From: a virus
Direction: 5' to 3' (one strand)
Virus record (IMG/VR): IMGVR_UViG_3300049846_000568
Coordinates: 1-64,000 of that record
DNA length: 64,000 nucleotides
Shown here: one piece after another, positions 1 through 64,000 of the stretch
How positions within the stretch are numbered: position 1 is the first letter of the stretch
Layout: each line of letters opens with the position of its first letter
Translations under genes and position numbers: made by a program
Notes under the pieces: generated by a model
Databases searched by the model: none
Seen by the model: the letters and a program-made list of their open reading frames with translations, nothing else
What the model was told of the DNA's origin: nothing

Positions 1-367
1 TGAAAAGATAAAGTTCGAGACCAAAGACGAACAGACAAACATCGCTGCTACCTGCCTTGCTAGCTTCTGGGGTCAGACCCACAACAATGACGGCGAAAAT
101 CATTACCACAGCAAGATCTTCGACGCATTCGCAAGCCCCTATGGTGTAGACTTAGATCGTGAGAGCGACTATTACGATGAAGACTGGGGTTTAGACCTCT
201 CTGGTTTCTTCGAGGGGCTTTCGAAGATGAAGGTCAAAGAACTTCTCGAAATGCCTCAGTGGAAGAAAGAACGCCAAGATACCCTCTTAAACTTTGGCAT
301 CTATATCCCCAAAGACGAAGCAGAGGTTGCAAAACAAGTGGACAATCAAACGTATTCCATGTACTAG
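1..367 (+). CDS. partial hypothetical protein (3' end only)
   Basis: The frame is already open at the left edge (first full codon at base 2) and runs 121 codons to a TAG at 365-367, so the start lies outside the window. The visible part is acidic and rich in aromatic residues (for example DLDRESDYYDEDWG). It has no membrane segment, no zinc-type cysteine pair and no motif I recognise. It stops 9 bases before a tRNA gene on the same strand. Function unknown. Confidence 0.75.
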   Translation, partial: EKIKFETKDEQTNIAATCLASFWGQTHNNDGENHYHSKIFDAFASPYGVDLDRESDYYDEDWGLDLSGFFEGLSKMKVKELLEMPQWKKERQDTLLNFGIYIPKDEAEVAKQVDNQTYSMY

Positions 368-376
368 AGTAAGCGC

Positions 377-450
377 GCCCACCTAGCCCAACTGGTAGAG
401 GCACATGCCTTAGGAGCATGCAAGTCTGGGTTCGAATCCCAGGGTGGGCA
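377..450 (+). tRNA. tRNA-Leu-like, anticodon TAG
   Basis: Cloverleaf: acceptor GCCCACC/GGTGGGC, anticodon stem CATGC/GCATG around loop CTTAGGA (anticodon TAG, reads CTA), T arm CTGGG-TTCGAAT-CCCAG, discriminator A450. The variable region is only five bases, whereas bacterial tRNA-Leu normally carries a long variable arm. CCA is not encoded. Confidence 0.88.
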
Positions 451-454
451 CACA

Positions 455-604
455 ATGAACTACTTACGCTACTTATTAGCAAAAACAATCAGAAACCATC
501 GAGAATCAGTAGTCGACTTCTGCAGCCTGATCATCAGTACGTATGACGATTTGCTGTGGAAGCTCGAATTTGAAGTCGAACCACTAAACCACGACTTCGA
601 ATAA
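455..604 (+). CDS. hypothetical protein, 49 aa
   Basis: ATG at 455 to TAA at 602-604 fills the space between two tRNA genes almost exactly, which argues that it is translated. The N-terminus is basic (residues R12 to R16) and the C-terminal third is acidic and aromatic (DDLLWKLEFEVE). The mildly hydrophobic middle is too short for a confident membrane helix. No family recognised and no strong Shine-Dalgarno is visible. Confidence 0.5.
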   Translation: MNYLRYLLAKTIRNHRESVVDFCSLIISTYDDLLWKLEFEVEPLNHDFE

Positions 605-609
605 CCTAA

Positions 610-685
610 CGGGACGTAGCCCAGCTTGGTCTAAGGCGCCTGCTTTGGGAGCAGGAGATCGCAGGTTCAAATCCTGCCGTCCCGA
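610..685 (+). tRNA. tRNA-Pro, anticodon TGG
   Basis: Acceptor CGGGACG/CGTCCCG, anticodon stem CCTGC/GCAGG with loop TTTGGGA (anticodon TGG), T arm GCAGG-TTCAAAT-CCTGC, discriminator A685. CCA is not encoded. It lies two bases before the next protein gene, so the transcript must be processed. Confidence 0.95.
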
Positions 686-687
686 CT

Positions 688-981
688 ATGATCTTACTAC
701 GTAAGGCAGCCGGAGCATATGCAAATATGCCTCCGGCTTTTTCCATTGAGTGGTCCGAAGACCAGAAGTACTATCACCTCATATGCAACACTTGTGGGGA
801 TAGGTCTGGACAGTACATATTGTACGCCAAGGATGCGCTTTATATAGCCGCTCAATTTGCCGGACGGCATGACCGCTGCCAGCAAGACCGACTAGCCTTG
901 GCGTATGAATATGTCAGAGCTTCATTCGGGCCAGACGTCGATCCCTTGATCGAAAAGTCCAGGGAGCTCTATCCAGCATGA
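688..981 (+). CDS. small zinc-finger-like protein, paralogue of next gene
   Basis: 97 residues from ATG 688, three bases after tRNA-Pro. The central motif is C-x2-C (CNTC), then about 28 residues, then H-x2-C (HDRC), a plausible four-ligand zinc site. The protein encoded next door has the same length and the same C-x2-C ... H-x2-C arrangement, so the two look like a tandem duplication. The stop overlaps the next start (ATGA). No catalytic motif is visible. Zinc binding is inferred from ligand spacing; the role is unknown. Confidence 0.75.
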   Translation: MILLRKAAGAYANMPPAFSIEWSEDQKYYHLICNTCGDRSGQYILYAKDALYIAAQFAGRHDRCQQDRLALAYEYVRASFGPDVDPLIEKSRELYPA

Positions 982-1271
982 TAGTACTTCGGTCGAAGCA
1001 TGATCTTGACGACACCAAAGTTCTCACTGTCGCCTACGGCACCCGCGCAAGGGCCGATGGTTCGACAGCGCCCACAATGTATTTTCGATGCACCGTGTGT
1101 GGGGGAGAGTCTAGCAGATACTGGCTCAGAGCGATTGACTGTGGCGGGCTGGCCGAAGCCTTCGCTCACGAGCATCGTAATTGCACGAGAAATTTGTGGA
1201 GACATGCTTTCAACGCGGTCTTCGACCAAGAGATCGAACAGCTTGTTCGGCTCCACGAAAAAGGTATATAG
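978..1271 (+). CDS. small zinc-finger-like protein, paralogue of previous gene
   Basis: 97 residues; its ATG overlaps the upstream TGA by four bases, typical of translational coupling. It carries CTVC followed by HRNC, matching the zinc-ligand layout of the upstream gene. Sequence identity outside the ligands is low, so the duplication is not recent. No enzyme motif. It may be a small nucleic-acid or protein-binding module; function unknown. The next 96 bases are non-coding and A-rich. Confidence 0.72.
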   Translation: MIVLRSKHDLDDTKVLTVAYGTRARADGSTAPTMYFRCTVCGGESSRYWLRAIDCGGLAEAFAHEHRNCTRNLWRHAFNAVFDQEIEQLVRLHEKGI

Positions 1272-1367
1272 GGCAAAAATGGGGAAAATAAAAAAGCCCT
1301 TAAACCACTTTCGCAATTCGGTTTCGAAATCGGGAACTCCCCCTACCATTACACTTGGAGATAGAAC

Positions 1368-2186
1368 ATGAAGGGTACCTGCGGCAAGTGCACCGCCAAC
1401 ATGGATCCGCCGCTGATGTCGGTGGTTGTGACCCATCTTGAGCACGGCAGCGTGATGGGTTACTACTGCAAGGCTGAGTGCATGCTAGAGGATACCACCC
1501 TCGCAATGCGCCACCTCATTGAGACGAACAGTCTCGATGATATCCCGAACGAGTACCTTGCAGAAGGGATGGAGCCCCTACTCATCGAAGACACCGGGTC
1601 GTTCGATGCCTCCAAGGTAATCGATATCGAGACGCTCAGCGGCTCTCGCAACCCTTATTACAACGCACGGCTATACAAGCGTGCGCACGATGCGTGGACT
1701 GGAATCTGCCACTTCTTTGATATGGCCAGGATGACTGGCGTGACTGATGTGACCGACGAAGACGGTAACGTAGTCGATGCCCTTATGGTGGTCACCAAGG
1801 ACTGGACCAAGAATATAGCCACCGGAACGGTAAAGTCCGAGCGGAACTTTCTCATCCCCAATCATACCGCCACGTACAAAGATGGCAGCTCCGACATGGA
1901 GTTCTCTCTTTCTTACGACGACCGCCACATCTTCATGACCTTCCCCGAAGGCGCATATGATGTGGTGATTAACGTCACCGAGTACAGCACCGGCATACAC
2001 CAGCACTTGATGGGATATGTTGGCCTGGTGAGAGAGAACATCAAGGGTGCCAAGAGTCTTGAGACCAATGCCGAAGCGCTAAGCGAGACCGAGGTTCTGA
2101 TCGCTGAAGCCGAAGTAATGGTGATGGATGGTGGAGCAAGCCCAACCTTCATCTCAGAGGATGTCCCTGAAGACTCCACAATGTAA
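1368..2186 (+). CDS. hypothetical protein with N-terminal cysteines, 272 aa
   Basis: ATG 1368 is preceded by GGAG at a good distance. The N-terminus has C-x2-C (CGKC, residues 5-8) and a second pair C-x3-C (CKAEC, about residue 34), which together could bind one zinc. The middle and C-terminal parts have beta-like alternation and an acidic tail ending in EDVPEDSTM. I do not recognise a family. It precedes small genes of equally unknown role, and nothing in the context suggests a structural or enzymatic job. Confidence 0.75.
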   Translation: MKGTCGKCTANMDPPLMSVVVTHLEHGSVMGYYCKAECMLEDTTLAMRHLIETNSLDDIPNEYLAEGMEPLLIEDTGSFDASKVIDIETLSGSRNPYYNARLYKRAHDAWTGICHFFDMARMTGVTDVTDEDGNVVDALMVVTKDWTKNIATGTVKSERNFLIPNHTATYKDGSSDMEFSLSYDDRHIFMTFPEGAYDVVINVTEYSTGIHQHLMGYVGLVRENIKGAKSLETNAEALSETEVLIAEAEVMVMDGGASPTFISEDVPEDSTM

Positions 2187-2233
2187 TAGCATCTGGTACA
2201 GACGCCAGGTGAACCCAGACACAAGGAATACAA

Positions 2234-2587
2234 ATGAGCAAGTTCATCGATCAAGAGCTGGCGGCGTCTGTGTCAGTCGTTTCTAGCTCGGAAGCAACCA
2301 TCGCAATGATTGCGATCACCTACCCCGATGGGGTCACCCACACCTGGACCGGCACTGCTAAGCGCGATCCTGAAGACAAGTTCAACGCTGAGGTTGGTAC
2401 CAAGCTTGCACTGTCGCGCGCTTTCCGCTCCGCCGCGAGCCAGCTTGACCGTCAGGCCAACGGCTTGGTCAAGAACATCGAAGACAACCTGCGCCAGCGT
2501 GAGCAGCAGATGAGGCGTCCTCGAAAGGGCATGGTATTTCCCGTAGCTCGACGCAGCCGTAGGGCCGCAAAGGAAGCTCGTGCCTAA
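2234..2587 (+). CDS. hypothetical protein, DUF1876-like
   Basis: 117 residues from ATG 2234, with AAGGAA upstream. A motif around residues 35-65 (TGTAKRDPEDKF followed by VGTKLALSRAF) resembles the small actinobacterial DUF1876 family, whose function is unknown. The C-terminal 30 residues are very basic (many R/K) and could bind nucleic acid. The end overlaps the next gene by 8 bases. The family match is from memory and should be treated as moderate. Confidence 0.7.
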   Translation: MSKFIDQELAASVSVVSSSEATIAMIAITYPDGVTHTWTGTAKRDPEDKFNAEVGTKLALSRAFRSAASQLDRQANGLVKNIEDNLRQREQQMRRPRKGMVFPVARRSRRAAKEARA

Positions 2588-2876
2588 GGAGTACTCAGAC
2601 GATGAAGTACGCGAGATAATTGAGTACTATCAGGACTTCATCGGACTCTCCACAGCAGTCATGGCGGGTGACCAGCAGGTCGTAGAGATGTTACTCGACT
2701 CTATTGACCTGCGGTCATTTGCCCGCATGACTGTGACGCTCATGCTAAACGATCTTGAAGAGACTTCCGAGGAAGACATCGCCAAGATCATCGAGATGAT
2801 GCGCAAGCCACCGTCCGAGATGCTACCAGAGATTGGACACAAGGTCGCAGAGATGCAGACCTGGTTCAACGAGTAA
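2580..2876 (+). CDS. acidic helical protein, 98 aa
   Basis: Starts with GTG at 2580 inside the end of the upstream gene, eight bases before that gene stops. The protein is acidic and predicted mainly helical, with methionine-rich amphipathic stretches and no cysteines. No conserved motif recognised. The tight overlap suggests co-translation with the basic protein before it, which could make the pair binding partners (inference only). Confidence 0.68.
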   Translation: MPKEYSDDEVREIIEYYQDFIGLSTAVMAGDQQVVEMLLDSIDLRSFARMTVTLMLNDLEETSEEDIAKIIEMMRKPPSEMLPEIGHKVAEMQTWFNE

Positions 2877-2880
2877 GACC

Positions 2881-3399
2881 ATGTTAGACCTTTTGTTCTA
2901 TGCGAGAAAGATGGGACTGATTCCCGAGACAAGTATGAGTGATCATAAGCACAATGAAATTCTCAAGTGCGATTATCCTCGTCCATCTAAGGACACATTC
3001 ATCTCGGATGAACTAGAGGCACGTCGCATAGAATTCATTTCACACCCAGCCAACGCAATGATGCTGCTTCAGTTCATGGGGTGGAGCTTAGAGGACTACT
3101 GGAACACCTCGAAGCCCTATAACCAAAAGATCTGGACACCTGATGTTGGCAGGATCTTGAGCTGGTTGGGTGCTGGCATGAACCCCGGCCGTCCACCTAT
3201 CAGTAAAGTGGGAATGAACGACGTGCTGAGATGGTGGCAGGGGATGCCTGGTCCAGTCAAGGATCTCGTAGAACCAATCATCATTCAGTGGAAGATCTTT
3301 GTCCATTACTGTGACGATGAGTGGCATCAGTACTACAAGGAAGAAGAAGCCACCGTTTACAACTTCGAGAGCGGCGTTGGAGTCGTCGCGAAGCCCTAG
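2881..3399 (+). CDS. hypothetical protein, 172 aa
   Basis: I place the start at ATG 2881, four bases after the previous stop. An in-frame start at 2833 would lie wholly inside the upstream gene. The protein is tryptophan-rich (WSLEDYW, RWWQG, EWHQYY) with mixed helical segments and a short hydrophobic stretch, but no convincing membrane helix. No family recognised. It is the last gene before a 58-base gap holding a weak promoter-like sequence. Confidence 0.7.
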   Translation: MLDLLFYARKMGLIPETSMSDHKHNEILKCDYPRPSKDTFISDELEARRIEFISHPANAMMLLQFMGWSLEDYWNTSKPYNQKIWTPDVGRILSWLGAGMNPGRPPISKVGMNDVLRWWQGMPGPVKDLVEPIIIQWKIFVHYCDDEWHQYYKEEEATVYNFESGVGVVAKP

Positions 3400-3430
3400 C
3401 ATAAGTGGTTTTCCTGGGTTACTATGGTAG

Positions 3431-3436
3431 TATACT
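3431..3436 (+). promoter_or_regulatory. weak candidate -10 box upstream of RNase H
   Basis: TATACT lies 22 bases before the RNase H ATG, in the only real gap on this stretch. The hexamer 17 bases upstream (GTTTTC) matches TTGACA poorly, so this is only a possible promoter. AGGAG between it and the ATG is a good ribosome-binding site. Confidence 0.3.
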
Positions 3437-3457
3437 TACTACTTTCAGGAGCCTTTT

Positions 3458-3895
3458 ATGCTGATTCAGGTTTACTGTGACGGTGCTTCTCGCGGCCAAG
3501 GTCAAAAGACAATAGGCGAGGCCGCTTGTGCTACTGTCGTGTATAAAAACGGCAAGGAAATAGCACGCTACGCACGTGGTTTGGGCAAGCGTACAAACAA
3601 TGAGGCGGAGTACGAAGCCGTCATCACGTCGCTCCTGATCTGTTCAATGGCGGACCTGTATGATCCGATCATCTATTCAGATTCAGCGGTCGTCGTAAAC
3701 CAGATTACTGGCAAGTGGGAGTGCAAGAACGAACACCTACTTCCTCTGCTCCAGTCTATCAAGATCATACAGGAGCAATTCAGATTCCGCATAGAGCAAG
3801 TACCCCGTAAGGTGGTCTCGGAGGCGGACTTCTATGCCAATCAGTTCCTCAACCAGCTTGAAGAAGTTAAAGCAGAGATTGAGGCTAACCGCTAG
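3458..3895 (+). CDS. rnhA: ribonuclease H (RNase HI type)
   Basis: Cleaves RNA in RNA-DNA hybrids, probably removing primers or R-loops during phage replication. The 145 residues match the short RNase HI fold. The first acidic residue is D8 in YCDGASRG, the second is the glutamate in NNEAEYEAV (about residue 49), the third the aspartate in YSDSAVVVNQ (about residue 73), and the fourth region is SEADFYANQ near the C-terminus. Length is typical of stand-alone RNase HI proteins without a hybrid-binding domain. Strong AGGAG before ATG 3458. It sits apart from the replication genes on the other strand. Confident in the family; the exact in vivo substrate is inferred. Confidence 0.92.
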   Translation: MLIQVYCDGASRGQGQKTIGEAACATVVYKNGKEIARYARGLGKRTNNEAEYEAVITSLLICSMADLYDPIIYSDSAVVVNQITGKWECKNEHLLPLLQSIKIIQEQFRFRIEQVPRKVVSEADFYANQFLNQLEEVKAEIEANR

Positions 3896-3927
3896 TTCTT
3901 TCGGACTTATCATAAGGACTCAAACCA

Positions 3928-4569
3928 TTGAGTATGGATCCACTCTACAGTGACGATGACGATCTGCTCGAAGAGCAGTACGAACGCAAGCGTCAGGCCG
4001 CAGAGCGTAAGTCGCTGAACATCCGTGGTCCCGGTGGCGAGAAACTACCCGACGAGCTGAACCAGGCTCTGGCTGACTACATCGACAACACTCGTGCATC
4101 AGCAGAAGCGGTTACTCCTATCGAGTTCCGTGCAACCGCATCCATGTTGGACTACTTCTCCAGGATGGATAGCTTTCTTAGGCCTGGCCCCGCCATGCTT
4201 GCGATGTGTGAGATCCTCGATGAAATGACCGAGGGTTACTTCTACACCCTTGTTAGGTACCACGAGACGCGTCGCGTGATCATGTGGACCAAGAATAACA
4301 TCGCAAGTGTCCGTCAGATCATGTCGATCATCGACATCGCCGCGGAACACGCCACCTACATCAAAGAGATCTGGCTCTTCTTTGATATCTACCTCGACTA
4401 TCTCTACTTCACTTACGAATCCGCTGTAGCTATGTATCGCGAGCTATCAGAATGGTGTGGCAAGGAAGTAGATGAAACATTCATCGAAACCGGTTATGTC
4501 TCTGAGCGTAGCTACTGGGAACGAGCAGTGTTCGGAAGCCCACTAGCATACAAGGATGAACTGGAATAG
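3928..4569 (+). CDS. hypothetical protein, 213 aa
   Basis: TTG 3928 is preferred because AAGGA sits nine bases upstream; ATG 3934 would leave 15 bases. The N-terminus is charged (SDDDDLLEEQYERKRQ), followed by long, probably helical segments rich in aromatic residues (about 140-180). No cysteine motif and no enzyme signature. The stop TAG at 4567-4569 overlaps the likely non-standard start of the following WhiB gene, so the two are probably translationally coupled. Function unknown. Confidence 0.72.
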   Translation: MSMDPLYSDDDDLLEEQYERKRQAAERKSLNIRGPGGEKLPDELNQALADYIDNTRASAEAVTPIEFRATASMLDYFSRMDSFLRPGPAMLAMCEILDEMTEGYFYTLVRYHETRRVIMWTKNNIASVRQIMSIIDIAAEHATYIKEIWLFFDIYLDYLYFTYESAVAMYRELSEWCGKEVDETFIETGYVSERSYWERAVFGSPLAYKDELE

Positions 4570-4952
4570 AAACAGAATCACTCAACAGTTACAGAGCATA
4601 CCAGCGTTACCTGTCGAACCAGCGTGTTCTCAAATCCAGATGGGCCCAAAACGCGCGCTGCATTGATCGAACCACAGAGATGTTTGAATCCTCGGTTAAA
4701 GATCAGCGCGAGGTAATCGCCAATGTATGTACCGGTTGTCCCGTGCGCCGAGAGTGTCTTCATCTAGCAGTGCTAGGTAGCGAGACAGAGGGTGTGTGGG
4801 GAGGAACAACCGAAGCCGAACGCAAGACGCTAATAAACCTTGCGTGGGATGTTGTGAACCCCAAGGAGTGTTGGGATTCAGAAGCCGCCGCACTTATCTA
4901 CGACATGGTGGAAGTCTACGTAGACGAACACCCGTTGGTGTATGCGGAGTAA
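4566..4952 (+). CDS. whiB-like: WhiB-family iron-sulfur transcription factor
   Basis: WhiB proteins are actinobacterial [4Fe-4S] regulators that bind the host primary sigma factor; phage copies can repress host genes or block superinfection (family knowledge). The full ligand set is present as C-x22-C-x2-C-x5-C (C32, C55, C58, C64 in this model), followed by the diagnostic G-V-W-G-G turn and a short basic tail. The first in-frame ATG (4680) lies after the first cysteine, so starting there would break the cluster. Upstream in frame, back to a TGA at 4557, there is no ATG, GTG or TTG. I use ATA 4566, which overlaps the preceding TAG and has AAGGA nine bases upstream. Family is sure; the start is not. 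Confidence 0.8.
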   Translation: METESLNSYRAYQRYLSNQRVLKSRWAQNARCIDRTTEMFESSVKDQREVIANVCTGCPVRRECLHLAVLGSETEGVWGGTTEAERKTLINLAWDVVNPKECWDSEAAALIYDMVEVYVDEHPLVYAE

Positions 4953-5056
4953 GTTATAGAAGTATGTCCAGCTTCATAGTTTAATCATTCTCTTTCACTT
5001 TTCTGCAACCAAAAACACAGACACCGAATGATCAAACAACAAATGAGCAAGAAGAC

Positions 5057-5335
5057 TTGGACAACTATTCAGAAATTGAAACCAAGGTAAGGAACTGGTT
5101 GAACCATACCTCGTTCGACTTCCAAACGATTGCACCTGACGGTCAGGTACTTTCGGAAGCGGGCGCCCAGCTAGCCGAAAACGCTTTCGTCAAGTTGGTA
5201 ACAACCGTGTTAGTAAACCTTTGCGCAGCTTGGGTAAGCATTAAAGAGTTGTGGCAGTACGTCAGCAAGAGTCAGTCGCTGAAGGAGATCCTCGCGTATG
5301 TCAGACCAAGTCCGGCCGGAAGCGCTGCCGGATAA
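5057..5335 (+). CDS. hypothetical helical protein, 92 aa
   Basis: TTG 5057 is the only usual start codon in this frame after the TAA at 4982. The protein is mostly helical, with a moderately hydrophobic segment around residues 46-62 (LVTTVLVNLCAAWV) that could be a weak membrane or packing helix. Its last 38 bases overlap the next gene. No family recognised. The 100 bases upstream are AT-rich with no clear promoter. Confidence 0.55.
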   Translation: MDNYSEIETKVRNWLNHTSFDFQTIAPDGQVLSEAGAQLAENAFVKLVTTVLVNLCAAWVSIKELWQYVSKSQSLKEILAYVRPSPAGSAAG

Positions 5336-5705
5336 CTTAGATCCGGTTTCAAAGTTTACCTTCAACGCATCCCTCGCAGCCGACGCCAAGGCGGCGAACG
5401 ATGCGATGATTGATGCGATGCAAAACAGGATCGACAAGATCATCGACCTGTTTACCGTGTCGGACATCCCTGTCATCAGGGGAATTCTAGGCGTAAGCCA
5501 CGACAAAGACGAGCTTAAGGGGCTCGCCAAAGGACTTGACCGGGTGGCCGATCTCATAGGCGTCCTTGACGAACTAGAACTTCGCAAGAAGATTCTAGAG
5601 TACGCCGAAGCAGATCCCACCTGGTTTGCTAGCGCTTTCGCTGATCTCGAATCAGAGGTTGAGCGCGTCATTACCTTAGACACCGAAGATCAGGATTTAA
5701 CGTAG
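5298..5705 (+). CDS. acidic helical protein, 135 aa
   Basis: ATG 5298 lies inside the previous gene, which suggests coupling. The protein is acidic, rich in alanine, aspartate and leucine, and predicted almost entirely helical (repeated A/D-rich heptad-like stretches at about 25-55 and 75-110). No cysteines, no enzyme motif. It ends four bases before the E2-like/zinc-ribbon gene and may be the first member of the conjugation-pathway operon, but nothing in its sequence shows a role there. Confidence 0.65.
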   Translation: MSDQVRPEALPDNLDPVSKFTFNASLAADAKAANDAMIDAMQNRIDKIIDLFTVSDIPVIRGILGVSHDKDELKGLAKGLDRVADLIGVLDELELRKKILEYAEADPTWFASAFADLESEVERVITLDTEDQDLT

Positions 5706-5709
5706 CGCT

Positions 5710-7047
5710 ATGAAAAGAAGCATCTCCCTAGATGAATCAGGGCTGAAGTCGATCATTGATATGGGTGCGGGAGCATCCAGATCCGATGACATTGATCTTG
5801 TCTCAGCCCTCAAGGTAATGGGTAACATGGGATATCTCAACACCGGATTGATGCCTACCGATGGCTCCGGTGTGGTCAGTGTGCGACGCGCACTTGGATA
5901 CACCCAGGTTGCATTCCAGATGGCTCCAGGTGCATACTTCACCATCTGGGGCGAGTATGAAGGTGCAAGTAGCGCCAAGAACTACATGCTCGCCCACCCT
6001 TACAGACTGTTTGTCGTTGATTTCAACGGCAACCAGTTCATGGGTGCTCGCCATTTCCTTGCAACTGCACCGATCAATTCACTTGATCAGCAGTTGTACC
6101 ATGTCAACCTACCGAACACGAACTGCCGTGGTTACAGCCGAGGAGTAACCGTTGGTTGGACGTGTCTGTATGGTCACGACATCCCCACCAAGCTAGAAAC
6201 ATTTGGTGAGTGGATTCACTGGGCGGTGCTTCGAATGAGCGGTGACGAAGCCTACAACGACGGTAATATGTACAAAACCGACGGGCCGCGTACATACCAG
6301 GAATGGCTCGGAAACGATTCCAAGAAATCATTCTTGTGGAATCCAACCGCTTGGGCAAAAAAGACAGAGGTTGAGGGATGGGAATGGACCCTAGACGAGA
6401 GTCTATGGATGCCCATCAAGGTCGCCAACAAGGATGCGCAAGAGCGTCACGACGCCAATGGCGTACCGTTTACAGTTGAGTTTGCACTGTACGGAAACTA
6501 TTCCGCACAGTACAACGACACCCCCATCCCTCGCCCCTTCAATGTGATTGATCGAGACGACCTTAAGGAACTCGATCCCAAGCTAATTGTCTCGACCATA
6601 ACCGCAGCTGTTGTTGCCGCCAAGAGCGGTAATCCCGCCAAGACGCCTATTGGTTATTGCGCAGCCTCTGGGGCGCCAATCTACAATGGTGATAGGACCT
6701 ACTGGGGCTACGATGCAGGAGGCAAGAAGGTCACCCTACTCGTTGAAGCTGCTGATCCCAACGGTTGGGTGCAAGAGTCGTCCACTGGCGGGTTCATGCA
6801 TAAGGACACGCTCTACCGCGACGTCATCACCAGTAGGTACTACAAGCATGAGGTAAACGGTCAGTCCGTCGCCAAGCGCTGCAACAAATGCCGCAAAGAC
6901 GGCTCTGTCTACTCTGTTCGTTACGGCTCTCGGAAGACCTGGTGTGCTCCATGCTTCCGAAAGTCGGAGCAGGAGAAGATGGCCAAAAGCCAGGCAACAT
7001 CCGCCACCGATACAACCACGGTCAAGCAGGCCAGCACCGACTTCTAA
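5710..7047 (+). CDS. E2-like protein fused to C-terminal zinc ribbon
   Basis: 445 residues, start ATG 5710. Around residues 129-155 it reads LYHVNLPNTN, then a glycine-rich stretch, then GWTCLYG. This parallels the E2 active-site pattern (H-P-N, loop, G-x-x-C) and the LYHxPxxNV..GxxCxG motif of bacterial E2-like (PRTRC-B type) proteins, with a longer loop. The likely acceptor cysteine is C152 (C139 is the alternative). A zinc ribbon with CNKC and CAPC follows near residues 395-425, then a polar T/S-rich tail. By family analogy it would carry the ubiquitin-like protein as a thioester, with the ribbon contacting substrate or E1. It directly precedes the JAB gene. The E2 assignment rests on motif reading and local context, so moderate confidence. 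Confidence 0.6.
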   Translation: MKRSISLDESGLKSIIDMGAGASRSDDIDLVSALKVMGNMGYLNTGLMPTDGSGVVSVRRALGYTQVAFQMAPGAYFTIWGEYEGASSAKNYMLAHPYRLFVVDFNGNQFMGARHFLATAPINSLDQQLYHVNLPNTNCRGYSRGVTVGWTCLYGHDIPTKLETFGEWIHWAVLRMSGDEAYNDGNMYKTDGPRTYQEWLGNDSKKSFLWNPTAWAKKTEVEGWEWTLDESLWMPIKVANKDAQERHDANGVPFTVEFALYGNYSAQYNDTPIPRPFNVIDRDDLKELDPKLIVSTITAAVVAAKSGNPAKTPIGYCAASGAPIYNGDRTYWGYDAGGKKVTLLVEAADPNGWVQESSTGGFMHKDTLYRDVITSRYYKHEVNGQSVAKRCNKCRKDGSVYSVRYGSRKTWCAPCFRKSEQEKMAKSQATSATDTTTVKQASTDF

Positions 7048-7071
7048 TAGTCTGAAAGGTTATTCATTAAG

Positions 7072-8337
7072 ATGTCTGATACCCCCGACGATCTCATCGC
7101 AGAAGAGGATATCCCCTTCTTTATGCTCGATGAGTGGACGAAGTGCTACATCGCGCTTGACTCTCTCGAAGATACCTGCAAGCACCTCGATGCTGCTGGT
7201 CTAGAGAACTACTACGTTCTCGCCATGGAGAAGCGTACGTTCGACTCCACCAACTCTGCTGGCGCAACCACGACTTCGGTGCGCTATAACCCGCAGGTGT
7301 TTGCGGTCAACACCACGATCTGTTACCGCGCGATCTCGCCAGTGGAGCACAAAGAAGTGCCGCTGGAGGAGATGGAGACTCGTGCGTCCTTTACCCTCCC
7401 AAGGATCCCCGCAGATATCGTCAATAGGCTTGACGATTTCTTCCGTCTGGTTGATCGCACTCACGGCACTGAATCTATCGTTCTACTTACCTTCGACCCG
7501 AATGCGGTCGATGAGGACGGTCGATGGAGCAGCGATGGCTGGGGTGTGCTTGTCCCCGACCAGGAGAACACCGCCACCGACTGCGAGTACGATCCAACAA
7601 GCGCCGCAGACAAGAAAGATGAGGACGTCTACATCGTAGGCTCGGTGCACAGCCATCCTCACATGAGCGCTTTCGCTTCGGGTACCGACCACAAGGATCA
7701 GAAGCACTTCGACGGTCTGCATATCACCTACGGTTGGCAGTCAAGCGTACAGAACGGCGCCACGCAGTATCATATCGAGCTGCAGATCAACGGCACGGTT
7801 TGGAGCCTCAAGCCCGAGCAGGTGTTTGAGTCTGAGCCCCCTCGTGTTCCTGACCCCTCCGTAGAGGAGTGGATGGCGAACGTCAAAAAAAAGACATACA
7901 GCACAGGGTACTCACGGCAGGGGAGCTCTCACAGCTCGCATGGGAGTACTACGGGTACATCTAGTCACCGCAGTGGCGGTTCTCTACAGCGAAGCATGCG
8001 CCTCCAGGAGATCAAGGGGCTTCCCACCGGTGCCCCCGACTGGAAGGAGAACATCCTCGTAGGACGCCTAAAAAGCACTACTGAAGAGGATTGCCCGTTC
8101 TGCAACCAGCCCCTGATCTCGCCGGACCGGACCAATCGTCTGTGCTCCGCATGCCACATGTACCTCGCAATGCCTGGCGAGACGGTCGAGGATGTGTTCA
8201 AGCAGCGCAGTGACGAGCAGCTCTACACCTGGGATATCGACCTCGAAGAGAACCCGACCAAGCCCATCGTGCTCTGGGAGCGCGACGTAGATGAGGCGAC
8301 CTTCACCAACGTCTACACCCCGGCGGGAAAAGACTAG
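7072..8337 (+). CDS. JAMM/JAB metalloprotease (deubiquitinase-like)
   Basis: Zinc isopeptidases of this family remove ubiquitin-like tags or trim their C-termini. The complete JAMM signature H-x-H-P-x6-S-x2-D is present: H193, H195, S203 and D206 (SVHSHPHMS ... SGTD). A C-terminal zinc ribbon follows (CPFC ... CSAC, about residues 342-365) after a serine/glycine-rich linker. The 0-frame ends at TAG 8335-8337, but the last sense codons form the slippery heptamer GGGAAAA (8325-8331), and the -1 frame is open without its own start codon. A 628-residue JAB/zinc fusion is therefore likely to be made too. Neighbours are E2-like, E1 and ubiquitin-like genes. Family assignment is strong. Confidence 0.88.
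   Translation: MSDTPDDLIAEEDIPFFMLDEWTKCYIALDSLEDTCKHLDAAGLENYYVLAMEKRTFDSTNSAGATTTSVRYNPQVFAVNTTICYRAISPVEHKEVPLEEMETRASFTLPRIPADIVNRLDDFFRLVDRTHGTESIVLLTFDPNAVDEDGRWSSDGWGVLVPDQENTATDCEYDPTSAADKKDEDVYIVGSVHSHPHMSAFASGTDHKDQKHFDGLHITYGWQSSVQNGATQYHIELQINGTVWSLKPEQVFESEPPRVPDPSVEEWMANVKKKTYSTGYSRQGSSHSSHGSTTGTSSHRSGGSLQRSMRLQEIKGLPTGAPDWKENILVGRLKSTTEEDCPFCNQPLISPDRTNRLCSACHMYLAMPGETVEDVFKQRSDEQLYTWDIDLEENPTKPIVLWERDVDEATFTNVYTPAGKD
8325..8331 (+). other. -1 programmed frameshift site GGGAAAA
   Basis: In the JAB frame the codons are GCG GGA AAA GAC TAG, so G-GGA-AAA fits the X-XXY-YYZ slippery rule exactly. A -1 slip continues as GGG AAA AGA CTA GGA and stays open for 208 more residues. A small hairpin (CTTCTC/GAGAAG, 8345-8360) and GGAGG (8337-8341) lie just downstream. 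The -1 frame has no ATG, GTG or TTG between its previous stop (TGA 8292) and TTG 8409. Confidence 0.72.
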
Positions 8338-8957
8338 GAGGCGTCTTCTCTACAGAGAAGGTAAACGGCGAAGAGCTAGGGTACTGCCCCACATGCTCAG
8401 CCGTTCTCTTGTCTGAGTATGAGCGAAGCCTCCCCAAATGCCCATACTGCGAGGCGCCTCTTAATGTGGAGGCAGGGTGGTACATCAAGTGCGAAAAATG
8501 CAATGCGCCACTCGAAATAGAATCTCCGATGTGCGAGAACTGCCACGAGATCTACTACGACGATTTCTGGACGAAATTCCTAGATGAATGGGATCCAGAG
8601 TTGGACCTTATCGACTTCGATGAGATGGAAGAGGTCGAAGTAGACTACACCAAGATGTACAAAGACTCTCACAACCTATGCTGCAATATGCCGCCTGAAC
8701 AGTGTGAATGTTTGCGTAAGGCAACATGGAACGACCTATACGACGTTGGTCTTGACTATGTCGAGCAGTACCAAGGAGATATGGATTCACCGTGTTGGCA
8801 GTGCAATAGGGTATGTGAAGCATCGTGTCCACCACTTCGAGTGTGGGCGCGCGAAGCAATCTTGGGCGCTAGAGATATCGGGAAGATATCTCCGTGTTCG
8901 GAGTTTGTTTCTTGGGATTCCGTTTCCGTTGGTCCAATACAGGACTACGAATACTGA
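8331..8957 (+). CDS. multi-zinc-ribbon domain, probable frameshift extension of JAB
   Basis: Read in the -1 frame relative to the JAB gene. It contains a chain of cysteine pairs: YCPTC, KCPYC, KCEKC, MCENC, then CCNM..CEC and CWQC..CEASC, separated by an acidic aromatic stretch (DEWDPELDLIDFDEMEE). These look like two or three zinc ribbons, loosely like RING or rubredoxin knuckles. The only in-frame start, TTG 8409, has no ribosome-binding site and would delete the first ribbon half (YCPTC), so fusion to JAB by frameshift is the better model. If RING-like, it could select substrates for tagging or de-tagging (inference). It ends 17 bases before the E1 gene. Confidence 0.7.
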   Translation, partial: RLGGVFSTEKVNGEELGYCPTCSAVLLSEYERSLPKCPYCEAPLNVEAGWYIKCEKCNAPLEIESPMCENCHEIYYDDFWTKFLDEWDPELDLIDFDEMEEVEVDYTKMYKDSHNLCCNMPPEQCECLRKATWNDLYDVGLDYVEQYQGDMDSPCWQCNRVCEASCPPLRVWAREAILGARDIGKISPCSEFVSWDSVSVGPIQDYEY

Positions 8958-8974
8958 TAGGATCAGACTAACCA

Positions 8975-9778
8975 ATGGCTGACAAGGCATATAGGTTCGT
9001 AGTGATTGGCGCAGGCGGCATCGGATCGTCCCTGTGCAATTACCTCGCGATGATGCTGGAGTACAAGGCACCATTTTCGGGCCTACTCATCGTAGATGGC
9101 GACACATTCGAACCAAAGAACAAAGAGCGCCAGCTCTTCAAGGAGTATGGCAACAAGGCTGAGTCTCTCGCAGCCGATCTCGCACCTCAATACTCCAAGA
9201 CCGCCATCATTCCCATTGGGAAGTGGGTGGTGGAGACGGTTCCAGAGGATGCGGAGAGCGATACTCTGATCACCGCCGCGAGCCTACTACAGGAGGGTGA
9301 CGTAATCTTCCCCGTAGTAGACAACTTCAAGGCACGTAAGCTCATCTTCGACGTTGCTTCCACCATGGACAACATCGATGTAATCTCTGCTGGTAATGAC
9401 GACGCGCTATTCTGTAGCATGTACCACTACCAGCGTCGAGATGGTAAGGATGTAACCATGCATCCGCGCCACCTTCACCCGGAGTATGAGAACCCACCGG
9501 ATCGAAACCCGGGTGAACTCAGCTGTCAGGAGCGAGCCGCTATCGAAGGCGGTACTCAGCTTCTGGCAGCAAATGTTGGAGCTACCGCACTCATCCTAGG
9601 AAAGGTGCAGACGGTAGTATTCGACGCAGCAGAGCGAGACGACGAGAATGAGGACTACCCAGACGAAACGTTCTGGCAGATGGACCAGGGTCTCGCCGCA
9701 TCGTTCAACCGTTCAGCTGAACAACTGGCGTCGGCGGAAGTCGAGGCTGGTACTCTTACAACTACAGGAGTAAGTTAA
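8975..9778 (+). CDS. thiF-like: E1-like activating enzyme (ThiF/MoeB fold)
   Basis: Adenylates the C-terminus of a ubiquitin-like protein and passes it to a cysteine. The 267 residues show the Rossmann nucleotide loop IGAGGIGSS (11-19), the ATP site D41-x-D43 with N49, R52 and Q53 (DGDTFEPKNKERQ), and VDN at 115-117. C184, in the segment PGELSCQER, sits where E1-like proteins of PRTRC-type systems have their conserved cysteine. There are no rhodanese or extra zinc domains, unlike housekeeping ThiF/MoeB. The ubiquitin-like gene starts one base after its stop, implying a functional pair. Family sure; the specific partner is inferred from adjacency. Confidence 0.9.
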   Translation: MADKAYRFVVIGAGGIGSSLCNYLAMMLEYKAPFSGLLIVDGDTFEPKNKERQLFKEYGNKAESLAADLAPQYSKTAIIPIGKWVVETVPEDAESDTLITAASLLQEGDVIFPVVDNFKARKLIFDVASTMDNIDVISAGNDDALFCSMYHYQRRDGKDVTMHPRHLHPEYENPPDRNPGELSCQERAAIEGGTQLLAANVGATALILGKVQTVVFDAAERDDENEDYPDETFWQMDQGLAASFNRSAEQLASAEVEAGTLTTTGVS

Positions 9779-9779
9779 T

Positions 9780-10037
9780 ATGGCTCAGGAAGCGCAGGGT
9801 AGCGCAGCACAGCAGGGCAGCCAGAACGCTCGCGTTCGTTACGGCGTCCACAACCGTCAGGGTGAACTGGCGGGTAAGAGCATTGCGCAGGTTCGCGCAG
9901 AGCTTGGTCGTCCTTGGCAGCTGCCAACGGATGCTTCGGCATTCAAGGGCACCGAGAAGCTTGATGAGGACTACGTCATCAAGCCCGGTGAGTCGATCGA
10001 GTTCCACCGTCGCCAGGGTGAGAAGGGTCTCGCCTGA
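9780..10037 (+). CDS. ubiquitin-like (beta-grasp) modifier protein
   Basis: 85 residues, start ATG 9780, one base after the E1 stop. After a disordered Q/A/S-rich N-terminus (1-16), the rest fits a small beta-grasp fold: beta strand (ARVRYGVHN), turn, amphipathic helix (SIAQVRAELG), then a final strand (SIEFHRRQ). The tail reads G80-E-K-G83-L-A. PRTRC-C ubiquitin-like proteins, as I remember them, end in a similar FRR..G-x-K-G. No terminal diglycine is present; removal of Leu-Ala by the neighbouring JAB enzyme would expose G83. Identified by tail, size and gene neighbours, because beta-grasp proteins have little sequence signature. Confidence 0.72.
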   Translation: MAQEAQGSAAQQGSQNARVRYGVHNRQGELAGKSIAQVRAELGRPWQLPTDASAFKGTEKLDEDYVIKPGESIEFHRRQGEKGLA

Positions 10038-10071
10038 AGCTCGGTAGGGCCTAACTAAGGTCCTGTAGGAG

Positions 10072-10103
10072 ATAGCCCCAGGGTGTTCGCGCCCTGGGGC
10101 TAT
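10072..10103 (+). terminator. strong hairpin after the ubiquitin-like gene
   Basis: ATAGCCCCAGGG (10072-10083) pairs perfectly with CCCTGGGGCTAT (10092-10103) around an 8-base loop. There is no T-run afterwards, so it may be an attenuator, an mRNA-stabilising structure or a factor-dependent terminator that protects the short upstream mRNA. Confidence 0.6.
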
Positions 10104-10133
10104 TCCTCAAATCCCGGTACTAGAACGCCCGGT

Positions 10134-10814
10134 ATGCCATTGAAGACTTCTCAGAAAATCTCATCTGTTGAGCGAGCCTGTAGGTTTGAAGGATGGGAGC
10201 CCAAGCAGAAGGCTAATCGGGCTGCAAGATCAAACTTTCCAGACATCATCTCTACCGGCTCGGCGGTTGGACTTTTGGGTCCCGCTGACGTACGGTTCTA
10301 TAGCTCCGTTGGTTATGAACAGGATCAAATAACCACCGTCGAGCGCGTTTACTTCCCCAATTACATCACACTGAAGAACGACTTGACCACGTGTGGATAC
10401 GGCGGAGTAAACGTTGTCAACGAAGACATCTTCGTTTACCTGTCTACTGTCAAAGACGGTAGCATTAGCGCTTTGTTCTTAGATCTCTTTGGTTTTGCAG
10501 ACCTGTGCTCCAATTCCAAAACAAAGTCTCGCAATGCTAATCTCGAACTCGTCTGCTCAAAGTTGGCCGACAACTTTCACCTGCAGTTCACGTACGAGAA
10601 CCAACGTTCTGCCCCCCTCTGGCAACAAAGGGCGAAAGAAGCCCTTATAGACCAGGACCGCTCCGTGTATGTCCTGCGAGTCTGCAAGAAGTTGTTAGAG
10701 AAAAGGGGCATTGAAGTAGACAACGGTATTACCTGTGAGTATTCCGGTCTACTTTCCGATGGGCGTCCTCAGAGAATGATCACGTCCTCTTTTGTTGGCC
10801 ACAAGGCTAACTAA
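10134..10814 (+). CDS. hypothetical protein, possibly SAM-methyltransferase-like
   Basis: 226 residues. I choose ATG 10134 because earlier in-frame starts fall in the hairpin. A glycine-rich segment (STGSAVGLLGP, about 42-52), an acidic strand end (TTVERV) and a strand ISALFLDLFG (about 121-130) are laid out like motifs I, II and IV of a class I methyltransferase, but the match is loose and no DPPY/NPPY is present. It lies inside the conjugation module, between the ubiquitin-like gene and the AAA+ gene. Treat the enzyme idea as a guess. Confidence 0.6.
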   Translation: MPLKTSQKISSVERACRFEGWEPKQKANRAARSNFPDIISTGSAVGLLGPADVRFYSSVGYEQDQITTVERVYFPNYITLKNDLTTCGYGGVNVVNEDIFVYLSTVKDGSISALFLDLFGFADLCSNSKTKSRNANLELVCSKLADNFHLQFTYENQRSAPLWQQRAKEALIDQDRSVYVLRVCKKLLEKRGIEVDNGITCEYSGLLSDGRPQRMITSSFVGHKAN

Positions 10815-10849
10815 CCCATATCAGTAACACAAGGATACACACAAACAAG

Positions 10850-11155
10850 ATGACCGATAAGCAGAGAGAGAAGGTATACGAGCTGATCGCTCAGGGTCTC
10901 ACGACTCCTCAGATCGTTAGCCGTATGCGTGGTAAGGTAACCCCAACTCAGGTTGCCGCATACCGTGCTCACTGGACTCTATCGAACTCCCCCAAGGTGT
11001 TCGAGGTTCAGGGTACCTTCATCGTAGAAGCAACTTCCAAGGAAGAGGCTCTTTCAGTGGCCAGCGCTCGCCGTGTACGCGGCACTCGCGTTCTGGACAG
11101 CTCGCTGAGCGCATCCGTCCTGCCATCTTCGCAGGCTGAGGGCTACCTGAGCTAA
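10850..11155 (+). CDS. small protein with predicted helix-turn-helix
   Basis: 101 residues; AAGGA lies 15-19 bases upstream of ATG 10850. Residues 5-30 (REKVYELIAQGLTTPQIVSRM) have the spacing of a helix-turn-helix similar to resolvase/sigma-like HTHs that begin with a pathway of 'Q-G-x-T-x-x-Q-I'. The second half is a beta-alpha-beta-like segment (FEVQGTFIVEATSKEEAL). It may be a DNA-binding regulator or a DNA-associated partner of the module. Not assignable to a family by eye. Confidence 0.62.
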   Translation: MTDKQREKVYELIAQGLTTPQIVSRMRGKVTPTQVAAYRAHWTLSNSPKVFEVQGTFIVEATSKEEALSVASARRVRGTRVLDSSLSASVLPSSQAEGYLS

Positions 11156-11171
11156 TCCCGGTCTTACATAG

Positions 11172-11201
11172 CTTGGGGGTTGCGATGGCGTAACCCCCAA
11201 G
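11172..11201 (+). terminator. intergenic hairpin
   Basis: CTTGGGGGTT (11172-11181) pairs with AACCCCCAAG (11192-11201) around a 10-base loop, between two unknown genes. No T-run follows. It could reduce read-through or protect a 3' end. Confidence 0.5.
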
Positions 11202-11238
11202 TGTACACTGGACAACATACACGAAGAATTGAGACGAT

Positions 11239-11775
11239 TTGGGATTAACAGAAGCAAGAATAACCGAGCTGCAAGAGACACTTCATGCCTTGTTGGGCCC
11301 CGAGCTTAACCAGGTTATTGATATGATGCGTCCAGGCAACGCTGCTTCTCCCTTCCTTGAAATACCTTCGGCCGATAAGGTGGATCTCCCACCCTCCGTT
11401 CTCGCTGATCTTGTAGCAAGAACATCTAATGCTTACGTACGTGCTGCCCGTCTCAATGGCATTGCCAGAGCGGAATATAAACTAGCCGAAGGTAACTACA
11501 AAAAGAAGCTCAAGCAGTCTGTTGGAACTGGCAGGAATCGCGAAGAACGCGAAGCCAATGCCATGGCAGCAGCCTCTGCTGAGTACGGAGCATATATGAC
11601 TCTTGAAGCAATTGTTGAGCTCTCTCAGGCCGCTGAGAACGCTGCTCGCATTGCATCAGAGTCAGCACGAAAGCTCTTGGACAAGGCGTCTGCTATGTAC
11701 ATGGGTTCTGCAAGAGAAGAGCATGGGAACCTTGGTCAGGGCACTTATGGTGGACGCGCAGGATCTTCATACTAA
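11239..11775 (+). CDS. helical coiled-coil-like protein, 178 aa
   Basis: TTG 11239 is the first usable start after an in-frame TGA at 11230; the ribosome-binding site is weak, so the start is uncertain. The protein is alanine/glutamate-rich and helical from about residue 55 to 155, including a long run of A-E-Y/A-A-R heptads, with a G/S-rich tail ending TYGGRAGSSY. No cysteines. It overlaps the next gene by one base (TAATG). Possibly a scaffold or adaptor for the AAA+ ATPase two genes on, which is inference from position only. Confidence 0.65.
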   Translation: MGLTEARITELQETLHALLGPELNQVIDMMRPGNAASPFLEIPSADKVDLPPSVLADLVARTSNAYVRAARLNGIARAEYKLAEGNYKKKLKQSVGTGRNREEREANAMAAASAEYGAYMTLEAIVELSQAAENAARIASESARKLLDKASAMYMGSAREEHGNLGQGTYGGRAGSSY

Positions 11776-12002
11776 TGGCACTTGGGTACTACGGAATCTA
11801 CAGAACGCGAAACTCAACAGCCTCGCTCTCCATCGCTACGGTTAAACAGGAGGAGAATAGTTTTCCTCCCGGCATTACCTACGGTGGGTTGCAGTATGCT
11901 CTCGTAAATGCAGTACAGGTTGCTACACCTGGCCAAGAACGTGCGTTTCAGCAATACTGCGAAGCGCATAACATCGAAACAGACGTAAACATTTACTATT
12001 AG
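11775..12002 (+). CDS. hypothetical protein, 75 aa
   Basis: Starts at ATG 11775, overlapping the upstream TAA by one base, and ends nine bases before the AAA+ ATPase gene. The sequence mixes beta-like and helical segments, with an N-terminal LGYYGIYRTRN and a single cysteine (YCEAHN). No motif recognised. Tight spacing indicates co-translation with the ATPase. Confidence 0.65.
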   Translation: MALGYYGIYRTRNSTASLSIATVKQEENSFPPGITYGGLQYALVNAVQVATPGQERAFQQYCEAHNIETDVNIYY

Positions 12003-12011
12003 GGGACTCTA

Positions 12012-13604
12012 GTGAGCCTTGTCGAGCACCTGAAGATCCGCACCCCCCTCGTGTGGGTTAACACTCCTGAGCCAAACCGGTATCAGGATGTTGTTATGCG
12101 GTTCTGCTCATCCGACCTTTATGCAATCGATCCCAAGCTCGGTTTTTCGATCTGGGATCGCAAGTCCAAGCAGTGGAAGCCGATCCTCTTTGAGATCGAG
12201 AACCCCGCCACCGGTGAGGTAATCGAGGCAGCCACCTTCGAGATGAGCTTAGCGATTGGTTATGTGCTGGACAATCCAGGCACCATGATCATTCACTTCG
12301 CTCACAAGGTAGCGGAAGAGATGTCGGGATTGTTCGCGTGGGTCTTTGGCGATTATCGCAAAGCTTTCCACCAGGACGACAAGGCTCTGCTGGGTCCTCA
12401 GTTCGTTCTGTTTAGCCACGGTGCAGATATCCCTCAGGATCTGACGCACCTGCTAACCGTAGTTGAGCCCGCTCTACCAACCAGCACCGAGCTTGCCGAA
12501 ATCGCCGCTCATGTTGAAGCTAGCATTGGCGAGCACCTCACCTCCGAGGTGGACCTTTCCAAGGTTGGTATGTGCGGTATGGGTCTGACTGAACCAGAGT
12601 TCATCCAGTCTTGCTTGTTGAGTGTGCGGGAGCGCAAAGCGCTTGATCCACAGTTCATCAACGAGTACAAGATGGCCAAGATCCGTGCTGGTGGTAACCT
12701 GGAGATCCGCCGTCCTGGCAGTGGTCTTGATAGCATCGGCGGTATGGACAACGCCAAGAAGATGATTCGGCACATCAAGTGGATGTGGGACAATGAAGCG
12801 GAAGCCCACGAGCTTGGCCTCGAGCCGCTACGACGAGTGCTGCTCGTTGGTGTTCCTGGCACTGGTAAGTCTGCGATCTGTGAGGCAACTGCCAAGGAGC
12901 TGGATCTCGATCTTGCTAAGACCGGCATTAGCCAGAGCCTGAACAAGTTCATCGGTCAGTCCGAAGAGAACATGCGTCAGGTCTTCCGCCAGATCCGTGC
13001 CCTTGCTCCTATCGTCTGCTGGATCGATGAGTTCGGTCGAGACGTCTCTCAGGGCAACTGGCAGGGCGATGGTGGTACCACCTCTCGCGTGCACGGAGAG
13101 TTCCTGACTGGTATTCAGGAGCTTCCCAAGAACGTCTTCCTTATGTGCGCCGCCAACCAAATCGGCCACGTCGCCCCCGAGATGCTTCGCGCAGACCGCT
13201 TCGACAAGATCCTCTTCGTCGGCTTCCCGACCAAGTTGGAGCGAGTCGAGATCTTCAAGATTCATCTAGGCGCATCCGCCAACGACTTCGACCTGGAGGC
13301 GCTCGCGGATAACTCTCCAATGTTCACCGGTGCAGAGATCAAGGCCCTCATCCGTGAGACCAAGAGCAATGTCCACATGGAAGAGCGCCGACCCATCACA
13401 ACCAAGGATCTTCTGGACTTCATTCCAAACATGAAGAACAGGATCTGGCTACGCCACCCCAATGAGGTTCGCGATATGTATATCCGAGCACTAGAAGACT
13501 GGGATTGGGCTTCAAGTGCCCAGCAGGGCGAAGCGGCACTAGTCATCGACGGCCGAGCTGGTCAAATCGTAACCAGCGGCAGGCACGCATACTCAGGATT
13601 CTAA
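12012..13604 (+). CDS. AAA+ ATPase, Ycf46-like
   Basis: 530 residues from GTG 12012 (GGGGA upstream). Residues 1-160 form an inactive-looking N-terminal domain of the Ycf46 type. The AAA+ module then has GVPGTGKS (Walker A, 280-287), WIDE (Walker B, 337-340), a sensor asparagine in CAANQ (about 380) and arginines R393/R396 (RADRFD) as candidate fingers, followed by a helical lid (about 410-460). Such ATPases unfold or remodel proteins. Inside a ubiquitin-like module it could extract or unfold tagged proteins, as Cdc48 or proteasomal ATPases do; that link is inferred. There is no FtsH-type protease domain and no proteasome gene nearby. Confidence 0.87.
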   Translation: MSLVEHLKIRTPLVWVNTPEPNRYQDVVMRFCSSDLYAIDPKLGFSIWDRKSKQWKPILFEIENPATGEVIEAATFEMSLAIGYVLDNPGTMIIHFAHKVAEEMSGLFAWVFGDYRKAFHQDDKALLGPQFVLFSHGADIPQDLTHLLTVVEPALPTSTELAEIAAHVEASIGEHLTSEVDLSKVGMCGMGLTEPEFIQSCLLSVRERKALDPQFINEYKMAKIRAGGNLEIRRPGSGLDSIGGMDNAKKMIRHIKWMWDNEAEAHELGLEPLRRVLLVGVPGTGKSAICEATAKELDLDLAKTGISQSLNKFIGQSEENMRQVFRQIRALAPIVCWIDEFGRDVSQGNWQGDGGTTSRVHGEFLTGIQELPKNVFLMCAANQIGHVAPEMLRADRFDKILFVGFPTKLERVEIFKIHLGASANDFDLEALADNSPMFTGAEIKALIRETKSNVHMEERRPITTKDLLDFIPNMKNRIWLRHPNEVRDMYIRALEDWDWASSAQQGEAALVIDGRAGQIVTSGRHAYSGF

Positions 13605-14197
13605 TGGAAGAAGCAACGCTCGAAACAGCAATACAAAACACAGAGGGTGGTAGCTTTGAGCAGCCACTCTACAAGGAGTGGTTCAAGACCAAGGCCGCTT
13701 CTGGATTCATCTCCATTACACCGTGGCGCACAGCTCGCAAGGTAGTGGTAGAGATCGGTAGCATTGGCGCAGACAATAGTGTTACTTCGGCAACGAAGTG
13801 CTATGTCGACGCCTTTGACCTGGCGCTGTACCTTCGTATGGTGACATTGGGTCGCGGCGACCTGCTCTACCCGAAGCGTCATGGTGTTTATTCTCCGGAG
13901 AGCTTCATTCAATTCGGCGGAAGTGCAGGAGCAACACCCATCGCTCGTGTCTTCAAGGTCGAATTTTGGGGAGCCAACTCTGAAAACATTGGCGACCCAA
14001 CTGGTTTCGCTTGGAAGTGTGGCCACTTCGACGGTACCGTTACCGACTCGGGTGCAATTCAGCCGAATTACTCCAAGCCTAGAAGTGGCGATAAGATCAA
14101 GCGGACCAGACTTCAGATGGCTGAGATCAGCAGTAAGATGGATCTGCTGCTGATAGGATGGGCTGCACAGGATCCAAACTGGTACCACAGTGACTGA
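13604..14197 (+). CDS. hypothetical protein, 197 aa
   Basis: ATG 13604 overlaps the ATPase TAA (TAATG). It is beta-rich, with segments such as ARKVVVEIGSIG, YVDAFDLALYLRMV and VFKVEFWGAN, and ends with a helical LLLIGWAAQDPNWYHSD. No cysteine motif or nucleotide-binding loop. Coupling to the AAA+ gene suggests a cofactor or substrate adaptor of that ATPase (inference). Family unknown to me. Confidence 0.68.
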   Translation: MEEATLETAIQNTEGGSFEQPLYKEWFKTKAASGFISITPWRTARKVVVEIGSIGADNSVTSATKCYVDAFDLALYLRMVTLGRGDLLYPKRHGVYSPESFIQFGGSAGATPIARVFKVEFWGANSENIGDPTGFAWKCGHFDGTVTDSGAIQPNYSKPRSGDKIKRTRLQMAEISSKMDLLLIGWAAQDPNWYHSD

Positions 14198-14498
14198 TGA
14201 TCTAGATGACGTAAGCGTATTACGCCGCGAACTACAGGGTGTTTTTGCTGAACTCGATAAGCGATTCACGCTTCTTGAGCAGATGCAGGAAGCCACTGAC
14301 CAGCAGATGGGCATGATTGTTGCCGCTTATGCGGAGATAGCAGCCATGTGCGACGCGCTAAGTGTAATCATGCGTCATTCAGATCCCGAGATCGCTGAAC
14401 GGTTTGATGAAGAACTGGCCAGCTCTCGAAAGAGGATGCTATCGGTGCTCGAAAGGATCAACCAGAGTGTGGAAGACGGAAGTACAACAACTTCCTAA
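14190..14498 (+). CDS. coiled-coil protein, 102 aa
   Basis: GTG 14190 lies within the end of the upstream gene. Nearly the whole protein is predicted helical, with heptads (LRRELQGVFAELDKRFTLLEQM, residues 11-32, shown by key positions L/L/F/L) and a second helix around 60-95. Ends in a polar S/T tail. It resembles small phage coiled-coil proteins of no known function. Confidence 0.62.
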   Translation: MTDDLDDVSVLRRELQGVFAELDKRFTLLEQMQEATDQQMGMIVAAYAEIAAMCDALSVIMRHSDPEIAERFDEELASSRKRMLSVLERINQSVEDGSTTTS

Positions 14499-14751
14499 CC
14501 CATGGAGAACTTGGCTTTCTGATACCGAATTGATAGGTCCTTCCTCGGGTGTGGCGGTATTGTATATACCCCACGCCCTGGAGGGATTATCTGACAGTTT
14601 CGAGTTTTGCGCGAAAGCGTGGGGCCTCGCCAAGTCTGTCCATCCAGACCTCAAGTCGTTGATTGTAAGCTCAGACGTGATTTATGGACTGGTCCTTGAA
14701 GGAACAGTTGTCTTATCGGATGTAAAGGTACATCATGGTCGACCTGACTAA
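14467..14751 (+). CDS. hypothetical protein, 94 aa
   Basis: GTG 14467 has AAAGGA about ten bases upstream and gives a 32-base overlap with the preceding gene; earlier starts lie deeper inside it. Alternating hydrophobic strands and helices (GVAVLYIPHAL, SLIVSSDVIYGLVLEG) suggest a small alpha/beta fold. It overlaps the next gene by 17 bases. No family recognised. Confidence 0.58.
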   Translation: MWKTEVQQLPNPWRTWLSDTELIGPSSGVAVLYIPHALEGLSDSFEFCAKAWGLAKSVHPDLKSLIVSSDVIYGLVLEGTVVLSDVKVHHGRPD

Positions 14752-15316
14752 AAAGGCTAATCTATTTCTCAAACACTACTTCAATACGGCGACGCCGTTA
14801 TGGAAGGTGGGTGTTACCGAGGCTTATGTCGGCACCGAAGGGGCCACACACGCCATTGAGCTAACCCAAAAGAAAGTCAACAAGCTTGGGTTGGACAGTG
14901 CGAATCTTAGGGTTGTTGGTGGTGGTCCCAGACATCTGGCGAAGAAATACTTCACCGAGATTGACGAAAGCCCCGAGAAGTGTCTGCCATCCGAAATCGA
15001 GCAGATCATCGAGATCCTCAAGCAGTCAAATGGGATCATGCAAATTGGTGGCGGTCACGGCAGGGCTACCCTGTTCAACCTCGAAGGTCTGATCGATTCG
15101 TATGAAGCCAACAAAACAACCCTTCTCACCGTACATAAAAGCGATGTCGGTGGACTCGCTGATGCAATGATCTCCGCTATTGCTCGCCAGCAGGACGACA
15201 TCACCGTACTGCGCAAAGAGAATCAAGAATATCAAGATGAAATCGCTCGGCTCCAGTCTGAAGTTGGTAACCTCCGATCTGAGGTCGCGATTTACTCATC
15301 GGCTACATGGGCTTAA
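14735..15316 (+). CDS. protein with C-terminal coiled coil, 193 aa
   Basis: ATG 14735. Residues 1-140 look alpha/beta, with glycine-rich turns VVGGGPRHL and QIGGGHGRA that resemble, but do not match, nucleotide-binding loops. Residues about 150-185 form a clear coiled coil with heptad L/I positions (ITVLRKENQEYQDEIARL). Likely an oligomeric adaptor in the module. Function unknown. Confidence 0.65.
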   Translation: MVDLTKKANLFLKHYFNTATPLWKVGVTEAYVGTEGATHAIELTQKKVNKLGLDSANLRVVGGGPRHLAKKYFTEIDESPEKCLPSEIEQIIEILKQSNGIMQIGGGHGRATLFNLEGLIDSYEANKTTLLTVHKSDVGGLADAMISAIARQQDDITVLRKENQEYQDEIARLQSEVGNLRSEVAIYSSATWA

Positions 15317-15326
15317 GGAACAATAC

Positions 15327-16127
15327 ATGAACAACTTTAACGGCCCGGAGCCGAAGAAACTCAGCTACACTGATATCGTCAAGATGATGGGTATCAAGCC
15401 GTCTGGGTCCAATCTTCAAGAGATCTCCAACGAAGAGATCGCTGAGCATATGAGGCCTCCGTCTGTTGACTATGAGGTCTATAACGACAGCAGTCACCCC
15501 GACGTTAAGAAGGCTATCTACAGTAGCGAGGATTCGATCCTGCGCTTCTATCTGCCTGATGGCTGGGAGGTTGTTGACGTCAACCATGTCGCAGTCCTCA
15601 GGGGTGTCAACGCTGGGGTTGAGACGTTTGGCGCCGCCGAGGTCGCATCTATAAAGATCGACTCCGAGAATCAGCGTACTTGTATGTACTTCAGTCCAAA
15701 CAAGTACATGATCGAAGATGATCCAAGTCTTCAGCTAGCCGAGGATTTCGCATTCCACAAGCCCGCTTCGAGCTGCTCGTGCTCGCACCCTATGGCACGG
15801 GAAAAGCGCCCCCACATCAACGCTCCATGCAACTTCTTGGAGCAGCAGCAGCGTTGTAATCTGTATACCCCGCAGGAGTGGACGCCGGTAGAGATGGTCA
15901 AGGCTACCTCTGGTGAGGTCGAGGAGGACCTTCTTCTAGAGGAAACCCGCATTGGCTACGGCAAGGTGCAGTATCGCATGAGTGTCAACGGTAGCACCGG
16001 TGACCCCTACGATACGCGCGATCACTTCGACGCTGCAGTTCAGGCATATGATTCTGCCCAACAGATCGCTGCCGATGAGGAAGAGGTCACAAAGGAGTCC
16101 TTCCTCGCATCCATTCTTTCCGACTAA
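15327..16127 (+). CDS. cysteine-cluster protein, 266 aa
   Basis: ATG 15327 follows TAAGGAACA, a good ribosome-binding site. The N-terminal half is beta-rich; a cluster C-x-C-x-H ... H-x4-C ... C (CSCSHP to QQRC, about residues 150-177) could hold one or two metal ions. The C-terminal 60 residues are acidic and helical. Sits directly before the two E2-like genes, separated by 18 bases, so it is a candidate E3-like or scaffold component; this rests on position and cysteines only. Confidence 0.65.
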   Translation: MNNFNGPEPKKLSYTDIVKMMGIKPSGSNLQEISNEEIAEHMRPPSVDYEVYNDSSHPDVKKAIYSSEDSILRFYLPDGWEVVDVNHVAVLRGVNAGVETFGAAEVASIKIDSENQRTCMYFSPNKYMIEDDPSLQLAEDFAFHKPASSCSCSHPMAREKRPHINAPCNFLEQQQRCNLYTPQEWTPVEMVKATSGEVEEDLLLEETRIGYGKVQYRMSVNGSTGDPYDTRDHFDAAVQAYDSAQQIAADEEEVTKESFLASILSD

Positions 16128-16145
16128 TCGGAGTACCTTATCACT

Positions 16146-16922
16146 ATGCCTAAGTTTATCGAAGTAACCATCGGAAACAACTGGACGCAGATCCGCAACG
16201 GCCACGAACACATAGACGTTCACAGCACGGATGTGATTCGTGAGCTGTTTGGATTCCCTGTCGAGCACAGCAATATCTTGCCTCCTGTAGTTCGATGCTT
16301 CAATCCATCCATGTCGGCTTTCCTGGTAGAGCGTACCCCCTTTGTTGCCTCCATCTGGTACAAGAACGCCGGTACACATGATCATGGCGAGTTCGTTAAC
16401 TACAAAATCCCTATCCCGTGGACTGTGTACTTAGTCATACTAGACGCAGAAAACAACCCAATAGAACTTGGGGCTTGGGCTCGCCCTTCGCAGATGTACG
16501 TAGAGGAAGACGAGCTTTATCACCTTCCGATGCCTAACGTCTATGACGGTGGTGGCACGTGTTTCGGTACCGCAAAGCTCGATAGTGGTCGCGATAAAAT
16601 GACCATTGGAGACGGTATTACCGCGGCCATCCAGGGATTCTGGTCTTCCCAGTTCAACAACGATCTTTCATGGTACCCCTACATTGCCGAGTGGATTGGA
16701 GCGGATCCATCGAAATATGATTGGGGAGATGTTGCGTTAGCTATGGAAGCTTGGTCTCAGCTTGGGATCCAAGACGTCATGAACGCCCCAATGCGTAAAG
16801 AAACCACCGTCGGAACCGTCATCCAACATCGCCTCTCGACCAACCCAGCGAAGTTGAGCCCGGCTGGTGCGGTGATGAAGCTGGAGATGTTGTTCCAGCG
16901 TTGGCTCTCAGGAGGCAAGTAA
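16146..16922 (+). CDS. E2-like (ubiquitin-conjugating-like) protein 1
   Basis: 258 residues, ATG 16146. The segment 124-141 reads LYHLPMPNVYDGGGTCFG. This follows the classical E2 active site (H-P-N-V-Y-x-x-G-x-x-C) and almost repeats the LYHAPFFNVYEDGRVCLG-type motif I remember from bacterial PRTRC-B proteins. Upstream strands fit the E2 sheet (VVRCFNP..AFLVERTP, IPIPWTVYLVILD). The candidate thioester cysteine is C139, and the downstream FWSSQFN matches the conserved aromatic helix of that family. It would accept the ubiquitin-like protein from the E1 encoded at 8975. The stop overlaps the start of its paralogue (TAATG). Motif match is strong by eye; activity is untested. Confidence 0.72.
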   Translation: MPKFIEVTIGNNWTQIRNGHEHIDVHSTDVIRELFGFPVEHSNILPPVVRCFNPSMSAFLVERTPFVASIWYKNAGTHDHGEFVNYKIPIPWTVYLVILDAENNPIELGAWARPSQMYVEEDELYHLPMPNVYDGGGTCFGTAKLDSGRDKMTIGDGITAAIQGFWSSQFNNDLSWYPYIAEWIGADPSKYDWGDVALAMEAWSQLGIQDVMNAPMRKETTVGTVIQHRLSTNPAKLSPAGAVMKLEMLFQRWLSGGK

Positions 16923-17779
16923 TGCGATTCTCCTTTAAGACCTTCTTCAACCAGACAGTAAAAGAAGGTATCTCGGTTAGTAAGGTGGACACTGCTTTCG
17001 CTATCAGCGATGGCGAAGAACTCATGCCACTCAAGTCTTTCGAGCCCACCACTTTCTTCGACCGCCTCTTCAAAGCAAACGAACCAAACATTGGTTTACT
17101 CCCCCCAGCGGTACGTTGGGTAAGTAAGGATCGTAAGGCTGTTGTCTTCGAGAGGCCACCTTCTCAATACTTCATTGAAGTAGCCTGGGAGCGAAAAGAA
17201 CTCGCTCACAGTGCTCCAAAGAAGGTGTTCGAGCTTCCTATTCCGTGGACTGTATACCTAGCGTACTTCGATGCAGGGTACAATCCGGTCAAGGTCTTCT
17301 GCTACACAAGGCCGGGGCCAATCACGGCGCTACAAGATGAAGTGTTTCTTCTACCGATGTTCAACATCTACATGGATTCTCATCTGTGTAACCCTGTCGT
17401 AGGGACTTTTGAAGACCACCCAGAAACCCTTTCATGGGGCGTACAAGAAGTCTTCAATATGGTGTGGAACTCGGGTTTCAACCTTGACCTGATGGATGCG
17501 CCAAAGCAGGCTTGCAATCTTTCGGCGCCATGCTCACATAGGCGCACCAATGTCCGGGATGCCCTTACCGGATTCTTGATGAACTGGGCGGACATGAGCC
17601 TGTCTGATGTTCTCACCGCCAAATTCCCAATCCCAAGCGTCACCCCAAGTGGTTATGATCCGCCCAAGAAAGTCACCTTGGAGGATGCTATCGCCACGCT
17701 CTACCAAAGGATGCTGGAACAGCAGGCCACCGGTCCTCAAGAGACTATCTCTAACCTCATAAACGAGTTTTCTTTCTAG
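16922..17779 (+). CDS. E2-like protein 2, paralogue of previous gene
   Basis: 285 residues; ATG 16922 overlaps the upstream TAA. It shares the layout of its neighbour: ILLPPAVRW-type strand, ELPIPWTVYLAYFDAGYNP (the same IPWTVYL core), then FLLPMFNIYMDSHLC with C156 at the E2 cysteine position, and a downstream FNMVWNSGFNLDL. The histidine of the H-P-N motif is replaced by leucine/phenylalanine, so catalysis may differ, for instance as a non-catalytic E2 variant forming a heterodimer with E2-1 (compare Uev1/Mms2; an analogy, not evidence). It is the last gene before a promoter-bearing gap. Confidence 0.68.
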   Translation: MRFSFKTFFNQTVKEGISVSKVDTAFAISDGEELMPLKSFEPTTFFDRLFKANEPNIGLLPPAVRWVSKDRKAVVFERPPSQYFIEVAWERKELAHSAPKKVFELPIPWTVYLAYFDAGYNPVKVFCYTRPGPITALQDEVFLLPMFNIYMDSHLCNPVVGTFEDHPETLSWGVQEVFNMVWNSGFNLDLMDAPKQACNLSAPCSHRRTNVRDALTGFLMNWADMSLSDVLTAKFPIPSVTPSGYDPPKKVTLEDAIATLYQRMLEQQATGPQETISNLINEFSF

Positions 17780-17782
17780 GAT

Positions 17783-17811
17783 TTGACTACTCTATATGAG
17801 GAATATAGGAT
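17783..17811 (+). promoter_or_regulatory. sigma70-like promoter for the MerR-like/SSB operon
   Basis: TTGACT (17783-17788), a 17-base spacer, then TAGGAT (17806-17811): five of six matches to TTGACA and good -10 spacing. Transcription would start near 17818, about 30 bases before ATG 17848. A second TTGACA lies at 17821-17826 without a good -10 box. GAGGTG (17833-17838) is the ribosome-binding site. Confidence 0.62.
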
Positions 17812-17847
17812 AGGGTGACATTGACAGGGATTGAGGTGTAAACATTT

Positions 17848-18153
17848 ATGGAACTCTCCGACGAACCCACGTTTACCCGTGGAGACGTCGCCAAGATACT
17901 CAATGTCACTCCACTCACGGTAGCCAATCGTGAAAAGGCAAACAAGTATCCTGAGCCGCGTCGGGACGTCAACAATTACAGAATCTACTCGATCAATGAT
18001 GTGCTGAACTTACAGCTCATCACATACAAGGCAATTGATCCACGCCCCATCATCTCTGTGCTCTACGATAAGGGCTATAGAGATGAGAAGAGACTATCCA
18101 AGATCTTGGATAGCGCTCTTTCCGCTAGGAAGGGAGCGTCGGTTGCCAGATAA
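17848..18153 (+). CDS. MerR-like winged-helix regulator
   Basis: 101 residues. FTRGDVAKILNVTPLTVANREKANKYP (residues 9-35; key helix AKILNVTPLTV) followed by RIYSINDVLNL has the layout of a MerR/excisionase winged helix: HTH, wing with R-x-Y, then a third helix. The dimerising coiled coil of full MerR proteins is missing and there is no effector domain. It is first behind a sigma70-like promoter and could regulate that promoter or help DNA replication. Regulator versus excisionase-like cofactor cannot be separated from sequence. Confidence 0.72.
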   Translation: MELSDEPTFTRGDVAKILNVTPLTVANREKANKYPEPRRDVNNYRIYSINDVLNLQLITYKAIDPRPIISVLYDKGYRDEKRLSKILDSALSARKGASVAR

Positions 18154-18355
18154 CGAAGACGATCAGGAGATTGTCTACGGAAACGACGAGCTAGAAACTG
18201 GTGTGTTCTCACTCATAATCAGTTGGGTACAATCACTCATGGCTGATGGAGTAAGTGATGAAGCGGCCCGTGAGAAGGTTGCCAGTTACTTAGATGAAGT
18301 TTCTGAGGCACTAAGATCATACAACAAAGCAGAAGGCAATACATCAAATGATTGA
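18143..18355 (+). CDS. small helical protein, 70 aa
   Basis: TTG 18143, overlapping the previous gene by 11 bases, has GGAAGGGAG upstream at good spacing. The protein is acidic at the N-terminus (PDNEDDQE) and helical afterwards. It overlaps the SSB start by eight bases. No motif. Possibly a small partner of SSB (position only). Confidence 0.58.
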   Translation: MPDNEDDQEIVYGNDELETGVFSLIISWVQSLMADGVSDEAAREKVASYLDEVSEALRSYNKAEGNTSND

Positions 18356-18758
18356 AGGTAGGAACGTAGTCATCCTTACGGGTGGCATTGTGCGGGACCC
18401 CGAGGTTGTAAATGGAAACATCGCCAAGCTTTCTATCGCCGTTGATTTCGGCGGTAGCGAGAAGGGTGGCAACAACACCGGGTACTTCGATGTTACCTAC
18501 TTCTTGAACGGTGATGACAACAAGCGTAACTCTACGTTCGTTGCATCGCAGATCAACGAAGGCAAGATGAAGAAGGGTAGCCAGATCTCCCTCGTTGGAC
18601 GACTGGTACAGGAGCGCTGGACAGACGACAACGGTAACCGATCCAAGGTTGTTGTCGTTGCTGAGTCGATCAGCTACGCTTCTGGTGCTGCCCGCCCAAC
18701 AAATGGCGAGGCTACGGCTTCGGCCGGGGAGGCTTCGGTAGTCATCACTGACTTCTAA
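18348..18758 (+). CDS. ssb: single-stranded DNA-binding protein
   Basis: 136 residues. The OB fold is visible as LTGGIVRDPEV, a variable strand, then YFDVTYF, ..FVASQIN, KKGSQISLVGRLVQERWTDDNGNRSKVVVVAESI, the standard SSB order (K-G-x-x-I/V-x-V-x-G, R/Q-W-x-D..G..R). The tail is polar and ends in ITDF, a weak form of the acidic D-x-x-F tip that recruits partner proteins. It coats single-stranded DNA at the phage replication fork. Overlaps its neighbours on both sides by 1-8 bases, so co-translated with the UDG-like gene. Confidence 0.88.
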   Translation: MIEGRNVVILTGGIVRDPEVVNGNIAKLSIAVDFGGSEKGGNNTGYFDVTYFLNGDDNKRNSTFVASQINEGKMKKGSQISLVGRLVQERWTDDNGNRSKVVVVAESISYASGAARPTNGEATASAGEASVVITDF

Positions 18759-19510
18759 TGACTGAAGAGTTCAGGGAGAGAGACGTCCTAGATATCCTCG
18801 CTGAAGCGCTAGAGGAAGAGCCAGAGGCTGTTGTACCAGCTAAGGCATACATTCCTCTAGCCTTCAATGAGGGCAGGTTACTTGAGGTATTGAGTGAACT
18901 CTTGCCCAAGTACATGCACAAGGCGGATGTTCAGGCAGTTCTGTCTGATATAAGAGAAGAGCTTTACTCTGGCATTGGAGAGAATGGTCTTCGAACGCTA
19001 CATTCTATGACGATGAACTGCAAGCGCTGTGTCGAATTGGCACACCCTGCGGTAATACCGTCTTGGAATGTAACCTCACCAGACTGTGTCTTCGTAGCCG
19101 AGAGCCCTTCTATTTTCTCTCAGGACTCAATGAACTATTTCACATCTTTGTTATCGAAGGTGGGATTTAGTTCTCGCAACATCTGCCTCACCTATGTCAA
19201 TAGGTGCAAGGCTATCAAGCGTAAGCACTCGGCAGACGAGATCACTAACTGCTTGCCATACTTGCATACCGAGATTCAGTTGATGAAGCCTAAGCTCATC
19301 GTTCCAATGGGTCTCATTGCAGCGTCGGCGCTAACCTCGGCCACGCTAGAGCTTGGCGAAGAACGAGGGAGAATCCTATGGATTGGACCTTGGGCGGTAA
19401 TGCCTACTTGGGCTACCGGCTACGCCTTGCGAGCTGGCGGTAGAGTAGCTGAACAGTTTGAATCTGACTTGTTGAGCGCATTTAATTTCACCTACGGAAG
19501 AAGTGAATAG
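18758..19510 (+). CDS. uracil-DNA-glycosylase-like protein (family 4/5 type)
   Basis: 250 residues with an N-terminal helical extension (about 85 residues). The glycosylase part begins at MNCKRCVEL, then FVAESPS (site of motif A, usually G-E-x-P-G), a central TYVNRCKAIKRKHSADEITNC matching the N-x-x-K-C..P.x.R..x.x.E..x.C pattern, and KLIVPMG. Cysteines at CKRC, NRC and NC could hold the 4Fe-4S cluster of family 4. Motif A lacks the water-activating D/E and glycine, so base excision might be lost or altered. Such enzymes remove uracil from DNA; in a phage making dUTP they could edit or police DNA. Superfamily fairly sure, activity uncertain. Confidence 0.75.
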   Translation: MTEEFRERDVLDILAEALEEEPEAVVPAKAYIPLAFNEGRLLEVLSELLPKYMHKADVQAVLSDIREELYSGIGENGLRTLHSMTMNCKRCVELAHPAVIPSWNVTSPDCVFVAESPSIFSQDSMNYFTSLLSKVGFSSRNICLTYVNRCKAIKRKHSADEITNCLPYLHTEIQLMKPKLIVPMGLIAASALTSATLELGEERGRILWIGPWAVMPTWATGYALRAGGRVAEQFESDLLSAFNFTYGRSE

Positions 19511-19511
19511 C

Positions 19512-19889
19512 ATGTCGACTGAAGCTGAGACTGGGCCTGTCGCTAACAGCGAAGAGCCAACAGGTGAGCCCGAGCTTACCTACGAGGACATTGTTGTGGC
19601 TGACGTTAAGGGCAGCTCAGACAACGAACAACGTGACATGTTACATCAAGACATTGATCGTTGGATCGCAGTTCTCGAAGACCTCCTAGAAGACGTAGAT
19701 ATTCAGTTCATTGCTCGGGAAGCTCAGGTAACCGAAGCCGAACTTGAATCTCTGCGAACCAAGGACAAGGAAGTCCTCCTAGAAAAGAAAGCCGCATATC
19801 AGCATTGGGTGGTGGGCGCAAAGCGTTTCCACGCATCCATCAATTCCAAACTGAGATACGTGAAGTCCCTTAAGTCTAAGAGTATGTAA
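19512..19889 (+). CDS. acidic helical protein, 125 aa
   Basis: ATG 19512 has GGAAGAAG about ten bases upstream; GTG 19503 is a less likely start overlapping the UDG gene. N-terminal 30 residues are disordered and acidic (T/E/P-rich), the rest is helical with E/D/L repeats (residues 45-90). No cysteine or enzyme motif. Function unknown. Confidence 0.65.
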   Translation: MSTEAETGPVANSEEPTGEPELTYEDIVVADVKGSSDNEQRDMLHQDIDRWIAVLEDLLEDVDIQFIAREAQVTEAELESLRTKDKEVLLEKKAAYQHWVVGAKRFHASINSKLRYVKSLKSKSM

Positions 19890-19890
19890 C

Positions 19891-20286
19891 ATGGTGTATT
19901 TGGATACAATTTCTGAAACTGATCAAACAGTAGATGAAGCAGTATCCTTCTACACTATGGTGCATGAGTTTCTACTCGACCGTGACGATCGTGTAGTGTA
20001 TGACTCTGCAAGACATACTTTAGTGGATGTAAAAGATCTCGCCACTAGTTTCATCAACCACCACGCGAAAATCAAAGTTGGGATTGGTGGCGAGATCTTT
20101 TCTCCACACCCTGATATAGTATTCCGTACGCCTATCTACGATTCTCTGTACATCGTTGAAGGCTTCGTGTACTATAATGGTGCTGTCGCGATCATCCGCG
20201 GCACTAAAGAGGACCTTCCTAACCGATACATGTTGTCGGTTGCCAAGCTGACGACACAACTGTTCAGCTACCCCCCGCCCTCGTAG
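19891..20286 (+). CDS. hypothetical protein, 131 aa
   Basis: ATG 19891, one base after the previous stop. Mixed helix/strand protein with a glycine-rich centre (KVGIGGEIF) and a beta-rich second half. Its last 10 bases lie inside tRNA-Arg: the TAG stop is the conserved T8-A9-G10 of the tRNA. No family recognised. Confidence 0.68.
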   Translation: MVYLDTISETDQTVDEAVSFYTMVHEFLLDRDDRVVYDSARHTLVDVKDLATSFINHHAKIKVGIGGEIFSPHPDIVFRTPIYDSLYIVEGFVYYNGAVAIIRGTKEDLPNRYMLSVAKLTTQLFSYPPPS

Positions 20287-20350
20287 CTCAGCGGAACAGA
20301 GCGGCGGACTTCTAATCCGTAGGTCGTAGGTTCGAATCCTACCGGGGGCG
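20277..20350 (+). tRNA. tRNA-Arg, anticodon TCT
   Basis: Acceptor GCCCTCG/CGGGGGC (one G-T pair), anticodon stem GCGGA/TCCGT with a terminal G-T wobble, loop CTTCTAA (anticodon TCT, reads AGA), T arm GTAGG-TTCGAAT-CCTAC, discriminator G350. AGA is a rare codon in GC-rich actinobacteria, so this tRNA should help phage translation. Confidence 0.94.
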
Positions 20351-20352
20351 CT

Positions 20353-20589
20353 ATGAAACTCTACGAAGTCTACTCTAGAGACTACGACTCCTACAGAGGT
20401 CACGGTATCTTTTCCACCCGCGAGAAAGCCCAAGCCTACGTCAACAAGCACTTTGAAAGGCTTGATGGGGTACCGTATGAAACCATCGGTACATATGATG
20501 ATGGCTCCAAATTTGGCTTGGATGAAGTAGATATTCGAGAGTGGGAACTAGACGAAGGAATAATGGACGAAATACATGCCCAAGATTAG
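20353..20589 (+). CDS. hypothetical protein, 78 aa
   Basis: ATG 20353, three bases after the tRNA. Begins with a strand MKLYEVYSRDYDSYRG and has a helix with FSTREKAQAYVNKHFERL, the layout of small phage proteins that start with 'M-K-x-Y-x-V' and a repeated alpha/beta unit (also seen here at 47078-47466). Acidic C-terminus. Overlaps the next gene by 14 bases. Unknown role. Confidence 0.66.
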   Translation: MKLYEVYSRDYDSYRGHGIFSTREKAQAYVNKHFERLDGVPYETIGTYDDGSKFGLDEVDIREWELDEGIMDEIHAQD

Positions 20590-20851
20590 CTCAGGCGAAC
20601 TAAAAGAAGAGCACTACGTTACCATCAAGGTGGTGTTAGAAACAAAGGTTCCTGCCTCGAAGTTTGAGGTATATGATGTGGTCTCTGACACGTTCGCCCC
20701 AGCCAAGAACGCCGAGGAAGTCATGCAGGTACTCAAGTACGGCGAGGATGCTGGCACTGAACCCTGGGCTTACACCTGGGAGTTCGACCTCTGGGAAGTT
20801 GACGGTATTGTGTGGGAGTTAGAAGTAAACGACGCCGATGCCGCCGAGTGA
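20576..20851 (+). CDS. acidic protein, 91 aa
   Basis: ATG 20576 within the end of the previous gene. The sequence alternates strands (HYVTIKVVLETKV) and an acidic aromatic C-terminus (WAYTWEFDLWEVDGIVWELEVNDADAAE). No cysteines or catalytic motif. Overlaps the next start by 14 bases. Unknown. Confidence 0.64.
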   Translation: MPKISSGELKEEHYVTIKVVLETKVPASKFEVYDVVSDTFAPAKNAEEVMQVLKYGEDAGTEPWAYTWEFDLWEVDGIVWELEVNDADAAE

Positions 20852-21188
20852 ACGCAAACAACGCTGTCCTGATTGTGCGGTGGAAATAGGCGAAGGCCAT
20901 CTGTATGATTGTGACGTGGCTCGTTGTTTGTTTGACGGTAGCCAACGCCTGATATGCAGGATGTGGGGCACGGATCACGACTGTGGTCAAGATGTCTGGA
21001 CCGGCTACTGGCCAGGCATACTAGAATGTCAAAAATTTGGGTTCTGGTGCTATTGGGGGCCCACCTATGGTGAGAGTGGTTTTGTTCGTTGCGATAAGGA
21101 TCACCCTGATGCAATGGAAGATTTGAACCGCCTTCTCATAGCCTGCGATTGGAACCCCACCACCCAGCAGTGGGAACTTAAGTCTTAA
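20838..21188 (+). CDS. cysteine/histidine-rich protein, 116 aa
   Basis: ATG 20838. Contains CPDC, H-LYDCDVARC, CRMW, HDC, ECQKFGFWC and CDKDH, enough for two zinc sites. Rich in tryptophan, with GTDHDCGQDVWTGYWPG. This C..GH..DC..C layout is widespread in actinophage small proteins of unknown function. It ends 21 bases before tRNA-Thr. Confidence 0.66.
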   Translation: MPPSERKQRCPDCAVEIGEGHLYDCDVARCLFDGSQRLICRMWGTDHDCGQDVWTGYWPGILECQKFGFWCYWGPTYGESGFVRCDKDHPDAMEDLNRLLIACDWNPTTQQWELKS

Positions 21189-21209
21189 CTCTTACTAGAA
21201 AGTAGATAC

Positions 21210-21283
21210 GCCGGGTTAGCTCAGCTGGCCAGAGCAGCTGTCTTGTAAACAGCAGGTCGTCGGTTCGAATCCGACACCCGGCT
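21210..21283 (+). tRNA. tRNA-Thr, anticodon TGT
   Basis: Acceptor GCCGGGT/ACCCGGC, anticodon stem GCTGT/ACAGC with loop CTTGTAA (anticodon TGT), T arm GTCGG-TTCGAAT-CCGAC, discriminator T283. CCA is not encoded. Confidence 0.95.
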
Positions 21284-21290
21284 CTTCACT

Positions 21291-21674
21291 ATGGCAAAGA
21301 ACAGTAGACGAGCAAGACAGCGCCAAGCGGAGCGTCGCCAAGAACGACGTGACTACCGTGAAGAGCAGCAGGATTCTAAGCGCCGTAAGCAGCGTGACCG
21401 CCAGAACCGTCGTTACGAAGACGTAGAGTTCTATGGTGAGGCCGAGGTCATTCCACTTCCTGTGGTTCGACCCGCCGTCGCGCAAGCCATGGGTAAGAAG
21501 CAGCGCAACAAGAACAGGGGCGGGCGCAGGCATGCATCAGCGAGCGACATTGACGCTATCGCTGTAGCGGTATTCGGTAAGAGTGGCTATATCAGCGGAG
21601 AGCACATCAAACGTGTCGTGGCAGATCAAAGTAGAAACGAAAGAGGACCTGGAACTACTCAAGAGCCTGTTTGA
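21291..21674 (+). CDS. very basic N-terminus protein, 127 aa
   Basis: ATG 21291 follows the tRNA by seven bases. Residues 1-45 are almost all R, K, E and Q and form a single charged helix. A short beta segment follows (VIPLPVVRP), then another basic patch (KKQRNKNRGGRR) and a helical domain. Basic helices of this kind bind RNA or DNA. Its end overlaps the next gene by about 62 bases. Function unknown. Confidence 0.64.
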   Translation: MAKNSRRARQRQAERRQERRDYREEQQDSKRRKQRDRQNRRYEDVEFYGEAEVIPLPVVRPAVAQAMGKKQRNKNRGGRRHASASDIDAIAVAVFGKSGYISGEHIKRVVADQSRNERGPGTTQEPV

Positions 21675-22008
21675 GGGCTCGGTTGAGAAGATCCAACGAG
21701 GTACCTCTCGTTTTAGTGACGAACTCTCCAACTTCGTTTTGCGTTTCTGGGATGCCATCGAAGCCGCAGAAGAGGTGGCGGACCTCTTTGAGGAGGCCAC
21801 CAGTGAAGCTCCTAAAGCGGTTAAGAAACCCGCAAAGAAGCGTGCCCCAAAGTTCAAGCCAAATCTCTGCCCCGCTCACCCCGACAAAGCCCTAGTCCAG
21901 GCACCGAGGACGGACTGCAAGGGATGTTGGGATGCGTACAAGCGTCTCCATCCTATGGAGTACGACAACAAGCGCAGAGCCTTCGAACGCAAGCAGAGAT
22001 CGACGTAG
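21613..22008 (+). CDS. hypothetical protein with C-terminal basic zinc-like end, 131 aa
   Basis: GTG 21613 is chosen because GGAGAG lies ten bases upstream; GTG 21583 is the alternative. N-terminal beta-alpha (WQIKVETKEDLELLKSLFEG), a helical middle, then a lysine/proline-rich linker (KAVKKPAKKRAPKFK) and a short cysteine motif (CPAH ... CKGC) that could bind zinc. Overlaps the previous gene by 62 bases. A nucleic-acid-binding role is plausible but unproven. Confidence 0.58.
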   Translation: MSWQIKVETKEDLELLKSLFEGSVEKIQRGTSRFSDELSNFVLRFWDAIEAAEEVADLFEEATSEAPKAVKKPAKKRAPKFKPNLCPAHPDKALVQAPRTDCKGCWDAYKRLHPMEYDNKRRAFERKQRST

Positions 22009-22124
22009 TGATTCTCGTCTCTAAGCTTGTCGTATGATCGAAGAATACAAGTTTCGAACTAAAATCTGGACTGCTTTAATATTGCCAACAATCTTGGCTA
22101 TAAGATAGTCAAGTAAAGTCTTTC

Positions 22125-22197
22125 GCGGCGGTAGCTCAACTGGTAGAGCGTCTGCCTTCCAAGCAGATGGTTGTGGGTTCGAGCCCCATTCGCCGCT
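22125..22197 (+). tRNA. tRNA-Gly, anticodon TCC
   Basis: Acceptor GCGGCGG/TCGCCGC with one G-T pair, anticodon stem TCTGC/GCAGA, loop CTTCCAA (anticodon TCC), T arm GTGGG-TTCGAGC-CCCAT with a terminal wobble, discriminator T197. Confidence 0.95.
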
Positions 22198-22198
22198 C

Positions 22199-22312
22199 TA
22201 GGGCAGGGAGCTCTACTCGCCTAGTACTTTGTCGGCTCAACACTAGTGCTACGGTGATAGACTAAAGATCCTGCCTAGGGTATGGAACGCATTGAGCCAA
22301 TGCTCCATACCC
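22199..22312 (+). ncRNA. structured non-coding segment between two tRNA-Gly genes
   Basis: No protein frame. Two nested elements are visible. TAGGGCAGG (22199-22207) pairs with CCTGCCTA (22270-22277) with one bulge. It is followed by a long hairpin in which GGGTATGGA..GCATTG (22278-22294) pairs with CAATGCTCCATACCC (22298-22312), about 15 pairs with a two-base bulge and a three-base loop. It could be a processing spacer, a degenerate tRNA or a small RNA. Confidence 0.45.
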
Positions 22313-22318
22313 GCCCTC

Positions 22319-22391
22319 GCAGCTATCGTACAGAGGCCTAGTACATCACCTTGCCAAGGTGAGAACGCGAGTTCAAATCTCGCTAGCTGCT
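22319..22391 (+). tRNA. tRNA-Gly, anticodon GCC
   Basis: Acceptor GCAGCTA/TAGCTGC, D stem GTAC/GTAC, anticodon stem TCACC/GGTGA with loop TTGCCAA (anticodon GCC), four-base variable region, T arm GCGAG-TTCAAAT-CTCGC, discriminator T391. Confidence 0.92.
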
Positions 22392-22393
22392 CC

Positions 22394-22675
22394 ATGGATT
22401 TGCTAACTGCACTTAAAGTCCAAGACAAGATGGTTGGCTCTGTTGTAATGCTATCCATCCCGTCTTATTCTGATGAGCCACTTCGTGCCACAATTCTACG
22501 CACTGCCTATGATGAAGAAGATGGGTGGTGGCAGGCATACATACACGAAGACGCAGCAGTCATCACCGTCTATTACCAGGAGGTAATAGAATGGGACAAC
22601 AACCTAGAGAAAGAAGGTCGGGATGGAAACAGATGCTACACCCGTCGATGCAGAATTCGGGGAAATCGTATCTGA
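22394..22675 (+). CDS. hypothetical protein, 93 aa
   Basis: ATG 22394, three bases after tRNA-Gly(GCC); earlier in-frame starts would read through that tRNA. N-terminal helical segment and a beta-rich middle (VGSVVMLSIPSY, WWQAYIHEDAAVITVYYQ), with a basic tail (RRCRIRGNRI). Overlaps the next gene by 53 bases. Function unknown. Confidence 0.6.
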   Translation: MDLLTALKVQDKMVGSVVMLSIPSYSDEPLRATILRTAYDEEDGWWQAYIHEDAAVITVYYQEVIEWDNNLEKEGRDGNRCYTRRCRIRGNRI

Positions 22676-22901
22676 TATCGAAGTGCCACCGATTTCGAGA
22701 CGTTCTATCAAGTATCGCATTGTCCCCTCTAAGACTCAGTTGATGATGGATTTCGTCTTTGCCGACAATCCCGACGAGGCTGATTCAAAGGCACGTGCAT
22801 TCCTTGGCATTCCTGAGGACGAGCCAATCAAGATCTACCGCGTCAACGAAACGTCTGGTCACACTGGCTCTCTTATCAAGGGCGTTGGTAATAAGAAGTA
22901 A
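22623..22901 (+). CDS. hypothetical protein, 92 aa
   Basis: ATG 22623. A disordered acidic N-terminus is followed by an alpha/beta unit (SIKYRIVPSKTQLMMDFVFADNPDEADSKARAFLG; strand-helix-strand). Overlaps the downstream phosphoribosyltransferase-like gene by one base (TAATG), so co-translated. No catalytic motif. Confidence 0.63.
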   Translation: METDATPVDAEFGEIVSDIEVPPISRRSIKYRIVPSKTQLMMDFVFADNPDEADSKARAFLGIPEDEPIKIYRVNETSGHTGSLIKGVGNKK

Positions 22902-23278
22902 TGGACTTGTTTCATATAGGTGCGTTCGAACTTCGCAATGGTCAGCACTCTCCATTTGACATAGATTGTAGCGTGCTTACTGGGTGGGACATTAGTGTCA
23001 TCGGACAGATGATGCTTGACGTCCTTCCACTGTTCGGTGAAGTAGAGGGTGTCTCAAGGAGTGGTCTTCGCCTAGCAGAGTACCTCCAGCACTACGTTAC
23101 AGAAGGGGACTATCCTCTTCTCATTGTGGACGACGTGTTAACCACCGGCATCTCCATGGAAGAGCATCGTGCGGGTAGGTATGCTTGTGGTGCTGTGATC
23201 TTTGCTCGCGGCCCATGCCCCGAGTGGGTAACTCCTCTGTTTCAGATGGCTAAACCAGCCGGAAGGTTGATCTTCTAA
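22901..23278 (+). CDS. phosphoribosyltransferase, orotate PRTase-like (short)
   Basis: 125 residues. The PRPP-binding motif is clear: LLIVDDVLTTGISM (about 82-95), with two acidic residues after hydrophobics and T-T-G-x-S. The N-terminus GAFELRNGQHSPFDIDC resembles the GHF.L.SG.HS..Y.D start of orotate phosphoribosyltransferase. At 125 residues it is much shorter than PyrE (about 200) and lacks the central lysine loop, so it may act in nucleotide salvage, be a regulator, or be a degenerate enzyme. Overlaps neighbours by one base at each end. Confidence 0.78.
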   Translation: MDLFHIGAFELRNGQHSPFDIDCSVLTGWDISVIGQMMLDVLPLFGEVEGVSRSGLRLAEYLQHYVTEGDYPLLIVDDVLTTGISMEEHRAGRYACGAVIFARGPCPEWVTPLFQMAKPAGRLIF

Positions 23279-23460
23279 TGGCTATCCCCATACCCCGAAC
23301 GTATGATGAACTCTTGGAGCATCTGTTTACCGTACACGGGCTACTGAACGAGCCTTGGTGTGCGTGGGATTTTCTGGGGATTGATGAGATCAGATCCATC
23401 CACGATACAATCCATGATGAGAACACACGCATTCATCATCACATGCCAGCAGACGGGTGA
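23278..23460 (+). CDS. hypothetical protein, 60 aa
   Basis: ATG 23278 overlaps the upstream TAA. Helical with a histidine-rich C-terminus (IHHHMPADG) and the aromatic motif WCAWDFLG. Could bind a metal, but no known pattern. Followed seven bases later by the next gene. Confidence 0.6.
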   Translation: MAIPIPRTYDELLEHLFTVHGLLNEPWCAWDFLGIDEIRSIHDTIHDENTRIHHHMPADG

Positions 23461-23466
23461 GTAAAG

Positions 23467-23742
23467 ATGTCCGACGTAAACAAGCTTGTCAAAGAGATAC
23501 TAGACCTCTCTGGTAAGATAAATGGGCCAGAACGTGACCCAGGCGATATCACAATCCGCATTCAGGACGACGCACCATTGGTCACGGTGCATCAAGGCGA
23601 CTGGGACGCAAGTATCTACACTTTGCTCGATCAAGACCCTTTCGTTTTAACTGGTATAGGAAACGAAATTGTCTCTGCTCTCGAAGACCACATTACCAAG
23701 TTAAAGACGGTACTAGAAAACATTGAAACAAAGAATCTGTAG
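23467..23742 (+). CDS. hypothetical protein, 91 aa
   Basis: ATG 23467; GTAAAG lies a few bases upstream. Helix, then two strands (DITIRIQDDAPLVTVHQGDWDASIYTLL), then a C-terminal helix: a small alpha/beta fold. No cysteines or enzyme motif. Overlaps the zinc-finger gene by 20 bases. Confidence 0.62.
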   Translation: MSDVNKLVKEILDLSGKINGPERDPGDITIRIQDDAPLVTVHQGDWDASIYTLLDQDPFVLTGIGNEIVSALEDHITKLKTVLENIETKNL

Positions 23743-23917
23743 CGCCTGCGAACAGCCCTTCACGGATGACGAGTGGGCTGATCGTCACTGGCCACACGAA
23801 GAAGAGTGTCCACACTTTTCTCATCACAGATCTACAGAGCCATGCTATTGCGATACCGAAGTCCACGCAGAATGCTGCTGGGCTCCGGCGTGCGAAGCTG
23901 GTCACATTCCAGGGTAG
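23723..23917 (+). CDS. zinc-finger-like protein, 64 aa
   Basis: TTG 23723. Motifs ICSACEQPF, CPHFSHH and CYCDTEVHAECCWAPAC give at least two possible zinc sites (C-x2-C ... H ... C, and C-x-C ... H-x2-C-C). The TAG stop (23915-23917) is the T8-A9-G10 of tRNA-Asn, so the gene runs 10 bases into that tRNA. Function unknown. Confidence 0.62.
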   Translation: MKQRICSACEQPFTDDEWADRHWPHEEECPHFSHHRSTEPCYCDTEVHAECCWAPACEAGHIPG

Positions 23918-23980
23918 CTCAATAGGCAGAGCAGCTCCCTGTTAAGGAGACGGTTGGAGGTTCGAGTCCTCCCCTTGGAG
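23908..23980 (+). tRNA. tRNA-Asn, anticodon GTT
   Basis: Acceptor TCCAGGG/CCTTGGA (one G-T pair), anticodon stem GCTCC/GGAGA with loop CTGTTAA (anticodon GTT), T arm GGAGG-TTCGAGT-CCTCC, discriminator G980. Confidence 0.93.
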
Positions 23981-24004
23981 CAACTAAGCTGAACGAAAGT
24001 ATGT

Positions 24005-24235
24005 GTGAGCGGATTTGTGGACGAAAACGACCAGATGATATACGTGACCCACAAGGGTCTTAACACGGATATAGACTCATTGTCTGAGCAAGAGCAACTG
24101 CTTATGGAAATCATCTTCGAAAACGGTGGCTCCATACGTGAGAGTGAACTCATGAGAGAATTCGCGATTCGCACCGCCGAACGGAAGTTGATCAGTGAGA
24201 CAGAACAGTTCCTTGAGGAGGAGCCCGATGACTAA
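24005..24235 (+). CDS. acidic helical protein, 76 aa
   Basis: GTG 24005. Residues 20-65 are helical with E/L repeats (LSEQEQLLMEIIFENGG) in a winged-helix-like spacing, but no clear recognition helix. Strongly acidic overall; overlaps the next gene by eight bases. Function unknown. Confidence 0.58.
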   Translation: MSGFVDENDQMIYVTHKGLNTDIDSLSEQEQLLMEIIFENGGSIRESELMREFAIRTAERKLISETEQFLEEEPDD

Positions 24236-24422
24236 CGACCAACTAGCATGGAGCCTCAACCTCGGGGTGGAATACTGGTTGGATTGGGGGCGCGAGTTTC
24301 CAAAGACCGGACCCTTTGAGACCTACGAAGAGGCGATGGCAGAAGGCGCCAAGCTCAACAGAGATAGTTATTTGCGCCACTTCTCTTTCAGTATTGAGAA
24401 GAGATATAGGACGCACAAGTAA
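24228..24422 (+). CDS. hypothetical protein, 64 aa
   Basis: ATG 24228, preceded by GAGGAG, is preferred over earlier in-frame starts inside the upstream gene. Compact helix-rich protein with WSLNLGVEYWLDWG and TYEEAMAEGAKL; no motif known. One-base overlap (TAATG) with the following gene. Confidence 0.62.
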   Translation: MTNDQLAWSLNLGVEYWLDWGREFPKTGPFETYEEAMAEGAKLNRDSYLRHFSFSIEKRYRTHK

Positions 24423-24697
24423 TGCCAAGCGAACGTAAATTCTATAAGAACACTTTCACTGTTGTTGTCCTTTCGGAGGGCACACCAGTTGAAGAAGCTA
24501 CCTTAACTTATCTTGGCTACCTGGTTTCGGAAGGCGACTGCGTGCTGCATTCTTTTGTTGAGAACCCAGAAGAAGTCGATGGTTTGGCAATGGCAAATCT
24601 TTTGACAGAAGCCGCTTCAACTCCAGACTTCTTTATGTTGACACCCAATGGCGAAGACGAAGAAGACGAGCTTTACGGTTTTGATCCAAATTATTGA
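24422..24697 (+). CDS. hypothetical protein, 91 aa
   Basis: ATG 24422. Strand-rich with a repeated V-V-L-S-E / L-T-Y-L-G-Y alternation and an acidic C-terminus (NGEDEEDELYGFDPNY). Resembles small alpha/beta proteins found near tRNAs in large phages, without a known function. Ends five bases before tRNA-Cys. Confidence 0.64.
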   Translation: MPSERKFYKNTFTVVVLSEGTPVEEATLTYLGYLVSEGDCVLHSFVENPEEVDGLAMANLLTEAASTPDFFMLTPNGEDEEDELYGFDPNY

Positions 24698-24701
24698 TCG
24701 C

Positions 24702-24775
24702 GCGCCGGTGGCTGAGCGGACTAAAGCGGCGGGTTGCAGCCCCGTTATTCACAGGTTCGAATCCTGTCTGGCGCT
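24702..24775 (+). tRNA. tRNA-Cys, anticodon GCA
   Basis: Acceptor GCGCCGG/CTGGCGC (one G-T pair), anticodon stem GCGGG/CCCGT (terminal wobble) with loop TTGCAGC (anticodon GCA), T arm ACAGG-TTCGAAT-CCTGT, discriminator T775. Confidence 0.93.
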
Positions 24776-24786
24776 CTAGGAGATAC

Positions 24787-24948
24787 ATGAGCCTACAAGT
24801 TGGTCGATGGTGGATCCTTGCCGGTAAAGGTATGGGTAATCGTACTAGTGTCATTCGCGGCCGCTGTTCGCACAACACCGCATCTCAGTTGAGGCTAGAT
24901 CTCCGAGGCTATTTCTTTGCGGTGATAAAGAGAGACCTGATAGCGTAA
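24787..24948 (+). CDS. hypothetical protein, 53 aa
   Basis: ATG 24787 follows AGGAG at ideal spacing just after tRNA-Cys. Contains WWILAGKGMGNR, a short glycine-rich turn, one cysteine and a basic middle. Too short to classify. One-base overlap with the next gene (TAATG). Confidence 0.58.
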   Translation: MSLQVGRWWILAGKGMGNRTSVIRGRCSHNTASQLRLDLRGYFFAVIKRDLIA

Positions 24949-25214
24949 TGAACCGATACGTCATAGTGGATTGTAACGGCGATTCCACTACAATCACTAC
25001 CGATCCTGAGTCTGTATTAGAAGATCTCAACAACGACTGCCTTGATGACGGTAAGCCATTTTCTGTGGGCTATATCTGCGTCCCCGTAGATGACTGGCAG
25101 GCCATCGTGACCGCCGTGGGCAAGTTCGACCGCCGACGGGACGGCCCGGCCCTCGCCGCTATTGGCCCTGCCGCTCTCGCTGCTGTCCGCAACATGCGGG
25201 AGGCGCAGCCATGA
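24948..25214 (+). CDS. hypothetical protein, probably chimeric, 88 aa
   Basis: ATG 24948. The first half matches the composition of the surrounding phage genome. From about residue 46 on, the codons switch to strongly GC-ending ones (for example AVGKFDRRRDGPALAAIGPAALAAV). The composition break near base 25085 suggests a recombination joint inside the gene. Ends with R-E-A-Q-P, the same as the next gene. Function unknown. Confidence 0.6.
   Translation: MNRYVIVDCNGDSTTITTDPESVLEDLNNDCLDDGKPFSVGYICVPVDDWQAIVTAVGKFDRRRDGPALAAIGPAALAAVRNMREAQP
25199..25214 (+). repeat. direct repeat, copy 1
   Basis: GGAGGCGCAGCCATGA, identical to 25411-25426. It supplies the ribosome-binding site (GGAGG), the overlapping stop and start (ATGA) and the shared E-A-Q-P end of the upstream proteins. 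The two copies are 212 bases apart. Confidence 0.85.
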
Positions 25215-25426
25215 GTTACGGGCGCACACCCTTTTACATCTACGAGTCTGGCGATGGGTTCACCTTCCACCAACCCGAGAAACCGGCGATAAACATTCCA
25301 TACGACGCCATCGCCCAACTCATCGCAACGATGGCGTGGAGGGATAACGGTGAACTAGAGGCGATGATTGAAAGGGGATATGCAATTCGCCCCGACTTGC
25401 AACCCCGCCAGGAGGCGCAGCCATGA
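25211..25426 (+). CDS. hypothetical protein, 71 aa
   Basis: ATG 25211 overlaps the upstream TGA and has GGAGG eight bases upstream. Contains FYIYESGDGFTFH and an MIERGYAIRPDL segment, with a C-terminal QEAQP that repeats the end of the previous gene. GC-rich codon use places it in the acquired segment. Function unknown. Confidence 0.64.
   Translation: MSYGRTPFYIYESGDGFTFHQPEKPAINIPYDAIAQLIATMAWRDNGELEAMIERGYAIRPDLQPRQEAQP
25411..25426 (+). repeat. direct repeat, copy 2
   Basis: Second copy of GGAGGCGCAGCCATGA, again joining the end of one gene to the start of the next. The repeat could have arisen by duplication of a gene-start cassette or by recombination at these sites. Confidence 0.85.
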
Positions 25427-25938
25427 CCCCCCTCGACATCACTCTGACCCCGGCACAGTGGGAACACCTGGACCGGCACGACTGGACCCTCACGGTGGCA
25501 CCGACGGAACCGTGCCTCGAGTGCAGCGGGAGCGGCATCCACGGCGGTCCTGGCGGGTGGTACGACGCACCAGGCAAGGGGAAGCCCTGTGCTCGGTGCG
25601 ATGGCGAGGGTGTCGTCCCCCGCACCGTCGGCATCATCCGACCGGAGTGGCGCGTGAAGCGGGTTCGTGCGCGCCGAGCAGTCGAACAAGTCATCCCCGC
25701 CGAGCGGGTCGGCACCGCCACCGTCACCCCCGTCCCCGTCGTCTACGCCTACGACGAGGACACCATCGATGACGACTCGATGAAGCACGTCGGCCACATC
25801 GAGTCAGCCGACGACATCGTGCTGTTCTGGCCCGACGGGTGGTCGGGTGACCGTCACGACGTCATGGCCCTGTTCGCCACTCCCCCCGCCCCTGGCACGA
25901 CCGTCTGGCGACTCGACAAAGAGAACACCGATGCCTGA
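25423..25938 (+). CDS. DnaJ-type cysteine-rich zinc protein, 171 aa
   Basis: ATG 25423, again overlapping the previous TGA. Two CxxCxGxG-type repeats (CLECSGSG and CARCDGEG, about residues 29-64) form one zinc module like half of the DnaJ cysteine-rich domain. There is no J domain. Beyond residue 100 the protein is acidic and aspartate-rich. Strongly GC-rich codons. Such modules often mediate protein-protein contacts in phage regulators; the role here is unknown. Confidence 0.68.
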   Translation: MTPLDITLTPAQWEHLDRHDWTLTVAPTEPCLECSGSGIHGGPGGWYDAPGKGKPCARCDGEGVVPRTVGIIRPEWRVKRVRARRAVEQVIPAERVGTATVTPVPVVYAYDEDTIDDDSMKHVGHIESADDIVLFWPDGWSGDRHDVMALFATPPAPGTTVWRLDKENTDA

Positions 25939-26200
25939 CCCCGGTGATGTCGTCGGCCAGGCCGTCGTCAACGTGCGGACGTGCGAGCAAAGCAACCCGC
26001 CATGCATGGACGACTACCCCGAGAACGTGTGGCTTTGCCCCGGTTGTCAGGGGGACGGCACCTACAACGCCGAACAGGTGGAAAGAGTGGAACCAAAAGA
26101 CAGTCCTTTTGTGGTCGTCGGACGAGACAACCCAGAAGGGCCGTCGCTTGTTGCTCGTACGGACGGCTACTACCCAGTGGGGGATAAGGAAGATGAGTGA
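25931..26200 (+). CDS. hypothetical protein, probably chimeric, 89 aa
   Basis: ATG 25931 is within the end of the DnaJ-like gene. Residues 17-45 include CEQSNPPC and CPGCQGDG, one possible zinc ribbon. GC-rich codon use continues to about base 26060; the C-terminal half (DSPFVVVGRDNPEG, DGYYPVG) returns to normal composition. The right-hand joint of the acquired segment therefore lies inside this gene. Confidence 0.6.
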   Translation: MPDPGDVVGQAVVNVRTCEQSNPPCMDDYPENVWLCPGCQGDGTYNAEQVERVEPKDSPFVVVGRDNPEGPSLVARTDGYYPVGDKEDE

Positions 26201-26288
26201 GCGCAAGAAGCCGAAGACAATTGCTGTTATTGGAATTGGTTTCGCCAAGAAGAAGACCCCAAAGGCTAAGGCAAAGAGTGACAAGTAG
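26193..26288 (+). CDS. short basic protein, 31 aa
   Basis: ATG 26193 is preceded by AAGGAA and overlaps the previous gene. Lysine-rich ends surround a hydrophobic core (TIAVIGIGFA), reading like a single small membrane or RNA-binding peptide. Too short for confident assignment. Confidence 0.45.
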   Translation: MSERKKPKTIAVIGIGFAKKKTPKAKAKSDK

Positions 26289-26321
26289 TTCGTCTCTTAA
26301 GCCGATCAGTCAAGGTAATAC

Positions 26322-26495
26322 ATGGTTCTAAAGAAACACGCTCGACCATCTGATGCTTCTATCAATCAGACGCTTACTAAGTATCAAGCAAAGATAGATG
26401 AGTTGATGGCAGAATTGAAGCGCAAGGATGAAACCATCATCGAGCTCCAAGCCGAGATCTCCTATCTCAAATCCGCTATGAGAAGCGGATACTAA
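26322..26495 (+). CDS. coiled-coil protein, 57 aa
   Basis: ATG 26322 follows AAGG at seven bases. Nearly all residues from 18 on fit heptads with L/I/A at core positions (YQAKIDELMAELKRKDETI). Likely a short dimeric coiled coil. Ends four bases before tRNA-Asp. No further function can be given. Confidence 0.6.
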   Translation: MVLKKHARPSDASINQTLTKYQAKIDELMAELKRKDETIIELQAEISYLKSAMRSGY

Positions 26496-26498
26496 TCT

Positions 26499-26573
26499 GG
26501 TCCGTTAGTTCAGCCTGGTCTAGAACACTGGCTTGTCACGCCAGCGACACGGGTTCAAATCCCGTACGGACCG
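26499..26573 (+). tRNA. tRNA-Asp, anticodon GTC
   Basis: Acceptor GGTCCGT/ACGGACC, anticodon stem CTGGC/GCCAG with loop TTGTCAC (anticodon GTC), T arm ACGGG-TTCAAAT-CCCGT, discriminator G573. Confidence 0.95.
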
Positions 26574-26575
26574 CT

Positions 26576-26625
26576 AGTGAGAGAATTCCCTGGGGCAGTT
26601 AACTCCAGAGGCTGCAGCTCTCACT
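26576..26625 (+). ncRNA. three-way-junction-like inverted repeats between tRNA-Asp and tRNA-Glu
   Basis: AGTGAGAG (26576-26583) pairs perfectly with CTCTCACT (26618-26625). Inside are a hairpin CTGGGG/CTCCAG with a seven-base loop (26590-26608) and a palindrome GCTGCAGC (26611-26618). No start codon and frame of note. May be a decayed tRNA (the inner hairpin has the size of an anticodon arm) or a processing element. Confidence 0.4.
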
Positions 26626-26629
26626 GCCA

Positions 26630-26705
26630 GCCCCGTTGGTCTAGTTTGGTTTAGGACGTCTGCCTCTCACGCAGAAGATCGCCGGTTCAAATCCGGCACG
26701 GGGTG
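26630..26705 (+). tRNA. tRNA-Glu, anticodon CTC
   Basis: Acceptor GCCCCGT/ACGGGGT (first pair G-T), anticodon stem TCTGC/GCAGA with loop CTCTCAC (anticodon CTC), T arm GCCGG-TTCAAAT-CCGGC, discriminator G705. The terminal G-T pair is unusual. Confidence 0.9.
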
Positions 26706-26707
26706 CT

Positions 26708-27007
26708 ATGGCTAAGATAGCATCAATCGTCCCAGAAGTTGGTGACGTCATCTACGAATCGTATATGGCGGGTATTCCTCTCCTGGTTGTCGAGGTTAAA
26801 GAGCGTTCGTACGTTTGCAAAACCGTCAATGGTGACACAAAGATTTTGAGTAGGTACTGGACTTCTCGCGGCCCGCTTGGGTCGAGCGAACATGAAGTAA
26901 AGTACTCTTCTTACGTTGACCTTTGTGAGCAGAACGAGCGCAAAGCCAATAACATGCGAGAAAAGCTGAACAAGCTGCTCGCTATAGAAATCTCCACGCC
27001 CTCTTAG
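26708..27007 (+). CDS. hypothetical protein, 99 aa
   Basis: ATG 26708, three bases after tRNA-Glu. Beta-rich first half (GDVIYESYMAGIPLLVVEVKERSYVCKTV), helical end. The stop TAG is T8-A9-G10 of tRNA-Arg(ACG). No motif. Confidence 0.65.
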   Translation: MAKIASIVPEVGDVIYESYMAGIPLLVVEVKERSYVCKTVNGDTKILSRYWTSRGPLGSSEHEVKYSSYVDLCEQNERKANNMREKLNKLLAIEISTPS

Positions 27008-27071
27008 CTTAATTGGATGAAGCACCTGACTACGGATCAGGAGATTACAGGTTCGAGTCCTGTAGAGGGTG
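26998..27071 (+). tRNA. tRNA-Arg, anticodon ACG
   Basis: Acceptor GCCCTCT/AGAGGGT (first pair G-T), anticodon stem CCTGA/TCAGG with loop CTACGGA (anticodon ACG, probably edited to inosine), T arm ACAGG-TTCGAGT-CCTGT, discriminator G071. Overlaps the end of the preceding gene by 10 bases. Confidence 0.93.
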
Positions 27072-27092
27072 CAACGAGTAAGAAGTAAAGCC

Positions 27093-27842
27093 ATGAAGAT
27101 CCTAGTATGTGGAGACTGGCACGGAAACACAGTCTTTGTAGAGAACATATTTAACGCCATCGCCCGGGAGGGGTGGGAGGTTGACGTCATCGTACAGGTG
27201 GGCGACTTTGGATTTTGGGAACATAGGGATGAAGGCGTTCACTTTCTCGACTCACTGAGTACCTTCTCCCAGGAATCTGGGATCCCCATCTATTGGGTTG
27301 ACGGCAACCACGAGAACTTTGAAATCTTGTACGACCAGTATCTCAAGGGTCGTTACGATGAGTTCATTGAAATCCGCCCCAGCATCTACTACATCCCAAG
27401 AGGCAAGACCTGGGAGTGGGATGGGGTGAAGTTCATGGGGTTTGGTGGAGCTTACTCCATCGACAAGAATCATCGTACCCCCTATATCTCCTGGTGGCCA
27501 CAAGAAATGGCATCAGACGAAGAGATAGAGCGGGTGAGAAGCAAAAACGAGCAGGTTGATGTTCTCTTCAGCCACGATGTTCCTCAGGGCGTGGACGTTC
27601 TAACAGCCTCTGGTGGTTTTTTGCTACCCATCGCTTCCGCTGAACATTCACGGTACCTGATTCGTCAAGTCGCAGAAGTTGCACGGCCAAAACTCATTGT
27701 CCACGGTCATTACCATTTCAGATATGGGATGTTGTGGGGGGCGCCCTGGGGCGAAGTGAGTGTCATAGGTTTGACCTGTGATGGACGGCAGTTTCGTGCT
27801 GCTACCTATATGCTTGATACTAACGAACTTCTTCCTAGCTAG
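27093..27842 (+). CDS. calcineurin-like metallophosphoesterase 1
   Basis: ATG 27093 gives the normal family start MKILVCGDWHGN; a GTG at 27069 would add eight residues inside the tRNA-adjacent gap. The motifs D-x-H (GDWHG, residues 7-11), GDFGF (about 40), GNHEN (about 71-75), SHD (about 160) and G-H-x-H (HGHYHF, about 208) form the full two-metal site. 249 residues, so a compact phosphoesterase. The substrate (nucleotide, RNA end or protein phosphate) is unknown. A second member of the superfamily lies at 30439. Confidence 0.88.
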   Translation: MKILVCGDWHGNTVFVENIFNAIAREGWEVDVIVQVGDFGFWEHRDEGVHFLDSLSTFSQESGIPIYWVDGNHENFEILYDQYLKGRYDEFIEIRPSIYYIPRGKTWEWDGVKFMGFGGAYSIDKNHRTPYISWWPQEMASDEEIERVRSKNEQVDVLFSHDVPQGVDVLTASGGFLLPIASAEHSRYLIRQVAEVARPKLIVHGHYHFRYGMLWGAPWGEVSVIGLTCDGRQFRAATYMLDTNELLPS

Positions 27843-27855
27843 ACAAAGAGCAGAC

Positions 27856-28443
27856 ATGATTGCACTGAGCAAAAAGGCCAAGTTTCCTAATAACGCAAAC
27901 ACCGACAACGTTGCCGAGTGTCTTGATGGTCTGTTCGATAGCCTAGACAAGTTCTTCTTTGACCACGAGGTAGATTACCGCTACATTGATCGTCGCGATT
28001 TCGAAGATATACTCGAACGATGCCTTACGGACGACGAGTGGGAAGGCATAAAGCACCAAATCCGTGAGCCCCTCGCACACTTTAGTGAGGCTATCGACAA
28101 TGCCATGGTGGATATCTTGGTCTCTAATGGGCTTTTAGATCCAGAATCTGTCAATGTGGGGTTGGAGCATACGAGCGTGGCGCAACCATCTACATCAACA
28201 TCAGAGACAAGCTGGCATTATTCTCCGGAAGAGGTCTGGGGCACCGGTACCGGCTTTCAGCCCTCGACCGCGTCGACAGGGTCTTGGGGGATCACAAACC
28301 ATTCATCGCCCATGCTTCCAACCACTGTCATGAATTCGGTTCAGCAGCTCGTAGACGACATTTCAAACGTGGTAGTGGGCGGAACCTCCGTTCCACCGCC
28401 CGAGGAGCAAGAAGATCCCGTAGAAGGACCAAGTGATGAGTAA
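27856..28443 (+). CDS. hypothetical protein, 195 aa
   Basis: ATG 27856 is chosen over an earlier in-frame start inside the upstream gene. The first 110 residues are acidic and helical (AECLDGLFDSLDKFFFDHE). The C-terminal 70 are disordered and S/T/P-rich, ending with a PPPEEQEDPVEGPSDE tail. No motif recognised. Overlaps the next gene by eight bases. Confidence 0.66.
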   Translation: MIALSKKAKFPNNANTDNVAECLDGLFDSLDKFFFDHEVDYRYIDRRDFEDILERCLTDDEWEGIKHQIREPLAHFSEAIDNAMVDILVSNGLLDPESVNVGLEHTSVAQPSTSTSETSWHYSPEEVWGTGTGFQPSTASTGSWGITNHSSPMLPTTVMNSVQQLVDDISNVVVGGTSVPPPEEQEDPVEGPSDE

Positions 28444-28657
28444 ACCAATTATCCCTGCTCCAGGTAGTAGAATCCGTCTCATCGAGATGAAAGACGTTTC
28501 CCCCGTGGAGCCCGGTAGTACGGGTACCGTAACCGATTACTCCCACGAAGATCAGGATCATGGTGTTGTGTTTGTGGGCGTCGAGTGGGACAACGGACGC
28601 AGCTTACAACTTGTAGTTGGCTTGGATGAGTGGGAATTCATTAAGAATGAAGGCTAG
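28436..28657 (+). CDS. DUF4314-like small protein, 73 aa
   Basis: ATG 28436 (a GTG one codon earlier is possible). The pattern G-S-R-I-x-L-I-E-M-K-D ... G-S-T-G-T-V-T ... V-E-W-D-N-G-R-S-L-x-L matches the DUF4314 family as I remember it: a short beta-barrel found in many phages and bacteria, with no assigned function. Ends inside the next gene. Confidence 0.75.
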   Translation: MSKPIIPAPGSRIRLIEMKDVSPVEPGSTGTVTDYSHEDQDHGVVFVGVEWDNGRSLQLVVGLDEWEFIKNEG

Positions 28658-28856
28658 GAAAGTCTACACCAACTCTGAGCTTGAAGACCTAATCGAGAAG
28701 TGGCATACCAGTCACGACGTGGCGTGTAGTCTGTATAGTTACCTTGGTTGGACTCGTGAAGAGTATGAGAATTGGCTGGAAACCAACAGGCAGCCGGGTG
28801 AACTAACTCTTCGTGACAAGTTGAAACTTCATAGAAAGCGCTTGGTTAAAAGGTGA
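28647..28856 (+). CDS. hypothetical protein, 69 aa
   Basis: ATG 28647 lies inside the end of the DUF4314-like gene; an earlier start at 28617 would increase the overlap. Helical, with motif LGWTREEYENWLET that looks like an HTH second half (often seen in phage 'W-T-x-E-E-Y' proteins), and a basic C-terminus. Possible DNA-binding protein; not certain. Confidence 0.6.
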   Translation: MKARKVYTNSELEDLIEKWHTSHDVACSLYSYLGWTREEYENWLETNRQPGELTLRDKLKLHRKRLVKR

Positions 28857-29146
28857 TCAGACCCGGAATCAAACCAGATCCGCGCATGAAGATTCTCACA
28901 GAAAGACCTTCGAGGTACCAGGCGGAGAACACACTACTGGCTGAATACATGGCTGGCCGTGCAATCTACTTTTGCATGCCTGCGTCGTATCCAGAAGAAG
29001 TGCTTGGGCGCGAATTTGCCCTTGAAGAGTGGGACGAAATCATCGAGTCTGGCATTCTCGTGCAGATTTCTGATGATAACGACATCTGGTCTTTGATCAA
29101 TGCGACGCTGCGCGAAAAGCTCTCAAGCATAGGTATAGCGCCTTAA
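28853..29146 (+). CDS. hypothetical protein, 97 aa
   Basis: GTG 28853 overlaps the upstream TGA (GTGA). A mid-region YLAEYMAGRAIYFCMPASYPEEVLG is followed by an acidic helix. No motif. Ends four bases before tRNA-Ser(GCT). Confidence 0.62.
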   Translation: MIRPGIKPDPRMKILTERPSRYQAENTLLAEYMAGRAIYFCMPASYPEEVLGREFALEEWDEIIESGILVQISDDNDIWSLINATLREKLSSIGIAP

Positions 29147-29150
29147 ACCA

Positions 29151-29237
29151 GGAAGGTTGGCAGAGTCAGGCTTAATGCACCTCCCTGCTAAGGAGGAGTG
29201 GGTAACACCACCACAGGTTCGAATCCTGTACCTTCCG
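29151..29237 (+). tRNA. tRNA-Ser, anticodon GCT
   Basis: Acceptor GGAAGGT/ACCTTCC, anticodon stem CCTCC/GGAGG with loop CTGCTAA (anticodon GCT), long variable arm (GTGGGTAACACCAC) as expected for serine, T arm ACAGG-TTCGAAT-CCTGT, discriminator G237. Confidence 0.95.
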
Positions 29238-29239
29238 CT

Positions 29240-29314
29240 ATGGACAATGAACCCTCCAGGTCTCAGAGACATCAAACAACTTTTCCCATCGTGTACACTC
29301 TTGGTCTTCAATGA
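29240..29314 (+). CDS. possible leader peptide, 24 aa
   Basis: ATG 29240 to TGA 29312-29314 overlaps the next ATG (ATGA), the usual coupling arrangement here, and fills a 73-base gap. The 24 residues are polar with a short hydrophobic end. No ribosome-binding site is obvious, so treat as possible. Confidence 0.35.
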   Translation: MDNEPSRSQRHQTTFPIVYTLGLQ

Positions 29315-29532
29315 TAAGTTTGAATCGTAAGTCTAAAATCTCCCAAGATGCTCCGTTCGTAATCATGTACACGGTTAGCAATGATGAAAATGGTGAGGGT
29401 CCTTTTGGGTTGTACCAAGACTATGACATAGCTCTTGAACAGGCGTACGACTACGGATTTAAATATGTCTTTAGTCAGCGTTACTATCCTGATGGTGGAT
29501 CCACTCGTCTTGAACGTAGCATTGACTACTAA
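29311..29532 (+). CDS. hypothetical protein, 73 aa
   Basis: ATG 29311. Strand-turn-helix-strand (FVIMYTVSNDENGEGPFGLYQDYDIALEQAYDYGFKYVF), similar in layout to other small alpha/beta proteins in this tRNA-rich region. No enzyme motif. 31 bases before tRNA-Ser(TGA). Confidence 0.63.
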   Translation: MISLNRKSKISQDAPFVIMYTVSNDENGEGPFGLYQDYDIALEQAYDYGFKYVFSQRYYPDGGSTRLERSIDY

Positions 29533-29563
29533 GAGGACGAATACAACGAAGACATATAGTCAC

Positions 29564-29648
29564 GGAGGGTTGGCAGAGCGGCCGATTGCACTAGTCTTGA
29601 AAACTAGAGGGTGTCACAGCCCCGTGGGTTCAAATCCCACACCCTCCT
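29564..29648 (+). tRNA. tRNA-Ser, anticodon TGA
   Basis: Acceptor GGAGGGT/ACCCTCC, anticodon stem CTAGT/ACTAG with loop CTTGAAA (anticodon TGA), long variable arm (GGGTGTCACAGCCC), T arm GTGGG-TTCAAAT-CCCAC, discriminator T648. Confidence 0.95.
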
Positions 29649-29660
29649 CCAAGGAAATAG

Positions 29661-29957
29661 ATGTTCAACACAGAGTTCTTCACTGGCTTCAAGCCTAACG
29701 AGATACGCACCATTCATAAAGCACTCGTTAATCTCAAAAAGTACTGCTATGCAACGTCTCAAGAGATTAACGAGGATCCGGATCTCGCTAATGTCGACTT
29801 CGACTTCCCAGATTACGGTGGTTTACCAGAGAAGATTTCTGGCAAATTAACTACCGATCAGGTGGATGCAATTCAAGATCTTATTCAATGGGTTGATCCT
29901 GAAAAGGTTACGCTTGAGATGACAGCATATGCGCTAGCTAGTGGGTGGACTTCCTGA
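29661..29957 (+). CDS. hypothetical protein, 98 aa
   Basis: ATG 29661 follows AAGGAAATAG. Helical protein with charged repeats and a YGGLPEKISG turn. No cysteine pair or active site. Overlaps the nuclease gene (TGATG). Confidence 0.63.
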   Translation: MFNTEFFTGFKPNEIRTIHKALVNLKKYCYATSQEINEDPDLANVDFDFPDYGGLPEKISGKLTTDQVDAIQDLIQWVDPEKVTLEMTAYALASGWTS

Positions 29958-30337
29958 TGTATGATTACACTGGACGTGTCATCCGAGTTGTCGACGGCGA
30001 CACCCTTGACGTAGAGATCGACTTAGGCTTCCACGTCTCTGTAAGGGAGCGGGTTCGTCTAGCTGGCATCAACTGCCCAGAAATCAACACGGACGAGGGC
30101 AAAGCTGCTGCCGAATATGTTAAGGCCTGGGTGTCTGGACTAGATGTTGTGGAGATCAGTACTATAAAGACACCCAAAGGTGACCGTCAGGAGAAGTACG
30201 GACGATACCTGGCCGTCATCATGAAGGGTGACGCTGCTAAACCTTCTGGTTTTAGCTGCCTCAACCAAGACCTTATCAAAGAGAATCACGCAAGCTTTTA
30301 CGGCAAGGTGGACATCGATAAGGTCGTAAACCCATAG
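29957..30337 (+). CDS. staphylococcal-nuclease-like (SNase/TNase) protein
   Basis: 126 residues from ATG 29957, which overlaps the upstream TGA; a GTG at 29945 is less likely. It begins with the family opening G-R-V-I-R-V-V-D-G-D-T-L (calcium ligand D), then VRLAGINCPEIN with the catalytic arginine, then E-x-x-x-E-Y and GDRQEKYGRYLA. These are the OB-fold core of Ca-dependent nucleases. There is no signal peptide, so it acts inside the cell, perhaps degrading host DNA or RNA. Slightly shorter than bacterial TNase domains. The stop is two bases into tRNA-Ser(GGA). Confidence 0.85.
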   Translation: MYDYTGRVIRVVDGDTLDVEIDLGFHVSVRERVRLAGINCPEINTDEGKAAAEYVKAWVSGLDVVEISTIKTPKGDRQEKYGRYLAVIMKGDAAKPSGFSCLNQDLIKENHASFYGKVDIDKVVNP

Positions 30338-30422
30338 AAGGTTGCTAGAGCGGACGAATAGGCTACCCTGGAAAGGTAGTGTGGCTTCACGGTCACCGTG
30401 GGTTCGAATCCCACACCTTCTG
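30336..30422 (+). tRNA. tRNA-Ser, anticodon GGA
   Basis: Acceptor AGAAGGT/ACCTTCT, anticodon stem CTACC/GGTAG with loop CTGGAAA (anticodon GGA), long variable arm, T arm GTGGG-TTCGAAT-CCCAC, discriminator G422. Third serine tRNA in the window. Confidence 0.94.
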
Positions 30423-30438
30423 CTGATACAATAAGACT

Positions 30439-31020
30439 ATGATTTACTTTACTTCAGACCTTCACTTTGGTCACGCAAACATTATCAAGTACTGCGACAG
30501 GCCATTCGATAACACCGATGAAATGGCCAAGGCTCTTATCGGAAACTGGAACTCTGTGGTTGACCACGAAGATACGGTTTTTGTGTTGGGCGACTTTGCA
30601 ATGGGGGATCGCGAAGCGAATGTCCCTCTTGCCCGCCACCTAAACGGTAAGAAGATTCTTGTTGCAGGCAACCACGACCACTGCTGGCGTGGGTTAGTAC
30701 CCAAGAAGGGACAGGACTTTGTGGACTGGTGGCGCCAGTTCTTCCTTGACAACGGTTTTACCGCCGTCTTGGACCATGTAGACCTGTACTTCGGGGAGCA
30801 TGATCTGAAGCTCACGCTAAACCATTTCCCTTTTACTGGAGACTCCTACGACGAAGACCGGTACAAGCGGTGGCGTCCAGTAGACGACGGACAATGGGTT
30901 ATCCACGGACACATCCATGACCTCTGGCGCGTAAACGGGCGGATGATCAACGTTGGTTGTGATGTGTGGGACTTTACCCCGGTTCCTATGGAGACGATCC
31001 TAGAACTGATTGAGAGGTAG
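30439..31020 (+). CDS. calcineurin-like metallophosphoesterase 2
   Basis: 193 residues: TSDLHFGH (metal D-x-H, 5-12), GDFAMGD (about 53), GNHDHCW (about 77-83), NHFPF (about 130) and HGHIHDLW (about 154-161). This compact form resembles the phosphoesterases phages and bacteria use on nucleotides or RNA ends; it differs enough from the copy at 27093 to be an independent family member. The TAG stop is T8-A9-G10 of tRNA-Gln. Substrate unknown. Confidence 0.88.
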   Translation: MIYFTSDLHFGHANIIKYCDRPFDNTDEMAKALIGNWNSVVDHEDTVFVLGDFAMGDREANVPLARHLNGKKILVAGNHDHCWRGLVPKKGQDFVDWWRQFFLDNGFTAVLDHVDLYFGEHDLKLTLNHFPFTGDSYDEDRYKRWRPVDDGQWVIHGHIHDLWRVNGRMINVGCDVWDFTPVPMETILELIER

Positions 31021-31083
31021 TTCAGTTGGCAGAACGCCAGGCTCTGGTCCTGGATGTCGGGGGTTCGAACCCTCCCCTCTCAG
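31011..31083 (+). tRNA. tRNA-Gln, anticodon CTG
   Basis: Acceptor TGAGAGG/CCTCTCA, anticodon stem CCAGG/CCTGG with loop CTCTGGT (anticodon CTG), T arm GGGGG-TTCGAAC-CCTCC, discriminator G083. Overlaps the end of the phosphoesterase gene by 10 bases. Confidence 0.92.
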
Positions 31084-31086
31084 CTC

Positions 31087-31281
31087 ATGAAGAAAAGACC
31101 AAATAGACGCAGGCGCATCTGCAATGGTCGCAAATGCGAACTAGAGTATTCTTTTGAGTACGACTCTTACTATTGCACAAAGCATGATACCTGGATTGAG
31201 GATAGATGTGATGATCCAGAGTGCGTATTTTGTGCAGACCGCCCTGATAATCCCGGAGTAGTAAATGATCAGGCCGACTAA
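31087..31281 (+). CDS. zinc-ribbon-like protein, 64 aa
   Basis: ATG 31087 is three bases after tRNA-Gln. RRRRICNGRKCELEY, YYCTKHDTW, RCDDPECVFC: two to three possible metal sites. Basic at the N-terminus, acidic at the C-terminus. Likely a small zinc protein of unknown role; overlaps the next gene by 17 bases. Confidence 0.62.
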   Translation: MKKRPNRRRRICNGRKCELEYSFEYDSYYCTKHDTWIEDRCDDPECVFCADRPDNPGVVNDQAD

Positions 31282-31582
31282 GTCCCATAATGAAGGTTCT
31301 ATTGAGTTTTCAGATGACGTGATCTCCTACGCTTATGCCAGGGATCTACTATGTGAGTCATCCTACGATGGGTGGACGTGTTCACTCCATAAGGGACACA
31401 AGGGCGATCATGAGGGTTGGCCTTCTCATCTCGTAAATAGGAGCAGAAAGCCCGGGAGGAAATGGAAAAAGGTGACGGTCCGAAAGTCGACAAGCGCCAG
31501 CAGATTTGTTTACGTTCCGCGACTTTCTACTAGCAGTGTAACGCTTGGCAGTGCGACCACTACGTGGACTGATCCACAATAA
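31265..31582 (+). CDS. C-x..GH-x-G-x-H motif protein, 105 aa
   Basis: ATG 31265. Contains LCESSYDGWTCSLHKGHKGDHEGWPSH, the C...C-x-L-x-x-G-H-x-G-x-H pattern of many actinobacterial and phage proteins (short zinc-binding unit; see also 39608). Basic serine/threonine-rich tail. No catalytic motif. Confidence 0.62.
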   Translation: MIRPTKSHNEGSIEFSDDVISYAYARDLLCESSYDGWTCSLHKGHKGDHEGWPSHLVNRSRKPGRKWKKVTVRKSTSASRFVYVPRLSTSSVTLGSATTTWTDPQ

Positions 31583-31589
31583 TTACCTT

Positions 31590-31663
31590 ACTGGTGTAGC
31601 TCAGCCGGTTAGAGCGCTACTCTGATAAAGTAGAGGTCACAGGTTCGAGTCCTGTCACCAGTA
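31590..31663 (+). tRNA. tRNA-Ile, anticodon GAT
   Basis: Acceptor ACTGGTG/CACCAGT, anticodon stem CTACT/AGTAG with loop CTGATAA (anticodon GAT), T arm ACAGG-TTCGAGT-CCTGT, discriminator A663. Confidence 0.95.
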
Positions 31664-31677
31664 CCGCAATACAACAA

Positions 31678-31751
31678 GGTTCTGTAGCTCAGTTCGGAAG
31701 AGCGGCCGGCTGAAAACCGGTAGGTCGGTGGTTCGAATCCACCCGGAACCA
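31678..31751 (+). tRNA. tRNA-Phe, anticodon GAA
   Basis: Acceptor GGTTCTG/CGGAACC (a T-G pair), anticodon stem GCCGG/CCGGT with a G-T end pair, loop CTGAAAA (anticodon GAA), T arm GGTGG-TTCGAAT-CCACC, discriminator A751. Confidence 0.94.
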
Positions 31752-31896
31752 CTCAAGCCCGCCCAGGAAAACGCTTTGCGTTGGGATAGCCAGATGGGTG
31801 TCATAGGCTGCCAAATACCAACTATGACAGGCCGGTAGGAAATGGTTTGGCTAAGCTCATCAATTGGCGAGAAGTTCGATTCTTCTCACGGGTACT
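31752..31896 (+). ncRNA. tRNA-like structured RNA between tRNA-Phe and tRNA-His
   Basis: No protein frame. The 3' part looks like a tRNA: a stem CTAAG/ATTGG around CTCATCA (anticodon position CAT) and a six-pair T arm GAGAAG-TTCGATT-CTTCTC followed by CGGGT. The 5' part instead holds hairpins (AACGC/GCGTT and GTCATAG/CTATGAC), and GCCCG near the start could pair with the terminal CGGGT. It may be a tRNA with a rearranged 5' half, a small tRNA-mimic RNA or a degenerate gene. Confidence 0.45.
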
Positions 31897-31970
31897 GTGG
31901 CCGTAGCTTAGATGGTTAAAGCGTCGGGATGTGGCCCCGAAGATCGTGGGTTCGAGTCCCACCGGTCACC
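31897..31970 (+). tRNA. tRNA-His, anticodon GTG
   Basis: Acceptor GTGGCCG/CGGTCAC, anticodon stem TCGGG/CCCGA with loop ATGTGGC (anticodon GTG), T arm GTGGG-TTCGAGT-CCCAC. C970 is the discriminator. The base before 31897 is T, so the extra G at position -1 would have to be added or cut differently. Confidence 0.93.
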
Positions 31971-31982
31971 CTTGGAGGTGCA

Positions 31983-32228
31983 ATGAAGTTCGAATACGAT
32001 AATGAAGCATTGGCTGTATTGTTGACGGGAGAAGACATCCCCAGTCCACATCAGATGGCCCTGACTAGGGTCATCATCGGGTTACTGGAGAAGAACCCAG
32101 AGTTCATACGGGCAGTGTACGAGCAGTGTATGTGCTCGTCGGGTTTTCTGGATAGATTTACGAAGGTGCTAGAAGATTTTGGCGCCTTTCAGGCCATAAA
32201 CGATGTCGCACTTTACGAGCCGGTATGA
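31983..32228 (+). CDS. hypothetical protein, 81 aa
   Basis: ATG 31983 follows GGAGGTGCA, a strong ribosome-binding site after tRNA-His. Helical protein with two cysteines (EQCMCSSG) and no recognised motif. Overlaps the next gene by four bases (ATGA). Confidence 0.66.
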   Translation: MKFEYDNEALAVLLTGEDIPSPHQMALTRVIIGLLEKNPEFIRAVYEQCMCSSGFLDRFTKVLEDFGAFQAINDVALYEPV

Positions 32229-32491
32229 AGCCAACACCTATAACCGAAATCTTATCTTGGGATAATGACCACTTCAATATGGTCATCTACGGTGCCGAGA
32301 TTGAATGGGTCGTAGAACTTCAGGAAAGAATGATAGAGTTCAGCGAGGCTCTATTCACTCCTGGTTCTATAGAATCCTACCGAAGAGATAGATACGATTT
32401 GCACGATTTGTGTGTGGTTCGTCTTCGCGCCATAAGGAAAGTCCTACATGGCTACCACCCAGATGATGACGTAAAGGCAGTGAGTGCTTAA
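32225..32491 (+). CDS. hypothetical protein, 88 aa
   Basis: ATG 32225. Acidic-aromatic first half (ILSWDNDHFNMVIYGAEIEWVVELQERM) that looks like a helix pair, basic second half. No motif. Overlaps the next gene by eight bases. Confidence 0.6.
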   Translation: MKPTPITEILSWDNDHFNMVIYGAEIEWVVELQERMIEFSEALFTPGSIESYRRDRYDLHDLCVVRLRAIRKVLHGYHPDDDVKAVSA

Positions 32492-32687
32492 GTACACCAT
32501 CGAAGTAGAGCTTGAAGCCGATGATGAGAACATCACCGCCGCTGTTGTTTCGAGCTTCTACATCAAGATGCTTGAAGCCTTAGCCCTGCAAGGGTGTACA
32601 AATCTCACGGCTTCCCTAAATGGCAATGGACTGCCAGACCCAATCGAAATAGAACACAATCCAGTTAATTTCGAGTGGGGAAACTAG
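32484..32687 (+). CDS. hypothetical protein, 67 aa
   Basis: GTG 32484 inside the end of the previous gene. Begins KYTIEVELEAD, a strand, followed by a helix rich in alanine/leucine and a polar tail; a common alpha/beta layout for small phage proteins. Function unknown. Confidence 0.6.
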   Translation: MLKYTIEVELEADDENITAAVVSSFYIKMLEALALQGCTNLTASLNGNGLPDPIEIEHNPVNFEWGN

Positions 32688-32719
32688 TACTATGTATGAC
32701 ATGAGCTTTTGGAGGTTTC

Positions 32720-32893
32720 ATGTCAGACAGGTACGACTTCCTTCGTCTTAGGGTAGAAGAATACTTCGACGTAGTGCTTCATGTCTTTGAGGCTAGTAAG
32801 CATGATTTCACGGGCTGCCGCAGATGCTTTCTGCCTGAGCGCCATCCAGTTCACTTAGAGGTACAAGATGGCAGGGCAGGGCGCACGGAATAG
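32720..32893 (+). CDS. small zinc-knuckle protein, 57 aa
   Basis: ATG 32720 has GGAGG four bases upstream. Helical N-terminus, then GCRRCFLPERHPVH, a C-x2-C ... H-x2-H zinc-type set (C33, C36, H42, H45). Overlaps the basic protein gene by 26 bases. Function unknown. Confidence 0.6.
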   Translation: MSDRYDFLRLRVEEYFDVVLHVFEASKHDFTGCRRCFLPERHPVHLEVQDGRAGRTE

Positions 32894-33233
32894 ACGCAAG
32901 ATCCAGCGAGCCAAAGAGCGCGACCAACAGCGTCGTCCTTATGGCAGACAGAATCTTGAGGCCCGGTATGCCCAGGTTGGCGGGAAGCACTTCTACATCT
33001 GGGGAGAAACAGCTACATTCAAGTCTCTTAGAAGGTCCCAACCTTTGGGGCCTTTTTGTTATGTGCGCATGGCTTCTGAGATGGTGTTCGTTAACAAGAC
33101 GCCATTCAGCGAAGAGAGTATTGCTGCTTGGTACGACGAAGACAGGGGGATGTGGATAATTAACCACAGAGACGCTGACCCACGCGGCTACTACGAGGTG
33201 TTGTTTTCAGTTGAGCCACCAAAAACCCAATAG
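32868..33233 (+). CDS. basic-N-terminus protein, 121 aa
   Basis: ATG 32868 with GAGG upstream. The first 28 residues are almost entirely basic (RNRRKIQRAKERDQQRR), like the protein at 21291; an alpha/beta domain follows (KHFYIWGETATFKS, VFVNKTPFS, MWIINH). It may bind RNA. Overlaps the next gene by 23 bases. Confidence 0.63.
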   Translation: MAGQGARNRRKIQRAKERDQQRRPYGRQNLEARYAQVGGKHFYIWGETATFKSLRRSQPLGPFCYVRMASEMVFVNKTPFSEESIAAWYDEDRGMWIINHRDADPRGYYEVLFSVEPPKTQ

Positions 33234-33777
33234 GGTTTATCTATGGAATAGCAACGTAGATAACCCTACTCCTCCACCAGACCCCAACGCCAACCAGTAC
33301 ACCCCTAAGCCAGAAGAGATTGTGTTTGAGTGCGCCCCTGAGGCCGCAAATCTGGTCACCTCTGAGGTTGCTGGTAAGGCCAAGATTCACGCCCCCGTCA
33401 TCGACTTTGACATCCCCATCATGGCTGTGCCTTCCTCTCAAATGGGGCACTGGCACCTCTACATTGATGGAGAGTGTTCAGATGAAATGCACTTTGAAAT
33501 CCTCGACACCCTCGCAAAAGCAGGATTCGTAGAGGAGGGTTATGCCAAGGCTTCCAGAACCAAGGGTTACAGCGCTGTGCGCCCCCCTGGTGTCAAGAAG
33601 CCTAACGCAGATGAAAGCGTAGCTACTCTCCGCATGGCGCATGCCATGACATTGTCAGAAGTGTTCCTATTAGAATGCAAGCTACAAGACGCGTTGAAGC
33701 GTATAGAAGAGCTTGAAGCAGAGAATCAAAAACTCACCTCGGCACTCGACAGTGCCCAAGCACACTCTTGGACTTAA
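33211..33777 (+). CDS. protein with C-terminal coiled coil, 188 aa
   Basis: TTG 33211 is the only sensible start. The beta-rich centre (APVIDFDIPIMAVPSSQMGHWHLYID) contains the histidine pair W-H-L / M-H-F and an SAVRPPG turn. The last 45 residues form a coiled coil (LLECKLQDALKRIEELEAENQKL). Similar proteins are seen in many actinophages but have no assigned function, as far as I remember. Confidence 0.66.
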   Translation: MSHQKPNRVYLWNSNVDNPTPPPDPNANQYTPKPEEIVFECAPEAANLVTSEVAGKAKIHAPVIDFDIPIMAVPSSQMGHWHLYIDGECSDEMHFEILDTLAKAGFVEEGYAKASRTKGYSAVRPPGVKKPNADESVATLRMAHAMTLSEVFLLECKLQDALKRIEELEAENQKLTSALDSAQAHSWT

Positions 33778-33780
33778 CCT

Positions 33781-34089
33781 ATGACTACTAAGCGACAGCA
33801 GCGAATGGATAATAAGTACCGGGGACAGCTTCTCTGCGAGAACTGCAACCGTTGGACCTCCGTTCCTATGGACGTATGGCGCGAGGCGCTTAAGAACTAC
33901 CGTGAACGGGGTACCCAGTACATCTGTCTGTGCGATCGCAGAACCTGTAAGATGACCCGTCCAGAAGGCCTTCTGGATAGGCTAAGTCCTCGGCAGAGAG
34001 ACAACATCATCTATGCCACGAATTACAACTCTTCGTCCCAAAAGGATCAAGAGAATCCACGTAAACAAGCACATAATCTCTTCGAATAA
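33781..34089 (+). CDS. zinc-ribbon-like protein, 102 aa
   Basis: ATG 33781, three bases after the previous stop. CENCNRW (17-23) with CLCDRRTC (47-54) make one zinc ribbon; the rest is basic and helical. The C-terminus overlaps the next gene by 77 bases, so one of the two starts may be wrong. Possible nucleic-acid binder. Confidence 0.6.
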   Translation: MTTKRQQRMDNKYRGQLLCENCNRWTSVPMDVWREALKNYRERGTQYICLCDRRTCKMTRPEGLLDRLSPRQRDNIIYATNYNSSSQKDQENPRKQAHNLFE

Positions 34090-34288
34090 GAAGAACAACC
34101 AACACGAACCTCCCCTTAGGGTGAAGACTTCCGACGGAAACTATGCCGGACACAGGATAGACATCCTAGATGAGGAGGGTGAGGTCATTGCTTACGTGGT
34201 TTACTCTAAGGGCAATCCCTTGTCTTGCGGGGCGGAGGTGTGGATAGAAACACACAACGAAGTAAGAGTAAGGGAAGAAGATGCCTGA
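34013..34288 (+). CDS. hypothetical protein, 91 aa
   Basis: ATG 34013; a start further downstream is possible, since the first 30 residues are basic and overlap the previous gene. The second half is a beta-barrel-like unit (GHRIDILDEEGEVIAYVVY) that resembles DUF-type small phage proteins. Overlaps the nucleotidyltransferase gene by eight bases. Confidence 0.55.
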   Translation: MPRITTLRPKRIKRIHVNKHIISSNKKNNQHEPPLRVKTSDGNYAGHRIDILDEEGEVIAYVVYSKGNPLSCGAEVWIETHNEVRVREEDA

Positions 34289-34940
34289 ACGTAAGACCAT
34301 TCTTGAGGGCGTCGTCGGCTCTCAGGCATATGGTCTTGCCACGGAGAGTAGCGACGTTGATCTCCGTGGAGTGTTCGTATATCCGCTTAAGGATATACTA
34401 AGCATTCGCAACCTAGAAGAAACCATAGACTCCCACGAACCAGACGTAACACTACACGAGCTTGTCAAGTTCTGTAGATTGGCGGCCCAGGGCAATCCAA
34501 ATATCTTGGAGCTTCTATGGCTGAACAATTACACTACCCTCACCGACGAGGGTATGATGCTAATTGGTATCCGCCACGCCTTTTTCTCACAGCGTGTGAG
34601 AGAACGCTACATCGGTTACGCATTGAGTCAGGCGAGACGTCTTGTAAGCCGAGGAAACTTTGACTCGGACCTCAAGAAGCGCCGCGCAAAGCATGCCCGT
34701 CATTGTTTTAGACTAATGATACAGGGCAAGGAAATTCTCTCCACCGGCACACTGACAGTTGATTGCAGTGAATACCGGGATATGCTATTCAGTGTTGGGG
34801 ATCTCAGCGACGAAGAGATCCTTGATCTGTTTAATCGTTACCATCAGGAACTAGAGTCTTTGGAATCTTTCCTACCTCTAGAGCCTGATTATCAGATCAT
34901 AAACGACGCATTGTATAGTATTCGGATGATGAACAAGTAA
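34281..34940 (+). CDS. RlaP/YcgL-type nucleotidyltransferase
   Basis: 219 residues. The signature GVVGSQAYGLATESSDVDLRGV (about 10-31) is the G-S-x-A-Y-G-x-x-x-x-x-S-D-x-D-x-R-G-V box of the polymerase-beta-fold family PF10127 (RlaP): two catalytic aspartates D25 and D27. Helical segments follow. In bacteria these proteins sit beside RNA ligases and are thought to heal or tag RNA ends, which would fit a tRNA-rich phage. No RNA ligase is in this window. Family strong, substrate unknown. Confidence 0.88.
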   Translation: MPERKTILEGVVGSQAYGLATESSDVDLRGVFVYPLKDILSIRNLEETIDSHEPDVTLHELVKFCRLAAQGNPNILELLWLNNYTTLTDEGMMLIGIRHAFFSQRVRERYIGYALSQARRLVSRGNFDSDLKKRRAKHARHCFRLMIQGKEILSTGTLTVDCSEYRDMLFSVGDLSDEEILDLFNRYHQELESLESFLPLEPDYQIINDALYSIRMMNK

Positions 34941-35752
34941 TGAGCCATTTTGCAGTATGGGTTGTTGGCGACAACGTTGACGAACAACTCGCACCATATG
35001 ATGAGGGTCTTCATATCGAACCCTACAAGGAGTATTGGAACGGCAAACAAGAAGAAACGGTCATCAGACTCCTTGGTAAGGATAACGAAGAGTTCGTTAA
35101 GGAACTAGAGACAAAAACATCCAACGCCGAGCGTTGGAGTTTCATGGTCAATACATGGAACGAACACTACGAGATCCAGCCGGGCGACAGCGAGTACCTC
35201 TACTTCGATGAGTTCGGCATCTACGCAATGTCCACCTATAACCCAGACTCCAAGTGGGATTGGTATCAGATTGGTGGACGTTGGGCCGGAGAATTCAAGG
35301 CTAAGGATGGCTTTGAACATCTAGGAATTGTGGGCGAAAAGTCGTGGGGCATGGAGGACGAAGATCCATATGCCAACAACTACTTCGATGGACTGCCATT
35401 CGCCGCGATAGACTTCGACGCAATGATCACCTACCGGGTTAACCGAGCTGGCCAGCTTTGGGATGAGTGGCATGAGAAGGATGCCCTAGGAGAGAAGCAG
35501 CTTCCTAAGAGTTGGGCGCTAGGCGCCGATCCCGAGGAAACTAAAGAGGAATACCTAGAGCGTGTGCAGAAGACCTGCATTACCCCATTTGCCATGTGCG
35601 TAGACGGTACTTGGTATGAGAAGGGTAAGATGGGTTGGTTCGGCGTGTCAACCGACGAAGTAAGTCAGGATGACTGGGTAAAGTTCGTCCACAAAACGCT
35701 TAACGAGCTAGATGGCAACACCATGGTTACCATGGTAGATTGCCACATCTAA
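34940..35752 (+). CDS. conserved phage protein MSHF..V type, 270 aa
   Basis: ATG 34940 overlaps the upstream TAA. It begins MSHFAVWVVGDNVDEQLAPYDE, the opening of a protein family seen widely in phages and some bacteria, of unknown function (recognised from memory). Aromatic and acidic, with WYQIGGRWAGEF and a C-terminal WYEKGKMGWFG repeat-like element. No membrane segment. Confidence 0.7.
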   Translation: MSHFAVWVVGDNVDEQLAPYDEGLHIEPYKEYWNGKQEETVIRLLGKDNEEFVKELETKTSNAERWSFMVNTWNEHYEIQPGDSEYLYFDEFGIYAMSTYNPDSKWDWYQIGGRWAGEFKAKDGFEHLGIVGEKSWGMEDEDPYANNYFDGLPFAAIDFDAMITYRVNRAGQLWDEWHEKDALGEKQLPKSWALGADPEETKEEYLERVQKTCITPFAMCVDGTWYEKGKMGWFGVSTDEVSQDDWVKFVHKTLNELDGNTMVTMVDCHI

Positions 35753-35753
35753 A

Positions 35754-35942
35754 ATGACGCAGATATCAAACATCAAACTCTTCAAAGAAGAGGTAAAGGA
35801 GCACGCAAGGGTACTTAGGGAACTCATCGAAAGAGAGGACTATGAACCCGGCAAAGATCCTGAATACGATTCAGCGGTAGAGGAGATGGCTCTAGGCTTG
35901 TGCGACATGGTGGCAATCCTAGAGAAGTTTGGCGTCATATAA
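35754..35942 (+). CDS. hypothetical helical protein, 62 aa
   Basis: ATG 35754, two bases after the previous stop; the last gene of the + strand transcription unit before the terminator. Acidic helices with E/L repeats. No motif. Being last, it may be expressed weakly. Confidence 0.62.
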   Translation: MTQISNIKLFKEEVKEHARVLRELIEREDYEPGKDPEYDSAVEEMALGLCDMVAILEKFGVI

Positions 35943-35985
35943 GAGAAGCCCTTGGGTATTAAATACCCTTGGGCTTTCTCTTTAC
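35942..35985 (+). terminator. strong terminator between convergent transcripts
   Basis: AGAGAAGCCC (35942-35951) pairs with GGGCTTTCTCT (35971-35981), with an inner GGGTAT/ATACCC stem; TTTACTTCTTTC follows on the + strand. On the - strand the same hairpin is followed by TTATATG, so it may also stop the opposite transcripts. Confidence 0.78.
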
Positions 35986-36007
35986 TTCTTTCACTATCGT
36001 CCTTAGA

Positions 36008-36736
36008 TCAGGCGCTTAAATGATCGTTTAATACTTTGGCAAGTAGTCCAGCATCCCTCATACTTATAGCGGATGTACCATGATCACCAGAAACTGACTG
36101 AAGTACCACGTTCTTCTTTGCGGCCATCCTACCAGAATGGAACCTATCCACCCTATCGTCGTGGCCATATAAAATCTCGATCTTCGTCCTACTCTTAGTC
36201 ATGTTGAGGTTGAGTAGATCGTGGTATACCGTCTCTGACGGGTCACACCATTTGAGCATGTATAAGTTGCCGTGCGCTATACATTCAATGCCGGGCTTTA
36301 GTAGTGTCTGCGGATTGATGGCTATAACGCTGTCTGCGCCTAGTAACACCCCATAGAGTATAGCCGAGTATCCACCCGCTGACGCGCCAACTGTGATCAA
36401 ACGCTGCGGGCTGAGGTCATCTATGATCCTATGTAGGGCCGCCAATGTCGTGCGTACGTTTGTCGAAACGCCGCGAACACCATTCAGAAACCAGACCTGA
36501 TAGTAGTCCCTAAGCTGAATAAGGTTTACACCATACCTCTCTGGTAGGTGACCAAACGAATAAATGGCCTCCCCATCTGGCGTCTTACCAACGCCACTGA
36601 AAGAAATAACAAGGGAGTCAGACCCAGTGCTATGAACAACATAGTCTGGCGACTCCCCGTCTAAACGTCTACCTTGAAACCCATGTGGCATGGGCATGTT
36701 TTCGTTTATGTCTCCCTCGTAATAGGGGATTTCCAT
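36008..36736 (-). CDS. alpha/beta hydrolase (possible lysis or cell-envelope esterase)
   Basis: 242 residues. The nucleophile elbow GASAGGYSA (about 118-126), an acid in YGHDDRVD (about 190-197) and a histidine in SGDHGT (about 217-222) make a plausible Ser-Asp-His triad. It lies 17 bases downstream of the endolysin gene on the same strand, the usual position of LysB-type or other envelope esterases in actinophages. No signal peptide. Substrate unknown; LysB identity cannot be claimed from sequence alone. Confidence 0.75.
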   Translation of the reverse strand: MEIPYYEGDINENMPMPHGFQGRRLDGESPDYVVHSTGSDSLVISFSGVGKTPDGEAIYSFGHLPERYGVNLIQLRDYYQVWFLNGVRGVSTNVRTTLAALHRIIDDLSPQRLITVGASAGGYSAILYGVLLGADSVIAINPQTLLKPGIECIAHGNLYMLKWCDPSETVYHDLLNLNMTKSRTKIEILYGHDDRVDRFHSGRMAAKKNVVLQSVSGDHGTSAISMRDAGLLAKVLNDHLSA

Positions 36737-36753
36737 CGTCCCTAGATCAGGCG

Positions 36754-37665
36754 CTATCGTACGTGTGGTAGACGATGCCAGTATGCGTCGAGGGCGTTGT
36801 CTCCCGCGGCCATCTGACGAACAAAGCCTGGCTTTAGATGCCCATCAGCATAGAGCTGGGAAAGATCTTCTGGGCTAGGGATGAGACGGAAGTACTCTGT
36901 TACCTTGTTAATTGTCGCAGGGCGAGGTGTACCGTTGGCGTCTTCCACCTCGGCGTTTGCAACGTATCCGGAACATAGCATCCATAGTTCGGTGCTATTA
37001 GGGAACTTGTAAACTGCTTTCATTGGGTTTGTAACCTCCGGTTTTGGTGCTGTGGTTGGTGGCTTTGTGCCTATAAATGTGTTTGCGTGTTCGATTACTC
37101 TTGCGATATTTAGCTTGCCTGGATCCCAGTGATCGTTTTCCGGTACGTGCTGATGACCACATACGCCATTGAACGAATTCCACTGATCTGGCTTAAACCT
37201 CTGGAAGCCACTAGAGGAGGCGATAAGGCCATCTCCAGAGCCATAGAACTTAGGGTAGTTGTTAATGTCTACTGGGACACCAGCGTTTACAACGTCTGCA
37301 ATGAAGCTACCAATAAACTTGAGCCAATCATCTGACCAGGTATGTGTTTCTGCGGCCCTACCAACAATCTCAACCTGTATAGCATGAGCCCTATTTGTTT
37401 CTACGCCACCAGGAGCATTGAAGAGCGCTGCGGCGGAGTATGTTAGCGGTATATACTGGACCTTCCTCTTGGAGGACGGCTCAATCGCAAAGTGGGGAGT
37501 GGAGCATGGTCGTCCCGCAAAGAAGCCATTGAGAGTGTCCATGGACCCTTGACCGCTCTCTGTCGTGTGTAGTACTATTCTCCACGGAACCGAATTCTGA
37601 TACGTATTCGGGCCAGTGCAACCCAAGATTGGGTACTTTTCATACCCATCTAACCAATCTTTCAT
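36754..37665 (-). CDS. endolysin: N-acetylmuramoyl-L-alanine amidase (amidase_2/PGRP type)
   Basis: 303 residues; AAGGAAGGA precedes ATG 37665. The catalytic domain (about 1-190) has the zinc ligands H33 (VLHTTE), H169/H171-type residues (GVCGHQHVPENDHWDPG) and the aspartate before G, as in T7 lysozyme-like amidases. A linker (about 195-215, K/P/T-rich) leads to an 85-residue C-terminal domain of unknown type, perhaps a wall-binding domain. It cleaves between the sugar chain and stem peptide of peptidoglycan to release phage. No signal peptide, so a holin or other export is needed. Confidence 0.88.
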   Translation of the reverse strand: MKDWLDGYEKYPILGCTGPNTYQNSVPWRIVLHTTESGQGSMDTLNGFFAGRPCSTPHFAIEPSSKRKVQYIPLTYSAAALFNAPGGVETNRAHAIQVEIVGRAAETHTWSDDWLKFIGSFIADVVNAGVPVDINNYPKFYGSGDGLIASSSGFQRFKPDQWNSFNGVCGHQHVPENDHWDPGKLNIARVIEHANTFIGTKPPTTAPKPEVTNPMKAVYKFPNSTELWMLCSGYVANAEVEDANGTPRPATINKVTEYFRLIPSPEDLSQLYADGHLKPGFVRQMAAGDNALDAYWHRLPHVR

Positions 37666-37716
37666 GAAGATTATCCTTCCTTATGCTCGATTCATTTCAT
37701 ATAGTAACCGCAATCC

Positions 37717-37725
37717 TGCTATAAT
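37717..37725 (+). promoter_or_regulatory. extended -10 promoter, probably leaderless transcript
   Basis: TGCTATAAT (37717-37725) is a perfect extended -10 box. The A of ATG 37732 lies seven bases after its end, so transcription likely starts at the first codon and the mRNA has no leader. No good -35 box and no Shine-Dalgarno are present, consistent with this. Confidence 0.68.
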
Positions 37726-37731
37726 CTACTC

Positions 37732-38511
37732 ATGACTAGATCACTAAACCACAACGAACCTATTGTGCTGGGCCTTTGCGGCCTTGCTGGCACTGGGAAA
37801 ACCAGTACTGCCAGGTCCATTGTTCCGGCCGATATTGTAAGGGAAGTAAAGAACCGCGAAGACGAGATCCTTTACATCATTGACCATCTTGTGCTAGCCA
37901 CACCGCTATACGAGATGGCCTCAATTAGACTTAAGACAGAGGGCGACCTAAGTAGGGATCGGATCCTATTTGGGATTCACGATGTCCTGCTTGACCTGTT
38001 TAGTCACAGCCCTCTTTATGGTGCCCCACCTTATGATGAGCTTGTTGCCGTCGTACATACAATTGCATCCATGCCAATTGAAATGGACACAAAGCCACGA
38101 AGCTTTATGCAGGACGTGGGCACGGTGTGCAGGAGCTATGACCCCGACTGCTTTGTGAAGTGGATCAAGAGACGCATCAATGGTTCCGCCATCAGCCACA
38201 TCGCGCAAGACATACAGCCGATCTATATAGTTTCTGATGTCAGATTCGACAACGAAGCCCGTATGGTGAAGTCGTTCTCGAACGGCCTACTTGTTTGCTT
38301 TGAAGCAGATGAGGAAACAAGGCAGAATCGCATTGAGCTAAGAGATGGCGTGCGCTTGACCGAAGATCAGTTAAGTCACGAATCTGAGCAGATGGAGATA
38401 GATCCGTCACTAATCGATTTAAGAATTGATACGACAGAACTAACACAGAAACAGCAGGCTGAGGAAACTCAGAATGCTTTGATCAAAACATTTGACCTAT
38501 ACCCATTCTAA
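37732..38511 (+). CDS. deoxynucleoside monophosphate kinase (dNMP kinase)
   Basis: Phosphorylates dNMPs to dNDPs, feeding dNTP supply. Walker A GLAGTGKTS (about residues 16-24), the segment YIVSDVRFDNEARM typical of phage dNMP kinases (about 165-178), and a C-terminal acidic region. 259 residues, close to phage T4 gene 1 (about 240). Expressed from its own leaderless promoter on the opposite strand to the surrounding genes. Confident in family, less so in exact base preference. Confidence 0.85.
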   Translation: MTRSLNHNEPIVLGLCGLAGTGKTSTARSIVPADIVREVKNREDEILYIIDHLVLATPLYEMASIRLKTEGDLSRDRILFGIHDVLLDLFSHSPLYGAPPYDELVAVVHTIASMPIEMDTKPRSFMQDVGTVCRSYDPDCFVKWIKRRINGSAISHIAQDIQPIYIVSDVRFDNEARMVKSFSNGLLVCFEADEETRQNRIELRDGVRLTEDQLSHESEQMEIDPSLIDLRIDTTELTQKQQAEETQNALIKTFDLYPF

Positions 38512-38523
38512 GGAGTATCTAAT

Positions 38524-38844
38524 TTGGCAACAGTACCAAGAGATATGGACGACGAAGTCGCCCCACTCGCTGAAGTAGTAGAGAGAGCATTAAGCACTAT
38601 TGCCATTACTACAGAACCAGTAGTAATCATTGGCGTTAACCGTAAGGTAAACATCGGCAACTATGAGAACATTGATGTTTACGCCGGATTAGCACTCCCA
38701 ATTCCCGGTGCCTCGGTGGAGAGGTTGGATGAGCTGCGGGAAACGGTAGAGCAGGTGGCAGATGAAGGAATGAAGATCGCGGCTGCCGAAACCTATAAGC
38801 GATACGCCTCCATCAAAGAGCTAATTACAGGACAAGCGTCATAA
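38524..38844 (+). CDS. hypothetical protein, 106 aa
   Basis: TTG 38524 has AAGGAG 11 bases upstream; ATG 38545 is an alternative. Acidic alpha/beta protein (PVVIIGVNRKVNIGNYENIDVYAGLALPIPG, residues 34-64) with a helical end. Its gene shares the + strand island with the dNMP kinase and ends before a clear terminator. Function unknown. Confidence 0.62.
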   Translation: MATVPRDMDDEVAPLAEVVERALSTIAITTEPVVIIGVNRKVNIGNYENIDVYAGLALPIPGASVERLDELRETVEQVADEGMKIAAAETYKRYASIKELITGQAS

Positions 38845-38854
38845 AATGACGAAG

Positions 38855-38876
38855 CCCCCGCTAAGGCGGGGGTTTT
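38855..38876 (+). terminator. rho-independent terminator of the + strand island
   Basis: CCCCCGC (38855-38861), loop TAAG, GCGGGGG (38866-38872), then TTTT. GC-rich stem plus T-run: a textbook terminator for the two-gene unit from 37732. Confidence 0.85.
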
Positions 38877-38882
38877 GTCTTT

Positions 38883-39590
38883 CTAGGCTACTTGTGTGAG
38901 TGCTCCCACAAAACCTTTCAGTTCTCCGTTTTCAACTATAGGAGTCGACCTTGCTACGACTGCCTTTTCTTTGCCAGATCTATCATGCACTCTAAAGCGG
39001 TAGTAAAATCCTGTCTTGTTTGTCACCGCTGCGTGTGTGGCCTCCAATAGGCCCATGAGATCGTCCTGATTTACGAACTCCACCCACTTATTTTCCATGG
39101 CTTCGTGGTATGCGATGCCAAAGAGTTTTAGGTATGCGTCGTTAACATATACCACATCGGCCTTAGAGTCCAGCTCAAACCATGCGAGCTGTGGATCTGA
39201 GGCCGTTAGTGCATCTACGACTGCCTTGTTCTTGATTACTGCATCAAAGATGAAATCTATTTTGTCCCTGATATGCTTCATAGAGCTTTGGTAATCTGCT
39301 CTGATCTCTTCCAATTGAGTAGAACGATCTGCAAAGGACTGCTTTAGCTCTGCGGTATCACCAGCCAGCTTGTCTACGGCATCGCGCATAGATGAGCCAC
39401 CATTGTTTTGGAACTGCTGCTTGATGGGATCTAGCTGGTCACGAATTGCGTTCCTCATGACATAGCGCAAAACTACGCCAAGGGTCATCAAAGCAATGAT
39501 GATGGGCCAAGCATTAGCTAGCTCTCCACCAAAGTCCTCTAACCAGTCGGGAACTACATCCGCCGCCAAGATGAATAGATAAGGGTGCAT
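38883..39590 (-). CDS. membrane-anchored PAS-domain protein
   Basis: 235 residues from ATG 39590. Residues 28-46 (AWPIIIALMTLGVVLRYVM) form one transmembrane helix; residues 50-110 are a likely coiled coil (MRDAVDKLAGDTAELKQSFADRSTQLEEI) and residues 125-232 a PAS domain (FELDSKADVVYVNDAYLKLFG ... YYRFRVHDRSGKEKAVVARSTPIVENGELKGFVG, the usual order). There is no kinase or diguanylate-cyclase output, which is unusual for a phage. Position beside the lysis genes suggests a holin-like or host-sensing role, but this is speculative. The stop lies 6 bases after the terminator of the convergent island. Confidence 0.82.
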   Translation of the reverse strand: MHPYLFILAADVVPDWLEDFGGELANAWPIIIALMTLGVVLRYVMRNAIRDQLDPIKQQFQNNGGSSMRDAVDKLAGDTAELKQSFADRSTQLEEIRADYQSSMKHIRDKIDFIFDAVIKNKAVVDALTASDPQLAWFELDSKADVVYVNDAYLKLFGIAYHEAMENKWVEFVNQDDLMGLLEATHAAVTNKTGFYYRFRVHDRSGKEKAVVARSTPIVENGELKGFVGALTQVA

Positions 39591-39607
39591 TGATTTCTCC
39601 GGTGAGT

Positions 39608-39820
39608 CTAATCATAGAAGTCGGTATAGTACGATACAAACTCACTAACATCTTGGTCTGCGTTATCAACCTCTTTTTGTGCCGCAAATGTGGCCTCATC
39701 AAACCAGGATATCTCAATGCCGTCACCACTATCTCGGTGAGGCCCCGGGTGCCCACTGCTCCTGTTGCATATGGAGCCTGACAACAAATCCACTGCTCCA
39801 CAAACTTCTCGTACTATCAT
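39608..39820 (-). CDS. small cysteine/histidine protein, 70 aa
   Basis: ATG 39820. C7, C18 and HPGPH form the C...C-x-x-S-G-H-x-G-P-H pattern (ICNRSSGHPGPHRD), as in the protein at 31265. Acidic C-terminus. Probably a zinc-binding small protein; function unknown. It lies 17 bases before the PAS gene start. Confidence 0.6.
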   Translation of the reverse strand: MIVREVCGAVDLLSGSICNRSSGHPGPHRDSGDGIEISWFDEATFAAQKEVDNADQDVSEFVSYYTDFYD

Positions 39821-39842
39821 ATCTATCCTAGTAAAAAGAAAA

Positions 39843-39867
39843 GCCCCCTAGTACAATACTAGGGGGC
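39843..39867 (-). terminator. terminator after the frameshift gene
   Basis: GCCCCCTAGTA/TACTAGGGGGC (43-53 pairs with 57-67, three-base loop). On the - strand the stem is followed by TTTTCTTTTT, a good rho-independent terminator, just after the end (39884) of the -1 frame extension. Confidence 0.85.
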
Positions 39868-39883
39868 AAGATTCGTCTTGATT

Positions 39884-40305
39884 CTACTGATTGCTAGAAC
39901 CTAGCACGTTGCTAGCTGACCTGTATACTGTATGGGCTGGGCTCGGTAGTACGTTTATGGAGCCGCTAGTAAGTGTCGGGGCGGTTAGGCCAATACTGTT
40001 TGTTGTGTATGTCCACCCCGGATTAGGGTTGGTAGCCCCAATAATCTTAGTAGTAACCGTCGTATCTTTGACGGCGGTAGTATCCAGGTCAAACCCTAGA
40101 AAGGGCGCACCACCAACTCTACACGATCAAGAGCATCGAGGTACTCTTCGTCAATCTGTCGCGCGGCAATCAGTAGAGCGGTATCCTCATCGGATGCCAG
40201 CACTGTCTGAACCTCAACAATAAGCTCGGAACGAGCACCGTTCTCTGCCTGCTTCTCGGTTGGGTGCAGAATTGCTGCATACTGAAATAGTCTACTCTGT
40301 GTCAT
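39884..40305 (-). CDS. phage protein with -1 frameshift extension (69 aa, 140 aa after slip)
   Basis: 0-frame: ATG 40305 to TAG 40096-40098, 69 residues ending V-R-P-F, preceded by GAGGAGA. -1 frame: opened by slippage at CCCTTTC (40099-40105), it adds 71 residues rich in T, S, N, G and P with no cysteines (TTVTTKIIGATNPNPGWTYTTNSIGL shown by key composition), like the beta-sandwich/Ig-like add-on domains of phage structural proteins. There is no start codon for the -1 frame, and its stop is followed at once by a terminator. From memory the 69-residue protein belongs to a family ending in a conserved ..V-E-V-R-P-F and often carries such extensions. Possible role: decoration or tail accessory protein. 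Confidence 0.72.
40099..40105 (-). other. -1 programmed frameshift site CCCTTTC
   Basis: Reading the - strand: CGC CCT TTC TAG. C-CCT-TTC fits the X-XXY-YYZ slippery rule and lies directly before the stop codon. The -1 frame stays open for 71 more codons. A short stem CCGTC/GACGG starts about 25 bases downstream. Confidence 0.72.
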
Positions 40306-40336
40306 TTCTTCTCCTCGTTTGGTTGAGGCCAACAAT

Positions 40337-41158
40337 CTACCACATCTCCATATCTGCGTCAAATGATTCCTTGATCTTTTCACGCAATCTATTGAAGTGT
40401 TCTCTTACCGTATTGGGATGTTCGGTTACCTTACGTGCGATATCGCTAGCGCGCATACCGTCAACATAACGCCACTTAAGGAGCTGACGTTCCTGGATTG
40501 TTAGAGTATCGAATGGTGGGTATGCTGTATCCCCTAAGACCCAATACTCATCAATCTCATCAGGACCAAGAGTCTCCTCGGGGGATGGCTCGGGTGGTGC
40601 AGGGAATCCGGGGTAGAATTCCTCTATCTCATCAGACATAGCATCCTGATCCTGTAGGGGGAACGTTTTACGGCCCAACTGGTCAATGAGGAAAGTGTCC
40701 ACATTGCGCTTTAGTAGGTAGTAGAAGTAGCTGTAGATGTAGCCGCTGAACGGTACCCAGCCACCCCTTTTCGATTCGCGCCTCTTGTAGATAGAGATAC
40801 AATAAAGGAATGTCATCTGCACAGTCTGGCGAACATCGTCCTCATCGCCATAGCGCCGGGCCATACCTTGAATCCTCTGCATGATCTCGGCTACGTGCCT
40901 ACGGCCACCGTCGTTTAGCTTGTTGCGTAGGAGATGGAAACGAACAACGGGATCTTTAACAAACAACGAGATGAACTTGCGCATGTCGTAGTTGTTTACG
41001 TCGTACACGCCGTAATATAGCAATGAAACATACTTGGACAAGAACGGCTCAAACTTCTGCAGTAATTGTGCCTGGACTTTTTGATCGCCAGCCTTAGCCC
41101 TCTCCAGAAGCTCTTGAATTTCGTCCTCTGGAATCGTGTAATAGTCTTTAGTACCCAT
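40337..41158 (-). CDS. phage sigma factor (sigma70/ECF-like)
   Basis: 273 residues. The C-terminal half holds a sigma region-4-type HTH: LTIQERQLLKWRYVDGMRASDIARKVTEHPNTVREHFNRLREKI (about 215-260; the L-x-x-R-E/Q..L-x-W-R-Y-x-D-G..x-x-I-A...T-V-R-x-x-x-x-R motif). Region-2-like helices lie at about 90-130 (GDEDDVRQTVQMTFLYCISIYKR). It probably redirects host RNA polymerase to middle or late phage promoters. Lies next to divergent promoters at 41628-41689. Could also be an anti-sigma-dependent or RpoE-like host mimic; target promoters unknown. Confidence 0.82.
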   Translation of the reverse strand: MGTKDYYTIPEDEIQELLERAKAGDQKVQAQLLQKFEPFLSKYVSLLYYGVYDVNNYDMRKFISLFVKDPVVRFHLLRNKLNDGGRRHVAEIMQRIQGMARRYGDEDDVRQTVQMTFLYCISIYKRRESKRGGWVPFSGYIYSYFYYLLKRNVDTFLIDQLGRKTFPLQDQDAMSDEIEEFYPGFPAPPEPSPEETLGPDEIDEYWVLGDTAYPPFDTLTIQERQLLKWRYVDGMRASDIARKVTEHPNTVREHFNRLREKIKESFDADMEMW

Positions 41159-41161
41159 AAC

Positions 41162-41596
41162 CTACTCCCAATTCTTAAGCTTATCTTTGTACTCTTTAAC
41201 AAGGTCGTCGTAGTAAGCAAGTATTGGGATGTTGAGTTCCTGGTAGAACTTAGTTGCCGCGTTGTTAGCGTTCTTCGTGATGACCTTCAGTTTTGCGAAC
41301 TCTTCTGGATAACGTTTCTTGAAACGCCTGATCTTCGTTTTGTCTTGGGGCTTTAGATACCCTTTTACCTCTATCCAAAAGTAGTCAGATTTCTTACCCT
41401 TCCAGACTTTCATGTCCGGCGTGTAGCCACGAGTGCCACGCTTGATGTCTTCAAAGTAGAATATCTCAGGTTCATACTCCCACTTGTACTTCTGCTTGTT
41501 AAGCCATAGGAGTACGTTGTTCTCCCACGAACTACGCACAGATACTCCAAGGTGTTCTCTGTACCCTTGATGTGAATTCTGGTAATTCCTACGCAT
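41162..41596 (-). CDS. PD-(D/E)XK-type endonuclease, RSxWE family
   Basis: 144 residues; ATG 41596 chosen because GGAG lies eight bases upstream (ATG 41602 has almost no spacing). The core RSSWENNVLLWL, then TPDMKVWKGKKSDYFWIEVKG gives P-D ... E-V-K, the catalytic triad D-x(n)-E-x-K. Similar proteins act as recombination or restriction-like nucleases in phages (phage endonuclease VII-unrelated). A divergent promoter lies upstream, so it is probably an early-expressed gene. Exact substrate unknown. Confidence 0.72.
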   Translation of the reverse strand: MRRNYQNSHQGYREHLGVSVRSSWENNVLLWLNKQKYKWEYEPEIFYFEDIKRGTRGYTPDMKVWKGKKSDYFWIEVKGYLKPQDKTKIRRFKKRYPEEFAKLKVITKNANNAATKFYQELNIPILAYYDDLVKEYKDKLKNWE

Positions 41597-41627
41597 AAGC
41601 ATACTCCTATATAGCCTTATGGTATAT

Positions 41628-41656
41628 AGAGTACCATACCAAAAAAAGTTCGTCAA
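41628..41656 (-). promoter_or_regulatory. candidate - strand promoter for the nuclease/sigma operon
   Basis: TTGACG (41656-41651 on the - strand), 17-base spacer, TACTCT (41633-41628). The -35 box sits only four bases from the -35 box of the opposing promoter. GGAG and ATG 41596 follow. Confidence 0.5.
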
Positions 41657-41660
41657 ATAC

Positions 41661-41689
41661 TTGACATGGGTATTCTGCGGTGATAATGT
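41661..41689 (+). promoter_or_regulatory. candidate + strand promoter for the 41697 gene
   Basis: TTGACA (41661-41666), 17-base spacer, TAATGT (41684-41689), or GATAAT at a 15-base spacer. The transcript would begin at or within a few bases of ATG 41697, probably leaderless. The two opposed -35 boxes form an inverted near-repeat (CGTCAA-ATAC-TTGACA). Confidence 0.5.
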
Positions 41690-41696
41690 ATCGGCC

Positions 41697-41924
41697 ATGA
41701 AGAACATTAACAACAACACAAACGCAAACCTAACAGCCGCCATTGAGAACCTGAACGAGGCACTTCTAGACTCAGTCTATTGTGGCCTACTAGATGCAGG
41801 TTACACACCAGGCGAGGCTTACGAGTCTACCTTTGGTACCGGCGCAGTCGCTCTAGTGAGCAGCGTGTCCGGCGACGAGGTTGACGTATCCAACGACGAG
41901 GGTCCTATCTGGGGCGCCTTTTAG
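41697..41924 (+). CDS. small isolated + strand protein, 75 aa
   Basis: ATG 41697, preceded by a sigma70-like promoter and no Shine-Dalgarno. It is the only gene on the + strand between two - strand operons and overlaps the end of the nuclease gene (41905) by 20 bases. N-terminus K-N-I-N-N-N-T-N, then helical, then GTGAVALVSSVSGDEVDVSN. A regulator, transcription-associated or antisense-control role is possible; no motif shows it. Confidence 0.62.
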   Translation: MKNINNNTNANLTAAIENLNEALLDSVYCGLLDAGYTPGEAYESTFGTGAVALVSSVSGDEVDVSNDEGPIWGAF

Positions 41925-42693
41925 CCCCAGTAGGACAAACACCGGACTTAGCATGGTCGCAGAAGGAGCAGATTGATTTGTCCGAGGTTGTCTTAAAGTG
42001 CTTTTTATAGATAATCTCATTGACTAAGTCCAACAACCTAGATTCAACGGCTTCAAGGTCACCATCTGTAAAGAGGTGGCCTTTTTGCCGTCCGGACTTT
42101 AGGTAATACAACTCTGCGTAGACATCCTTATCGGGGTAGAACTTCTTCATCGCCAATGCATAGATGCCCAACTGTAGGTCATCCGGTACATTCTTCGCTG
42201 CGACCTCACGACTACCAGACTTGTAGTCTGTGATGTAGAGGGTGTTGTTGCTAATGTCAACGCGGTCGATGTAGCCCCTCAGCAGTGCGGAACCAACCAC
42301 AATCTCAAACCCCATCTCCTTAGCGATGATGGGGAACGCTTCACCATGATGCTTGTCCAAGAAATCTTCCAGGATCTTGAAGCCAATCTCGATGTAGCGA
42401 TCAGAGATTATCTTGTCTGGGTCGTAGCTGTCGCGCTGCTTGAGGAACTCATCAATGTACTCTTCTCCTCGGCTTTTATCTACGGGCTGATCAGGCTCTA
42501 GTAGGTTCTCCAAGACTGCGTGAATGATGTTACCAAGCTTGGCGGCCTCGCCAAAGAGGCTCTCTTCCTTTTGGATATAGGAATAGAAGTACATGGCCTC
42601 GCACATCTTGTATGTGTTCAGCCTTGAATAACTAAGTGGCGTCAAACTCAGACGTTCCAAATCAGTTAATTCGTCAAGCAGTCTTACTGTCAT
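41905..42693 (-). CDS. RecB/Cas4-like PD-(D/E)XK exonuclease
   Basis: 262 residues. Domain order: C-terminal-type cysteine in YKMCEAMYFY near residue 31, then G-Y-I-D-R-V-D (about 139-145), YITDYKSG (D-x-K, about 153-160) and the three cysteines CSFC..GVC (about 243-253), the Fe-S layout of AddB/Cas4. H-AVLE (about 58) is the QhxxY-like helix. It probably processes DNA ends in replication or recombination. A second, degenerate member of the family lies at 50511. Confidence 0.85.
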   Translation of the reverse strand: MTVRLLDELTDLERLSLTPLSYSRLNTYKMCEAMYFYSYIQKEESLFGEAAKLGNIIHAVLENLLEPDQPVDKSRGEEYIDEFLKQRDSYDPDKIISDRYIEIGFKILEDFLDKHHGEAFPIIAKEMGFEIVVGSALLRGYIDRVDISNNTLYITDYKSGSREVAAKNVPDDLQLGIYALAMKKFYPDKDVYAELYYLKSGRQKGHLFTDGDLEAVESRLLDLVNEIIYKKHFKTTSDKSICSFCDHAKSGVCPTGAKRRPR

Positions 42694-43049
42694 TATTCTC
42701 CTAGTAGGTACTTTGTTGCTTGGGGGTTCCTTCTTAGCGTATCTAAGAGAGTGGAGCCTATATGCATGATCATCTTTTCTTCTGTTTCATTACCAAATTC
42801 ATTCGAACCACCAGTAATGTAGAAGATGTAGTGTAGAATTTCGTGAAGCAGGGTGTCGGCTTTTGAGTCGTCTCCCTGTTCTGGAGCTATCAATATCTGC
42901 TGTAACTCAGGAGAACAAAACCCGACCGCTTCGGTTATGTCGTTCTCCACACGAGCCTTATGCATGGGGGCATCTTTGTATAGGATCTTTACGTCATACG
43001 GACCGATCTTCATCCTTGTCGGTTTCGGGGTCTTCTTGCTCTTCGACAT
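42693..43049 (-). CDS. HExxH zinc metalloprotease-like protein
   Basis: 118 residues; AAGGAG is ten bases before ATG 43049. LLHEILHYIFY (about 67-77) is the zinc motif H-E-x-x-H with the usual hydrophobic partner residues. Length is typical of 'minigluzincin'/ImmA-like peptidases; whether it cleaves proteins or only binds them is unknown. It overlaps by 56 bases the frame of the small gene at 42994, and by one base the Cas4-like gene. Confidence 0.75.
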   Translation of the reverse strand: MSKSKKTPKPTRMKIGPYDVKILYKDAPMHKARVENDITEAVGFCSPELQQILIAPEQGDDSKADTLLHEILHYIFYITGGSNEFGNETEEKMIMHIGSTLLDTLRRNPQATKYLLGE

Positions 43050-43140
43050 GCTCTAAAAACTCCTTGGTCTTAGGATTGAATAGTCCGCCGTCTTTAGCGA
43101 CGAATCCGGTCTCACCGATCTCCATGAAATCATCATCCAT
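42994..43140 (-). CDS. acidic small protein, 48 aa
   Basis: ATG 43140 to TGA 42994-42996, in a frame overlapping the start of the protease gene. Acidic and polar (N-terminus DDDFMEIGE; C-terminus EEQEDPETDKDEDR), no cysteine. Supported by coupling to the preceding gene (eight-base overlap) and by coherent composition, but it might be a chance frame. Confidence 0.45.
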   Translation of the reverse strand: MDDDFMEIGETGFVAKDGGLFNPKTKEFLEHVEEQEDPETDKDEDRSV

Positions 43141-43309
43141 CTTTCAGCTCCTTCAAAGCCCAACCATAAAGGTCATCAATTAACTCCACCAAGTCACTCA
43201 TCTCTTCTTCCTTAAACCACAAGCCCATAACGCCGTTCTGTAGCCAGATACGACCATCGTCATAGTACTCGATAAGAACTTGGTTGTTCTTGTATTGTTC
43301 TTTAGCCAT
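43133..43309 (-). CDS. hypothetical protein, 58 aa
   Basis: ATG 43309; longer in-frame starts lie inside the upstream gene. Compact: strand (QVLIEYYDDGRIWLQ), acidic helix (EEEMSDLVELIDDLYGWALKEL). No motif. Overlaps the next gene by eight bases. Confidence 0.55.
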   Translation of the reverse strand: MAKEQYKNNQVLIEYYDDGRIWLQNGVMGLWFKEEEMSDLVELIDDLYGWALKELKDG

Positions 43310-43724
43310 TGTTGCGCTTCTGGCTCCACCACTTATCGGTAGAGGTGCCGTCATTGAACTGAATTGGATCCCAATCTGGGTCACCAATACGCTCTCTCGT
43401 GTCTGCCAGATAGCTGTTCCAGTCGGCCTCATCCTGTGAGATGTTGTCGTACTTAACAACGGCGGCAAACGGATCAGACTGCATACGGACAACGACGAGC
43501 TGGCCCTCCTGGGTAACCCACTGCAGGATCCCCTGAGCGCAACGGCAGTAATCGTCGGCGTGTGGCACTCTGCAGCCAGCCTTGTCTAGCCTGCCACTGC
43601 ATTTCTCGCCACAATTGTACCTATCCTTGTTAGAGCAGCGACCACAAGATGTGCAGTACTTCCAGCAGTGCCTTTCTGTTGGATCCCTGTATGTCCCCGG
43701 CGGGGCACTCATTGGCTTACCCAT
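43302..43724 (-). CDS. cysteine-rich protein, 140 aa
   Basis: ATG 43724 overlaps the polymerase end by eight bases. The first 65 residues hold nine or more cysteines (CWKYCTSCGRC, CGEKC, GCRVPH, YCRC), arranged like two zinc or disulfide knots; the rest is acidic and aromatic. Possibly a replication accessory, but the sequence does not show it. Confidence 0.6.
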   Translation of the reverse strand: MGKPMSAPPGTYRDPTERHCWKYCTSCGRCSNKDRYNCGEKCSGRLDKAGCRVPHADDYCRCAQGILQWVTQEGQLVVVRMQSDPFAAVVKYDNISQDEADWNSYLADTRERIGDPDWDPIQFNDGTSTDKWWSQKRNNG

Positions 43725-46700
43725 TCAAAACCTCATTCAAACTTACGATCTGTTCTAGTGTTTCTCTTATGCTGTAGGATGTGGCCTTCTTGAATCTGAA
43801 TGTCACATCATGATTGCCCTCTCGCATCGTGACATAGACTGGAGAGGTACCGTTTACCCTTCCAATTATATCATTTAGACGTTCTATTTGCTTAGGCGTT
43901 AGCCTGCTTTCTGTCTTAAGCATGATGGGAGGGCCTGCGTTGATTGCCGAATCGCTCAACTTTGTGAAGCCGTTGAAAGCCAGCTTAACAAAGACGTTCT
44001 CACCATCCTCGTCAGTCTCTCGCATAACTCGACCTGACATGATTCCGATGTGCCCCTCTACAAGATCACTAGTATCTACCTTGTCGATCATGCCGGGAAA
44101 CACGAGGGATGTGATGTCACCCGTGAGATCCTCGAAGCTCATGATGATCATCTGCTTATTGGCTTTGGTTACCTTCTTCTGGACGTTCGTGATAATGCCG
44201 CCCAACCTTACCGGCTCACTAGCCGTGTAGGTCATTAGGTCGGCAATTTCATGCGACACATCCTTCTCTAGATAGGGCCAGATATCGCTTAGCGGATGCT
44301 CCGTAACATAGAGTCCAATCTCTTTCTTTTCTTCCTCAAGAATCTCTAGCATATCCTCTCTACCGACTTCGGATTCTGGGTCAAACCAGACCAATGTGTC
44401 TAGAGCGCCAGATCTCGTAAGGTGTTCGATAGCCGCCTTGTTTAGCACGGCTTTGTCAGCGTGGCGCAGGAAGCCATACAGCGTGCCGAAACCATCTTCT
44501 GGCCTGCTTGCTAGCAGTGGGTCAACAATCTTGTCGCCAAGGCCATCAATAGCCGATAGACCGAAGACGATCTGCCCACTGTCGTTCACTGTAAACTCTG
44601 ACTCAGAGATATCTACCGATGGAGGAAGGACCTCAATACCCATCTTGCGGCAGTGGTTGAGGTACTGCGCCAACCTGGGTTTCTTGTTGGCGGTAGAAGT
44701 CAAGCATGCTGCCATATACTCGGCGGGGTAGTGTGTACGTAGCCATGCGGTCACATAAGACACCATTCCATATGATGCGGCGTGGGCCTTGTTGAAGCCA
44801 TAACCGGCAAAGTACTCAATATCGGAATAGATCTTGTTGCTGATCTTCTCTTCGATATCGTTATCTTTGGCGTCGCTTACGAACTTTTCTCTGTACTTAC
44901 CTACCTTCTCCATCAATTTCTTACCAATGACTTTGCGCAAGTCGTCAGCCTGGTCTGCACCCCAACCGGTAACTGCCCTAGTGGCGTTAAGTACATCCTC
45001 CTGGTAGAGCATGATGCCATACGACTGGTCGAGCACGTTCTCTAGGATGGGGTGAGGATAGGCTACAGGCTCACGCCCATGCTTGCGGTTGATATACATC
45101 TTGTCCATGCCGGAACCCATAGGACCAGGACGATAAAGGGACACAATAGCCATCAGGTCGTCAACAGATGATGGTCGCACTGCTGCGGTCATCTCCTGCA
45201 TGCCTGGTGACTCCATCTGAAACACACCCATCGTGTCGCCACGAGACAGTTCCGCAAATACATCCTCATCGTCTAGCGGCAGGTTGTCTGGATCAATGTC
45301 GATGCCCGAATTCTCTTTAATGGCCTTCACAGTCATATCAATGACGCCAAGGTTTCGCAGTGCGAGGCAGTCAACCTTCAGCATGCCGACCTCTTCTAGG
45401 CGTCTCATGTCCCACTGGCTTACGAGCGGTGTATTCTCACCCTTCTGCATGACGGGAACGTAGTCTGTCAACGGACCAGGAGCGATGACAACACCAGCAG
45501 CGTGGATACCGGTCTGCCTAAAGACGCCCTCTAGACCTCTTGCCGAGTCGATGATGTCTCTCGCGTCTGCGTCACCGTCATATAGGGCCTTCAACTCGGG
45601 AGTGATGCTGAGGGACTCTTCTAGCGACTTTGACACACCAAGAACTGGAGGGGGCATGAGTTTGGAGATTCGATCAGCCAACTCATACTCATACCCAAGC
45701 ACTCTGGCGGCATCTCGTACGGCAGCGCGAGCGCCAACAGTTGAGAATGTGGCGATCTGACAGACCCTATCCTCACCGTACTTGTCGCGAGCGTATTGAA
45801 TTACCTTGTCTCTGTAACGGTCATCGAAGTCCAAGTCGATATCTGGCATAGACTTTCGCCCTTCCACCAGGAATCGCTCGAAGATGAGACCAAACTTGAT
45901 CGGGTCCAAGTTGGTGATCTTAAGTGCATATGACAGGATACTTCCTGCCGCCGATCCTCGGCCAAACCCTACACGAATGCCGTTGTTCTTAGCCCACCTA
46001 ACAAGGTCGCCCACTACGAGGAAGTACTCGATAAAGCCCATTCGCTTTACTACGCCCAACTCATGGTTGGCACGGTCAATTACCTCTTGCGGAAGAGGAT
46101 CACCGTAACGGTCCTTAAGTCCTTCCCATAGCTGTTCCTCTAGAAACTCATCAGGAGTCTTTTCCTTTGGAACGTCTGGGAACTTAGGGAAGTGAAACTC
46201 CCCAAACTCTAGCGCGACGTCGACCATATCTGCTAGGTCGCATGTGTTTTGTAGCCACTCTGGCTCAAACTTCTTCAACATCTCATCATAGGAGTGCAGG
46301 AAGAAACCATCGCCCTCAAACTTGAATCGCTTCTCATCAGCGAAGGTGGCCTTAGTGCCAGCGCAAAGCATAACGTCGTGGCTATGTGCATCTTCCTTGA
46401 GCACGTAGTGGCAGTCGCCTGTGGCTACTACCTTGGCCCCGATCATCTTTGCGATCTTGAGAGTATCTTCCTTGACGCGGCGCTGCTCTTCAATGCCGTG
46501 ATCCTGGATCTCGATGAAGTAATTGTCTTTGCCGACGATCTCCTGCATGGTTGACGCATGCTGAAGTGCTGCGTCGAAATCGCCACGCAAGAGAGCCTGC
46601 TGTACCGCACCACCAAGGCAGCCGCTAAGTACGATGATGCCCTCAGCGTGTTGTGAGATAAGGTCTAGATCAAGACGGGGCTTTACAAAGTAGCCCTCTG

Positions 46701-47061
46701 TGTAGGCACGTGAGGAAAGCTTGATCAGATTCCTGTAGCCCGCTGCATTCTGTGCAATGACGCCAAGATGGTACGGGCCTCGCTGATCCCACTCGTTGCG
46801 TGCAGGACCGGAGCGCTCTTCCTCATCTCTGTCGAACCTAGACTTACGAGCCTGGTATGCCTCTAGGCCAAGGATGGGCTTGATGTCGTGTTCCCTGCAG
46901 TGCTCGTAATGGTCTAACCAGCCATGAATATTGCCGTGATCCGTAATCGACAAAGCGCCCATCTGTAGTTCTTTGGCGCGCTTTGCGTATCGCTCTGTTG
47001 TGCCATGTCCGTCAAGCAGACTGAAGGTTGTGTGGTTGTGTAGATTAACCCAATTCTTCAT
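43717..47061 (-). CDS. dnaE: DNA polymerase III alpha subunit (C-family, DnaE type)
   Basis: 1114 residues, near the usual 1160. Order: PHP domain (LHNHTTFSLLDG, 7-18; ITDHGNIHG about 39-47), finger/palm residues including GFGRGSAAGS (about 364-373), the catalytic aspartates in MPDIDLDF (about 404-411), the thumb/fingers region, and a C-terminal OB-fold (VRLGGIITNVQKKVTKANKQMIIM). A replicative polymerase of the bacterial type, unusual in phages, which often use family A or B. It works with the helicase (51329), primase (48182) and SSB (18348). A different small domain rather than a beta-clamp-binding motif ends the protein; no clamp gene is seen here. Confidence 0.95.
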   Translation of the reverse strand: MKNWVNLHNHTTFSLLDGHGTTERYAKRAKELQMGALSITDHGNIHGWLDHYEHCREHDIKPILGLEAYQARKSRFDRDEEERSGPARNEWDQRGPYHLGVIAQNAAGYRNLIKLSSRAYTEGYFVKPRLDLDLISQHAEGIIVLSGCLGGAVQQALLRGDFDAALQHASTMQEIVGKDNYFIEIQDHGIEEQRRVKEDTLKIAKMIGAKVVATGDCHYVLKEDAHSHDVMLCAGTKATFADEKRFKFEGDGFFLHSYDEMLKKFEPEWLQNTCDLADMVDVALEFGEFHFPKFPDVPKEKTPDEFLEEQLWEGLKDRYGDPLPQEVIDRANHELGVVKRMGFIEYFLVVGDLVRWAKNNGIRVGFGRGSAAGSILSYALKITNLDPIKFGLIFERFLVEGRKSMPDIDLDFDDRYRDKVIQYARDKYGEDRVCQIATFSTVGARAAVRDAARVLGYEYELADRISKLMPPPVLGVSKSLEESLSITPELKALYDGDADARDIIDSARGLEGVFRQTGIHAAGVVIAPGPLTDYVPVMQKGENTPLVSQWDMRRLEEVGMLKVDCLALRNLGVIDMTVKAIKENSGIDIDPDNLPLDDEDVFAELSRGDTMGVFQMESPGMQEMTAAVRPSSVDDLMAIVSLYRPGPMGSGMDKMYINRKHGREPVAYPHPILENVLDQSYGIMLYQEDVLNATRAVTGWGADQADDLRKVIGKKLMEKVGKYREKFVSDAKDNDIEEKISNKIYSDIEYFAGYGFNKAHAASYGMVSYVTAWLRTHYPAEYMAACLTSTANKKPRLAQYLNHCRKMGIEVLPPSVDISESEFTVNDSGQIVFGLSAIDGLGDKIVDPLLASRPEDGFGTLYGFLRHADKAVLNKAAIEHLTRSGALDTLVWFDPESEVGREDMLEILEEEKKEIGLYVTEHPLSDIWPYLEKDVSHEIADLMTYTASEPVRLGGIITNVQKKVTKANKQMIIMSFEDLTGDITSLVFPGMIDKVDTSDLVEGHIGIMSGRVMRETDEDGENVFVKLAFNGFTKLSDSAINAGPPIMLKTESRLTPKQIERLNDIIGRVNGTSPVYVTMREGNHDVTFRFKKATSYSIRETLEQIVSLNEVLNG

Positions 47062-47077
47062 TAAAGTTCTCAGACCC

Positions 47078-47293
47078 CTAAGCAGACCTTTCTATCTCTA
47101 GTTCTTTCCAGCCAGGAGATTCCAGCATAAGAACTCTGAGATCGGTAACCTCAATATCTTCGTCTTCGAAAAGCTCCTTAATGTAATCAGTTACCTGACT
47201 AATAGACTCCTCAAAGTAATACCATCCCTTAACTGGCTTATCGTCCTCGTCGTTCTTATTGACTACAAAAAATTCTACCTTATAGATTCTCAC
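47078..47293 (-). CDS. small alpha/beta protein MRIYKVEF, 71 aa
   Basis: GTG 47293 with GGAGG five bases upstream is preferred to the earlier in-frame GTG/ATG. Begins M-R-I-Y-K-V-E-F, close to the next protein upstream (M-R-V-Y-K-I-E-L), so the two are a tandem pair. Acidic middle (NKNDEDDKPVKG). Function unknown. Confidence 0.62.
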   Translation of the reverse strand: MRIYKVEFFVVNKNDEDDKPVKGWYYFEESISQVTDYIKELFEDEDIEVTDLRVLMLESPGWKELEIERSA

Positions 47294-47466
47294 GATACCT
47301 CCACTACGTCCCATTCATCAAACTCCGGCGTTGCCAGCACTGCCAGCACGCTAATACCTTCCTCTTGCACGAAACGAGAAAGTACCGCTCTTACGTCTCG
47401 GGCCTTTTCGATGTAATAGTCAGTGCGCTGACCATCAATCATCAATTCGATTTTGTATACTCTCAT
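47290..47466 (-). CDS. small alpha/beta protein MRVYKIEL, 58 aa
   Basis: ATG 47466, TGA 47290-47292 overlapping the next GTG (GTGA). Paralogue of its neighbour: M-R-V-Y-K-I-E-L strand, helix AVLSRFVQEEG, acidic end (TPEFDEWDVVEVS). It overlaps the preceding gene by 32 bases. Function unknown. Confidence 0.6.
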   Translation of the reverse strand: MRVYKIELMIDGQRTDYYIEKARDVRAVLSRFVQEEGISVLAVLATPEFDEWDVVEVS

Positions 47467-47686
47467 GGTTCACTTTCCATTTGCGCCAATGCTGGAACGA
47501 TATCACAGCATAGACTGTAGTGTTGATCATAACGGGAACACTGTGGATGAACAGACCATACGGGAACCATAGGGCCCAAACCAGGGCACTGATCAGCCAC
47601 CCAACTCTATACCTACCAGATAGATAAAGGGCTAGCCAACCAATTAACATAGCCGCCCAGCCCAATATCTCAACCCAATCAACCAT
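47435..47686 (-). CDS. small membrane protein, 83 aa
   Basis: ATG 47686. Two to three hydrophobic helices at about residues 5-22, 29-46 and 49-68 (ILGWAAMLIGWLALYL, VGWLISALVWALWFPYGLFI, VPVMINTTVYAVISF), then a basic tail. No signal peptidase site. Resembles small phage inner-membrane proteins such as transporters or superinfection-exclusion factors; could also be a holin-like protein, but it is far from the endolysin. Confidence 0.66.
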   Translation of the reverse strand: MVDWVEILGWAAMLIGWLALYLSGRYRVGWLISALVWALWFPYGLFIHSVPVMINTTVYAVISFQHWRKWKVNHESIQNRIDD

Positions 47687-47918
47687 CTTGACTCTTAGAT
47701 GTCCACTTTGGATTATCTGTTCGATAGAACCCACCACCTTTTAAGATCGTACCAGAAAACGAATAAACCCTCTTGAACTTACCATGACACATGGAGTTAC
47801 CTGAAGCTTCATCGTAGGGCTCACCACCGGCATGGTGGTCGATCTTTACAAATAGATCTGGCTCATCGAATTCCACAGTGAACTGACAGTCACTGCAGCG
47901 ATAATCATATTTAGGCAT
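47679..47918 (-). CDS. FmdB-type zinc-ribbon protein, 79 aa
   Basis: ATG 47918 gives MPKYDYRCSDCQFTVEF (the FmdB opening: Y-x-C-x-x-C), followed by CHGKFKRVYSF and a glycine-rich tail (GTILKGGGFYRTDN) typical of the family. It may be a regulatory zinc ribbon; phage copies are common and their function is unknown. Confidence 0.78.
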   Translation of the reverse strand: MPKYDYRCSDCQFTVEFDEPDLFVKIDHHAGGEPYDEASGNSMCHGKFKRVYSFSGTILKGGGFYRTDNPKWTSKSQDG

Positions 47919-48150
47919 CGTCGTCCCCGGTAGACGGAGGATGGTAGATCCCACGCTCCACATCCTTGTTGTTCAGGAAGTTTTCGCGATTGCGGCGATG
48001 ACGATCTTCCTCGCCAACGTGGCGAATAACCTGAACTACGCCTCCACAAAACTTGCATGGCGGCTCATTAAATGGCGAGCGCTCCATGTATGCTGCTGGC
48101 TGATCAGAATGGCATTCTGTACAAACGCCAACATAAAATGATTCATCCAT
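47911..48150 (-). CDS. zinc-ribbon-like protein, 79 aa
   Basis: ATG 48150. VCTEC and CKFCGG provide four cysteines (about residues 10-13 and 32-35), then a basic R/H-rich helix and an acidic end. Likely DNA- or protein-binding small zinc protein. Overlaps the FmdB-type gene by eight bases. Confidence 0.62.
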   Translation of the reverse strand: MDESFYVGVCTECHSDQPAAYMERSPFNEPPCKFCGGVVQVIRHVGEEDRHRRNRENFLNNKDVERGIYHPPSTGDDDA

Positions 48151-48181
48151 AACTATTCCTAACTTTCTTGATGTATTTCAA

Positions 48182-49408
48182 CTAATTCCTAACCGACTTG
48201 TATGCAAATCGAACTGGACTAGGCTTGGATTCTTCGTCAGACTCAATCCAACTATCACCCACCTTAACCCATTTCTTACGTGGCTCCAAATTACAGTTGC
48301 CACATCCAATACCGGCGGCGTTTGCCCGCTCGCAAGAGAATGGACGGCCACCGATACCCATCTCCCTACGCCTAATCCAGTCGTCAACATGCGCCTGACT
48401 CTTCTCAAAGTTGTAGTCGCTACAGTTAGACAAGATGGCGTGCAGATACTCTAGTGCCTCATCTGTATAGGAGAGGATTGAGCATAGGAACAGGCGCTCT
48501 TCGTGCTCTAGATGATGCTTTGTTTCAGCCTTCTTCCAGAGTTCGTAGATTGCCTTGCAGTTGTCGAATAAATCCACCGGGTCAAACTGTCGCTGCATGT
48601 CGCCAACACCGCGCAGCATCGTGCTGCCGTGCTTGTTGAAGCGCTCTAGCATGTCTTCGGTGGTGTACTTCTTCGGGAGCTTCGCCTCTTCAAACTTATA
48701 GGTATACTCCCTGTACCATTCGTTTGCTGCTAGGTTGAAGGTTTGTTCAGGTACCTCATAGTCTGCTGGTCCAGTGGCGATTTGCTGAATTCGCTCCACT
48801 GGCAGTCCCAACTCTTCGTAGGAAAGTTCTCGTTTATAGAGTCCCGTAGATTGATGTACCGTGTTGGGGAGGCGCCACATCCTTCGAAGGTCATAGACTT
48901 GGAAGTCGAGGTATTCCAAATCAAACTTTGCTTTAAGGTCGCCAGCAATGTGTCTAAATATTGCTGGGAGTTCATTTGATCCGGTAATACCGAGGGCAAG
49001 AGCTTCAAGTTCAACATGGAAGCCCTTCTTCCCAGTGAAGTAAATTCGTACAGCGTCTCTGGGTATGAACGACAGAAAGAACTCAGCCAAGATGAGAGTT
49101 TCTCGTCTGGATCGTTCAATGTCGTCCGAATCGATATCGAAGTATAAAGACCCGAGACGTACAGCGCGATTGAGATCTGTACTGTCGTAGTTGAAGACCG
49201 ATGTATAGATACCCAGTCTTTGATGTTTGTTAGCGTATTCCTCAATGTCTTTCCATTCATAGATACGAGGAAGAGATGGCTTGCCGTCACCCTGACGTAC
49301 CATCTCTCTCATAACTTTCCAGTTACCGTCTTTATCCTGACGCCATCTAGCTGCCTCTATGTACTTCCACCTGTTGGAGTACTTCTCGGGATCGTCTGGC
49401 AATCTCAT
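48182..49408 (-). CDS. archaeo-eukaryotic-type primase (AEP superfamily)
   Basis: 408 residues. The AEP core shows YFDIDSDD (D-x-D metal site, about 88-95), IYFTGKKGFHVELEA (S/T-x-K-x-H, about 120-134) and RRMWRLPNTVH (about 173-183, the R-x-x-x-x-N/W motif). The C-terminal region has CERANAAGIGCGNC (about 356-369), a metal site like those in other phage AEP proteins. It makes primers for the C-family polymerase; some AEPs also extend DNA. Its operon is shared with the polymerase and helicase. Strong family, uncertain subfamily. Confidence 0.85.
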   Translation of the reverse strand: MRLPDDPEKYSNRWKYIEAARWRQDKDGNWKVMREMVRQGDGKPSLPRIYEWKDIEEYANKHQRLGIYTSVFNYDSTDLNRAVRLGSLYFDIDSDDIERSRRETLILAEFFLSFIPRDAVRIYFTGKKGFHVELEALALGITGSNELPAIFRHIAGDLKAKFDLEYLDFQVYDLRRMWRLPNTVHQSTGLYKRELSYEELGLPVERIQQIATGPADYEVPEQTFNLAANEWYREYTYKFEEAKLPKKYTTEDMLERFNKHGSTMLRGVGDMQRQFDPVDLFDNCKAIYELWKKAETKHHLEHEERLFLCSILSYTDEALEYLHAILSNCSDYNFEKSQAHVDDWIRRREMGIGGRPFSCERANAAGIGCGNCNLEPRKKWVKVGDSWIESDEESKPSPVRFAYKSVRN

Positions 49409-49599
49409 AAAGGTCTACTTCCTGCCTCACTACCTACCTCCCAAAGAGGCTCAGCTGGTAGCATTAGATCTTCACCGTTAGATCGGTGATATGTCACATG
49501 CACCAACAAAACATTGAGCCGGTCTCTAATCCACTTACGCCTAGCGATACGTTCTTTTGCTGTTAAGGTATCGTTTTGCGAGTTGTGGCCAACTTCCAC
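49405..49599 (-). CDS. basic small protein, 64 aa
   Basis: GTG 49599 with AAGGAG about ten bases upstream; overlaps the primase start by four bases (ATGA type) and the neighbouring gene by 59. Basic N-terminal half (TAKERIARRKWIRDRLN), no motif. The strong overlap with the next gene makes one of the two starts less certain. Confidence 0.55.
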   Translation of the reverse strand: MEVGHNSQNDTLTAKERIARRKWIRDRLNVLLVHVTYHRSNGEDLMLPAEPLWEVGSEAGSRPL

Positions 49600-49738
49600 T
49601 TGTCTTACACTCCTTACAAAGGTATCCCCAATACACCTTACTGTTAGATACGTAGGTGTTGTAGGCGTACAAATCAGCGCCGCACTCTTCGCATTCGACG
49701 CGAGTATTCCAAACTCTATCTTTCTCGTTCTCTGCCAT
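49541..49738 (-). CDS. zinc-ribbon protein, 65 aa
   Basis: ATG 49738. VECEECGADL and LCKECK are a classic two-pair zinc ribbon (about residues 16-19 and 41-44), with acidic start and basic end. Probably DNA-associated; no more can be said. Confidence 0.65.
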   Translation of the reverse strand: MAENEKDRVWNTRVECEECGADLYAYNTYVSNSKVYWGYLCKECKTSGSWPQLAKRYLNSKRTYR

Positions 49739-50378
49739 ACTTAATGTTGTCCAGATTTGCTGCTGTTAGGTTGGCTAGATGCACGATCATATCACTTGTG
49801 GTCATTGGAATCGTCTCCGGAACCGGAGAACCAATGCCAAGATGTACCCTTACTAGACGGAGGATCTGCTCGATCACATCATCCTTAAGGTACATCACAC
49901 TAGACTGACTCTCATCACCAAAGATCTTATCGTCATCACGAACGGCCCTCACAAAAGCGCCCACAGTATAGGGGTGCATGGGGTCAAAGAACAATTCATC
50001 ATCCTCTGATCTTAAATGAATCGCCTTAGTCGTATCATGCAGAATGCATGCGGCGATGATCATATCACGTTCGTCAGTATCAACGCAATAAGCTTCACAC
50101 AAAAGTTTGGCTGCCCTTACAACCCTCTTTGTGTGGAGTAGTAGTCCTCCAGCCGTGTACTCGTCGTCAGGGTGGGTACCGATCATATTGTCGGAGGGTG
50201 CATACCAAAACTCATCAGCCTTTAGAAGCACTGAGCGCACAAAATACTGGACGGATTGATTCTGTATTTCCTCAATCTCATCCAGCAATGGGCGAAGAAC
50301 TTCGTTCTCCTGCAAGAACTCTGTCTCGTGTATGTCTTTTAGCACGAATTCATCTAGTAGTCTATCTGCGTTCGGCAT
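49716..50378 (-). CDS. HD-domain phosphohydrolase
   Basis: 220 residues. Motif set: LLLHTKRVVRAA (first H, about residue 82), ACILHDTTKA (H-D, about 113-115), MHPYTVGAF (third H, about 134) and later acidic residues. This resembles the HD hydrolases that follow replication genes in phages (YhaM-like or dNTPase-like). The substrate may be nucleotides or a nucleic-acid end. Overlaps the zinc-ribbon gene by 23 bases. Confidence 0.82.
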   Translation of the reverse strand: MPNADRLLDEFVLKDIHETEFLQENEVLRPLLDEIEEIQNQSVQYFVRSVLLKADEFWYAPSDNMIGTHPDDEYTAGGLLLHTKRVVRAAKLLCEAYCVDTDERDMIIAACILHDTTKAIHLRSEDDELFFDPMHPYTVGAFVRAVRDDDKIFGDESQSSVMYLKDDVIEQILRLVRVHLGIGSPVPETIPMTTSDMIVHLANLTAANLDNIKYGRERER

Positions 50379-50523
50379 GTGCGGCCTCTCGGTTCTTGTA
50401 TACGTCTGCCATCTTGTCTACCGCTAAGGATAAGAACTCGTGGGGATCCACCCCAAGGCGCTCACAGAGTTCTACTATCTTCTGCGAGCGATCCTCGTCA
50501 AATAGGAACCCTATTCGTCCCAT
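50362..50523 (-). CDS. hypothetical helical protein, 53 aa
   Basis: ATG 50523 overlaps the end of the RecB-like gene by 13 bases; the stop overlaps the HD gene by 17. Strand (MGRIGFLFDED) then amphipathic helices with a basic/acidic alternation. No motif, though it fits a small CopG/ribbon-like layout weakly. Coupling at both ends supports translation. Confidence 0.58.
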   Translation of the reverse strand: MGRIGFLFDEDRSQKIVELCERLGVDPHEFLSLAVDKMADVYKNREAAHAERR

Positions 50524-51332
50524 CCTGCGCGCCTTATCTCAAGCATCTTTTCTGTCAAGGTAAATTCTCGACAAGGCGCATCAAAGGGGCAGCTCCTACA
50601 GTAGTTGGTAAGGCCTCTACGCGGTACGAAAACCTGAGTTCCTGCCGCTTCCTCTAGCCAATAATGGAGAGAGTTGACATCTACCGTTGGCACGTCGACA
50701 GGGTGGAACCCAAACTTACCGGGCGAAACAATATCGTAATACCCATAACGCACGTTCATTTTGCGATTGTCATTGCGATAATCAAACGCCATACGAAGGG
50801 CAGCGAAATCCATCATTAGCGAACTTGCCGGTATCCTCTTGGTATTAGTAACCCATTTAATGACCGTAAACATGCCCTTCTTATCCCTCAATACGAGGTC
50901 AAAACTACCGATTAGGCGGATGTCGTGGCCAACCGGGACAACAAAATCCTCGTTGATCAACACGGGGTCGTTATGTGTATCCTCTGCAAACTCCTCATAG
51001 AAGCGGAGTAGTGATCTTGTAGCTTCTGAACTATAGCTAGCCAGATTACCGTGAATGATCTCATGCTGCTCCACCGCAAGATCGTAAGCCGTCATATCCT
51101 TGGGGAACCAATGCTTCTCCCAACGGTTTAGGATGGCGGATACAGATGGGATAATGCCCGACTGTTTCTTGTAGAAGAAGAAGGACAGAATCCTTTTCAT
51201 CGTGTTCTCAAACCTTATGGACAACTCGTCAGCCCTATTGACAGGCTCATACATCTCCTGAAGATGGCGGAAATCGTATAAGAGAGCACAAGTTTGGAAG
51301 TCCTTCAGTGCATCAATGTGAATGTCTATCAT
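50511..51332 (-). CDS. RecB/Cas4-like protein with degenerate nuclease site
   Basis: 273 residues. It keeps the scaffold: C15 near the N-terminus, G-S-F-D (about 145), and a C-terminal cluster CRSCPFDAPC (about 248-257) that would bind a 4Fe-4S cluster with C15. Where the active paralogue (41905) reads I-T-D-Y-K, this one reads V-I-K-W-V: the D-x-K pair is lost. It may be a non-catalytic subunit that positions or regulates the active nuclease (as AddB-type halves do), or a decayed enzyme. Overlaps the helicase by four bases. Confidence 0.75.
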   Translation of the reverse strand: MIDIHIDALKDFQTCALLYDFRHLQEMYEPVNRADELSIRFENTMKRILSFFFYKKQSGIIPSVSAILNRWEKHWFPKDMTAYDLAVEQHEIIHGNLASYSSEATRSLLRFYEEFAEDTHNDPVLINEDFVVPVGHDIRLIGSFDLVLRDKKGMFTVIKWVTNTKRIPASSLMMDFAALRMAFDYRNDNRKMNVRYGYYDIVSPGKFGFHPVDVPTVDVNSLHYWLEEAAGTQVFVPRRGLTNYCRSCPFDAPCREFTLTEKMLEIRRAGWDE

Positions 51333-52789
51333 AGGTTAAAATCGTCTCCGAATACATCTAGCTCTTCTAGATAGTCGTTGTCGTATAGAGCCTGATCAAC
51401 CTGTTCAAACTCCTCATACGATTTCGTCTCATCATTATACATCACAAGTGGGGGGTCATACGTAAATGTTGAACCAGTAATTCGGTTCTTTGGAATCTGT
51501 AACTGCATGAGGAACTCGTCTTCCGAGTCGTCCCCACTCAGTAACTTCTTCTCCGTAATGAAGGTGATAACAGAGCACTTCTGCACGATGCTGATAGAGC
51601 CGCCAACATCCTGCTGCTCAATCAGTTCTCGCTTCTCCTTCATTGCGTTAACGTTCTGCTGTGCGGTCAGGATAAACACTGCATTCATATCCTTCGCCAG
51701 CTTCTCTAGACGAATCATCATACGCTCATACTGCTCCCAGCGTGGACCGCCACCACGACCAAGCATTGACTGGATGGTGTCGATGATTACCACATCTGGA
51801 ATCCTAGCGTTGTGACCCATGACATCGCGCAGCCATAGTTCAAGATCATCGTAGTAAGAACTGTCTGGACTGTGGCGGATCATCATTCGATCGCCCCATT
51901 CATTCAGTTTCTCCTTGAAAACCTCAAGGCGATATTCTTTTTCCTCTGGTGTCCACAACCTTGAATGGGCATAGACGTTCTCCTTGATGATCTGGGTCAT
52001 CAGGATGCGCTCCCAATGGGCTTGGGCTTCCTCGTAATTCACGTAGCATACGGTGTAGCCGGAGTCTAGCCAGTGATTGGCGAGGATCTTAGAGAACGTA
52101 CTCTTACCCTTACCGGATGGAGCGACAATGGCGTGTACCGCGCCCCTGAAATAGCCCCCCTCTTCGGTATACCCGAGAGCCCTATTGTAGGAAGGGAAGG
52201 GAGTAGAGAGGAAATCTGGCACATCCATCAGAGACTCTGCCCTAGCTGCGATGTCGTCTCCTGTGACCACTACATCCAGCGGATTGTAGTCTAGATTGCT
52301 CTCTAATGAGCGAATCTGATCTGTTAGCTGTAGGATCTTCTCGACTTCTTCATCTGTCTTGTGGCCCTTTTTGGCCAGCAGGCTCTGAAGCGTCTGCATG
52401 TTGTTCAGCTGCTTGCGCTGATTGGCGCGGTAGCGTAAAACCTTAATGACAGAATCGACAGTGGTGAGATCCAGACTCATCACAGTATCTACAAAGTAGG
52501 TGATCGGACCCATGCCGCCGAGAGCATCAACGATGTCTGTCTCTGTCTGAACCCACGCCTTCCAGGCAATGGGGTCAATTGGGTCTAAGCCAGTCTTCTC
52601 GTAGAAGTGAAGGAATGCCTTGTAGAACTCATGGATTCCTGTATCGCCGTGAATCGCGCCAACATAATCTGGTGGGAGTTCATCAGCGAATCTCTCAATT
52701 GCACCCTCTTCCTTAAATGCTAGGGCAAAAACCTGGTATTCCAGGGGTGTTACTTCTTCCTCAATCTCTAGTTCTAGACTAGCCGTCAC
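51329..52789 (-). CDS. dnaB-like: replicative DNA helicase (DnaB-like, RecA fold)
   Basis: 486 residues: helical N-terminal domain (about 1-195), then Walker A APSGKGKST (about 223-231), Walker B PDVVIIDTIQSM, and the arginine/QxG-type loop near ILTAQQNVNAM. The linker and collar are shorter than in bacterial DnaB. It unwinds DNA ahead of the DnaE polymerase; the AEP primase (48182) replaces DnaG. Overlaps the upstream endonuclease by 11 bases. Confidence 0.86.
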   Translation of the reverse strand: MTASLELEIEEEVTPLEYQVFALAFKEEGAIERFADELPPDYVGAIHGDTGIHEFYKAFLHFYEKTGLDPIDPIAWKAWVQTETDIVDALGGMGPITYFVDTVMSLDLTTVDSVIKVLRYRANQRKQLNNMQTLQSLLAKKGHKTDEEVEKILQLTDQIRSLESNLDYNPLDVVVTGDDIAARAESLMDVPDFLSTPFPSYNRALGYTEEGGYFRGAVHAIVAPSGKGKSTFSKILANHWLDSGYTVCYVNYEEAQAHWERILMTQIIKENVYAHSRLWTPEEKEYRLEVFKEKLNEWGDRMMIRHSPDSSYYDDLELWLRDVMGHNARIPDVVIIDTIQSMLGRGGGPRWEQYERMMIRLEKLAKDMNAVFILTAQQNVNAMKEKRELIEQQDVGGSISIVQKCSVITFITEKKLLSGDDSEDEFLMQLQIPKNRITGSTFTYDPPLVMYNDETKSYEEFEQVDQALYDNDYLEELDVFGDDFNL

Positions 52790-53408
52790 GCCTCTTCCTC
52801 TTTAGCTCTCTGTAGCGCTTCTTTCGATACTCTCTATCAGACTCTTTACGCTTCTCGTAGTAAGCGTTTCCCTTGTAGCGGCTCTCTCGTTTCTCTTTGA
52901 CATAGGGGGTGCTGTTTAGAGCGCCTACTATTCTCTCAAATACAGCCTCCTGTGTCAACTTATCTGTGAACCTAAATACAACAAGCGCAATACCTTGCTC
53001 TTTGCACAGTTCTATCTTGCGCTCGTCACGCTTCTGTGCGTCGAGGAAGTCCTGACGATCCTTGAAGAACAGGTTAGAGTAGAAGAAGTGCTGCCTACCG
53101 TGATACTCGATGCCTAGCTTATACTGTGGCAGGTAGATATCTAGACGTAGCTTCTCCCCAACTTGATATTCGTTGATGATCTCAGCCTTAGGGATGAGTT
53201 GCCTAACAATCTTTGTAAGTGCAGCCTGTCCGCGTGAAACCTTGCGACCCCTACTGGCAACCCAATCAAGACCTAGAGCCTTAATGCGTCGATTAAGTTC
53301 AGCTATTGTAATCCCCAACTCATCAGCGATTTCCGGATACGAGACATTGCTGTCAAAGATCCGATCTTTGATGATCGCATCCTTGTCCCAAAACTCATCG
53401 TCCTTCAT
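52779..53408 (-). CDS. HTH plus endonuclease (VSR/DUF559-like)
   Basis: 209 residues; ATG 53408 is preceded by TAGGAG. The N-terminus (about 15-50) reads like an HTH: YPEIADELGITIAELNRRIKAL. The nuclease core is LRLDIYLPQYKLGIEYHGRQHF (about 108-130), the D ... E-x-[H/Q]-G-x-Q-H motif of PD-(D/E)XK proteins. Very basic C-terminal tail. Possibly recognises DNA during replication or degradation; substrate unknown. Confidence 0.75.
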   Translation of the reverse strand: MKDDEFWDKDAIIKDRIFDSNVSYPEIADELGITIAELNRRIKALGLDWVASRGRKVSRGQAALTKIVRQLIPKAEIINEYQVGEKLRLDIYLPQYKLGIEYHGRQHFFYSNLFFKDRQDFLDAQKRDERKIELCKEQGIALVVFRFTDKLTQEAVFERIVGALNSTPYVKEKRESRYKGNAYYEKRKESDREYRKKRYRELKRKRRDG

Positions 53409-53416
53409 AAGGACTC

Positions 53417-54202
53417 CTAACTGTATGGTGGTGAAATGATTAGGTGCTGTAGCTGGTCTTGATTCTCTTGAACCCACCTAGGGTAAAAGTAGTTGATGGG
53501 AGTATACCTTAACGGGAACCTGTCAAATGGGTCGATGCCGTTCTTAGCGCATCTGTGCATGTGCGATGCAGCCTTAAATTCCTCTGTGTTCATCTCAGTG
53601 TGAGCAAAGGATTCAATTTTCTTGCGCGCTCTTTCTTGATCTCCCAAGAACGAGAAGTGCCACCCACCAATATTGTGCCCAACTATCGGAAGGTTTGCTG
53701 CTCTTAATTCCTGCGGCGAAGGGCCATTCTGTAGGTCGCCATTCAGAACCGCAACCGGACGAGCACCCTGGTTACAGTGTTTCGGCACTTGCCAGTTAAG
53801 ATTCCAGAAATACTGCACATTGTCAATACGAACCGGAAAATTCTGAAGCCATCTCTTAGCCCCTAAAACTGTGGGGCTAACAATTTCGTCAGCGTCTGAG
53901 ATTAGAATGGTAGCGTCGCTTGGGGCCCACTCAACGGCGCTCCTAATAGCGTTGCGCTGATAATACTCTCGTTCCCATGGTGTCATATCCTGACTCGGAA
54001 AACTGATTTGATAACGGAGAATCTTATGTCTCCATTTGTCAACCCAATTCGGTAGATCGTCAAAGTAAAATGGCTTGGGCAGACCGGTAAATGTTTGGTC
54101 TGCCTCTACCACCACAAACTCGTCTACCACATCACCAAGCTCTTCAAGGCGAATCCTAAGAACGTCAGTCTCATTGTAGTATGTGAATGCGTCAACTATC
54201 AC
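53417..54202 (-). CDS. glycosyltransferase family 17-like
   Basis: 261 residues. Opens with IVDAFTYYNETDVLRIRLEELGDVVDEFVVVEADQTFTG, the GT17 pattern (family of beta-1,4-mannosyl-glycoprotein N-acetylglucosaminyltransferases), with D-x-D in LISDADEIV (about 96-104) for metal-sugar nucleotide binding. It begins the sugar-modification cluster that runs to 60178. The acceptor (phage DNA base, virion protein or host wall) is unknown. Confidence 0.82.
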   Translation of the reverse strand: MIVDAFTYYNETDVLRIRLEELGDVVDEFVVVEADQTFTGLPKPFYFDDLPNWVDKWRHKILRYQISFPSQDMTPWEREYYQRNAIRSAVEWAPSDATILISDADEIVSPTVLGAKRWLQNFPVRIDNVQYFWNLNWQVPKHCNQGARPVAVLNGDLQNGPSPQELRAANLPIVGHNIGGWHFSFLGDQERARKKIESFAHTEMNTEEFKAASHMHRCAKNGIDPFDRFPLRYTPINYFYPRWVQENQDQLQHLIISPPYS

Positions 54203-54702
54203 TTTTCAAACACCACCACTTCTTCGTGCGCCAACATTGCATACGAACGAAATAGATCCTCTGCGTGATAGTTTCTACTGAAGACATCAAACAAACCCGA
54301 CGCCCAAAAGGCTGGATTCACAAGCACGATGACGCCACCACGCTTCATAAGTTCGTATATCTGATGACTTAATTGTTCTGGCGAACCAAAGTTAATGGGA
54401 TGGGCGTAGTTCACCGACACAAACGTGTCACAATAATCGTGACCAAAGTAGCTGTCGTTGATCTCTGGTAGCCAGCTAAAACTATGCTCGTATGGACTAT
54501 CGCCTTCACCATAGTAAAGATGCCAAGATTCCACACCAAACTCAGGATCACGAAGAACGGGTACAAGGTCGTAATCGTCCCCATAATAAATGAGTGGACT
54601 GCGTGGGTCTACAACATCCTTTAGGATGTGTGCAAAGAATCGCCAGTTAAAGCTTGACTCCCTCGCAGCGTAGCCAGCCCCAATCGCTTCCTCTCTTGAC
54701 AT
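54199..54702 (-). CDS. hypothetical protein, methyltransferase-like fold possible
   Basis: 167 residues, GGAGGTAGTAG before ATG 54702. It ends with GGVIVLVNPAFWASGLFDVF ... AHEEVVVFEK, resembling the last strands of a class I methyltransferase; no clear G-x-G-x-G SAM loop at the N-terminus. Overlaps GT17 by four bases and the next gene by 56. Could be a truncated or degenerate methyltransferase. Confidence 0.6.
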   Translation of the reverse strand: MSREEAIGAGYAARESSFNWRFFAHILKDVVDPRSPLIYYGDDYDLVPVLRDPEFGVESWHLYYGEGDSPYEHSFSWLPEINDSYFGHDYCDTFVSVNYAHPINFGSPEQLSHQIYELMKRGGVIVLVNPAFWASGLFDVFSRNYHAEDLFRSYAMLAHEEVVVFEK

Positions 54703-55180
54703 CTACTACCTCCAAACCAGCCTGCTCAAAGAAGTGAGGCAGGGTCAAATGCGTGATTCCCGCAAAGTGAATATCGTATGGGTTCAACTGCTCAGCGAAG
54801 AAGATCTGCTGCATTGCTAGATGGTTCTCTAACGTCTCTGTAGCAAGTAGCTGAGCGCAGGCTGCCGCAAAGTCGGGCGCCTCAATAACCATTGTACCAC
54901 CAGGCTTTAGAATTCGCGCCCATTCCTTGATGACATCACCAGTTTTACGCCAGGAGAAGTGCTCGATTGCCTCACTAGAGAACACAAGATCAGCGAAGTT
55001 GTCGGCAATCTGTAGGTTCTCGGCGTCACACACAACATCAACCGGCATGCGCCTCTTGGCTACTGGATCCCATAGCGGAAACTCGTCAATGTCCACATGA
55101 ATCCAGTCTTCACCGACCCATGTCCTTGTGCCAATTACAACCTTAACACCATCGCTCTGTGGGATGGTTTCAAGTCTCAT
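54647..55180 (-). CDS. class I SAM-dependent methyltransferase (FkbM/Methyltransf_11-like)
   Basis: 177 residues, ATG 55180 ch0sen as the first ATG clear of the upstream gene end. VIGTRTWVGEDWIHVDID (motif I/II), then CDAENLQIADNFADLVFSSEAIEHFSW (motif post-I and IV, with H-F) and WARILKPGGTMVIEAPDF (motif V). Methylates an unknown acceptor, probably a sugar product of the surrounding glycosyltransferases. Confidence 0.78.
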   Translation of the reverse strand: MRLETIPQSDGVKVVIGTRTWVGEDWIHVDIDEFPLWDPVAKRRMPVDVVCDAENLQIADNFADLVFSSEAIEHFSWRKTGDVIKEWARILKPGGTMVIEAPDFAAACAQLLATETLENHLAMQQIFFAEQLNPYDIHFAGITHLTLPHFFEQAGLEVVDVKRGSDWGWLRCEGVKL

Positions 55181-55358
55181 ATCTGTTTTCCCATTCTTCC
55201 TTTGTTGCACAGTCCCAATGTAGGCCTTCACGCCACCCACACTCTTTGTGTGGACAATTGTGAAGCCATATCCAGGAATCGTCTATCTCTAGCTCATCAA
55301 ATTCTACTTCCGACCCACACCATGGGCATGGATCGCAGCATTTGTACGTGAACGTCAT
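55170..55358 (-). CDS. zinc-ribbon-like protein, 62 aa
   Basis: ATG 55358. CCDPCPWCG and CPHKECGW provide two cysteine pairs; the middle is acidic and aromatic. Overlaps the methyltransferase by 11 bases and the next gene by one. Could be a Lar-like restriction-alleviation zinc ribbon, which has the same C-P-x-C-G ... C opening (moderate resemblance). Confidence 0.64.
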   Translation of the reverse strand: MTFTYKCCDPCPWCGSEVEFDELEIDDSWIWLHNCPHKECGWREGLHWDCATKEEWENRYET

Positions 55359-55783
55359 CAGCAGAACGTCAATCTCTCTTCGGGATAATTACTTACCGCA
55401 CTTACTCCCTGCTTAGCGCCATATTCGCTGAGAGTCCAAACCTTATCTGTGCCAGCGAAAGTGATATTGACTGGTTCCACTTCGTCAAGTAAGGACTGCA
55501 GTGTTCTCCGCATTGTCTCAACATTAAACTTATCGTAGTCCTGTGGCTTTTTATCACCAAGCAGGGTCGATACCTTGTGGTACAGTACGTGAATTTCGTC
55601 CTCACGTCGTTTCAATGCACCCTTGTAGTTCAGGATGTCGTTATCGTAATCGCGCAGAAGATCATACGCCGCCTGCTTGGCCTCTCGTGCGTTGGCCAAC
55701 TCCTCTTTTAGTCTCTCATTTTCCTCTAAGATTTCACCCAAACTCGAAAGAGCAGCGATTACACTATCAACTTCAATATCCAT
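55358..55783 (-). CDS. coiled-coil protein, 141 aa
   Basis: ATG 55783 with GAGGAAGA upstream. A long coiled coil covers residues 10-75 (LGEILEENERLKEELANARE heptads), then an alpha/beta tail. No cysteines of note. Overlaps the GT2 gene by one base. Function unknown; may bridge enzymes in this cluster. Confidence 0.62.
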   Translation of the reverse strand: MDIEVDSVIAALSSLGEILEENERLKEELANAREAKQAAYDLLRDYDNDILNYKGALKRREDEIHVLYHKVSTLLGDKKPQDYDKFNVETMRRTLQSLLDEVEPVNITFAGTDKVWTLSEYGAKQGVSAVSNYPEERLTFC

Positions 55784-56646
55784 TAGATGATTCTTCCTCG
55801 ATACAAGTGTTGCCACCTTGGCACCTTAATGAGGTCTACCTCACGGCCAAGGCCTGCGATGTATACTGTCTCAGGCTCTTCGTTGAGCCCCTGTAGCTCA
55901 GGCTGCAGATGATACCACTCTTCCATGTACAATGCAACTGGTGGCCAATCTTCATAACGAATCACATTAGGTGAATGGTAGTGTGTCTGCCCACTGAAGT
56001 ACTTGTTCCACTTGTTTACCCAATTGATAACGCCCTGATTGATGCGCTCCTGTGCTGCTGGGTTGCGCGTGCTTGACGCGTCGTGGCGCACGTGTACTTC
56101 TGGTGCCGCGGCCATTCTCCAACCACCAAGACGTAGCCTGGTCTGGAAATCTACCTCTTCCTGATGGCCAATCTCTGTGTCGAAACCACCGATCTCCTTG
56201 TAGCGCTGACGGTTCAGCATCCAACAGAACCCCACACCCCAAAGGATCTCGGCGTAACGTGGACGTTGAATCATATACGATCCACCATTGGGGAACACCA
56301 TGGCGAGTTCGTGATTGGCCTCTAGATAGAGTGCCAACTTCTCATCCCAGCCATGTGTTTGTACGTAGGCGTCGTTGTCGATGTATCCTACGTTGTTTGT
56401 TTCGGCCCACTCTAGAATCTGATTGACCGCCCCAGCATATCCCAGGTTCTCATCAAGGAACCGTGGGATGATGCGGGAGTCCTGGTCTGCGTGCTTGCTA
56501 ATGACTTCCTTCACCAGAGGATCAGGAGAGTTGTTATCAACAACAAGGCAGCGCCACTCAGATGTAGAGAGGTGCCTTAGGGCGCTGAGCGCCCTGTCCA
56601 GCTTATCGGGATTCTGATACGAGGCTGTGCCAAGATCAATCCTCAT
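55783..56646 (-). CDS. glycosyltransferase, GT2 family
   Basis: 287 residues. DLGTASYQNPDKLDRALSAL, RCLVVDNNSPDP (D-N-N-S), NLGYAGAVNQ (N-x-G-x-x-x-x-x-N) and IDNDAYV (D-x-D metal site) are GT2/rhamnosyltransferase motifs; GGFDTEIGHQEEVDF (the D-E-V/E-D box) follows. It adds an unknown sugar. TAATG-type overlap with the upstream methyltransferase gene. Confidence 0.88.
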   Translation of the reverse strand: MRIDLGTASYQNPDKLDRALSALRHLSTSEWRCLVVDNNSPDPLVKEVISKHADQDSRIIPRFLDENLGYAGAVNQILEWAETNNVGYIDNDAYVQTHGWDEKLALYLEANHELAMVFPNGGSYMIQRPRYAEILWGVGFCWMLNRQRYKEIGGFDTEIGHQEEVDFQTRLRLGGWRMAAAPEVHVRHDASSTRNPAAQERINQGVINWVNKWNKYFSGQTHYHSPNVIRYEDWPPVALYMEEWYHLQPELQGLNEEPETVYIAGLGREVDLIKVPRWQHLYRGRII

Positions 56647-57377
56647 TACGGCTTCCTCCACCATCCATTGTCGTTGTTCTTGAATCCAATTGATTCTAGC
56701 AGGGGAATCCAGTCATGCTCAAATCGGTTGTTAACCGAGAGGTGCATTGGGATACTGTTGCCGTGCTCTTCGTCGCCAATTGCAAAGGCGTTCTGCGCCA
56801 TGAACTGGCCATTCTTCTTCAATGCCTTGAAGACTGCGTTTGCCCAATCCTCTACATTGACAAGATGCTCGAAGAAGTCCAGTGCCACTACGGCATCAAA
56901 CTTACGAGAGCCAAGATCTGGATTCCAGTCAGGCGTAAAGAGTGTTGCGACCTCTACGTTGTACTTGTTGAAGAGGAACTGTGCGAATGCTGCCGTGCGG
57001 CCACCCTCAAGGTCGTTATAGGTTGGACTTAGTCCCTCCTGCGCACAACGGATTGAGAGATCACCCACGCCATCACCAAGAATCAGCACGTTCTTCTTTT
57101 TGTTGGCAGAAAGGTACTGTGCGATACCGTCGCACATGCCGCTATAGTTGAAGCCAGGCTCTAGATGGTATGCGCTAAGCTCCCAAATGTAGGCTTCTGT
57201 ATTGCGGTACCAGTTAAGTAGTGACTCGGGGTCATTGACGTCTGCGCCAGCAGCGAAGAAATCCTCCGCCACCATTCTATGGTTCTCGTGAAACCCCTTG
57301 GCAAGGCGCCCGAAGACTGGCTCCGGATCCGTACCAAAGAACTCGATTAGATCCCATGCTCTTTGTTCTAGATTCAT
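56646..57377 (-). CDS. class I SAM-dependent methyltransferase
   Basis: 243 residues. NVLILGDGVGDLSIRCA (motif I, about 94-110), YNDLEGGRTAAFA (motif II), and FDAVVALDFFEHLVNV (motif IV with D-F-F-E-H) then ALKKNGQFMAQNAF. A helical N-terminal domain precedes it. Likely methylates a nucleotide sugar or glycan in the cluster, four-base overlap with the reductase gene. Confidence 0.82.
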   Translation of the reverse strand: MNLEQRAWDLIEFFGTDPEPVFGRLAKGFHENHRMVAEDFFAAGADVNDPESLLNWYRNTEAYIWELSAYHLEPGFNYSGMCDGIAQYLSANKKKNVLILGDGVGDLSIRCAQEGLSPTYNDLEGGRTAAFAQFLFNKYNVEVATLFTPDWNPDLGSRKFDAVVALDFFEHLVNVEDWANAVFKALKKNGQFMAQNAFAIGDEEHGNSIPMHLSVNNRFEHDWIPLLESIGFKNNDNGWWRKP

Positions 57378-58243
57378 TTCTGTAGTCTACTCCATTCAAT
57401 AAAGGATGAGATTAGCCCATCCTCATATTCCATACCGTATCGTGAGCCAATTTGCCACGTCGTATCACGTGGACGGGGAGCTATACCCTCAAAGTATTCG
57501 TGTGAGATAGGCTGAATATCAGCTTCAATTATCCCATGTGTGTGATATTTAAGATCCGCCGCCACCCTAAACCTGGAGACCGTAATCGGGATACCAATAT
57601 GAATTGGCCAACTACCGGGATTCATAGCCTCGTCCCACAGTCGATATGCGGCGTCCTTGGCGAACACGGGTGAGAAAAACCTGTCATCAACCTGCAGCTG
57701 CTTTGGGTTCTCAATCATATGCTCTAGCGGATTCTTACGGCCAATATCCTGAAATGGACGAACACCAAGCACAAATGTCAATCTTGCGATGCTTGACCGC
57801 ACGCCAAGAATTTCCTTGACGGCTAGTTCGGCGGCGTACTTTTGCTTACCGTATTCGGTAATTGGATCGGGCTCACTTAATGCGTCGTAGGGTGGGTTTT
57901 CACCAGAGAATACCCCTTGACTACTAACCTGAATCATGTGCGCATCGTTTTGCTTGCACCAGTTAGCAATCACCTTAGGGATGTTGACGTTGATATTCTC
58001 ATACTTACCAGGATTACCCTCTACTACGTCAACCCTATTCTCGCCAGCCAGATTCACTACCACATCGGGGTGAAACAAACGCAAATGCTCAAGGAGGTCT
58101 TTTGTGTTCTCCATGTCTAGAGCATCGTATTCGGGATGGGGTGTACGGCGAACAAAACTAGCCACCACATTATCTGGCTTTGTCAGGATCATGTGCTGCC
58201 CGACGACGCCGCCCGCCCCAAAAACTAAAACTCTACGAGCCAT
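57374..58243 (-). CDS. RmlD-like sugar-nucleotide reductase (SDR family)
   Basis: 289 residues; ATG 58243. VLVFGAGGVVGQ (G-x-x-G-x-x-G, about 5-16), VVNLAGENRVD, IQVSSQGVF (S), and YGKQKYAAE (Y-x-x-x-K, about 132-140) are the extended SDR set as in dTDP-4-dehydrorhamnose reductase. It would make the donor (a deoxysugar such as rhamnose-like) used by the neighbouring glycosyltransferases. Only one step of a sugar pathway is visible, so the rest may be supplied by the host. Confidence 0.85.
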   Translation of the reverse strand: MARRVLVFGAGGVVGQHMILTKPDNVVASFVRRTPHPEYDALDMENTKDLLEHLRLFHPDVVVNLAGENRVDVVEGNPGKYENINVNIPKVIANWCKQNDAHMIQVSSQGVFSGENPPYDALSEPDPITEYGKQKYAAELAVKEILGVRSSIARLTFVLGVRPFQDIGRKNPLEHMIENPKQLQVDDRFFSPVFAKDAAYRLWDEAMNPGSWPIHIGIPITVSRFRVAADLKYHTHGIIEADIQPISHEYFEGIAPRPRDTTWQIGSRYGMEYEDGLISSFIEWSRLQK

Positions 58244-58931
58244 AATTCCAAAGCTCCAGGGTAGGATTAGGGTCGATAATTGACTCCAAGTGTGCACGGG
58301 CGTGGAAATCTCCACCGTCCAGGTTCATATACCGCTCGTACTTGGCCTGCTTGTCCTCGTCCCTCACGTAGCCGAGGTGCTGCATGATGAGCCCGGAGTC
58401 TAGTAGATAGCGACCACGACGCATGAGTGTCTGTACGTAATTGGGTTCTGATCCACAGGCTAGCCTGCGGTCAACGAACTGACCACCAAGGAAGTAGCGG
58501 AACATGCGCGAACTATTTGTTGGCGCCCATGCCTTATCTACGCGGAAATGTGTCTCATTCCACATGTGGAAGAACTTAATGTTGATGACGTCCACATCTG
58601 AGCGACGCATTAGTTCGCGGATATCTACGTTAGGACGTTCTGCCCAAAGCTTCTCGTCACAATCAATTGCAAGAATCCAATCACCAATCTCTGCGTGGTT
58701 TGAGAGGTTCTTCCACGAAGAGTTTCGCAGGACTCCCTCATGCGTACCAAACATGGGCTCTGGCATTCTATATACATTGGCGCCACATGATGCGGCAATC
58801 TCTGCCGTATCGTCATCCGAGCAGTCATCTGTAAAGACGATCTCGTCAGCGATATGGCCAAGGTGTTCTAGAACCTCTTTTAGATAGCGGCCCGACTCAT
58901 TACGTCCGACCATATTAGCTACAAGCTTCAT
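58233..58931 (-). CDS. glycosyltransferase, GT2 family (DPMS-like)
   Basis: 232 residues. Starts MKLVANMVGRNESGRYLKEVLEHL, then EIVFTDDCSDDDTAEIAAS and DWILAIDCDEKLW (D-x-D metal site), the standard GT2 order. Lacks membrane segments. Eleven-base overlap with the reductase gene. Acceptor unknown. Confidence 0.86.
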   Translation of the reverse strand: MKLVANMVGRNESGRYLKEVLEHLGHIADEIVFTDDCSDDDTAEIAASCGANVYRMPEPMFGTHEGVLRNSSWKNLSNHAEIGDWILAIDCDEKLWAERPNVDIRELMRRSDVDVINIKFFHMWNETHFRVDKAWAPTNSSRMFRYFLGGQFVDRRLACGSEPNYVQTLMRRGRYLLDSGLIMQHLGYVRDEDKQAKYERYMNLDGGDFHARAHLESIIDPNPTLELWNYGS

Positions 58932-59098
58932 TTCTTGTTTTCCTCTACATACACAATAACTGGGGATGTTACCTGTTTTACTTCTTTTGGGTTTACCTCT
59001 TCGTCGTCCACCATACGCTGTGCCTCAGTCTTGTTTGGTGCGTCGAATTCATATACATGAGAGTATAGCACATCTGCATATATCTTGTAGTGCGGCAT
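58928..59098 (-). CDS. hypothetical protein, 56 aa
   Basis: ATG 59098 overlaps the TAA of the MazG-like gene (TAATG). Strand (HYKIYADVLYSHVYEFDA), helix (TEAQRMVDDEE) and strand: a small alpha/beta unit like others in the genome. Unknown. Confidence 0.58.
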   Translation of the reverse strand: MPHYKIYADVLYSHVYEFDAPNKTEAQRMVDDEEVNPKEVKQVTSPVIVYVEENKK

Positions 59099-59349
59099 TA
59101 GGCGCTCCCAAAGATAATACACTCCAAGTGCGCTACAGCTACAGCGGCCACCTGCACTAGCTCGTCAACAAGATCGCCCTGATCCTTGTCTCCAAAGTGT
59201 GAACGAAGTACCTCTTGTGCCGCCTCACCAAATTCTTCAGCGAGAACAGTGATCCACTCTACGTTTGAGTGACTCTGCTCGCCCCATTTAGCTAACTGGC
59301 GCTCACGTTCAGCCGCTACCATTTCCAAAACCACATCTGTATTAGTCAT
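59098..59349 (-). CDS. MazG-like nucleotide pyrophosphohydrolase-type protein, 83 aa
   Basis: ATG 59349 with AGGA seven bases upstream. ERERQLAKWGEQSHSN, then LAEEFGEAAQEV (E-x-x-E motif) and LVDELVQVAAVAVAHLE (D-E) match the helical core of the MazG/phage 'dATP/dGTP diphosphohydrolase-like' family. 83 residues is a single compact domain, so an oligomer is needed for activity. It probably shapes dNTP or (p)ppGpp pools during infection. Confidence 0.78.
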   Translation of the reverse strand: MTNTDVVLEMVAAERERQLAKWGEQSHSNVEWITVLAEEFGEAAQEVLRSHFGDKDQGDLVDELVQVAAVAVAHLECIIFGSA

Positions 59350-60178
59350 GCTCAATTCCTAACATGTCACAAGCCCGACGGAAGAGCGATTGACTCTCCT
59401 GCCAATACTTGTCTGCTTCACTTCCCTTACTGTGCGACGCATGCCAACTATGCCCGATAGAGATACGACCATCATAGTAGACACCGTATCCACGATGCCT
59501 AGCAAAGTAGGCGCAGAATGTCTCTTCGTAATAGTGCTTGGTTGGAAGGAAGGGTCCTAGATGGGCTGTTCTCTCCCTCGGAATCGAACCCTCCTCTACA
59601 AACAAGTCGACTACCTTAAGGTAATCTTCATCCGAAGCCAGAGCTTCCCACGTACTACGTCTCACAAAGAAGGCTGAACCTGAAACTGTCACCATCTCAA
59701 CCTTATCCCTGAACTGGATATCGTGTGGATCGTCCATGTGCCAGCCACGGTGTTTTGGTGCGGTGTTTGTCCCGCCAATACCCGCATGCGTAATCCTGCC
59801 GCGCTCATCGCGCTGTTTTGGTCCAAGGATATGAACATTGGGATCATCCTCAAACGACTTGGCGATAGCCATGACATCCGAAGTTGTCATCCAGACATCA
59901 GAATTGAGCAGGCCGATGATATCACCGGTACCCTGTGACGCAAGCTTATTGCATGCCGCAGCGTACCCCACGTTCTCGTCCAGATACCAATCAATATACG
60001 TTGACGGTATCGGGAAGTTGTAGCCGGTTAAATAATCTGGGCTGTCATCTTCTGACCCATTATCTGCCACATAGGCTTTCCATGGTGGGTTATCCGGCAT
60101 GTCGGAATTCAGGGTCAGCAGGAACCTGTCCAGCTGCTTCACCGTGTTATAGTTCACGATGCATAGATCTACGTTCAC
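59342..60178 (-). CDS. glycosyltransferase, GT2 family (rhamnosyltransferase-like)
   Basis: 278 residues. VDLCIVNYNTVKQLDRFLLTL, AYVADNGSEDDSPDYL, NVGYAACNKLASQGTGDIIGLLNSDVW (N-x-G-x-A-x-x-x-N and N-S-D-V-W), and FFVRRSTWEALAS are textbook GT2 motifs of WbbL/rhamnosyltransferase type. With GT17 and the other two GT2s it suggests an oligosaccharide of several residues. Confidence 0.88.
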   Translation of the reverse strand: MNVDLCIVNYNTVKQLDRFLLTLNSDMPDNPPWKAYVADNGSEDDSPDYLTGYNFPIPSTYIDWYLDENVGYAAACNKLASQGTGDIIGLLNSDVWMTTSDVMAIAKSFEDDPNVHILGPKQRDERGRITHAGIGGTNTAPKHRGWHMDDPHDIQFRDKVEMVTVSGSAFFVRRSTWEALASDEDYLKVVDLFVEEGSIPRERTAHLGPFLPTKHYYEETFCAYFARHRGYGVYYDGRISIGHSWHASHSKGSEADKYWQESQSLFRRACDMLGIEHD

Positions 60179-60293
60179 TTATCACTACCTCAAATGCGTA
60201 TTCTGGATCAAGTCCACATTCTACCAAACACAGGAAGTCTTTGCAGACGTCCACGATTTCTTCGTTAACTACCCACTCCGATATTCGATTCAT
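60147..60293 (-). CDS. hypothetical protein, 48 aa
   Basis: ATG 60293 assumed; an in-frame ATG at 60341 would lengthen the overlap with the next gene. Helical with FLCLVECGLDPEYAFEVV, acidic/basic ends. No motif; possible coupling to the glycosyltransferase start (32-base overlap). Confidence 0.45.
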   Translation of the reverse strand: MNRISEWVVNEEIVDVCKDFLCLVECGLDPEYAFEVVISERRSMHREL

Positions 60294-60549
60294 CAACTGG
60301 AGTAAGCTCAATTGGTTCGTCGTCTTGTTCTCGTACTCCATATATCTTGACGTCAATCCCTTTAGGGAGGATGATGATCTGCTTGTTGACGTGCTCAAAT
60401 GCGCGATTAAGCTGATCTATCTGTTCATTGTCTAGCGGGAGATCGACATCCACAAGCATAAACTCGCTCCACTCTTTAGCGTGGAAGATGTCAATGACAG
60501 TTTCTTTGCCGTGCTCCTCATAGACATACAGCTTTACTTTAGATTTCAT
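60265..60549 (-). CDS. hypothetical protein, 94 aa
   Basis: ATG 60549. K-V-K-L-Y-V-Y-E-E-H start, similar to the M-K/R-x-Y proteins elsewhere. Acidic helix DNEQIDQLNRAFEHVNKQIII and a polar C-terminus. Overlaps both neighbours. Unknown. Confidence 0.58.
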   Translation of the reverse strand: MKSKVKLYVYEEHGKETVIDIFHAKEWSEFMLVDVDLPLDNEQIDQLNRAFEHVNKQIIILPKGIDVKIYGVREQDDEPIELTPVDESNIGVGS

Positions 60550-60757
60550 CCTCAAACTCTTCGGTGAACTGGTTATCCTGGTACTGGACCGCGATGGTAT
60601 CTGCGATATAGTTCCAACCGTCTGCCTCTTCGGTGCCCTCCCTATGCTGTAGGGCCAACTCCCTAAAGACGCTTACTAGGTAAGACCACGTATCAACGTC
60701 CAACACCACAAAGGATTCCCCTTCATATAGGGTCACCTTTCTTCTACTCCTGCTCAT
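60539..60757 (-). CDS. hypothetical protein, 72 aa
   Basis: ATG 60757. Basic start (SRSRRKVTLYEGE), then a beta-alpha unit (FVVLDVDTWSYLVSVFREL) and an acidic end. Belongs to the same small-protein set beside the glycan cluster. Unknown. Confidence 0.6.
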   Translation of the reverse strand: MSRSRRKVTLYEGESFVVLDVDTWSYLVSVFRELALQHREGTEEADGWNYIADTIAVQYQDNQFTEEFEDEI

Positions 60758-60992
60758 TCTTTTCCTTCTTTTTGTGAGCCTTTAATTCCGCTGCCTCTAC
60801 TTCTTCCTGTGGAAGCCTTCGCCAAACAAGCATCTTGTTGTCTGGCTCTACCGTCACGTAGTAGACGCGCTTGTCTGCTAGCGTGAACCCCTCAGGAGGC
60901 GGAGTACTGAGGGCGATATCCTTGCTTGCACAACCATATACTTGTGGGTCGTGCTCGTATACAATCAAGTAGTTTACCTTACCTGCTGGCAT
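60744..60992 (-). CDS. hypothetical protein, 82 aa
   Basis: ATG 60992. Strand-rich (KVNYLIVYEHDPQVYGCASKDIAL), then helix, then a lysine-rich tail (HKKKEKNEQE). One cysteine (C21). Overlaps the dCMP deaminase gene by 19 bases. Unknown. Confidence 0.6.
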   Translation of the reverse strand: MPAGKVNYLIVYEHDPQVYGCASKDIALSTPPPEGFTLADKRVYYVTVEPDNKMLVWRRLPQEEVEAAELKAHKKKEKNEQE

Positions 60993-61423
60993 AGAGTTAT
61001 ACCGTTATCCTTCATGAACTTTTCTACTCTTTCCCAGTCCTTATAGCTGGGATCGACAACATAGTGTACTTCCTCAACCGTGCTGTTCACTATCAACTTA
61101 GCGCAAGTATAGCATGGTGGTCCGTTGACAAACAGGATCTTGGGATCAGCTACGCAATTCAGGAATGCGTTTTGTTCTGCGTGAATTGCAATGCAATTAT
61201 CATAGTTAGAGCCCGATGGTGAGTTCTCTAGGAACCTAGGACACCCACCATCCTCACAATGCTCCATACCACTAGGACCACCGTTGTATCCCACACCAAC
61301 AACGCGATGACGGCCATCTAAGAGAACCGCCATATACCTACGCTTACCACACGTCGAGAAGATCTTCGCTCCAGCGATACAGAACTCCATATACTGGAGT
61401 CTCTTGTTAAGAGATAGCGACAA
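60974..61423 (-). CDS. dCMP/deoxycytidylate deaminase
   Basis: 149 residues; TTG 61423 includes the normal N-terminal helix (RLQYMEFCIAGAKIFSTC); an ATG at 61390 would delete part of it. Zinc site: IHAEQN (H-A-E, about 81-84) and PPCYTC (P-C-x-x-C, about 100-105), plus a first region GYNGGPSG. Deaminates dCMP to dUMP, the substrate of ThyX two genes away. Family sure; the cysteine-rich CEDGGC insert is also seen in phage enzymes. Confidence 0.88.
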   Translation of the reverse strand: MSLSLNKRLQYMEFCIAGAKIFSTCGKRRYMAVLLDGRHRVVGVGYNGGPSGMEHCEDGGCPRFLENSPSGSNYDNCIAIHAEQNAFLNCVADPKILFVNGPPCYTCAKLIVNSTVEEVHYVVDPSYKDWERVEKFMKDNGITLCQQVR

Positions 61424-61586
61424 GGCTGATCACCGCCAATGGTAAAAGTACGAGTGCGATGTAGATAAACTGTACTCTGCGCTCATCATGGGCTCTGGCA
61501 ATCAAGGTGATTACCCAAAGGAAAATGTACGCAATAACCACAGCGAGGACAGGCTGCCACCATGCTGTGATAGCGGCTATTACCAT
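61407..61586 (-). CDS. small two-helix membrane protein, 59 aa
   Basis: ATG 61586. Two hydrophobic helices, residues 3-29 (VIAAITAWWQPVLAVVIAYIFLW) and 40-58 (FIYIALVLLPLAVISLVAI), joined by a charged turn (RAHDERR). Could be a holin-like or membrane-anchoring peptide. Lies between the deaminase and ThyX genes, overlapping both by a few bases. Confidence 0.6.
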   Translation of the reverse strand: MVIAAITAWWQPVLAVVIAYIFLWVITLIARAHDERRVQFIYIALVLLPLAVISLVAIS

Positions 61587-62299
61587 GTCTTACCCTTCAT
61601 AAGCTCGTTGATTGTCACTGGGAATCGTGGCTGTACAAGTCTATAGATAGCCCGTGCGTAGTCCTGAATCTCCTTCTGTGCGTCATCTTCTAGGCGCTGA
61701 GCCAAGAAGAAGCATACAGACTGTAGACTTGCGGACCAACGATAGTTGGTGTATAGCGCATAGGCGGGGAGAAATAGGCGGGCCATCTCCGGCGCCACAC
61801 CAAGCTCCATAGCCCATGCGTATAGGTTGGCGGACTTTACAATGTGCTCCTGTAAAGCAGTTGTAACCTGTGTGCCCTCCCAAGGGCCAATTGGTCCCCC
61901 AGAACCCTGCTTACGATTGTCTGGCGCGCTTCTCCACTCATCTGAGGCTGGCTCATAGAACTCTGGCTCCATTGTCACATAGCGACGAGAAGCCTCGTTC
62001 CAGCCATCCATAGTGTGGTCCGATCCAACAATGTACTTCCAATGCTGGCGAGCAACTAGTAATGGTGCCTTAAACTCGAAAGTCATAAAGGCGTGGCGGA
62101 AAGGGCTCATGTGGCCTTCACGAATCAGAAAAGACAGAAGCCTAGCATCATTTGGGCCAAACTCATCACTCTCCTTTGCAAAGGATGCACGGGCGGCATT
62201 CACAACACTAAGGTCCGAACCCATCACATCTATAAGACGAACATACCCCTTATCAAGTACCGGGATATGTGATTCTCTCTTGTCAAATCCAGTTAACAT
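61580..62299 (-). CDS. thyX: flavin-dependent thymidylate synthase (ThyX)
   Basis: 239 residues. LVNAARASF-type region (SVVNAARASFAKESDEF), the central motif RQHWKYIVGSDHTMDGWNEASRRY (about 84-107), then a C-terminal helical part. The usual R-H-R-x7-S box is altered: this protein reads R-Q-H-W-K-Y-I-V-G... before N-E-A-S-R-R-Y, with several extra residues. It converts dUMP to dTMP using folate and FAD, common in actinobacteria and their phages. Family sure; the changed box may affect folate or substrate binding. Confidence 0.88.
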   Translation of the reverse strand: MLTGFDKRESHIPVLDKGYVRLIDVMGSDLSVVNAARASFAKESDEFGPNDARLLSFLIREGHMSPFRHAFMTFEFKAPLLVARQHWKYIVGSDHTMDGWNEASRRYVTMEPEFYEPASDEWRSAPDNRKQGSGGPIGPWEGTQVTTALQEHIVKSANLYAWAMELGVAPEMARLFLPAYALYTNYRWSASLQSVCFFLAQRLEDDAQKEIQDYARAIYRLVQPRFPVTINELMKGKTW

Positions 62300-62301
62300 T
62301 T

Positions 62302-62634
62302 CTACTCTTCTTCGTCGTCCTCGTCATCTTCGATGACAATGCTCTTTTCGAAATCATCTTCAAACACATGTATCAAGTCCCCCGCTATATCACACATCTG
62401 ACGCATCAACATGATGCTTGCGGGGGATAGATAGCCACTTTCTTCTACTACTTCATCTTCATCTTCGTCTTCAACGAGAGGGCATTCTACCATGTTTGCG
62501 GCGTACCTTGCAATTTCATCTAGGGCACTGGTGATAAGAGACATAGTAAGGACCAACTCTTCTAAGGTTGGCTGTTCCTGCTCGCCCATATCATTCTGAT
62601 TCATGATAGATTCAAACTGCTCGTCTTCGTTCAT
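62302..62634 (-). CDS. very acidic protein, 110 aa
   Basis: ATG 62634, two bases after the ribonucleotide reductase stop. D/E-rich segments (VEDEDEDEVVEE and EDDEDDEEE) with a helical middle (LVLTMSLITSALDEIARYAANM). No cysteine pair. Possibly a DNA mimic or an adaptor for the reductase; unknown. Confidence 0.6.
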   Translation of the reverse strand: MNEDEQFESIMNQNDMGEQEQPTLEELVLTMSLITSALDEIARYAANMVECPLVEDEDEDEVVEESGYLSPASIMLMRQMCDIAGDLIHVFEDDFEKSIVIEDDEDDEEE

Positions 62635-62635
62635 C

Positions 62636-64000
62636 TTACGCCTTTAGAGGAATCTCACATACATCATTAGCGCAGAACTTCTCACCCTCGGCGTCTAGCG
62701 CTGCGCCGTTGTATAGATCGTCCCACAGGATACCAAGTACGTTGCCGGTCTTGGTTTCCCACACATCCTCTGGAATGCGCTCGTAAGGCATCTGTGCGTA
62801 AGCCCCACCCTCTTCCAGCAGTGGAAGCATGCTGATGGACTTTAGCTGCCCATCAAAGGTGCGTAGAAGCGCACCAATCTGGTCCTTCTCATCATCCTGG
62901 AATGTGATGGTAACGGAAACCTGGTTGTCTGCCCAATAACGCTGTGCTAGAACAGCAAGGTTTGCCTTTTCCCACATAGAAACCTCGCGCTCTGTACGAA
63001 CCTGCGGACCTCTCGTTGGTAGCTCAACCACCATCGTGTTCTTGGGATCCATAACGTCGGGTTCGACGTGGTATCCAGCCATCTCAAGCGCACTCAGCAG
63101 TGGATCGTTGACTGCCAGTCTCATACGGCGAATATAAACATCTGCCGTAGGCCAGTGTACGCCTGGGGTTACCCCAAACAGTAGTGAAACGGTCCCAGAT
63201 GGCTTAACAGAGGTTGTCTTGATAGACTCGCGCACACCAAGCCAATCAGAGTATACGCGGTCATAACGTTGAACCTCATCATAGCCGCTGTTTAGCCATG
63301 TGCGTAGGTCTGTTTGACCGTGGCGCTCAGTGAATTGTGCGACACCCGAGACAGAGCAACCGATACGACGGTTACGCTGCATGATGGAGTTTGTCTCTGG
63401 CCAATGAGTCGGCAGTAGCGTAACAGACTTGGCATACAGATAAGCGACCTTGATGGTCCTCTTGTAGTCATCGAGCGTCTCGTGCTTAATGGGGAAGGTC
63501 TCAACCAGAGTGCAGCATTCAAAGGACTCTAGTGTCTGCTCACCGCATGGATTTGTGCCAGCAGCACGGTAATCGCGGTTATTCGGGGGATCAATTAGGC
63601 GACCATACTTACGGCATAGGTCCAGATAGATCAACCCTGGTTCACCATTGGCGGCGATACGCTCAGCAAGGTGGTCATAGTTGCCGCCTACCTCTGCGAA
63701 AACAGAGTTGTTTGATGTAAAGCCCCAACCATTGGGACCCATACGCTCAGGGTTGACCTCCCAATTCTTGAGATCAAGAAAGTCCTTATCATCTGCCGCG
63801 CCGAGGGCAATCTCCGCAGAACGACGTACATTACCAGCAACAACACACTTGCCGACAAGGTTCATCACATCAACAATATCTGTCGACGTAATGAAATCTC
63901 CCGCACGGCCACCCAAGATTTCACGAAGCTTTTCGTGCAGATCCTTTAACGGGGCATAGCCTGCTGCAATGCCTCCGAAACCCTTAATCGGCTCTCCAGC
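62636..64000 (-). CDS. nrdJ-like: class II ribonucleotide reductase (adenosylcobalamin type), partial
   Basis: 455 codons visible; the start is beyond the right edge. Motifs: GEPIKGFGG near the edge, IVDVMNLVGKCVVAGNVRRSAEI, NPCGEQTLESFECCT (the N-P-C-G-E box and active-site cysteines), GVAQFTERHG, and PSGTVSLLFGVTPGVH. These are class II RTPR (NrdJ) features rather than class I or III. It makes deoxynucleotides and needs vitamin B12, which actinobacterial hosts usually supply. The C-terminal cysteine pair (CANDVC) fits regeneration of the active site. Confidence 0.9.
   Translation of the reverse strand, partial: AGEPIKGFGGIAAGYAPLKDLHEKLREILGGRAGDFITSTDIVDVMNLVGKCVVAGNVRRSAEIALGAADDKDFLDLKNWEVNPERMGPNGWGFTSNNSVFAEVGGNYDHLAERIAANGEPGLIYLDLCRKYGRLIDPPNNRDYRAAGTNPCGEQTLESFECCTLVETFPIKHETLDDYKRTIKVAYLYAKSVTLLPTHWPETNSIMQRNRRIGCSVSGVAQFTERHGQTDLRTWLNSGYDEVQRYDRVYSDWLGVRESIKTTSVKPSGTVSLLFGVTPGVHWPTADVYIRRMRLAVNDPLLSALEMAGYHVEPDVMDPKNTMVVELPTRGPQVRTEREVSMWEKANLAVLAQRYWADNQVSVTITFQDDEKDQIGALLRTFDGQLKSISMLPLLEEGGAYAQMPYERIPEDVWETKTGNVLGILWDDLYNGAALDAEGEKFCANDVCEIPLKA

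Follow-up and report, generated by a model that had tools for sequence, protein, structure and literature searches.

A Probable Pathway for Attaching and Removing a Ubiquitin-like Modifier, Akin to Plasmid Type 6d/PRTRC Systems, in a Tailed-Phage Gene Block

Results

Layout of the Gene Block

The window analyzed here, a stretch of 64,000 bases, comprises bases 1–64000 of a 145,808-base IMG/VR virus record. The contig is that of a tailed phage, with genes for a DNA polymerase, a DnaB-like helicase, a primase, a tail sheath, a portal, and a major head protein, and 18 tRNA genes lie in the window. The gene positions that a first-pass annotation, made from the sequence, had given between 5710 and 17779 were all confirmed, and every feature described below is on the plus strand. 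The upstream end of the block is an RNase HI-like gene (3458–3895; PF13456, 2.4e-13; PF00075, 7e-10), the product of which is 69–77% identical to its counterparts in four relatives. The downstream end is formed by genes for a single-stranded DNA-binding protein (SSB) and a uracil-DNA glycosylase (UDG) (18348–19510; PF00436, 1.5e-8; PF03167, 1.1e-12), which follow the E2-like genes in the relatives as well.

No close relatives emerged when near-identical sequence was sought or single proteins were used as queries; the relatives and the other operons described here were found through degenerate motifs of the E1-like enzyme (E1) and of the ubiquitin-like modifier (Ubl). Four diverged phage contigs (190, 159, 56, and 68 kb) keep the order of the block as far as each reaches, the common order being RNase H-...-5710 gene-JAB-zinc ribbon-E1-Ubl-small genes-AAA+-...-E2a-E2b-MerR-like-SSB-UDG. 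The conserved gene order for which the first-pass annotation had proposed a search is thus present as a syntenic block in four phage contigs, and the window clusters with these four relatives as one group when a tree is built from E1 (support 100/98).

JAB Isopeptidase and E1

The gene at 7072–8337 encodes a JAB/JAMM isopeptidase with a C-terminal zinc motif, CPFC...CSACH. It matches Prok-JAB (PF14464) at 2.8e-5 and 24.4 bits, just under the Pfam cut-off of 25, and PRTRC_A (TIGR03735) at 1.8e-5 over positions 47–191 of the 192-position model, with 24.4 bits against a cut-off of 101.8. A JAMM enzyme with its metal and catalytic residues had been claimed for this gene, and the alignment of eight phage homologues bears this out, with E134, H193, H195, S203, and D206 invariant. 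Identity to the proteins of the four relatives is 42–44%, and the family profile matches the structures of Mov34 and Rpn11.

The E1-like activating enzyme (8975–9778) belongs to the ThiF family (PF00899, 1.5e-14, above the cut-off). The ATP site that had been ascribed to it is supported by the alignment, in which the ATP-binding glycines, D41, R52, K61, D116, and C184 are invariant; the catalytic residue would be Cys184, which sits in LSCQE. The family profile matches the structures of Uba4, MoeB, UBA5, and the SUMO E1. Against PRTRC_ThiF (TIGR03736), the protein gives 1.7e-4 and 21 bits versus a cut-off of 144.75, and other ThiF/MoeB models score better.

Between these two genes, in the window as in the relatives, lies a gene for a double zinc-ribbon protein (8409–8957, with a start at 8409 or 8466; PF12773, 0.0012, below the cut-off), which is a possible adaptor.

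The Ubiquitin-like Modifier

The Ubl gene (9780–10037) begins one base after the E1 stop codon, as had been noticed before, and encodes 85 residues ending in GEKG followed by LA. The protein has no sequence-family match in Pfam or NCBIfam, PRTRC_C and Prok_Ub included, and its profile match to the canonical PRTRC Ubls is confined to the C terminus. The expectation of a beta-grasp fold is supported by an AlphaFold2 model built from 15 phage sequences (mean pLDDT 80, core near 90), which has the topology beta-beta-alpha-beta-beta-beta with a disordered tail. In a Foldseek search of the PDB, 49 of the best 50 matches contain ubiquitin, SUMO, NEDD8, ISG15, FAT10, or TtuB-type proteins, the sole exception being a tubulin-cofactor complex; the ubiquitin/Ubl matches have TM scores of 0.48–0.62 by query and E values of 1.6e-3 to 6.7e-3. 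A small beta-grasp protein with a conserved C-terminal glycine is a feature of PRTRC/type 6d operons, and the predicted window Ubl fits it.

In the lineage, 45 of 46 Ubls end in GEKG and the remaining one is cut by the end of its locus, an invariance that is partly built in since the set was collected with the GEKG pattern. The motif is followed by nothing in 40 of the 46, by SL in three, and by NI and LA in one each. The link between Ubl and E1 was tested independently by a separate pattern search for the E1 cysteine motif, which returned 39 phage contigs, all 39 of them also on the list obtained with the Ubl GEKG motif. Because the E1 search was run independently of the GEKG pattern, the co-occurrence of the two motifs is not a product of how the Ubl set was collected.

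E2-like Proteins

Two tandem genes near the downstream end encode E2-like protein a (E2a; 16146–16922), with its putative active-site Cys139 in LPMPNVYDGGGTC, and E2-like protein b (E2b; 16922–17779), with Cys156 in LPMFNIYMDSHLC. E2a matches Prok-E2_D (PF14460) at 1.8e-6 and 28.2 bits, above the cut-off of 25, and PRTRC_B (TIGR03737) at 0.014, below the cut-off; E2b matches PF14460 at 0.01, also below the cut-off. In profile comparisons with canonical E2_D, the probabilities are 98.7% for E2a (E = 4e-16) and 95.4% for E2b (E = 1.7e-8). The active-site cysteine is kept in 20 of 20 E2a and 14 of 14 E2b homologues. Of the E2-type box described in the first-pass annotation, C139 and C156 stand as given and the spacing does not, as it is H-x-x-x-P-N and not H-x-x-P-N. 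Conservation in the box extends to the Asn and the Cys; the His is variable, as is the Pro in the E2b family, and E2b itself has no box Pro.

The E2 model (pLDDT 83) has Ubc2 as its best PDB fold match, a weak one (E 0.1, TM 0.36), and when PDB sequences were searched with the E2 profile, a single ubiquitin-conjugating enzyme was matched, with the PNxYxxGxxC box as the aligned region and a nonsignificant E of 0.87. Given this poor match of the model to the PDB, the proteins are called E2-like because of their family, the cysteine box, and linkage, the main grounds being the sequence profiles and the invariance of the Cys in the box. A match of the E2 profile to YopM was rejected as a leucine-rich-repeat artefact.

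The first gene of the set (5710–7047) probably encodes a third E2-like protein. Its family matches the canonical E2_D profile with a probability of 88% (E = 2.8e-6) and E2a with 92% (5.4e-7); six unrelated block or operon proteins, used as controls, are at 0.3% or less. The candidate active site, C152, lies in LPN..C...GWxCLY, is invariant in five phages, and precedes a Cys-rich C-terminal part. A fragment at the contig start (2–364) matches the E2a HMM at 1.1e-4 in the half after the active site and may be the C-terminal remnant of a fourth E2-like paralogue whose gene is truncated at this edge of the contig. Among the relatives, G003 has an E2-like gene upstream of RNase H (HMM, 2.6e-5), G004 has at that place a similar reading frame, apparently E2-like when judged by eye, and in G002 the E2a-E2b tandem holds a third gene.

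Other Genes of the Block

A gene with alternative starts at 10083 and 10134 (10083–10814) has a product with no Pfam match and no counterpart among the relatives' ORFs. It is followed by three small genes conserved in the lineage (10850–12002, comprising 10850–11155, 11239–11775, and 11775–12002), which are found at the same place in relatives with 33–55% identity. Five further genes that are syntenic in relatives (13604–14197, 14190–14498, 14467–14751, 14735–15316, and 15327–16127) fill the region 13604–16127. The unlabeled in-between genes, which the first-pass annotation had put forward as possible components, show conservation within this lineage but did not recur as core parts of the system in other phages.

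Family scans confirmed that zinc motifs and an AAA+ ATPase occur in the same 12 kb. The ATPase (12012–13604; phrog_8638, 1.8e-62) is of the CDC48/IetA kind and is about 50% identical to its counterparts in three lineage relatives (G001–G003). It was not found in the 21 other phage records examined that have Ubl operons, and a role as the unfoldase of the Ubl system was rejected as a general one. Because of this absence, the ATPase is probably a neighbor particular to the lineage.

Ubl Operons in Other Phages

Outside the lineage, the E1 motif identified 56 viral loci, some of them near-copies of one another, with a JAB gene in 45 and an E2 gene in 34; the exact order Ubl-E2-JAB-E1 occurs in 21 of the 56, though many loci are cut. 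MT835529 (L012), which resembles a bacterial MoeB-type locus, was left out of consideration. Dozens of other phages carry machinery of this kind, among them the cultured phages KLEB27-3 (Bacillus), ME3, Arash (Salmonella), and D69 (Vibrio). The Ubls of these distant phages end almost throughout in GxKG. In several phages they are arranged head to tail as poly-Ubl with GxKG at the end of each unit, an arrangement that calls for a processing protease; the four-repeat Ubl of KLEB27-3 passes the PRTRC_C and Prok_Ub cut-offs.

The operons of KLEB27-3, Arash, and D69 have the same four parts as the window and the GxKG end of the Ubl, but they are compact, begin with the Ubl gene, have one recognized E2, and lack an AAA+ ATPase of the window type; KLEB27-3 and D69 further differ from the window in their poly-Ubl. 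For Arash, the proteins identified by tandem MS in purified particles include Gp246, Gp247, and Gp248 (PMC10585845), which we read as E1, JAB, and E2. The numbers of unique peptides are low (5, 3, and 2, respectively), and the authors allow for carry-over of abundant enzymes into the particle MS (PMC10585845). The MS data therefore show that the Arash E1, JAB, and E2 are made, without showing them to be structural.

Comparison with Known Systems

The type 6d operon is, we presume, the plasmid PRTRC cassette (TIGR03735–03738, PF14460, PF14454), and the families common to both are found here. The passages on type 6d in the survey of Iyer, Burroughs, and Aravind describe a small Ubl with a C-terminal Gly, an alpha-helical protein, an E2-like protein, a JAB with an N-terminal domain, and an E1 without rhodanese; Table 1 of that paper places type 6d in bacteria, and its phage passages, as far as available to us, treat tail proteins (PMC1779556). 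The window likewise has a separate Ubl with a conserved C-terminal Gly, an E2_D protein, a JAB with an N-terminal extension, a ThiF-type E1 without rhodanese, and replication genes close by. In contrast to PRTRC/type 6d, the set lies in a phage genome, has the order JAB-Zn-E1-Ubl...E2-E2, and includes several E2-like paralogues, and the middle of its Ubl differs and has no family match. Its proteins also score under the PRTRC cut-offs, and ParB and PRTRC D–F were not found when ten block proteins were compared with NCBIfam and proteins were scanned against Pfam. The likening to PRTRC made in the first-pass annotation is thus apt for the kind of operon and fails for strict membership, for which the model cut-offs are missed; by these profile comparisons, the window set is a divergent relative of PRTRC/type 6d and not a strict member. 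The product of 15327–16127 was considered as the alpha-helical type 6d protein and rejected, as it gave no profile match.

Among the Ubl systems of bacteria, Bil and type II CBASS share with the window Ubl-type conjugation through E1, E2, and JAB, but they serve host defence, CBASS has an E1-E2 fusion, and the similarity of the E1 is only weak. Proteins I and K of lambda/T1 tail assembly, as treated in the phage passages of PMC1779556, likewise pair a phage Ubl fold with a JAB; unlike the window genes, they have a tail assembly role and come without E1 or E2. Among open-access papers, no published description of a phage Ubl conjugation pathway was found, and the passages retrieved from a jumbo-phage survey make no mention of one (PMC7824862).

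Discussion

A Proposed Phage Pathway

An E1, a Ubl, E2-like proteins, and an isopeptidase, all with conserved catalytic residues, are present in the block, and the earlier claim of a complete tag, E1, E2, and isopeptidase gene set in a phage is upheld by profiles, catalytic residues, a predicted ubiquitin fold, synteny, and independent operons. We consider it quite likely that the products of the block attach a Ubl to proteins and remove it again, in a pathway akin to the type 6d/PRTRC systems of plasmids. Its enzymatic steps are each inferred from conserved residues. JAB would trim the modifier past GEKG, taking off LA, and E1 with ATP would adenylate the exposed Gly and then carry the modifier in thioester linkage to Cys184. 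From there the modifier would move to the E2-like proteins (through Cys139, Cys156, and probably Cys152) and on to proteins, from which JAB would take it off again. The presence of several E2-like proteins, one with a Cys-rich tail, for a single modifier and E1 suggests that the E2s choose targets without a separate E3.

Plasmid operons of this kind adjoin dnaN, dnaX, dnaE, Rad52, RadC, and primase genes, and the window block is flanked by RNase H and SSB/UDG; these replication and repair neighbors, in plasmids and window alike, favor phage replication and repair proteins as targets. That phage DNA replication and repair proteins are what is tagged is a guess from the neighbors, plausible without being the probable outcome. 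The wider proposal, that many tailed phages run their own Ubl pathway, in some cases with several E2s and precursors resembling polyubiquitin, and thereby control replication proteins, falls just short of an even call in our judgment.

Alternative Readings

The same genes could act in sulfur transfer, as in the ThiS, MoaD, TtuB, and CysO systems, with E1 making a Ubl thiocarboxylate, the sulfur going to a small molecule or tRNA, and JAB trimming the carrier. ThiF/MoeB-type E1 and JAB proteins do occur in such pathways, according to the sections concerned of PMC1779556, TtuB is among the fold matches of the window Ubl, and the phage is rich in tRNA genes. Against this stand the conserved E2-like proteins with their invariant Cys and the poly-Ubl precursors in relatives, and no rhodanese or biosynthetic partner was recognized among the block proteins scanned, so that we regard a sulfur-carrier role as improbable; a thiamine or molybdopterin role was dismissed, with no partner genes seen. 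In a second reading, the E2-like proteins are not E2s and the phage has an E1-Ubl-JAB system like archaeal SAMP, with the PF14460-like proteins as substrates or adaptors. The weak fold match of the E2 model is in keeping with this, but the invariant Asn and Cys of the box align to the E2 active site, the E2-like genes are often linked to E1 and JAB, and an E2 assignment was made for type 6d independently in 2006, in the passages of Iyer et al. that treat it (PMC1779556). A pathway that dispenses with E2 therefore seems to us highly doubtful.

A third reading accepts conjugation and moves its targets to the host: the phage Ubl would be put on host proteins, for example those of defence, or JAB would strip host Ubl tags. 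Bacterial Ubl conjugation does work in anti-phage defence, in CBASS (PMC10097602), and the Arash proteins in the particle MS could enter with the DNA, but for these the same carry-over of abundant enzymes is allowed by the authors (PMC10585845). Counter-defence would more likely involve one or two genes with a patchy distribution; the block is instead conserved in the lineage beside replication genes, and JAB, Ubl, and E2 have no defence-family match in PADLOC. Counter-defence or host takeover is in our view unlikely, while carrying more weight than the other two alternatives.

Significance

Ubl conjugation is known from bacterial anti-phage defence, and the picture would here be reversed, with phages owning the full gene set. 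If many tailed phages do run such pathways, viruses of bacteria would be a major, unrecognized home of E1-E2-Ubl signaling. The phage operons also provide numerous simple E1-E2-Ubl-JAB sets that are independent of one another, poly-Ubl precursors included, for the study of the origin of ubiquitin signaling. KLEB27-3, Arash, and D69 are cultured test cases. No experimentally defined function of the PRTRC system was found in the literature, and phage genetics could supply one; existing labels name the KLEB27-3 JAB PRTRC_A and the ME3 protein PRTRC A.

The ubiquitin-like modifier (Ubl) gene of Salmonella phage Arash is located at L018:107-307, and its product ends in GTKG. The frame of this gene differs from that of the annotated gp251, so the record apparently misannotates it. 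The Ubl protein of Bacillus phage KLEB27-3 (L010:2730-3437), which the record labels only as hypothetical, is composed of four near-identical repeats arranged head-to-tail, each closed by GVKG. At L106:13695-14255, a Ubl with the end GSKG-C is fused behind two Rho_N (SAP-like) domains, an arrangement hinting at a modifier that is bound to nucleic acid.

The JAB isopeptidase gene of Acinetobacter phage ME3 is apparently in two pieces (L017:4733-7843), with about 2 kb between them that harbors a tRNA-Met and zinc-motif ORFs; the split possibly reflects an intron or an insertion. Two separate JAB-E1-Ubl modules (L116 and L118) reside on the 267.8-kb contig IMGVR_UViG_3300042868_009074, representing either a duplication or a chimeric assembly.

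Relatives of the CDC48/IetA-like AAA+ ATPase encoded at 12012-13604 of the window are also found in phages in which no adjoining Ubl genes were seen, such as Corndog-like mycobacteriophages and Pseudomonas phage SM1 (Samunavirus). Further along the window, positions 20277-31971 carry 16 tRNA genes with small ORFs scattered between them.

Follow-up and report, generated by a model that had tools for sequence, protein, structure and literature searches.

Two forms of a phage JAB metalloprotease predicted from a conserved -1 frameshift signal

Introduction

Programmed ribosomal frameshifting is known mainly from tail-assembly genes in phages and from dnaX and insertion sequences in bacteria. In phage lambda, the gpG/gpGT pair arises by a -1 shift at GGGAAAG, close to where gene G ends (discussed in PMC5009743), and in dnaX the tau/gamma pair by a shift at A AAA AAG, with a hairpin, that truncates the product. 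Earlier studies in E. coli described G GGA AAA as inefficient, yet it is used by insertion sequences, in which A AAA AAA is among the commonest motifs (PMC4066793). A literature search joining the terms "ribosomal frameshifting" and "JAB domain" found no paper, an absence that is not proof, and the available portions of a recoding review and of the GeneTack survey make no mention of JAB or ThiF. Neighbouring JAB and ThiF genes are described for the PRTRC system (protein A, TIGR03735; ThiF, TIGR03736), and the same two are neighbours in the locus described here.

The window is the whole stretch of DNA analysed, 64,000 nucleotides of one strand, corresponding to positions 1 to 64,000 of the viral record IMGVR_UViG_3300049846_000568. 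Its JAB metalloprotease gene is very probably decoded with a programmed -1 ribosomal frameshift, a reading drawn from the sequences of the window and its relatives.

Results

A JAB metalloprotease in a predicted ubiquitin-like cassette

The product of the frame-0 JAB gene (Table 1), which on standard decoding is the predicted short form, matches Prok-JAB with an E-value of 2.8e-5. The JAMM residues H193xH195, S203, D206 and E134, which make up the metal site E...HxHx7SxxD, are invariant across the window protein and its relatives. By Foldseek, the closest folds include a Caldiarchaeum Rpn11 homologue (E 1.3e-4) and Pyrococcus JAMM1, with modest TM-scores. Metal site and MPN fold together place the protein among the JAB/JAMM deubiquitinase-like peptidases. 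Intact JAMM residues, and Rpn11 and JAMM1 as the nearest folds, make the two forms of a deubiquitinase-like enzyme that the first-pass annotation proposed a reasonable prediction.

The order of neighbours in the cassette is conserved: a putative E2-like protein, JAB, ThiF/E1, a small protein with a GEKG motif, and a Cdc48/p97-like AAA+ ATPase. The E2-like label comes from a by-eye reading of the equivalent ORF in Salmonella phage Arash, since the window protein has no Pfam or NCBIfam match. The small ubiquitin-like candidate likewise has no Pfam match, and in relatives it ends at or just after GEKG; its C-terminus is GEKG in L047 and L013, GEKG-LA in the window and GEKG-SK in L084. Judging from these termini, JAB might trim the residues that follow the GEKG glycine. 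The JAB and ThiF proteins of Salmonella phage Arash match TIGR03735 and TIGR03736 better than do the window proteins, which score far below the curated PRTRC cut-offs (24.4 versus 101.8 bits for protein A, 21 versus 144.75 bits for ThiF).

Table 1. Features of the JAB cassette in the window, and the JAB gene ends of relatives with the same split
Feature	Position	Strand	Remarks
Putative E2-like protein, conserved syntenic neighbour	5710..7047	+	40-45% identity in relatives
JAB/JAMM (Rpn11-like) metalloprotease gene, frame 0	7072..8337	+	JAB core and first zinc ribbon (CPFC..CSAC)
Second candidate slippery site, A AAA AAG	7887..7893	+	JAB-core boundary (NVKKK), homologous to sister-clade A AAA AAA G
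Slippery heptamer, G GGA AAA	8325..8331	+	identical and in the same place in L012, L047 and L081
-1 frame extension, 208 codons	8331..8957	+	double zinc ribbon (GYCPTC..CPYC, CEKC..CENC) and C-terminal Cys module
Frame-0 stop TAG of short form	8335..8337	+	
Predicted stimulatory stem-loop	8337..8433	+	outer stem GGAGGC (8337-8342)/GCCTCC (8428-8433), 5 nt past heptamer
TTG, sole standard start codon in this part of the -1 frame, not regarded as the real start	8409..8411	+	no Shine-Dalgarno; after first CxxC
ThiF/E1-like adenylyltransferase	8975..9778	+	ThiF E 1.5e-14; 50-56% identity in relatives
Small ubiquitin-like candidate	9780..10037	+	48-57% identity in relatives; ends ..IEFHRRQGEKGLA
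Cdc48/p97/VCP-like AAA+ ATPase	12012..13604	+	AAA and AAA_lid_3; VCP-like ATPase 5vc7 E 4.4e-55
L012, IMGVR_UViG_3300009184_005738			JAB end GCG GGA AAA TAG
L047, IMGVR_UViG_3300021963_009201			JAB end CTG GGA AAA GGC TGA
L081, IMGVR_UViG_3300013132_000047			JAB end TCG GGA AAA GCA TAA
L084, PXAT01000157.1			JAB end TCA AAA AAA TAA

Heptamer and open -1 frame

The JAB gene of the window ends GCG GGA AAA GAC TAG: a heptamer of the canonical X XXY YYZ form lies in frame 0, with one sense codon between it and the stop. Just after a TGA at 8292, the -1 frame opens at 8295 and runs 208 codons past the heptamer to the TGA at 8955-8957. Its translation, RLGGVFSTEKVNGEELGYCPTCSAVLLSEYERSLPKCPYC..., includes a C-terminal Cys module with the pattern CC..C.C..C..C..C..C. 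An AlphaFold model of this zinc chain was too poor for use (pLDDT 43). The DZR match begins at the first Cys pair, upstream of the TTG at 8409, which is the sole ATG, GTG or TTG from the upstream stop as far as the second Cys pair; the sequence ahead of it, cccacatgctcagccgttctc, contains no Shine-Dalgarno motif. The first-pass annotation is thus borne out as to the heptamer near the JAB stop, the 208-codon frame, and a zinc pair (YCPTC) ahead of the only possible start. The string GGGAAAA occurs in the window as often as expected by chance (7 observed, 6.95 expected), and the case for frameshifting therefore rests on position and conservation; what sets the copy at 8325 apart is not the string itself, but its in-frame placement at a gene end and its conservation.

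Relatives with the same split

With a profile of three distant JAB proteins, the family was recovered from viral contigs and one MAG contig. Searches of the viral contigs using the JAB, ThiF or AAA+ protein of the window singly gave no matches, DNA polymerase relatives carried no JAB match, and a tblastn search of phages with the zinc chain gave one match only (E 0.1). Four diverged relatives (L012, L047, L081 and L084) share the split, with a zinc chain of 16 cysteines in the -1 frame; with the window, the split members found are thus four with G GGA AAA, plus L084. The JAB proteins of the four relatives are 38-43% identical to that of the window. L012, L047 and L081 show 60-62% identity among themselves and 41-43% to the window, and the five contigs, which come from separate datasets, are 36-62% identical to one another. 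The four members with G GGA AAA form one clade (tree support 95/89), and the heptamer may therefore have a single origin among them.

A slippery heptamer precedes the JAB stop in all five split members: G GGA AAA zero or one codon ahead of it in the window, L012, L047 and L081, and A AAA AAA immediately ahead of it in L084. Among the four GGGAAAA members, the same codon is kept at 13 of 126 invariant residues, and the GGA and AAA of the heptamer are among the 13. Gene-wide, codon identity is found at one of nine invariant Gly and one of five invariant Lys residues, in each case the heptamer codon. The base ahead of GGA is G in all four, despite differing codons (GCG, GCG, CTG and TCG). The heptamer codons are thus conserved beyond the protein sequence. 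The first-pass annotation had asked for a comparison of related phages, and the outcome, a heptamer and open -1 frame kept against a saturated codon background, is the one it predicted.

The zinc-chain cysteines are invariant in all five split members. The zinc chain could instead be a separate gene, started without frameshifting at TTG 8409 or its equivalent, and the first-pass annotation had named a conserved start codon of this kind as the finding that would tell against it. A TTG is in fact conserved at the aligned Leu codon in the window, L012, L047 and L081. The -1 frame is open across the site in all five members, and L012 is the exception in having a start within the overlap, a -1-frame ATG at 7170 that precedes its heptamer by 42 nt. 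But the TTG follows the first CxxC of the double zinc ribbon, a pair that is invariant in 5/5 and encoded in the -1 frame upstream of any usable start. It also lacks a ribosome-binding site, has no counterpart in L084, and falls within the 3' arm of the predicted stem in L012, L047 and L081. A separate gene would further leave the frozen heptamer codons, and the in-frame fusions found as sister-clade homologues, without a reason. We consider a separate zinc gene very unlikely.

An error in sequencing, or a recent mutation that broke the frame of an ancestral fusion gene, would agree with the in-frame sister-clade genes and with a break that adjoins a short A-run. It is already refuted by five contigs from separate datasets in which the break recurs at the same position, beside an identical or equivalent heptamer; both frames, moreover, are still protein-like, and selection holds the heptamer codons. 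We give this explanation practically no probability.

Predicted stem-loop downstream of the heptamer

Programmed -1 sites are expected to carry a stimulatory structure about 5-9 nt downstream, and one is predicted in the window (beginning 5 nt past the heptamer) and in L012, L047 and L081 (6-8 nt). The fold after the heptamer in the window has an energy of -42.2 kcal/mol (z -2.66), and the corresponding z-scores are -3.64 for L012, -4.54 for L047, -4.41 for L081 and -1.19 for L084. Measured against synonymous shuffles that keep the -1 protein, z is -2.50 for the window, where 14 of 1000 shuffles were equally stable, -2.75 for L012, -4.94 for L047, -5.51 for L081 and -0.61 for L084; the L084 fold is not significant by either measure (z -1.2 and -0.6). 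Among windows across the cassette, the window fold ranks 10 of 260 at 110 nt but 109 of 264 at 70 nt, standing out only at lengths that include the full stem. In L012, L047 and L081, the stem arms lie at equal distance from the heptamer and in corresponding codons. Pairing across nine aligned pairs is 92.6%, versus 19-41% when the arms are slid, and three of the pairs have changed on both sides in compensatory fashion, in an alignment from which loops were removed by hand and which is hence biased towards structure.

The small hairpin and the GGAGG that the first-pass annotation saw after the heptamer both exist (the hairpin as CTTCTC/GAGAAG), but GGAGG is not an independent feature. Because GGAGGC pairs with GCCTCC in the best fold, it more plausibly forms the 5' arm of the long predicted stem than a ribosome-binding site. 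The alternative, that ribosomes end at the TAG at 8335 and restart nearby by means of AGGAGG (8336-8341), making two coupled proteins, has in its favor that AGGAGG overlaps the stop codon. It is hard to reconcile with a -1 frame in the window that offers no ATG, GTG, TTG, CTG, ATT, ATC or ATA within 70 nt, and with relatives that lack AGGAGG and form their stem from other sequences; we regard it as extremely improbable.

In-frame fusions with a predicted opposite signal in the sister clade

In about 31 sister-clade loci, L013 (6786-6905) and 30 further (L015, L017, L019, L048-L083), JAB, the first zinc ribbon and the C-terminal Cys module lie in one ORF that is followed by ThiF (tree support 84/91). 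By Cys counts, these fusions lack the double zinc ribbon present in split members; the C-terminal Cys module of the window's -1 extension is common to both. The in-frame fusions favor a frameshift product over two separate proteins, and thereby support the original proposal that frameshifting fuses JAB to the zinc-ribbon chain, alongside the conserved heptamer and open frame.

The sequence A AAA AAA G occurs at the end of the JAB core in 31 of 31 sister-clade loci, as GTA AAA AAA G or TCA AAA AAA G. From the codon usage of each locus, the chance of this pattern is about 0.11, a figure to be read with the fact that related sequences are not independent. A hairpin of a C-run and a G-run follows after about 5-9 nt, and scores z -1.9 to -8.0 (mean -3.55) versus synonymous shuffles. 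In the sister-clade alignment RNAalifold returned three consensus pairs only and no covariation, since the G-runs had been split by MAFFT and there is hardly any variation in the C/G stem; the hairpin was therefore assessed by single folds and synonymous shuffles.

The -1 frame past this site is open for 33-47 codons in 29 of 29 distinct members. The standard deviation of tail length is 3.8, versus 15 in synonymous shuffles, and no shuffled set was that long throughout. Ser, Gly, Tyr and Trp make up 52% of the tails, versus 19% in frame 0, and the tails follow the pattern SxPPxxGG...YxxW, with a Trp within the last ten residues in 29/29 members, versus 0.33 per synonymous shuffle. Variability at frame-0 codon positions 3, 1 and 2 in the overlap, for close pairs, is 0.365, 0.290 and 0.419, so that the second position, normally the least variable, is the most variable, a pattern that selection on the -1 frame would produce; these figures come from an alignment of the -1 frame, and a plain DNA alignment gives the same shift more weakly. 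Slipping in the sister clade would remove the zinc chain: standard decoding would yield the fused protein, and slipping back one base at A AAA AAA G with its hairpin would yield a short JAB with a Ser/Gly/Tyr-rich tail and the predicted junction peptide ..VKKSAPPSGGFGYAGG...

The homologous candidate site in the window has a 23-codon -1 tail, DIQHRVLTAGELSQLAWEYYGYI, ending WEYYGYI, and no strong hairpin follows it (-9.9 kcal/mol).

The -1 frame could also be reached by slippage of RNA polymerase on an A-run, a known mechanism (reviewed in PMC5009743), rather than by ribosomes. The A7 runs of the sister clade and L084 are moderately long, in agreement with this; the window clade has only A4, too short for polymerase slippage, and the paired G triplet, spacer and stems are the anatomy of ribosomal frameshifting. 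Polymerase slippage is accordingly a most improbable route.

Other observations were made in JAB genes outside these sites. L033 (6981-7350), a distant JAB gene, carries A AAA AAA G together with a hairpin of -22 kcal/mol; its frame 0 stops 15 codons past the heptamer, and its -1 frame runs 122 codons. It is possibly a third independent frameshift in the JAB gene family, with a -1 tail that shows no similarity to other phage JAB tails. L034 has an in-frame CCCTTTT in its JAB gene at 6849, followed by a 139-codon -1 opening, and L084 an in-frame GGGAAAA at the end of the JAB core, at 5572, with a 54-codon -1 opening. L055 and L068 are two different JAB cassettes about 215 kb apart on IMGVR_UViG_3300042868_009074 (267766 bp), representing either a duplicated cassette or a chimeric assembly.

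Discussion

In the decoding we propose for the window, the stem-loop 5 nt downstream would slow ribosomes on GCG GGA AAA, and tRNAs on GGA and AAA would re-pair on GGG and AAA. The majority of ribosomes would stop one codon on, giving a 421-residue protein with JAB and one zinc ribbon. A minority would continue in the -1 frame, adding 208 residues with the double zinc ribbon and second Cys-rich module for a product of about 628 residues, whose predicted junction peptide is ..TPAGKRLGGVFSTEK... From sequence we infer that ribosomes slip in cells, how often they do so, and what part the zinc chain plays. Given the inefficiency attributed to G GGA AAA in E. coli, despite its use by insertion sequences, the long form is probably the minority product in this phage; the efficiency measure is that of E. 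coli and may not be that of the phage host.

We infer that the cassette constitutes a viral system for ubiquitin-like conjugation and unfolding, with the zinc chain tethering some of the JAB molecules to a partner. Our best guess is that the chain would dock JAB to the Cdc48-like ATPase, a conjugated substrate or nucleic acid, and that the short form would serve as free peptidase for the ubiquitin-like protein.

The two clades appear to follow opposite logic, G GGA AAA near the gene end adding the chain and A AAA AAA G with its hairpin at the core boundary removing it. It is likely that the cassette of E1, ubiquitin-like candidate, JAB and Cdc48-like ATPase conserves two JAB forms, the signal having moved and reversed, and that selection keeps the ratio rather than the signal. 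Two sister clades arriving at one pair of products through different signals of opposite logic would constitute a natural experiment, suggesting that the ratio of forms is selected. Phage frameshifting here would control a JAMM peptidase in a viral ubiquitin-like system with a Cdc48-like ATPase. For annotation, the consequence is that gene callers miss the true start of the zinc chain, and that the sister clade's conserved short tail probably goes unannotated.

The JAMM fold and active-site motif are common to the window JAB and to the Caldiarchaeum subterraneum Rpn11 homologue and Pyrococcus JAMM1, from which the window protein differs in being phage-encoded, with zinc-ribbon extensions and a predicted frameshift. 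The zinc chain and Cdc48-like ATPase are, to our knowledge, not part of the PRTRC system, and we know of no relationship of the window JAB to the gene families of lambda gpG/gpGT or dnaX. The sister-clade signal, A AAA AAA G with a GC-rich hairpin 5-9 nt downstream, would truncate the product, as the dnaX tau/gamma signal does; it belongs to a different gene family, and its -1 tail is not a short run to a stop but a conserved 33-47 codons with Trp near the end. The window signal resembles that of lambda gpG/gpGT in having a GGG AAA-type heptamer near the end of a short ORF, with a C-terminal extension predicted for a minority of products. The gene it would govern is no tail-chaperone gene: it encodes a JAB metalloprotease within a ubiquitin-like cassette, with a predicted downstream stem-loop and an extension made of zinc ribbons.
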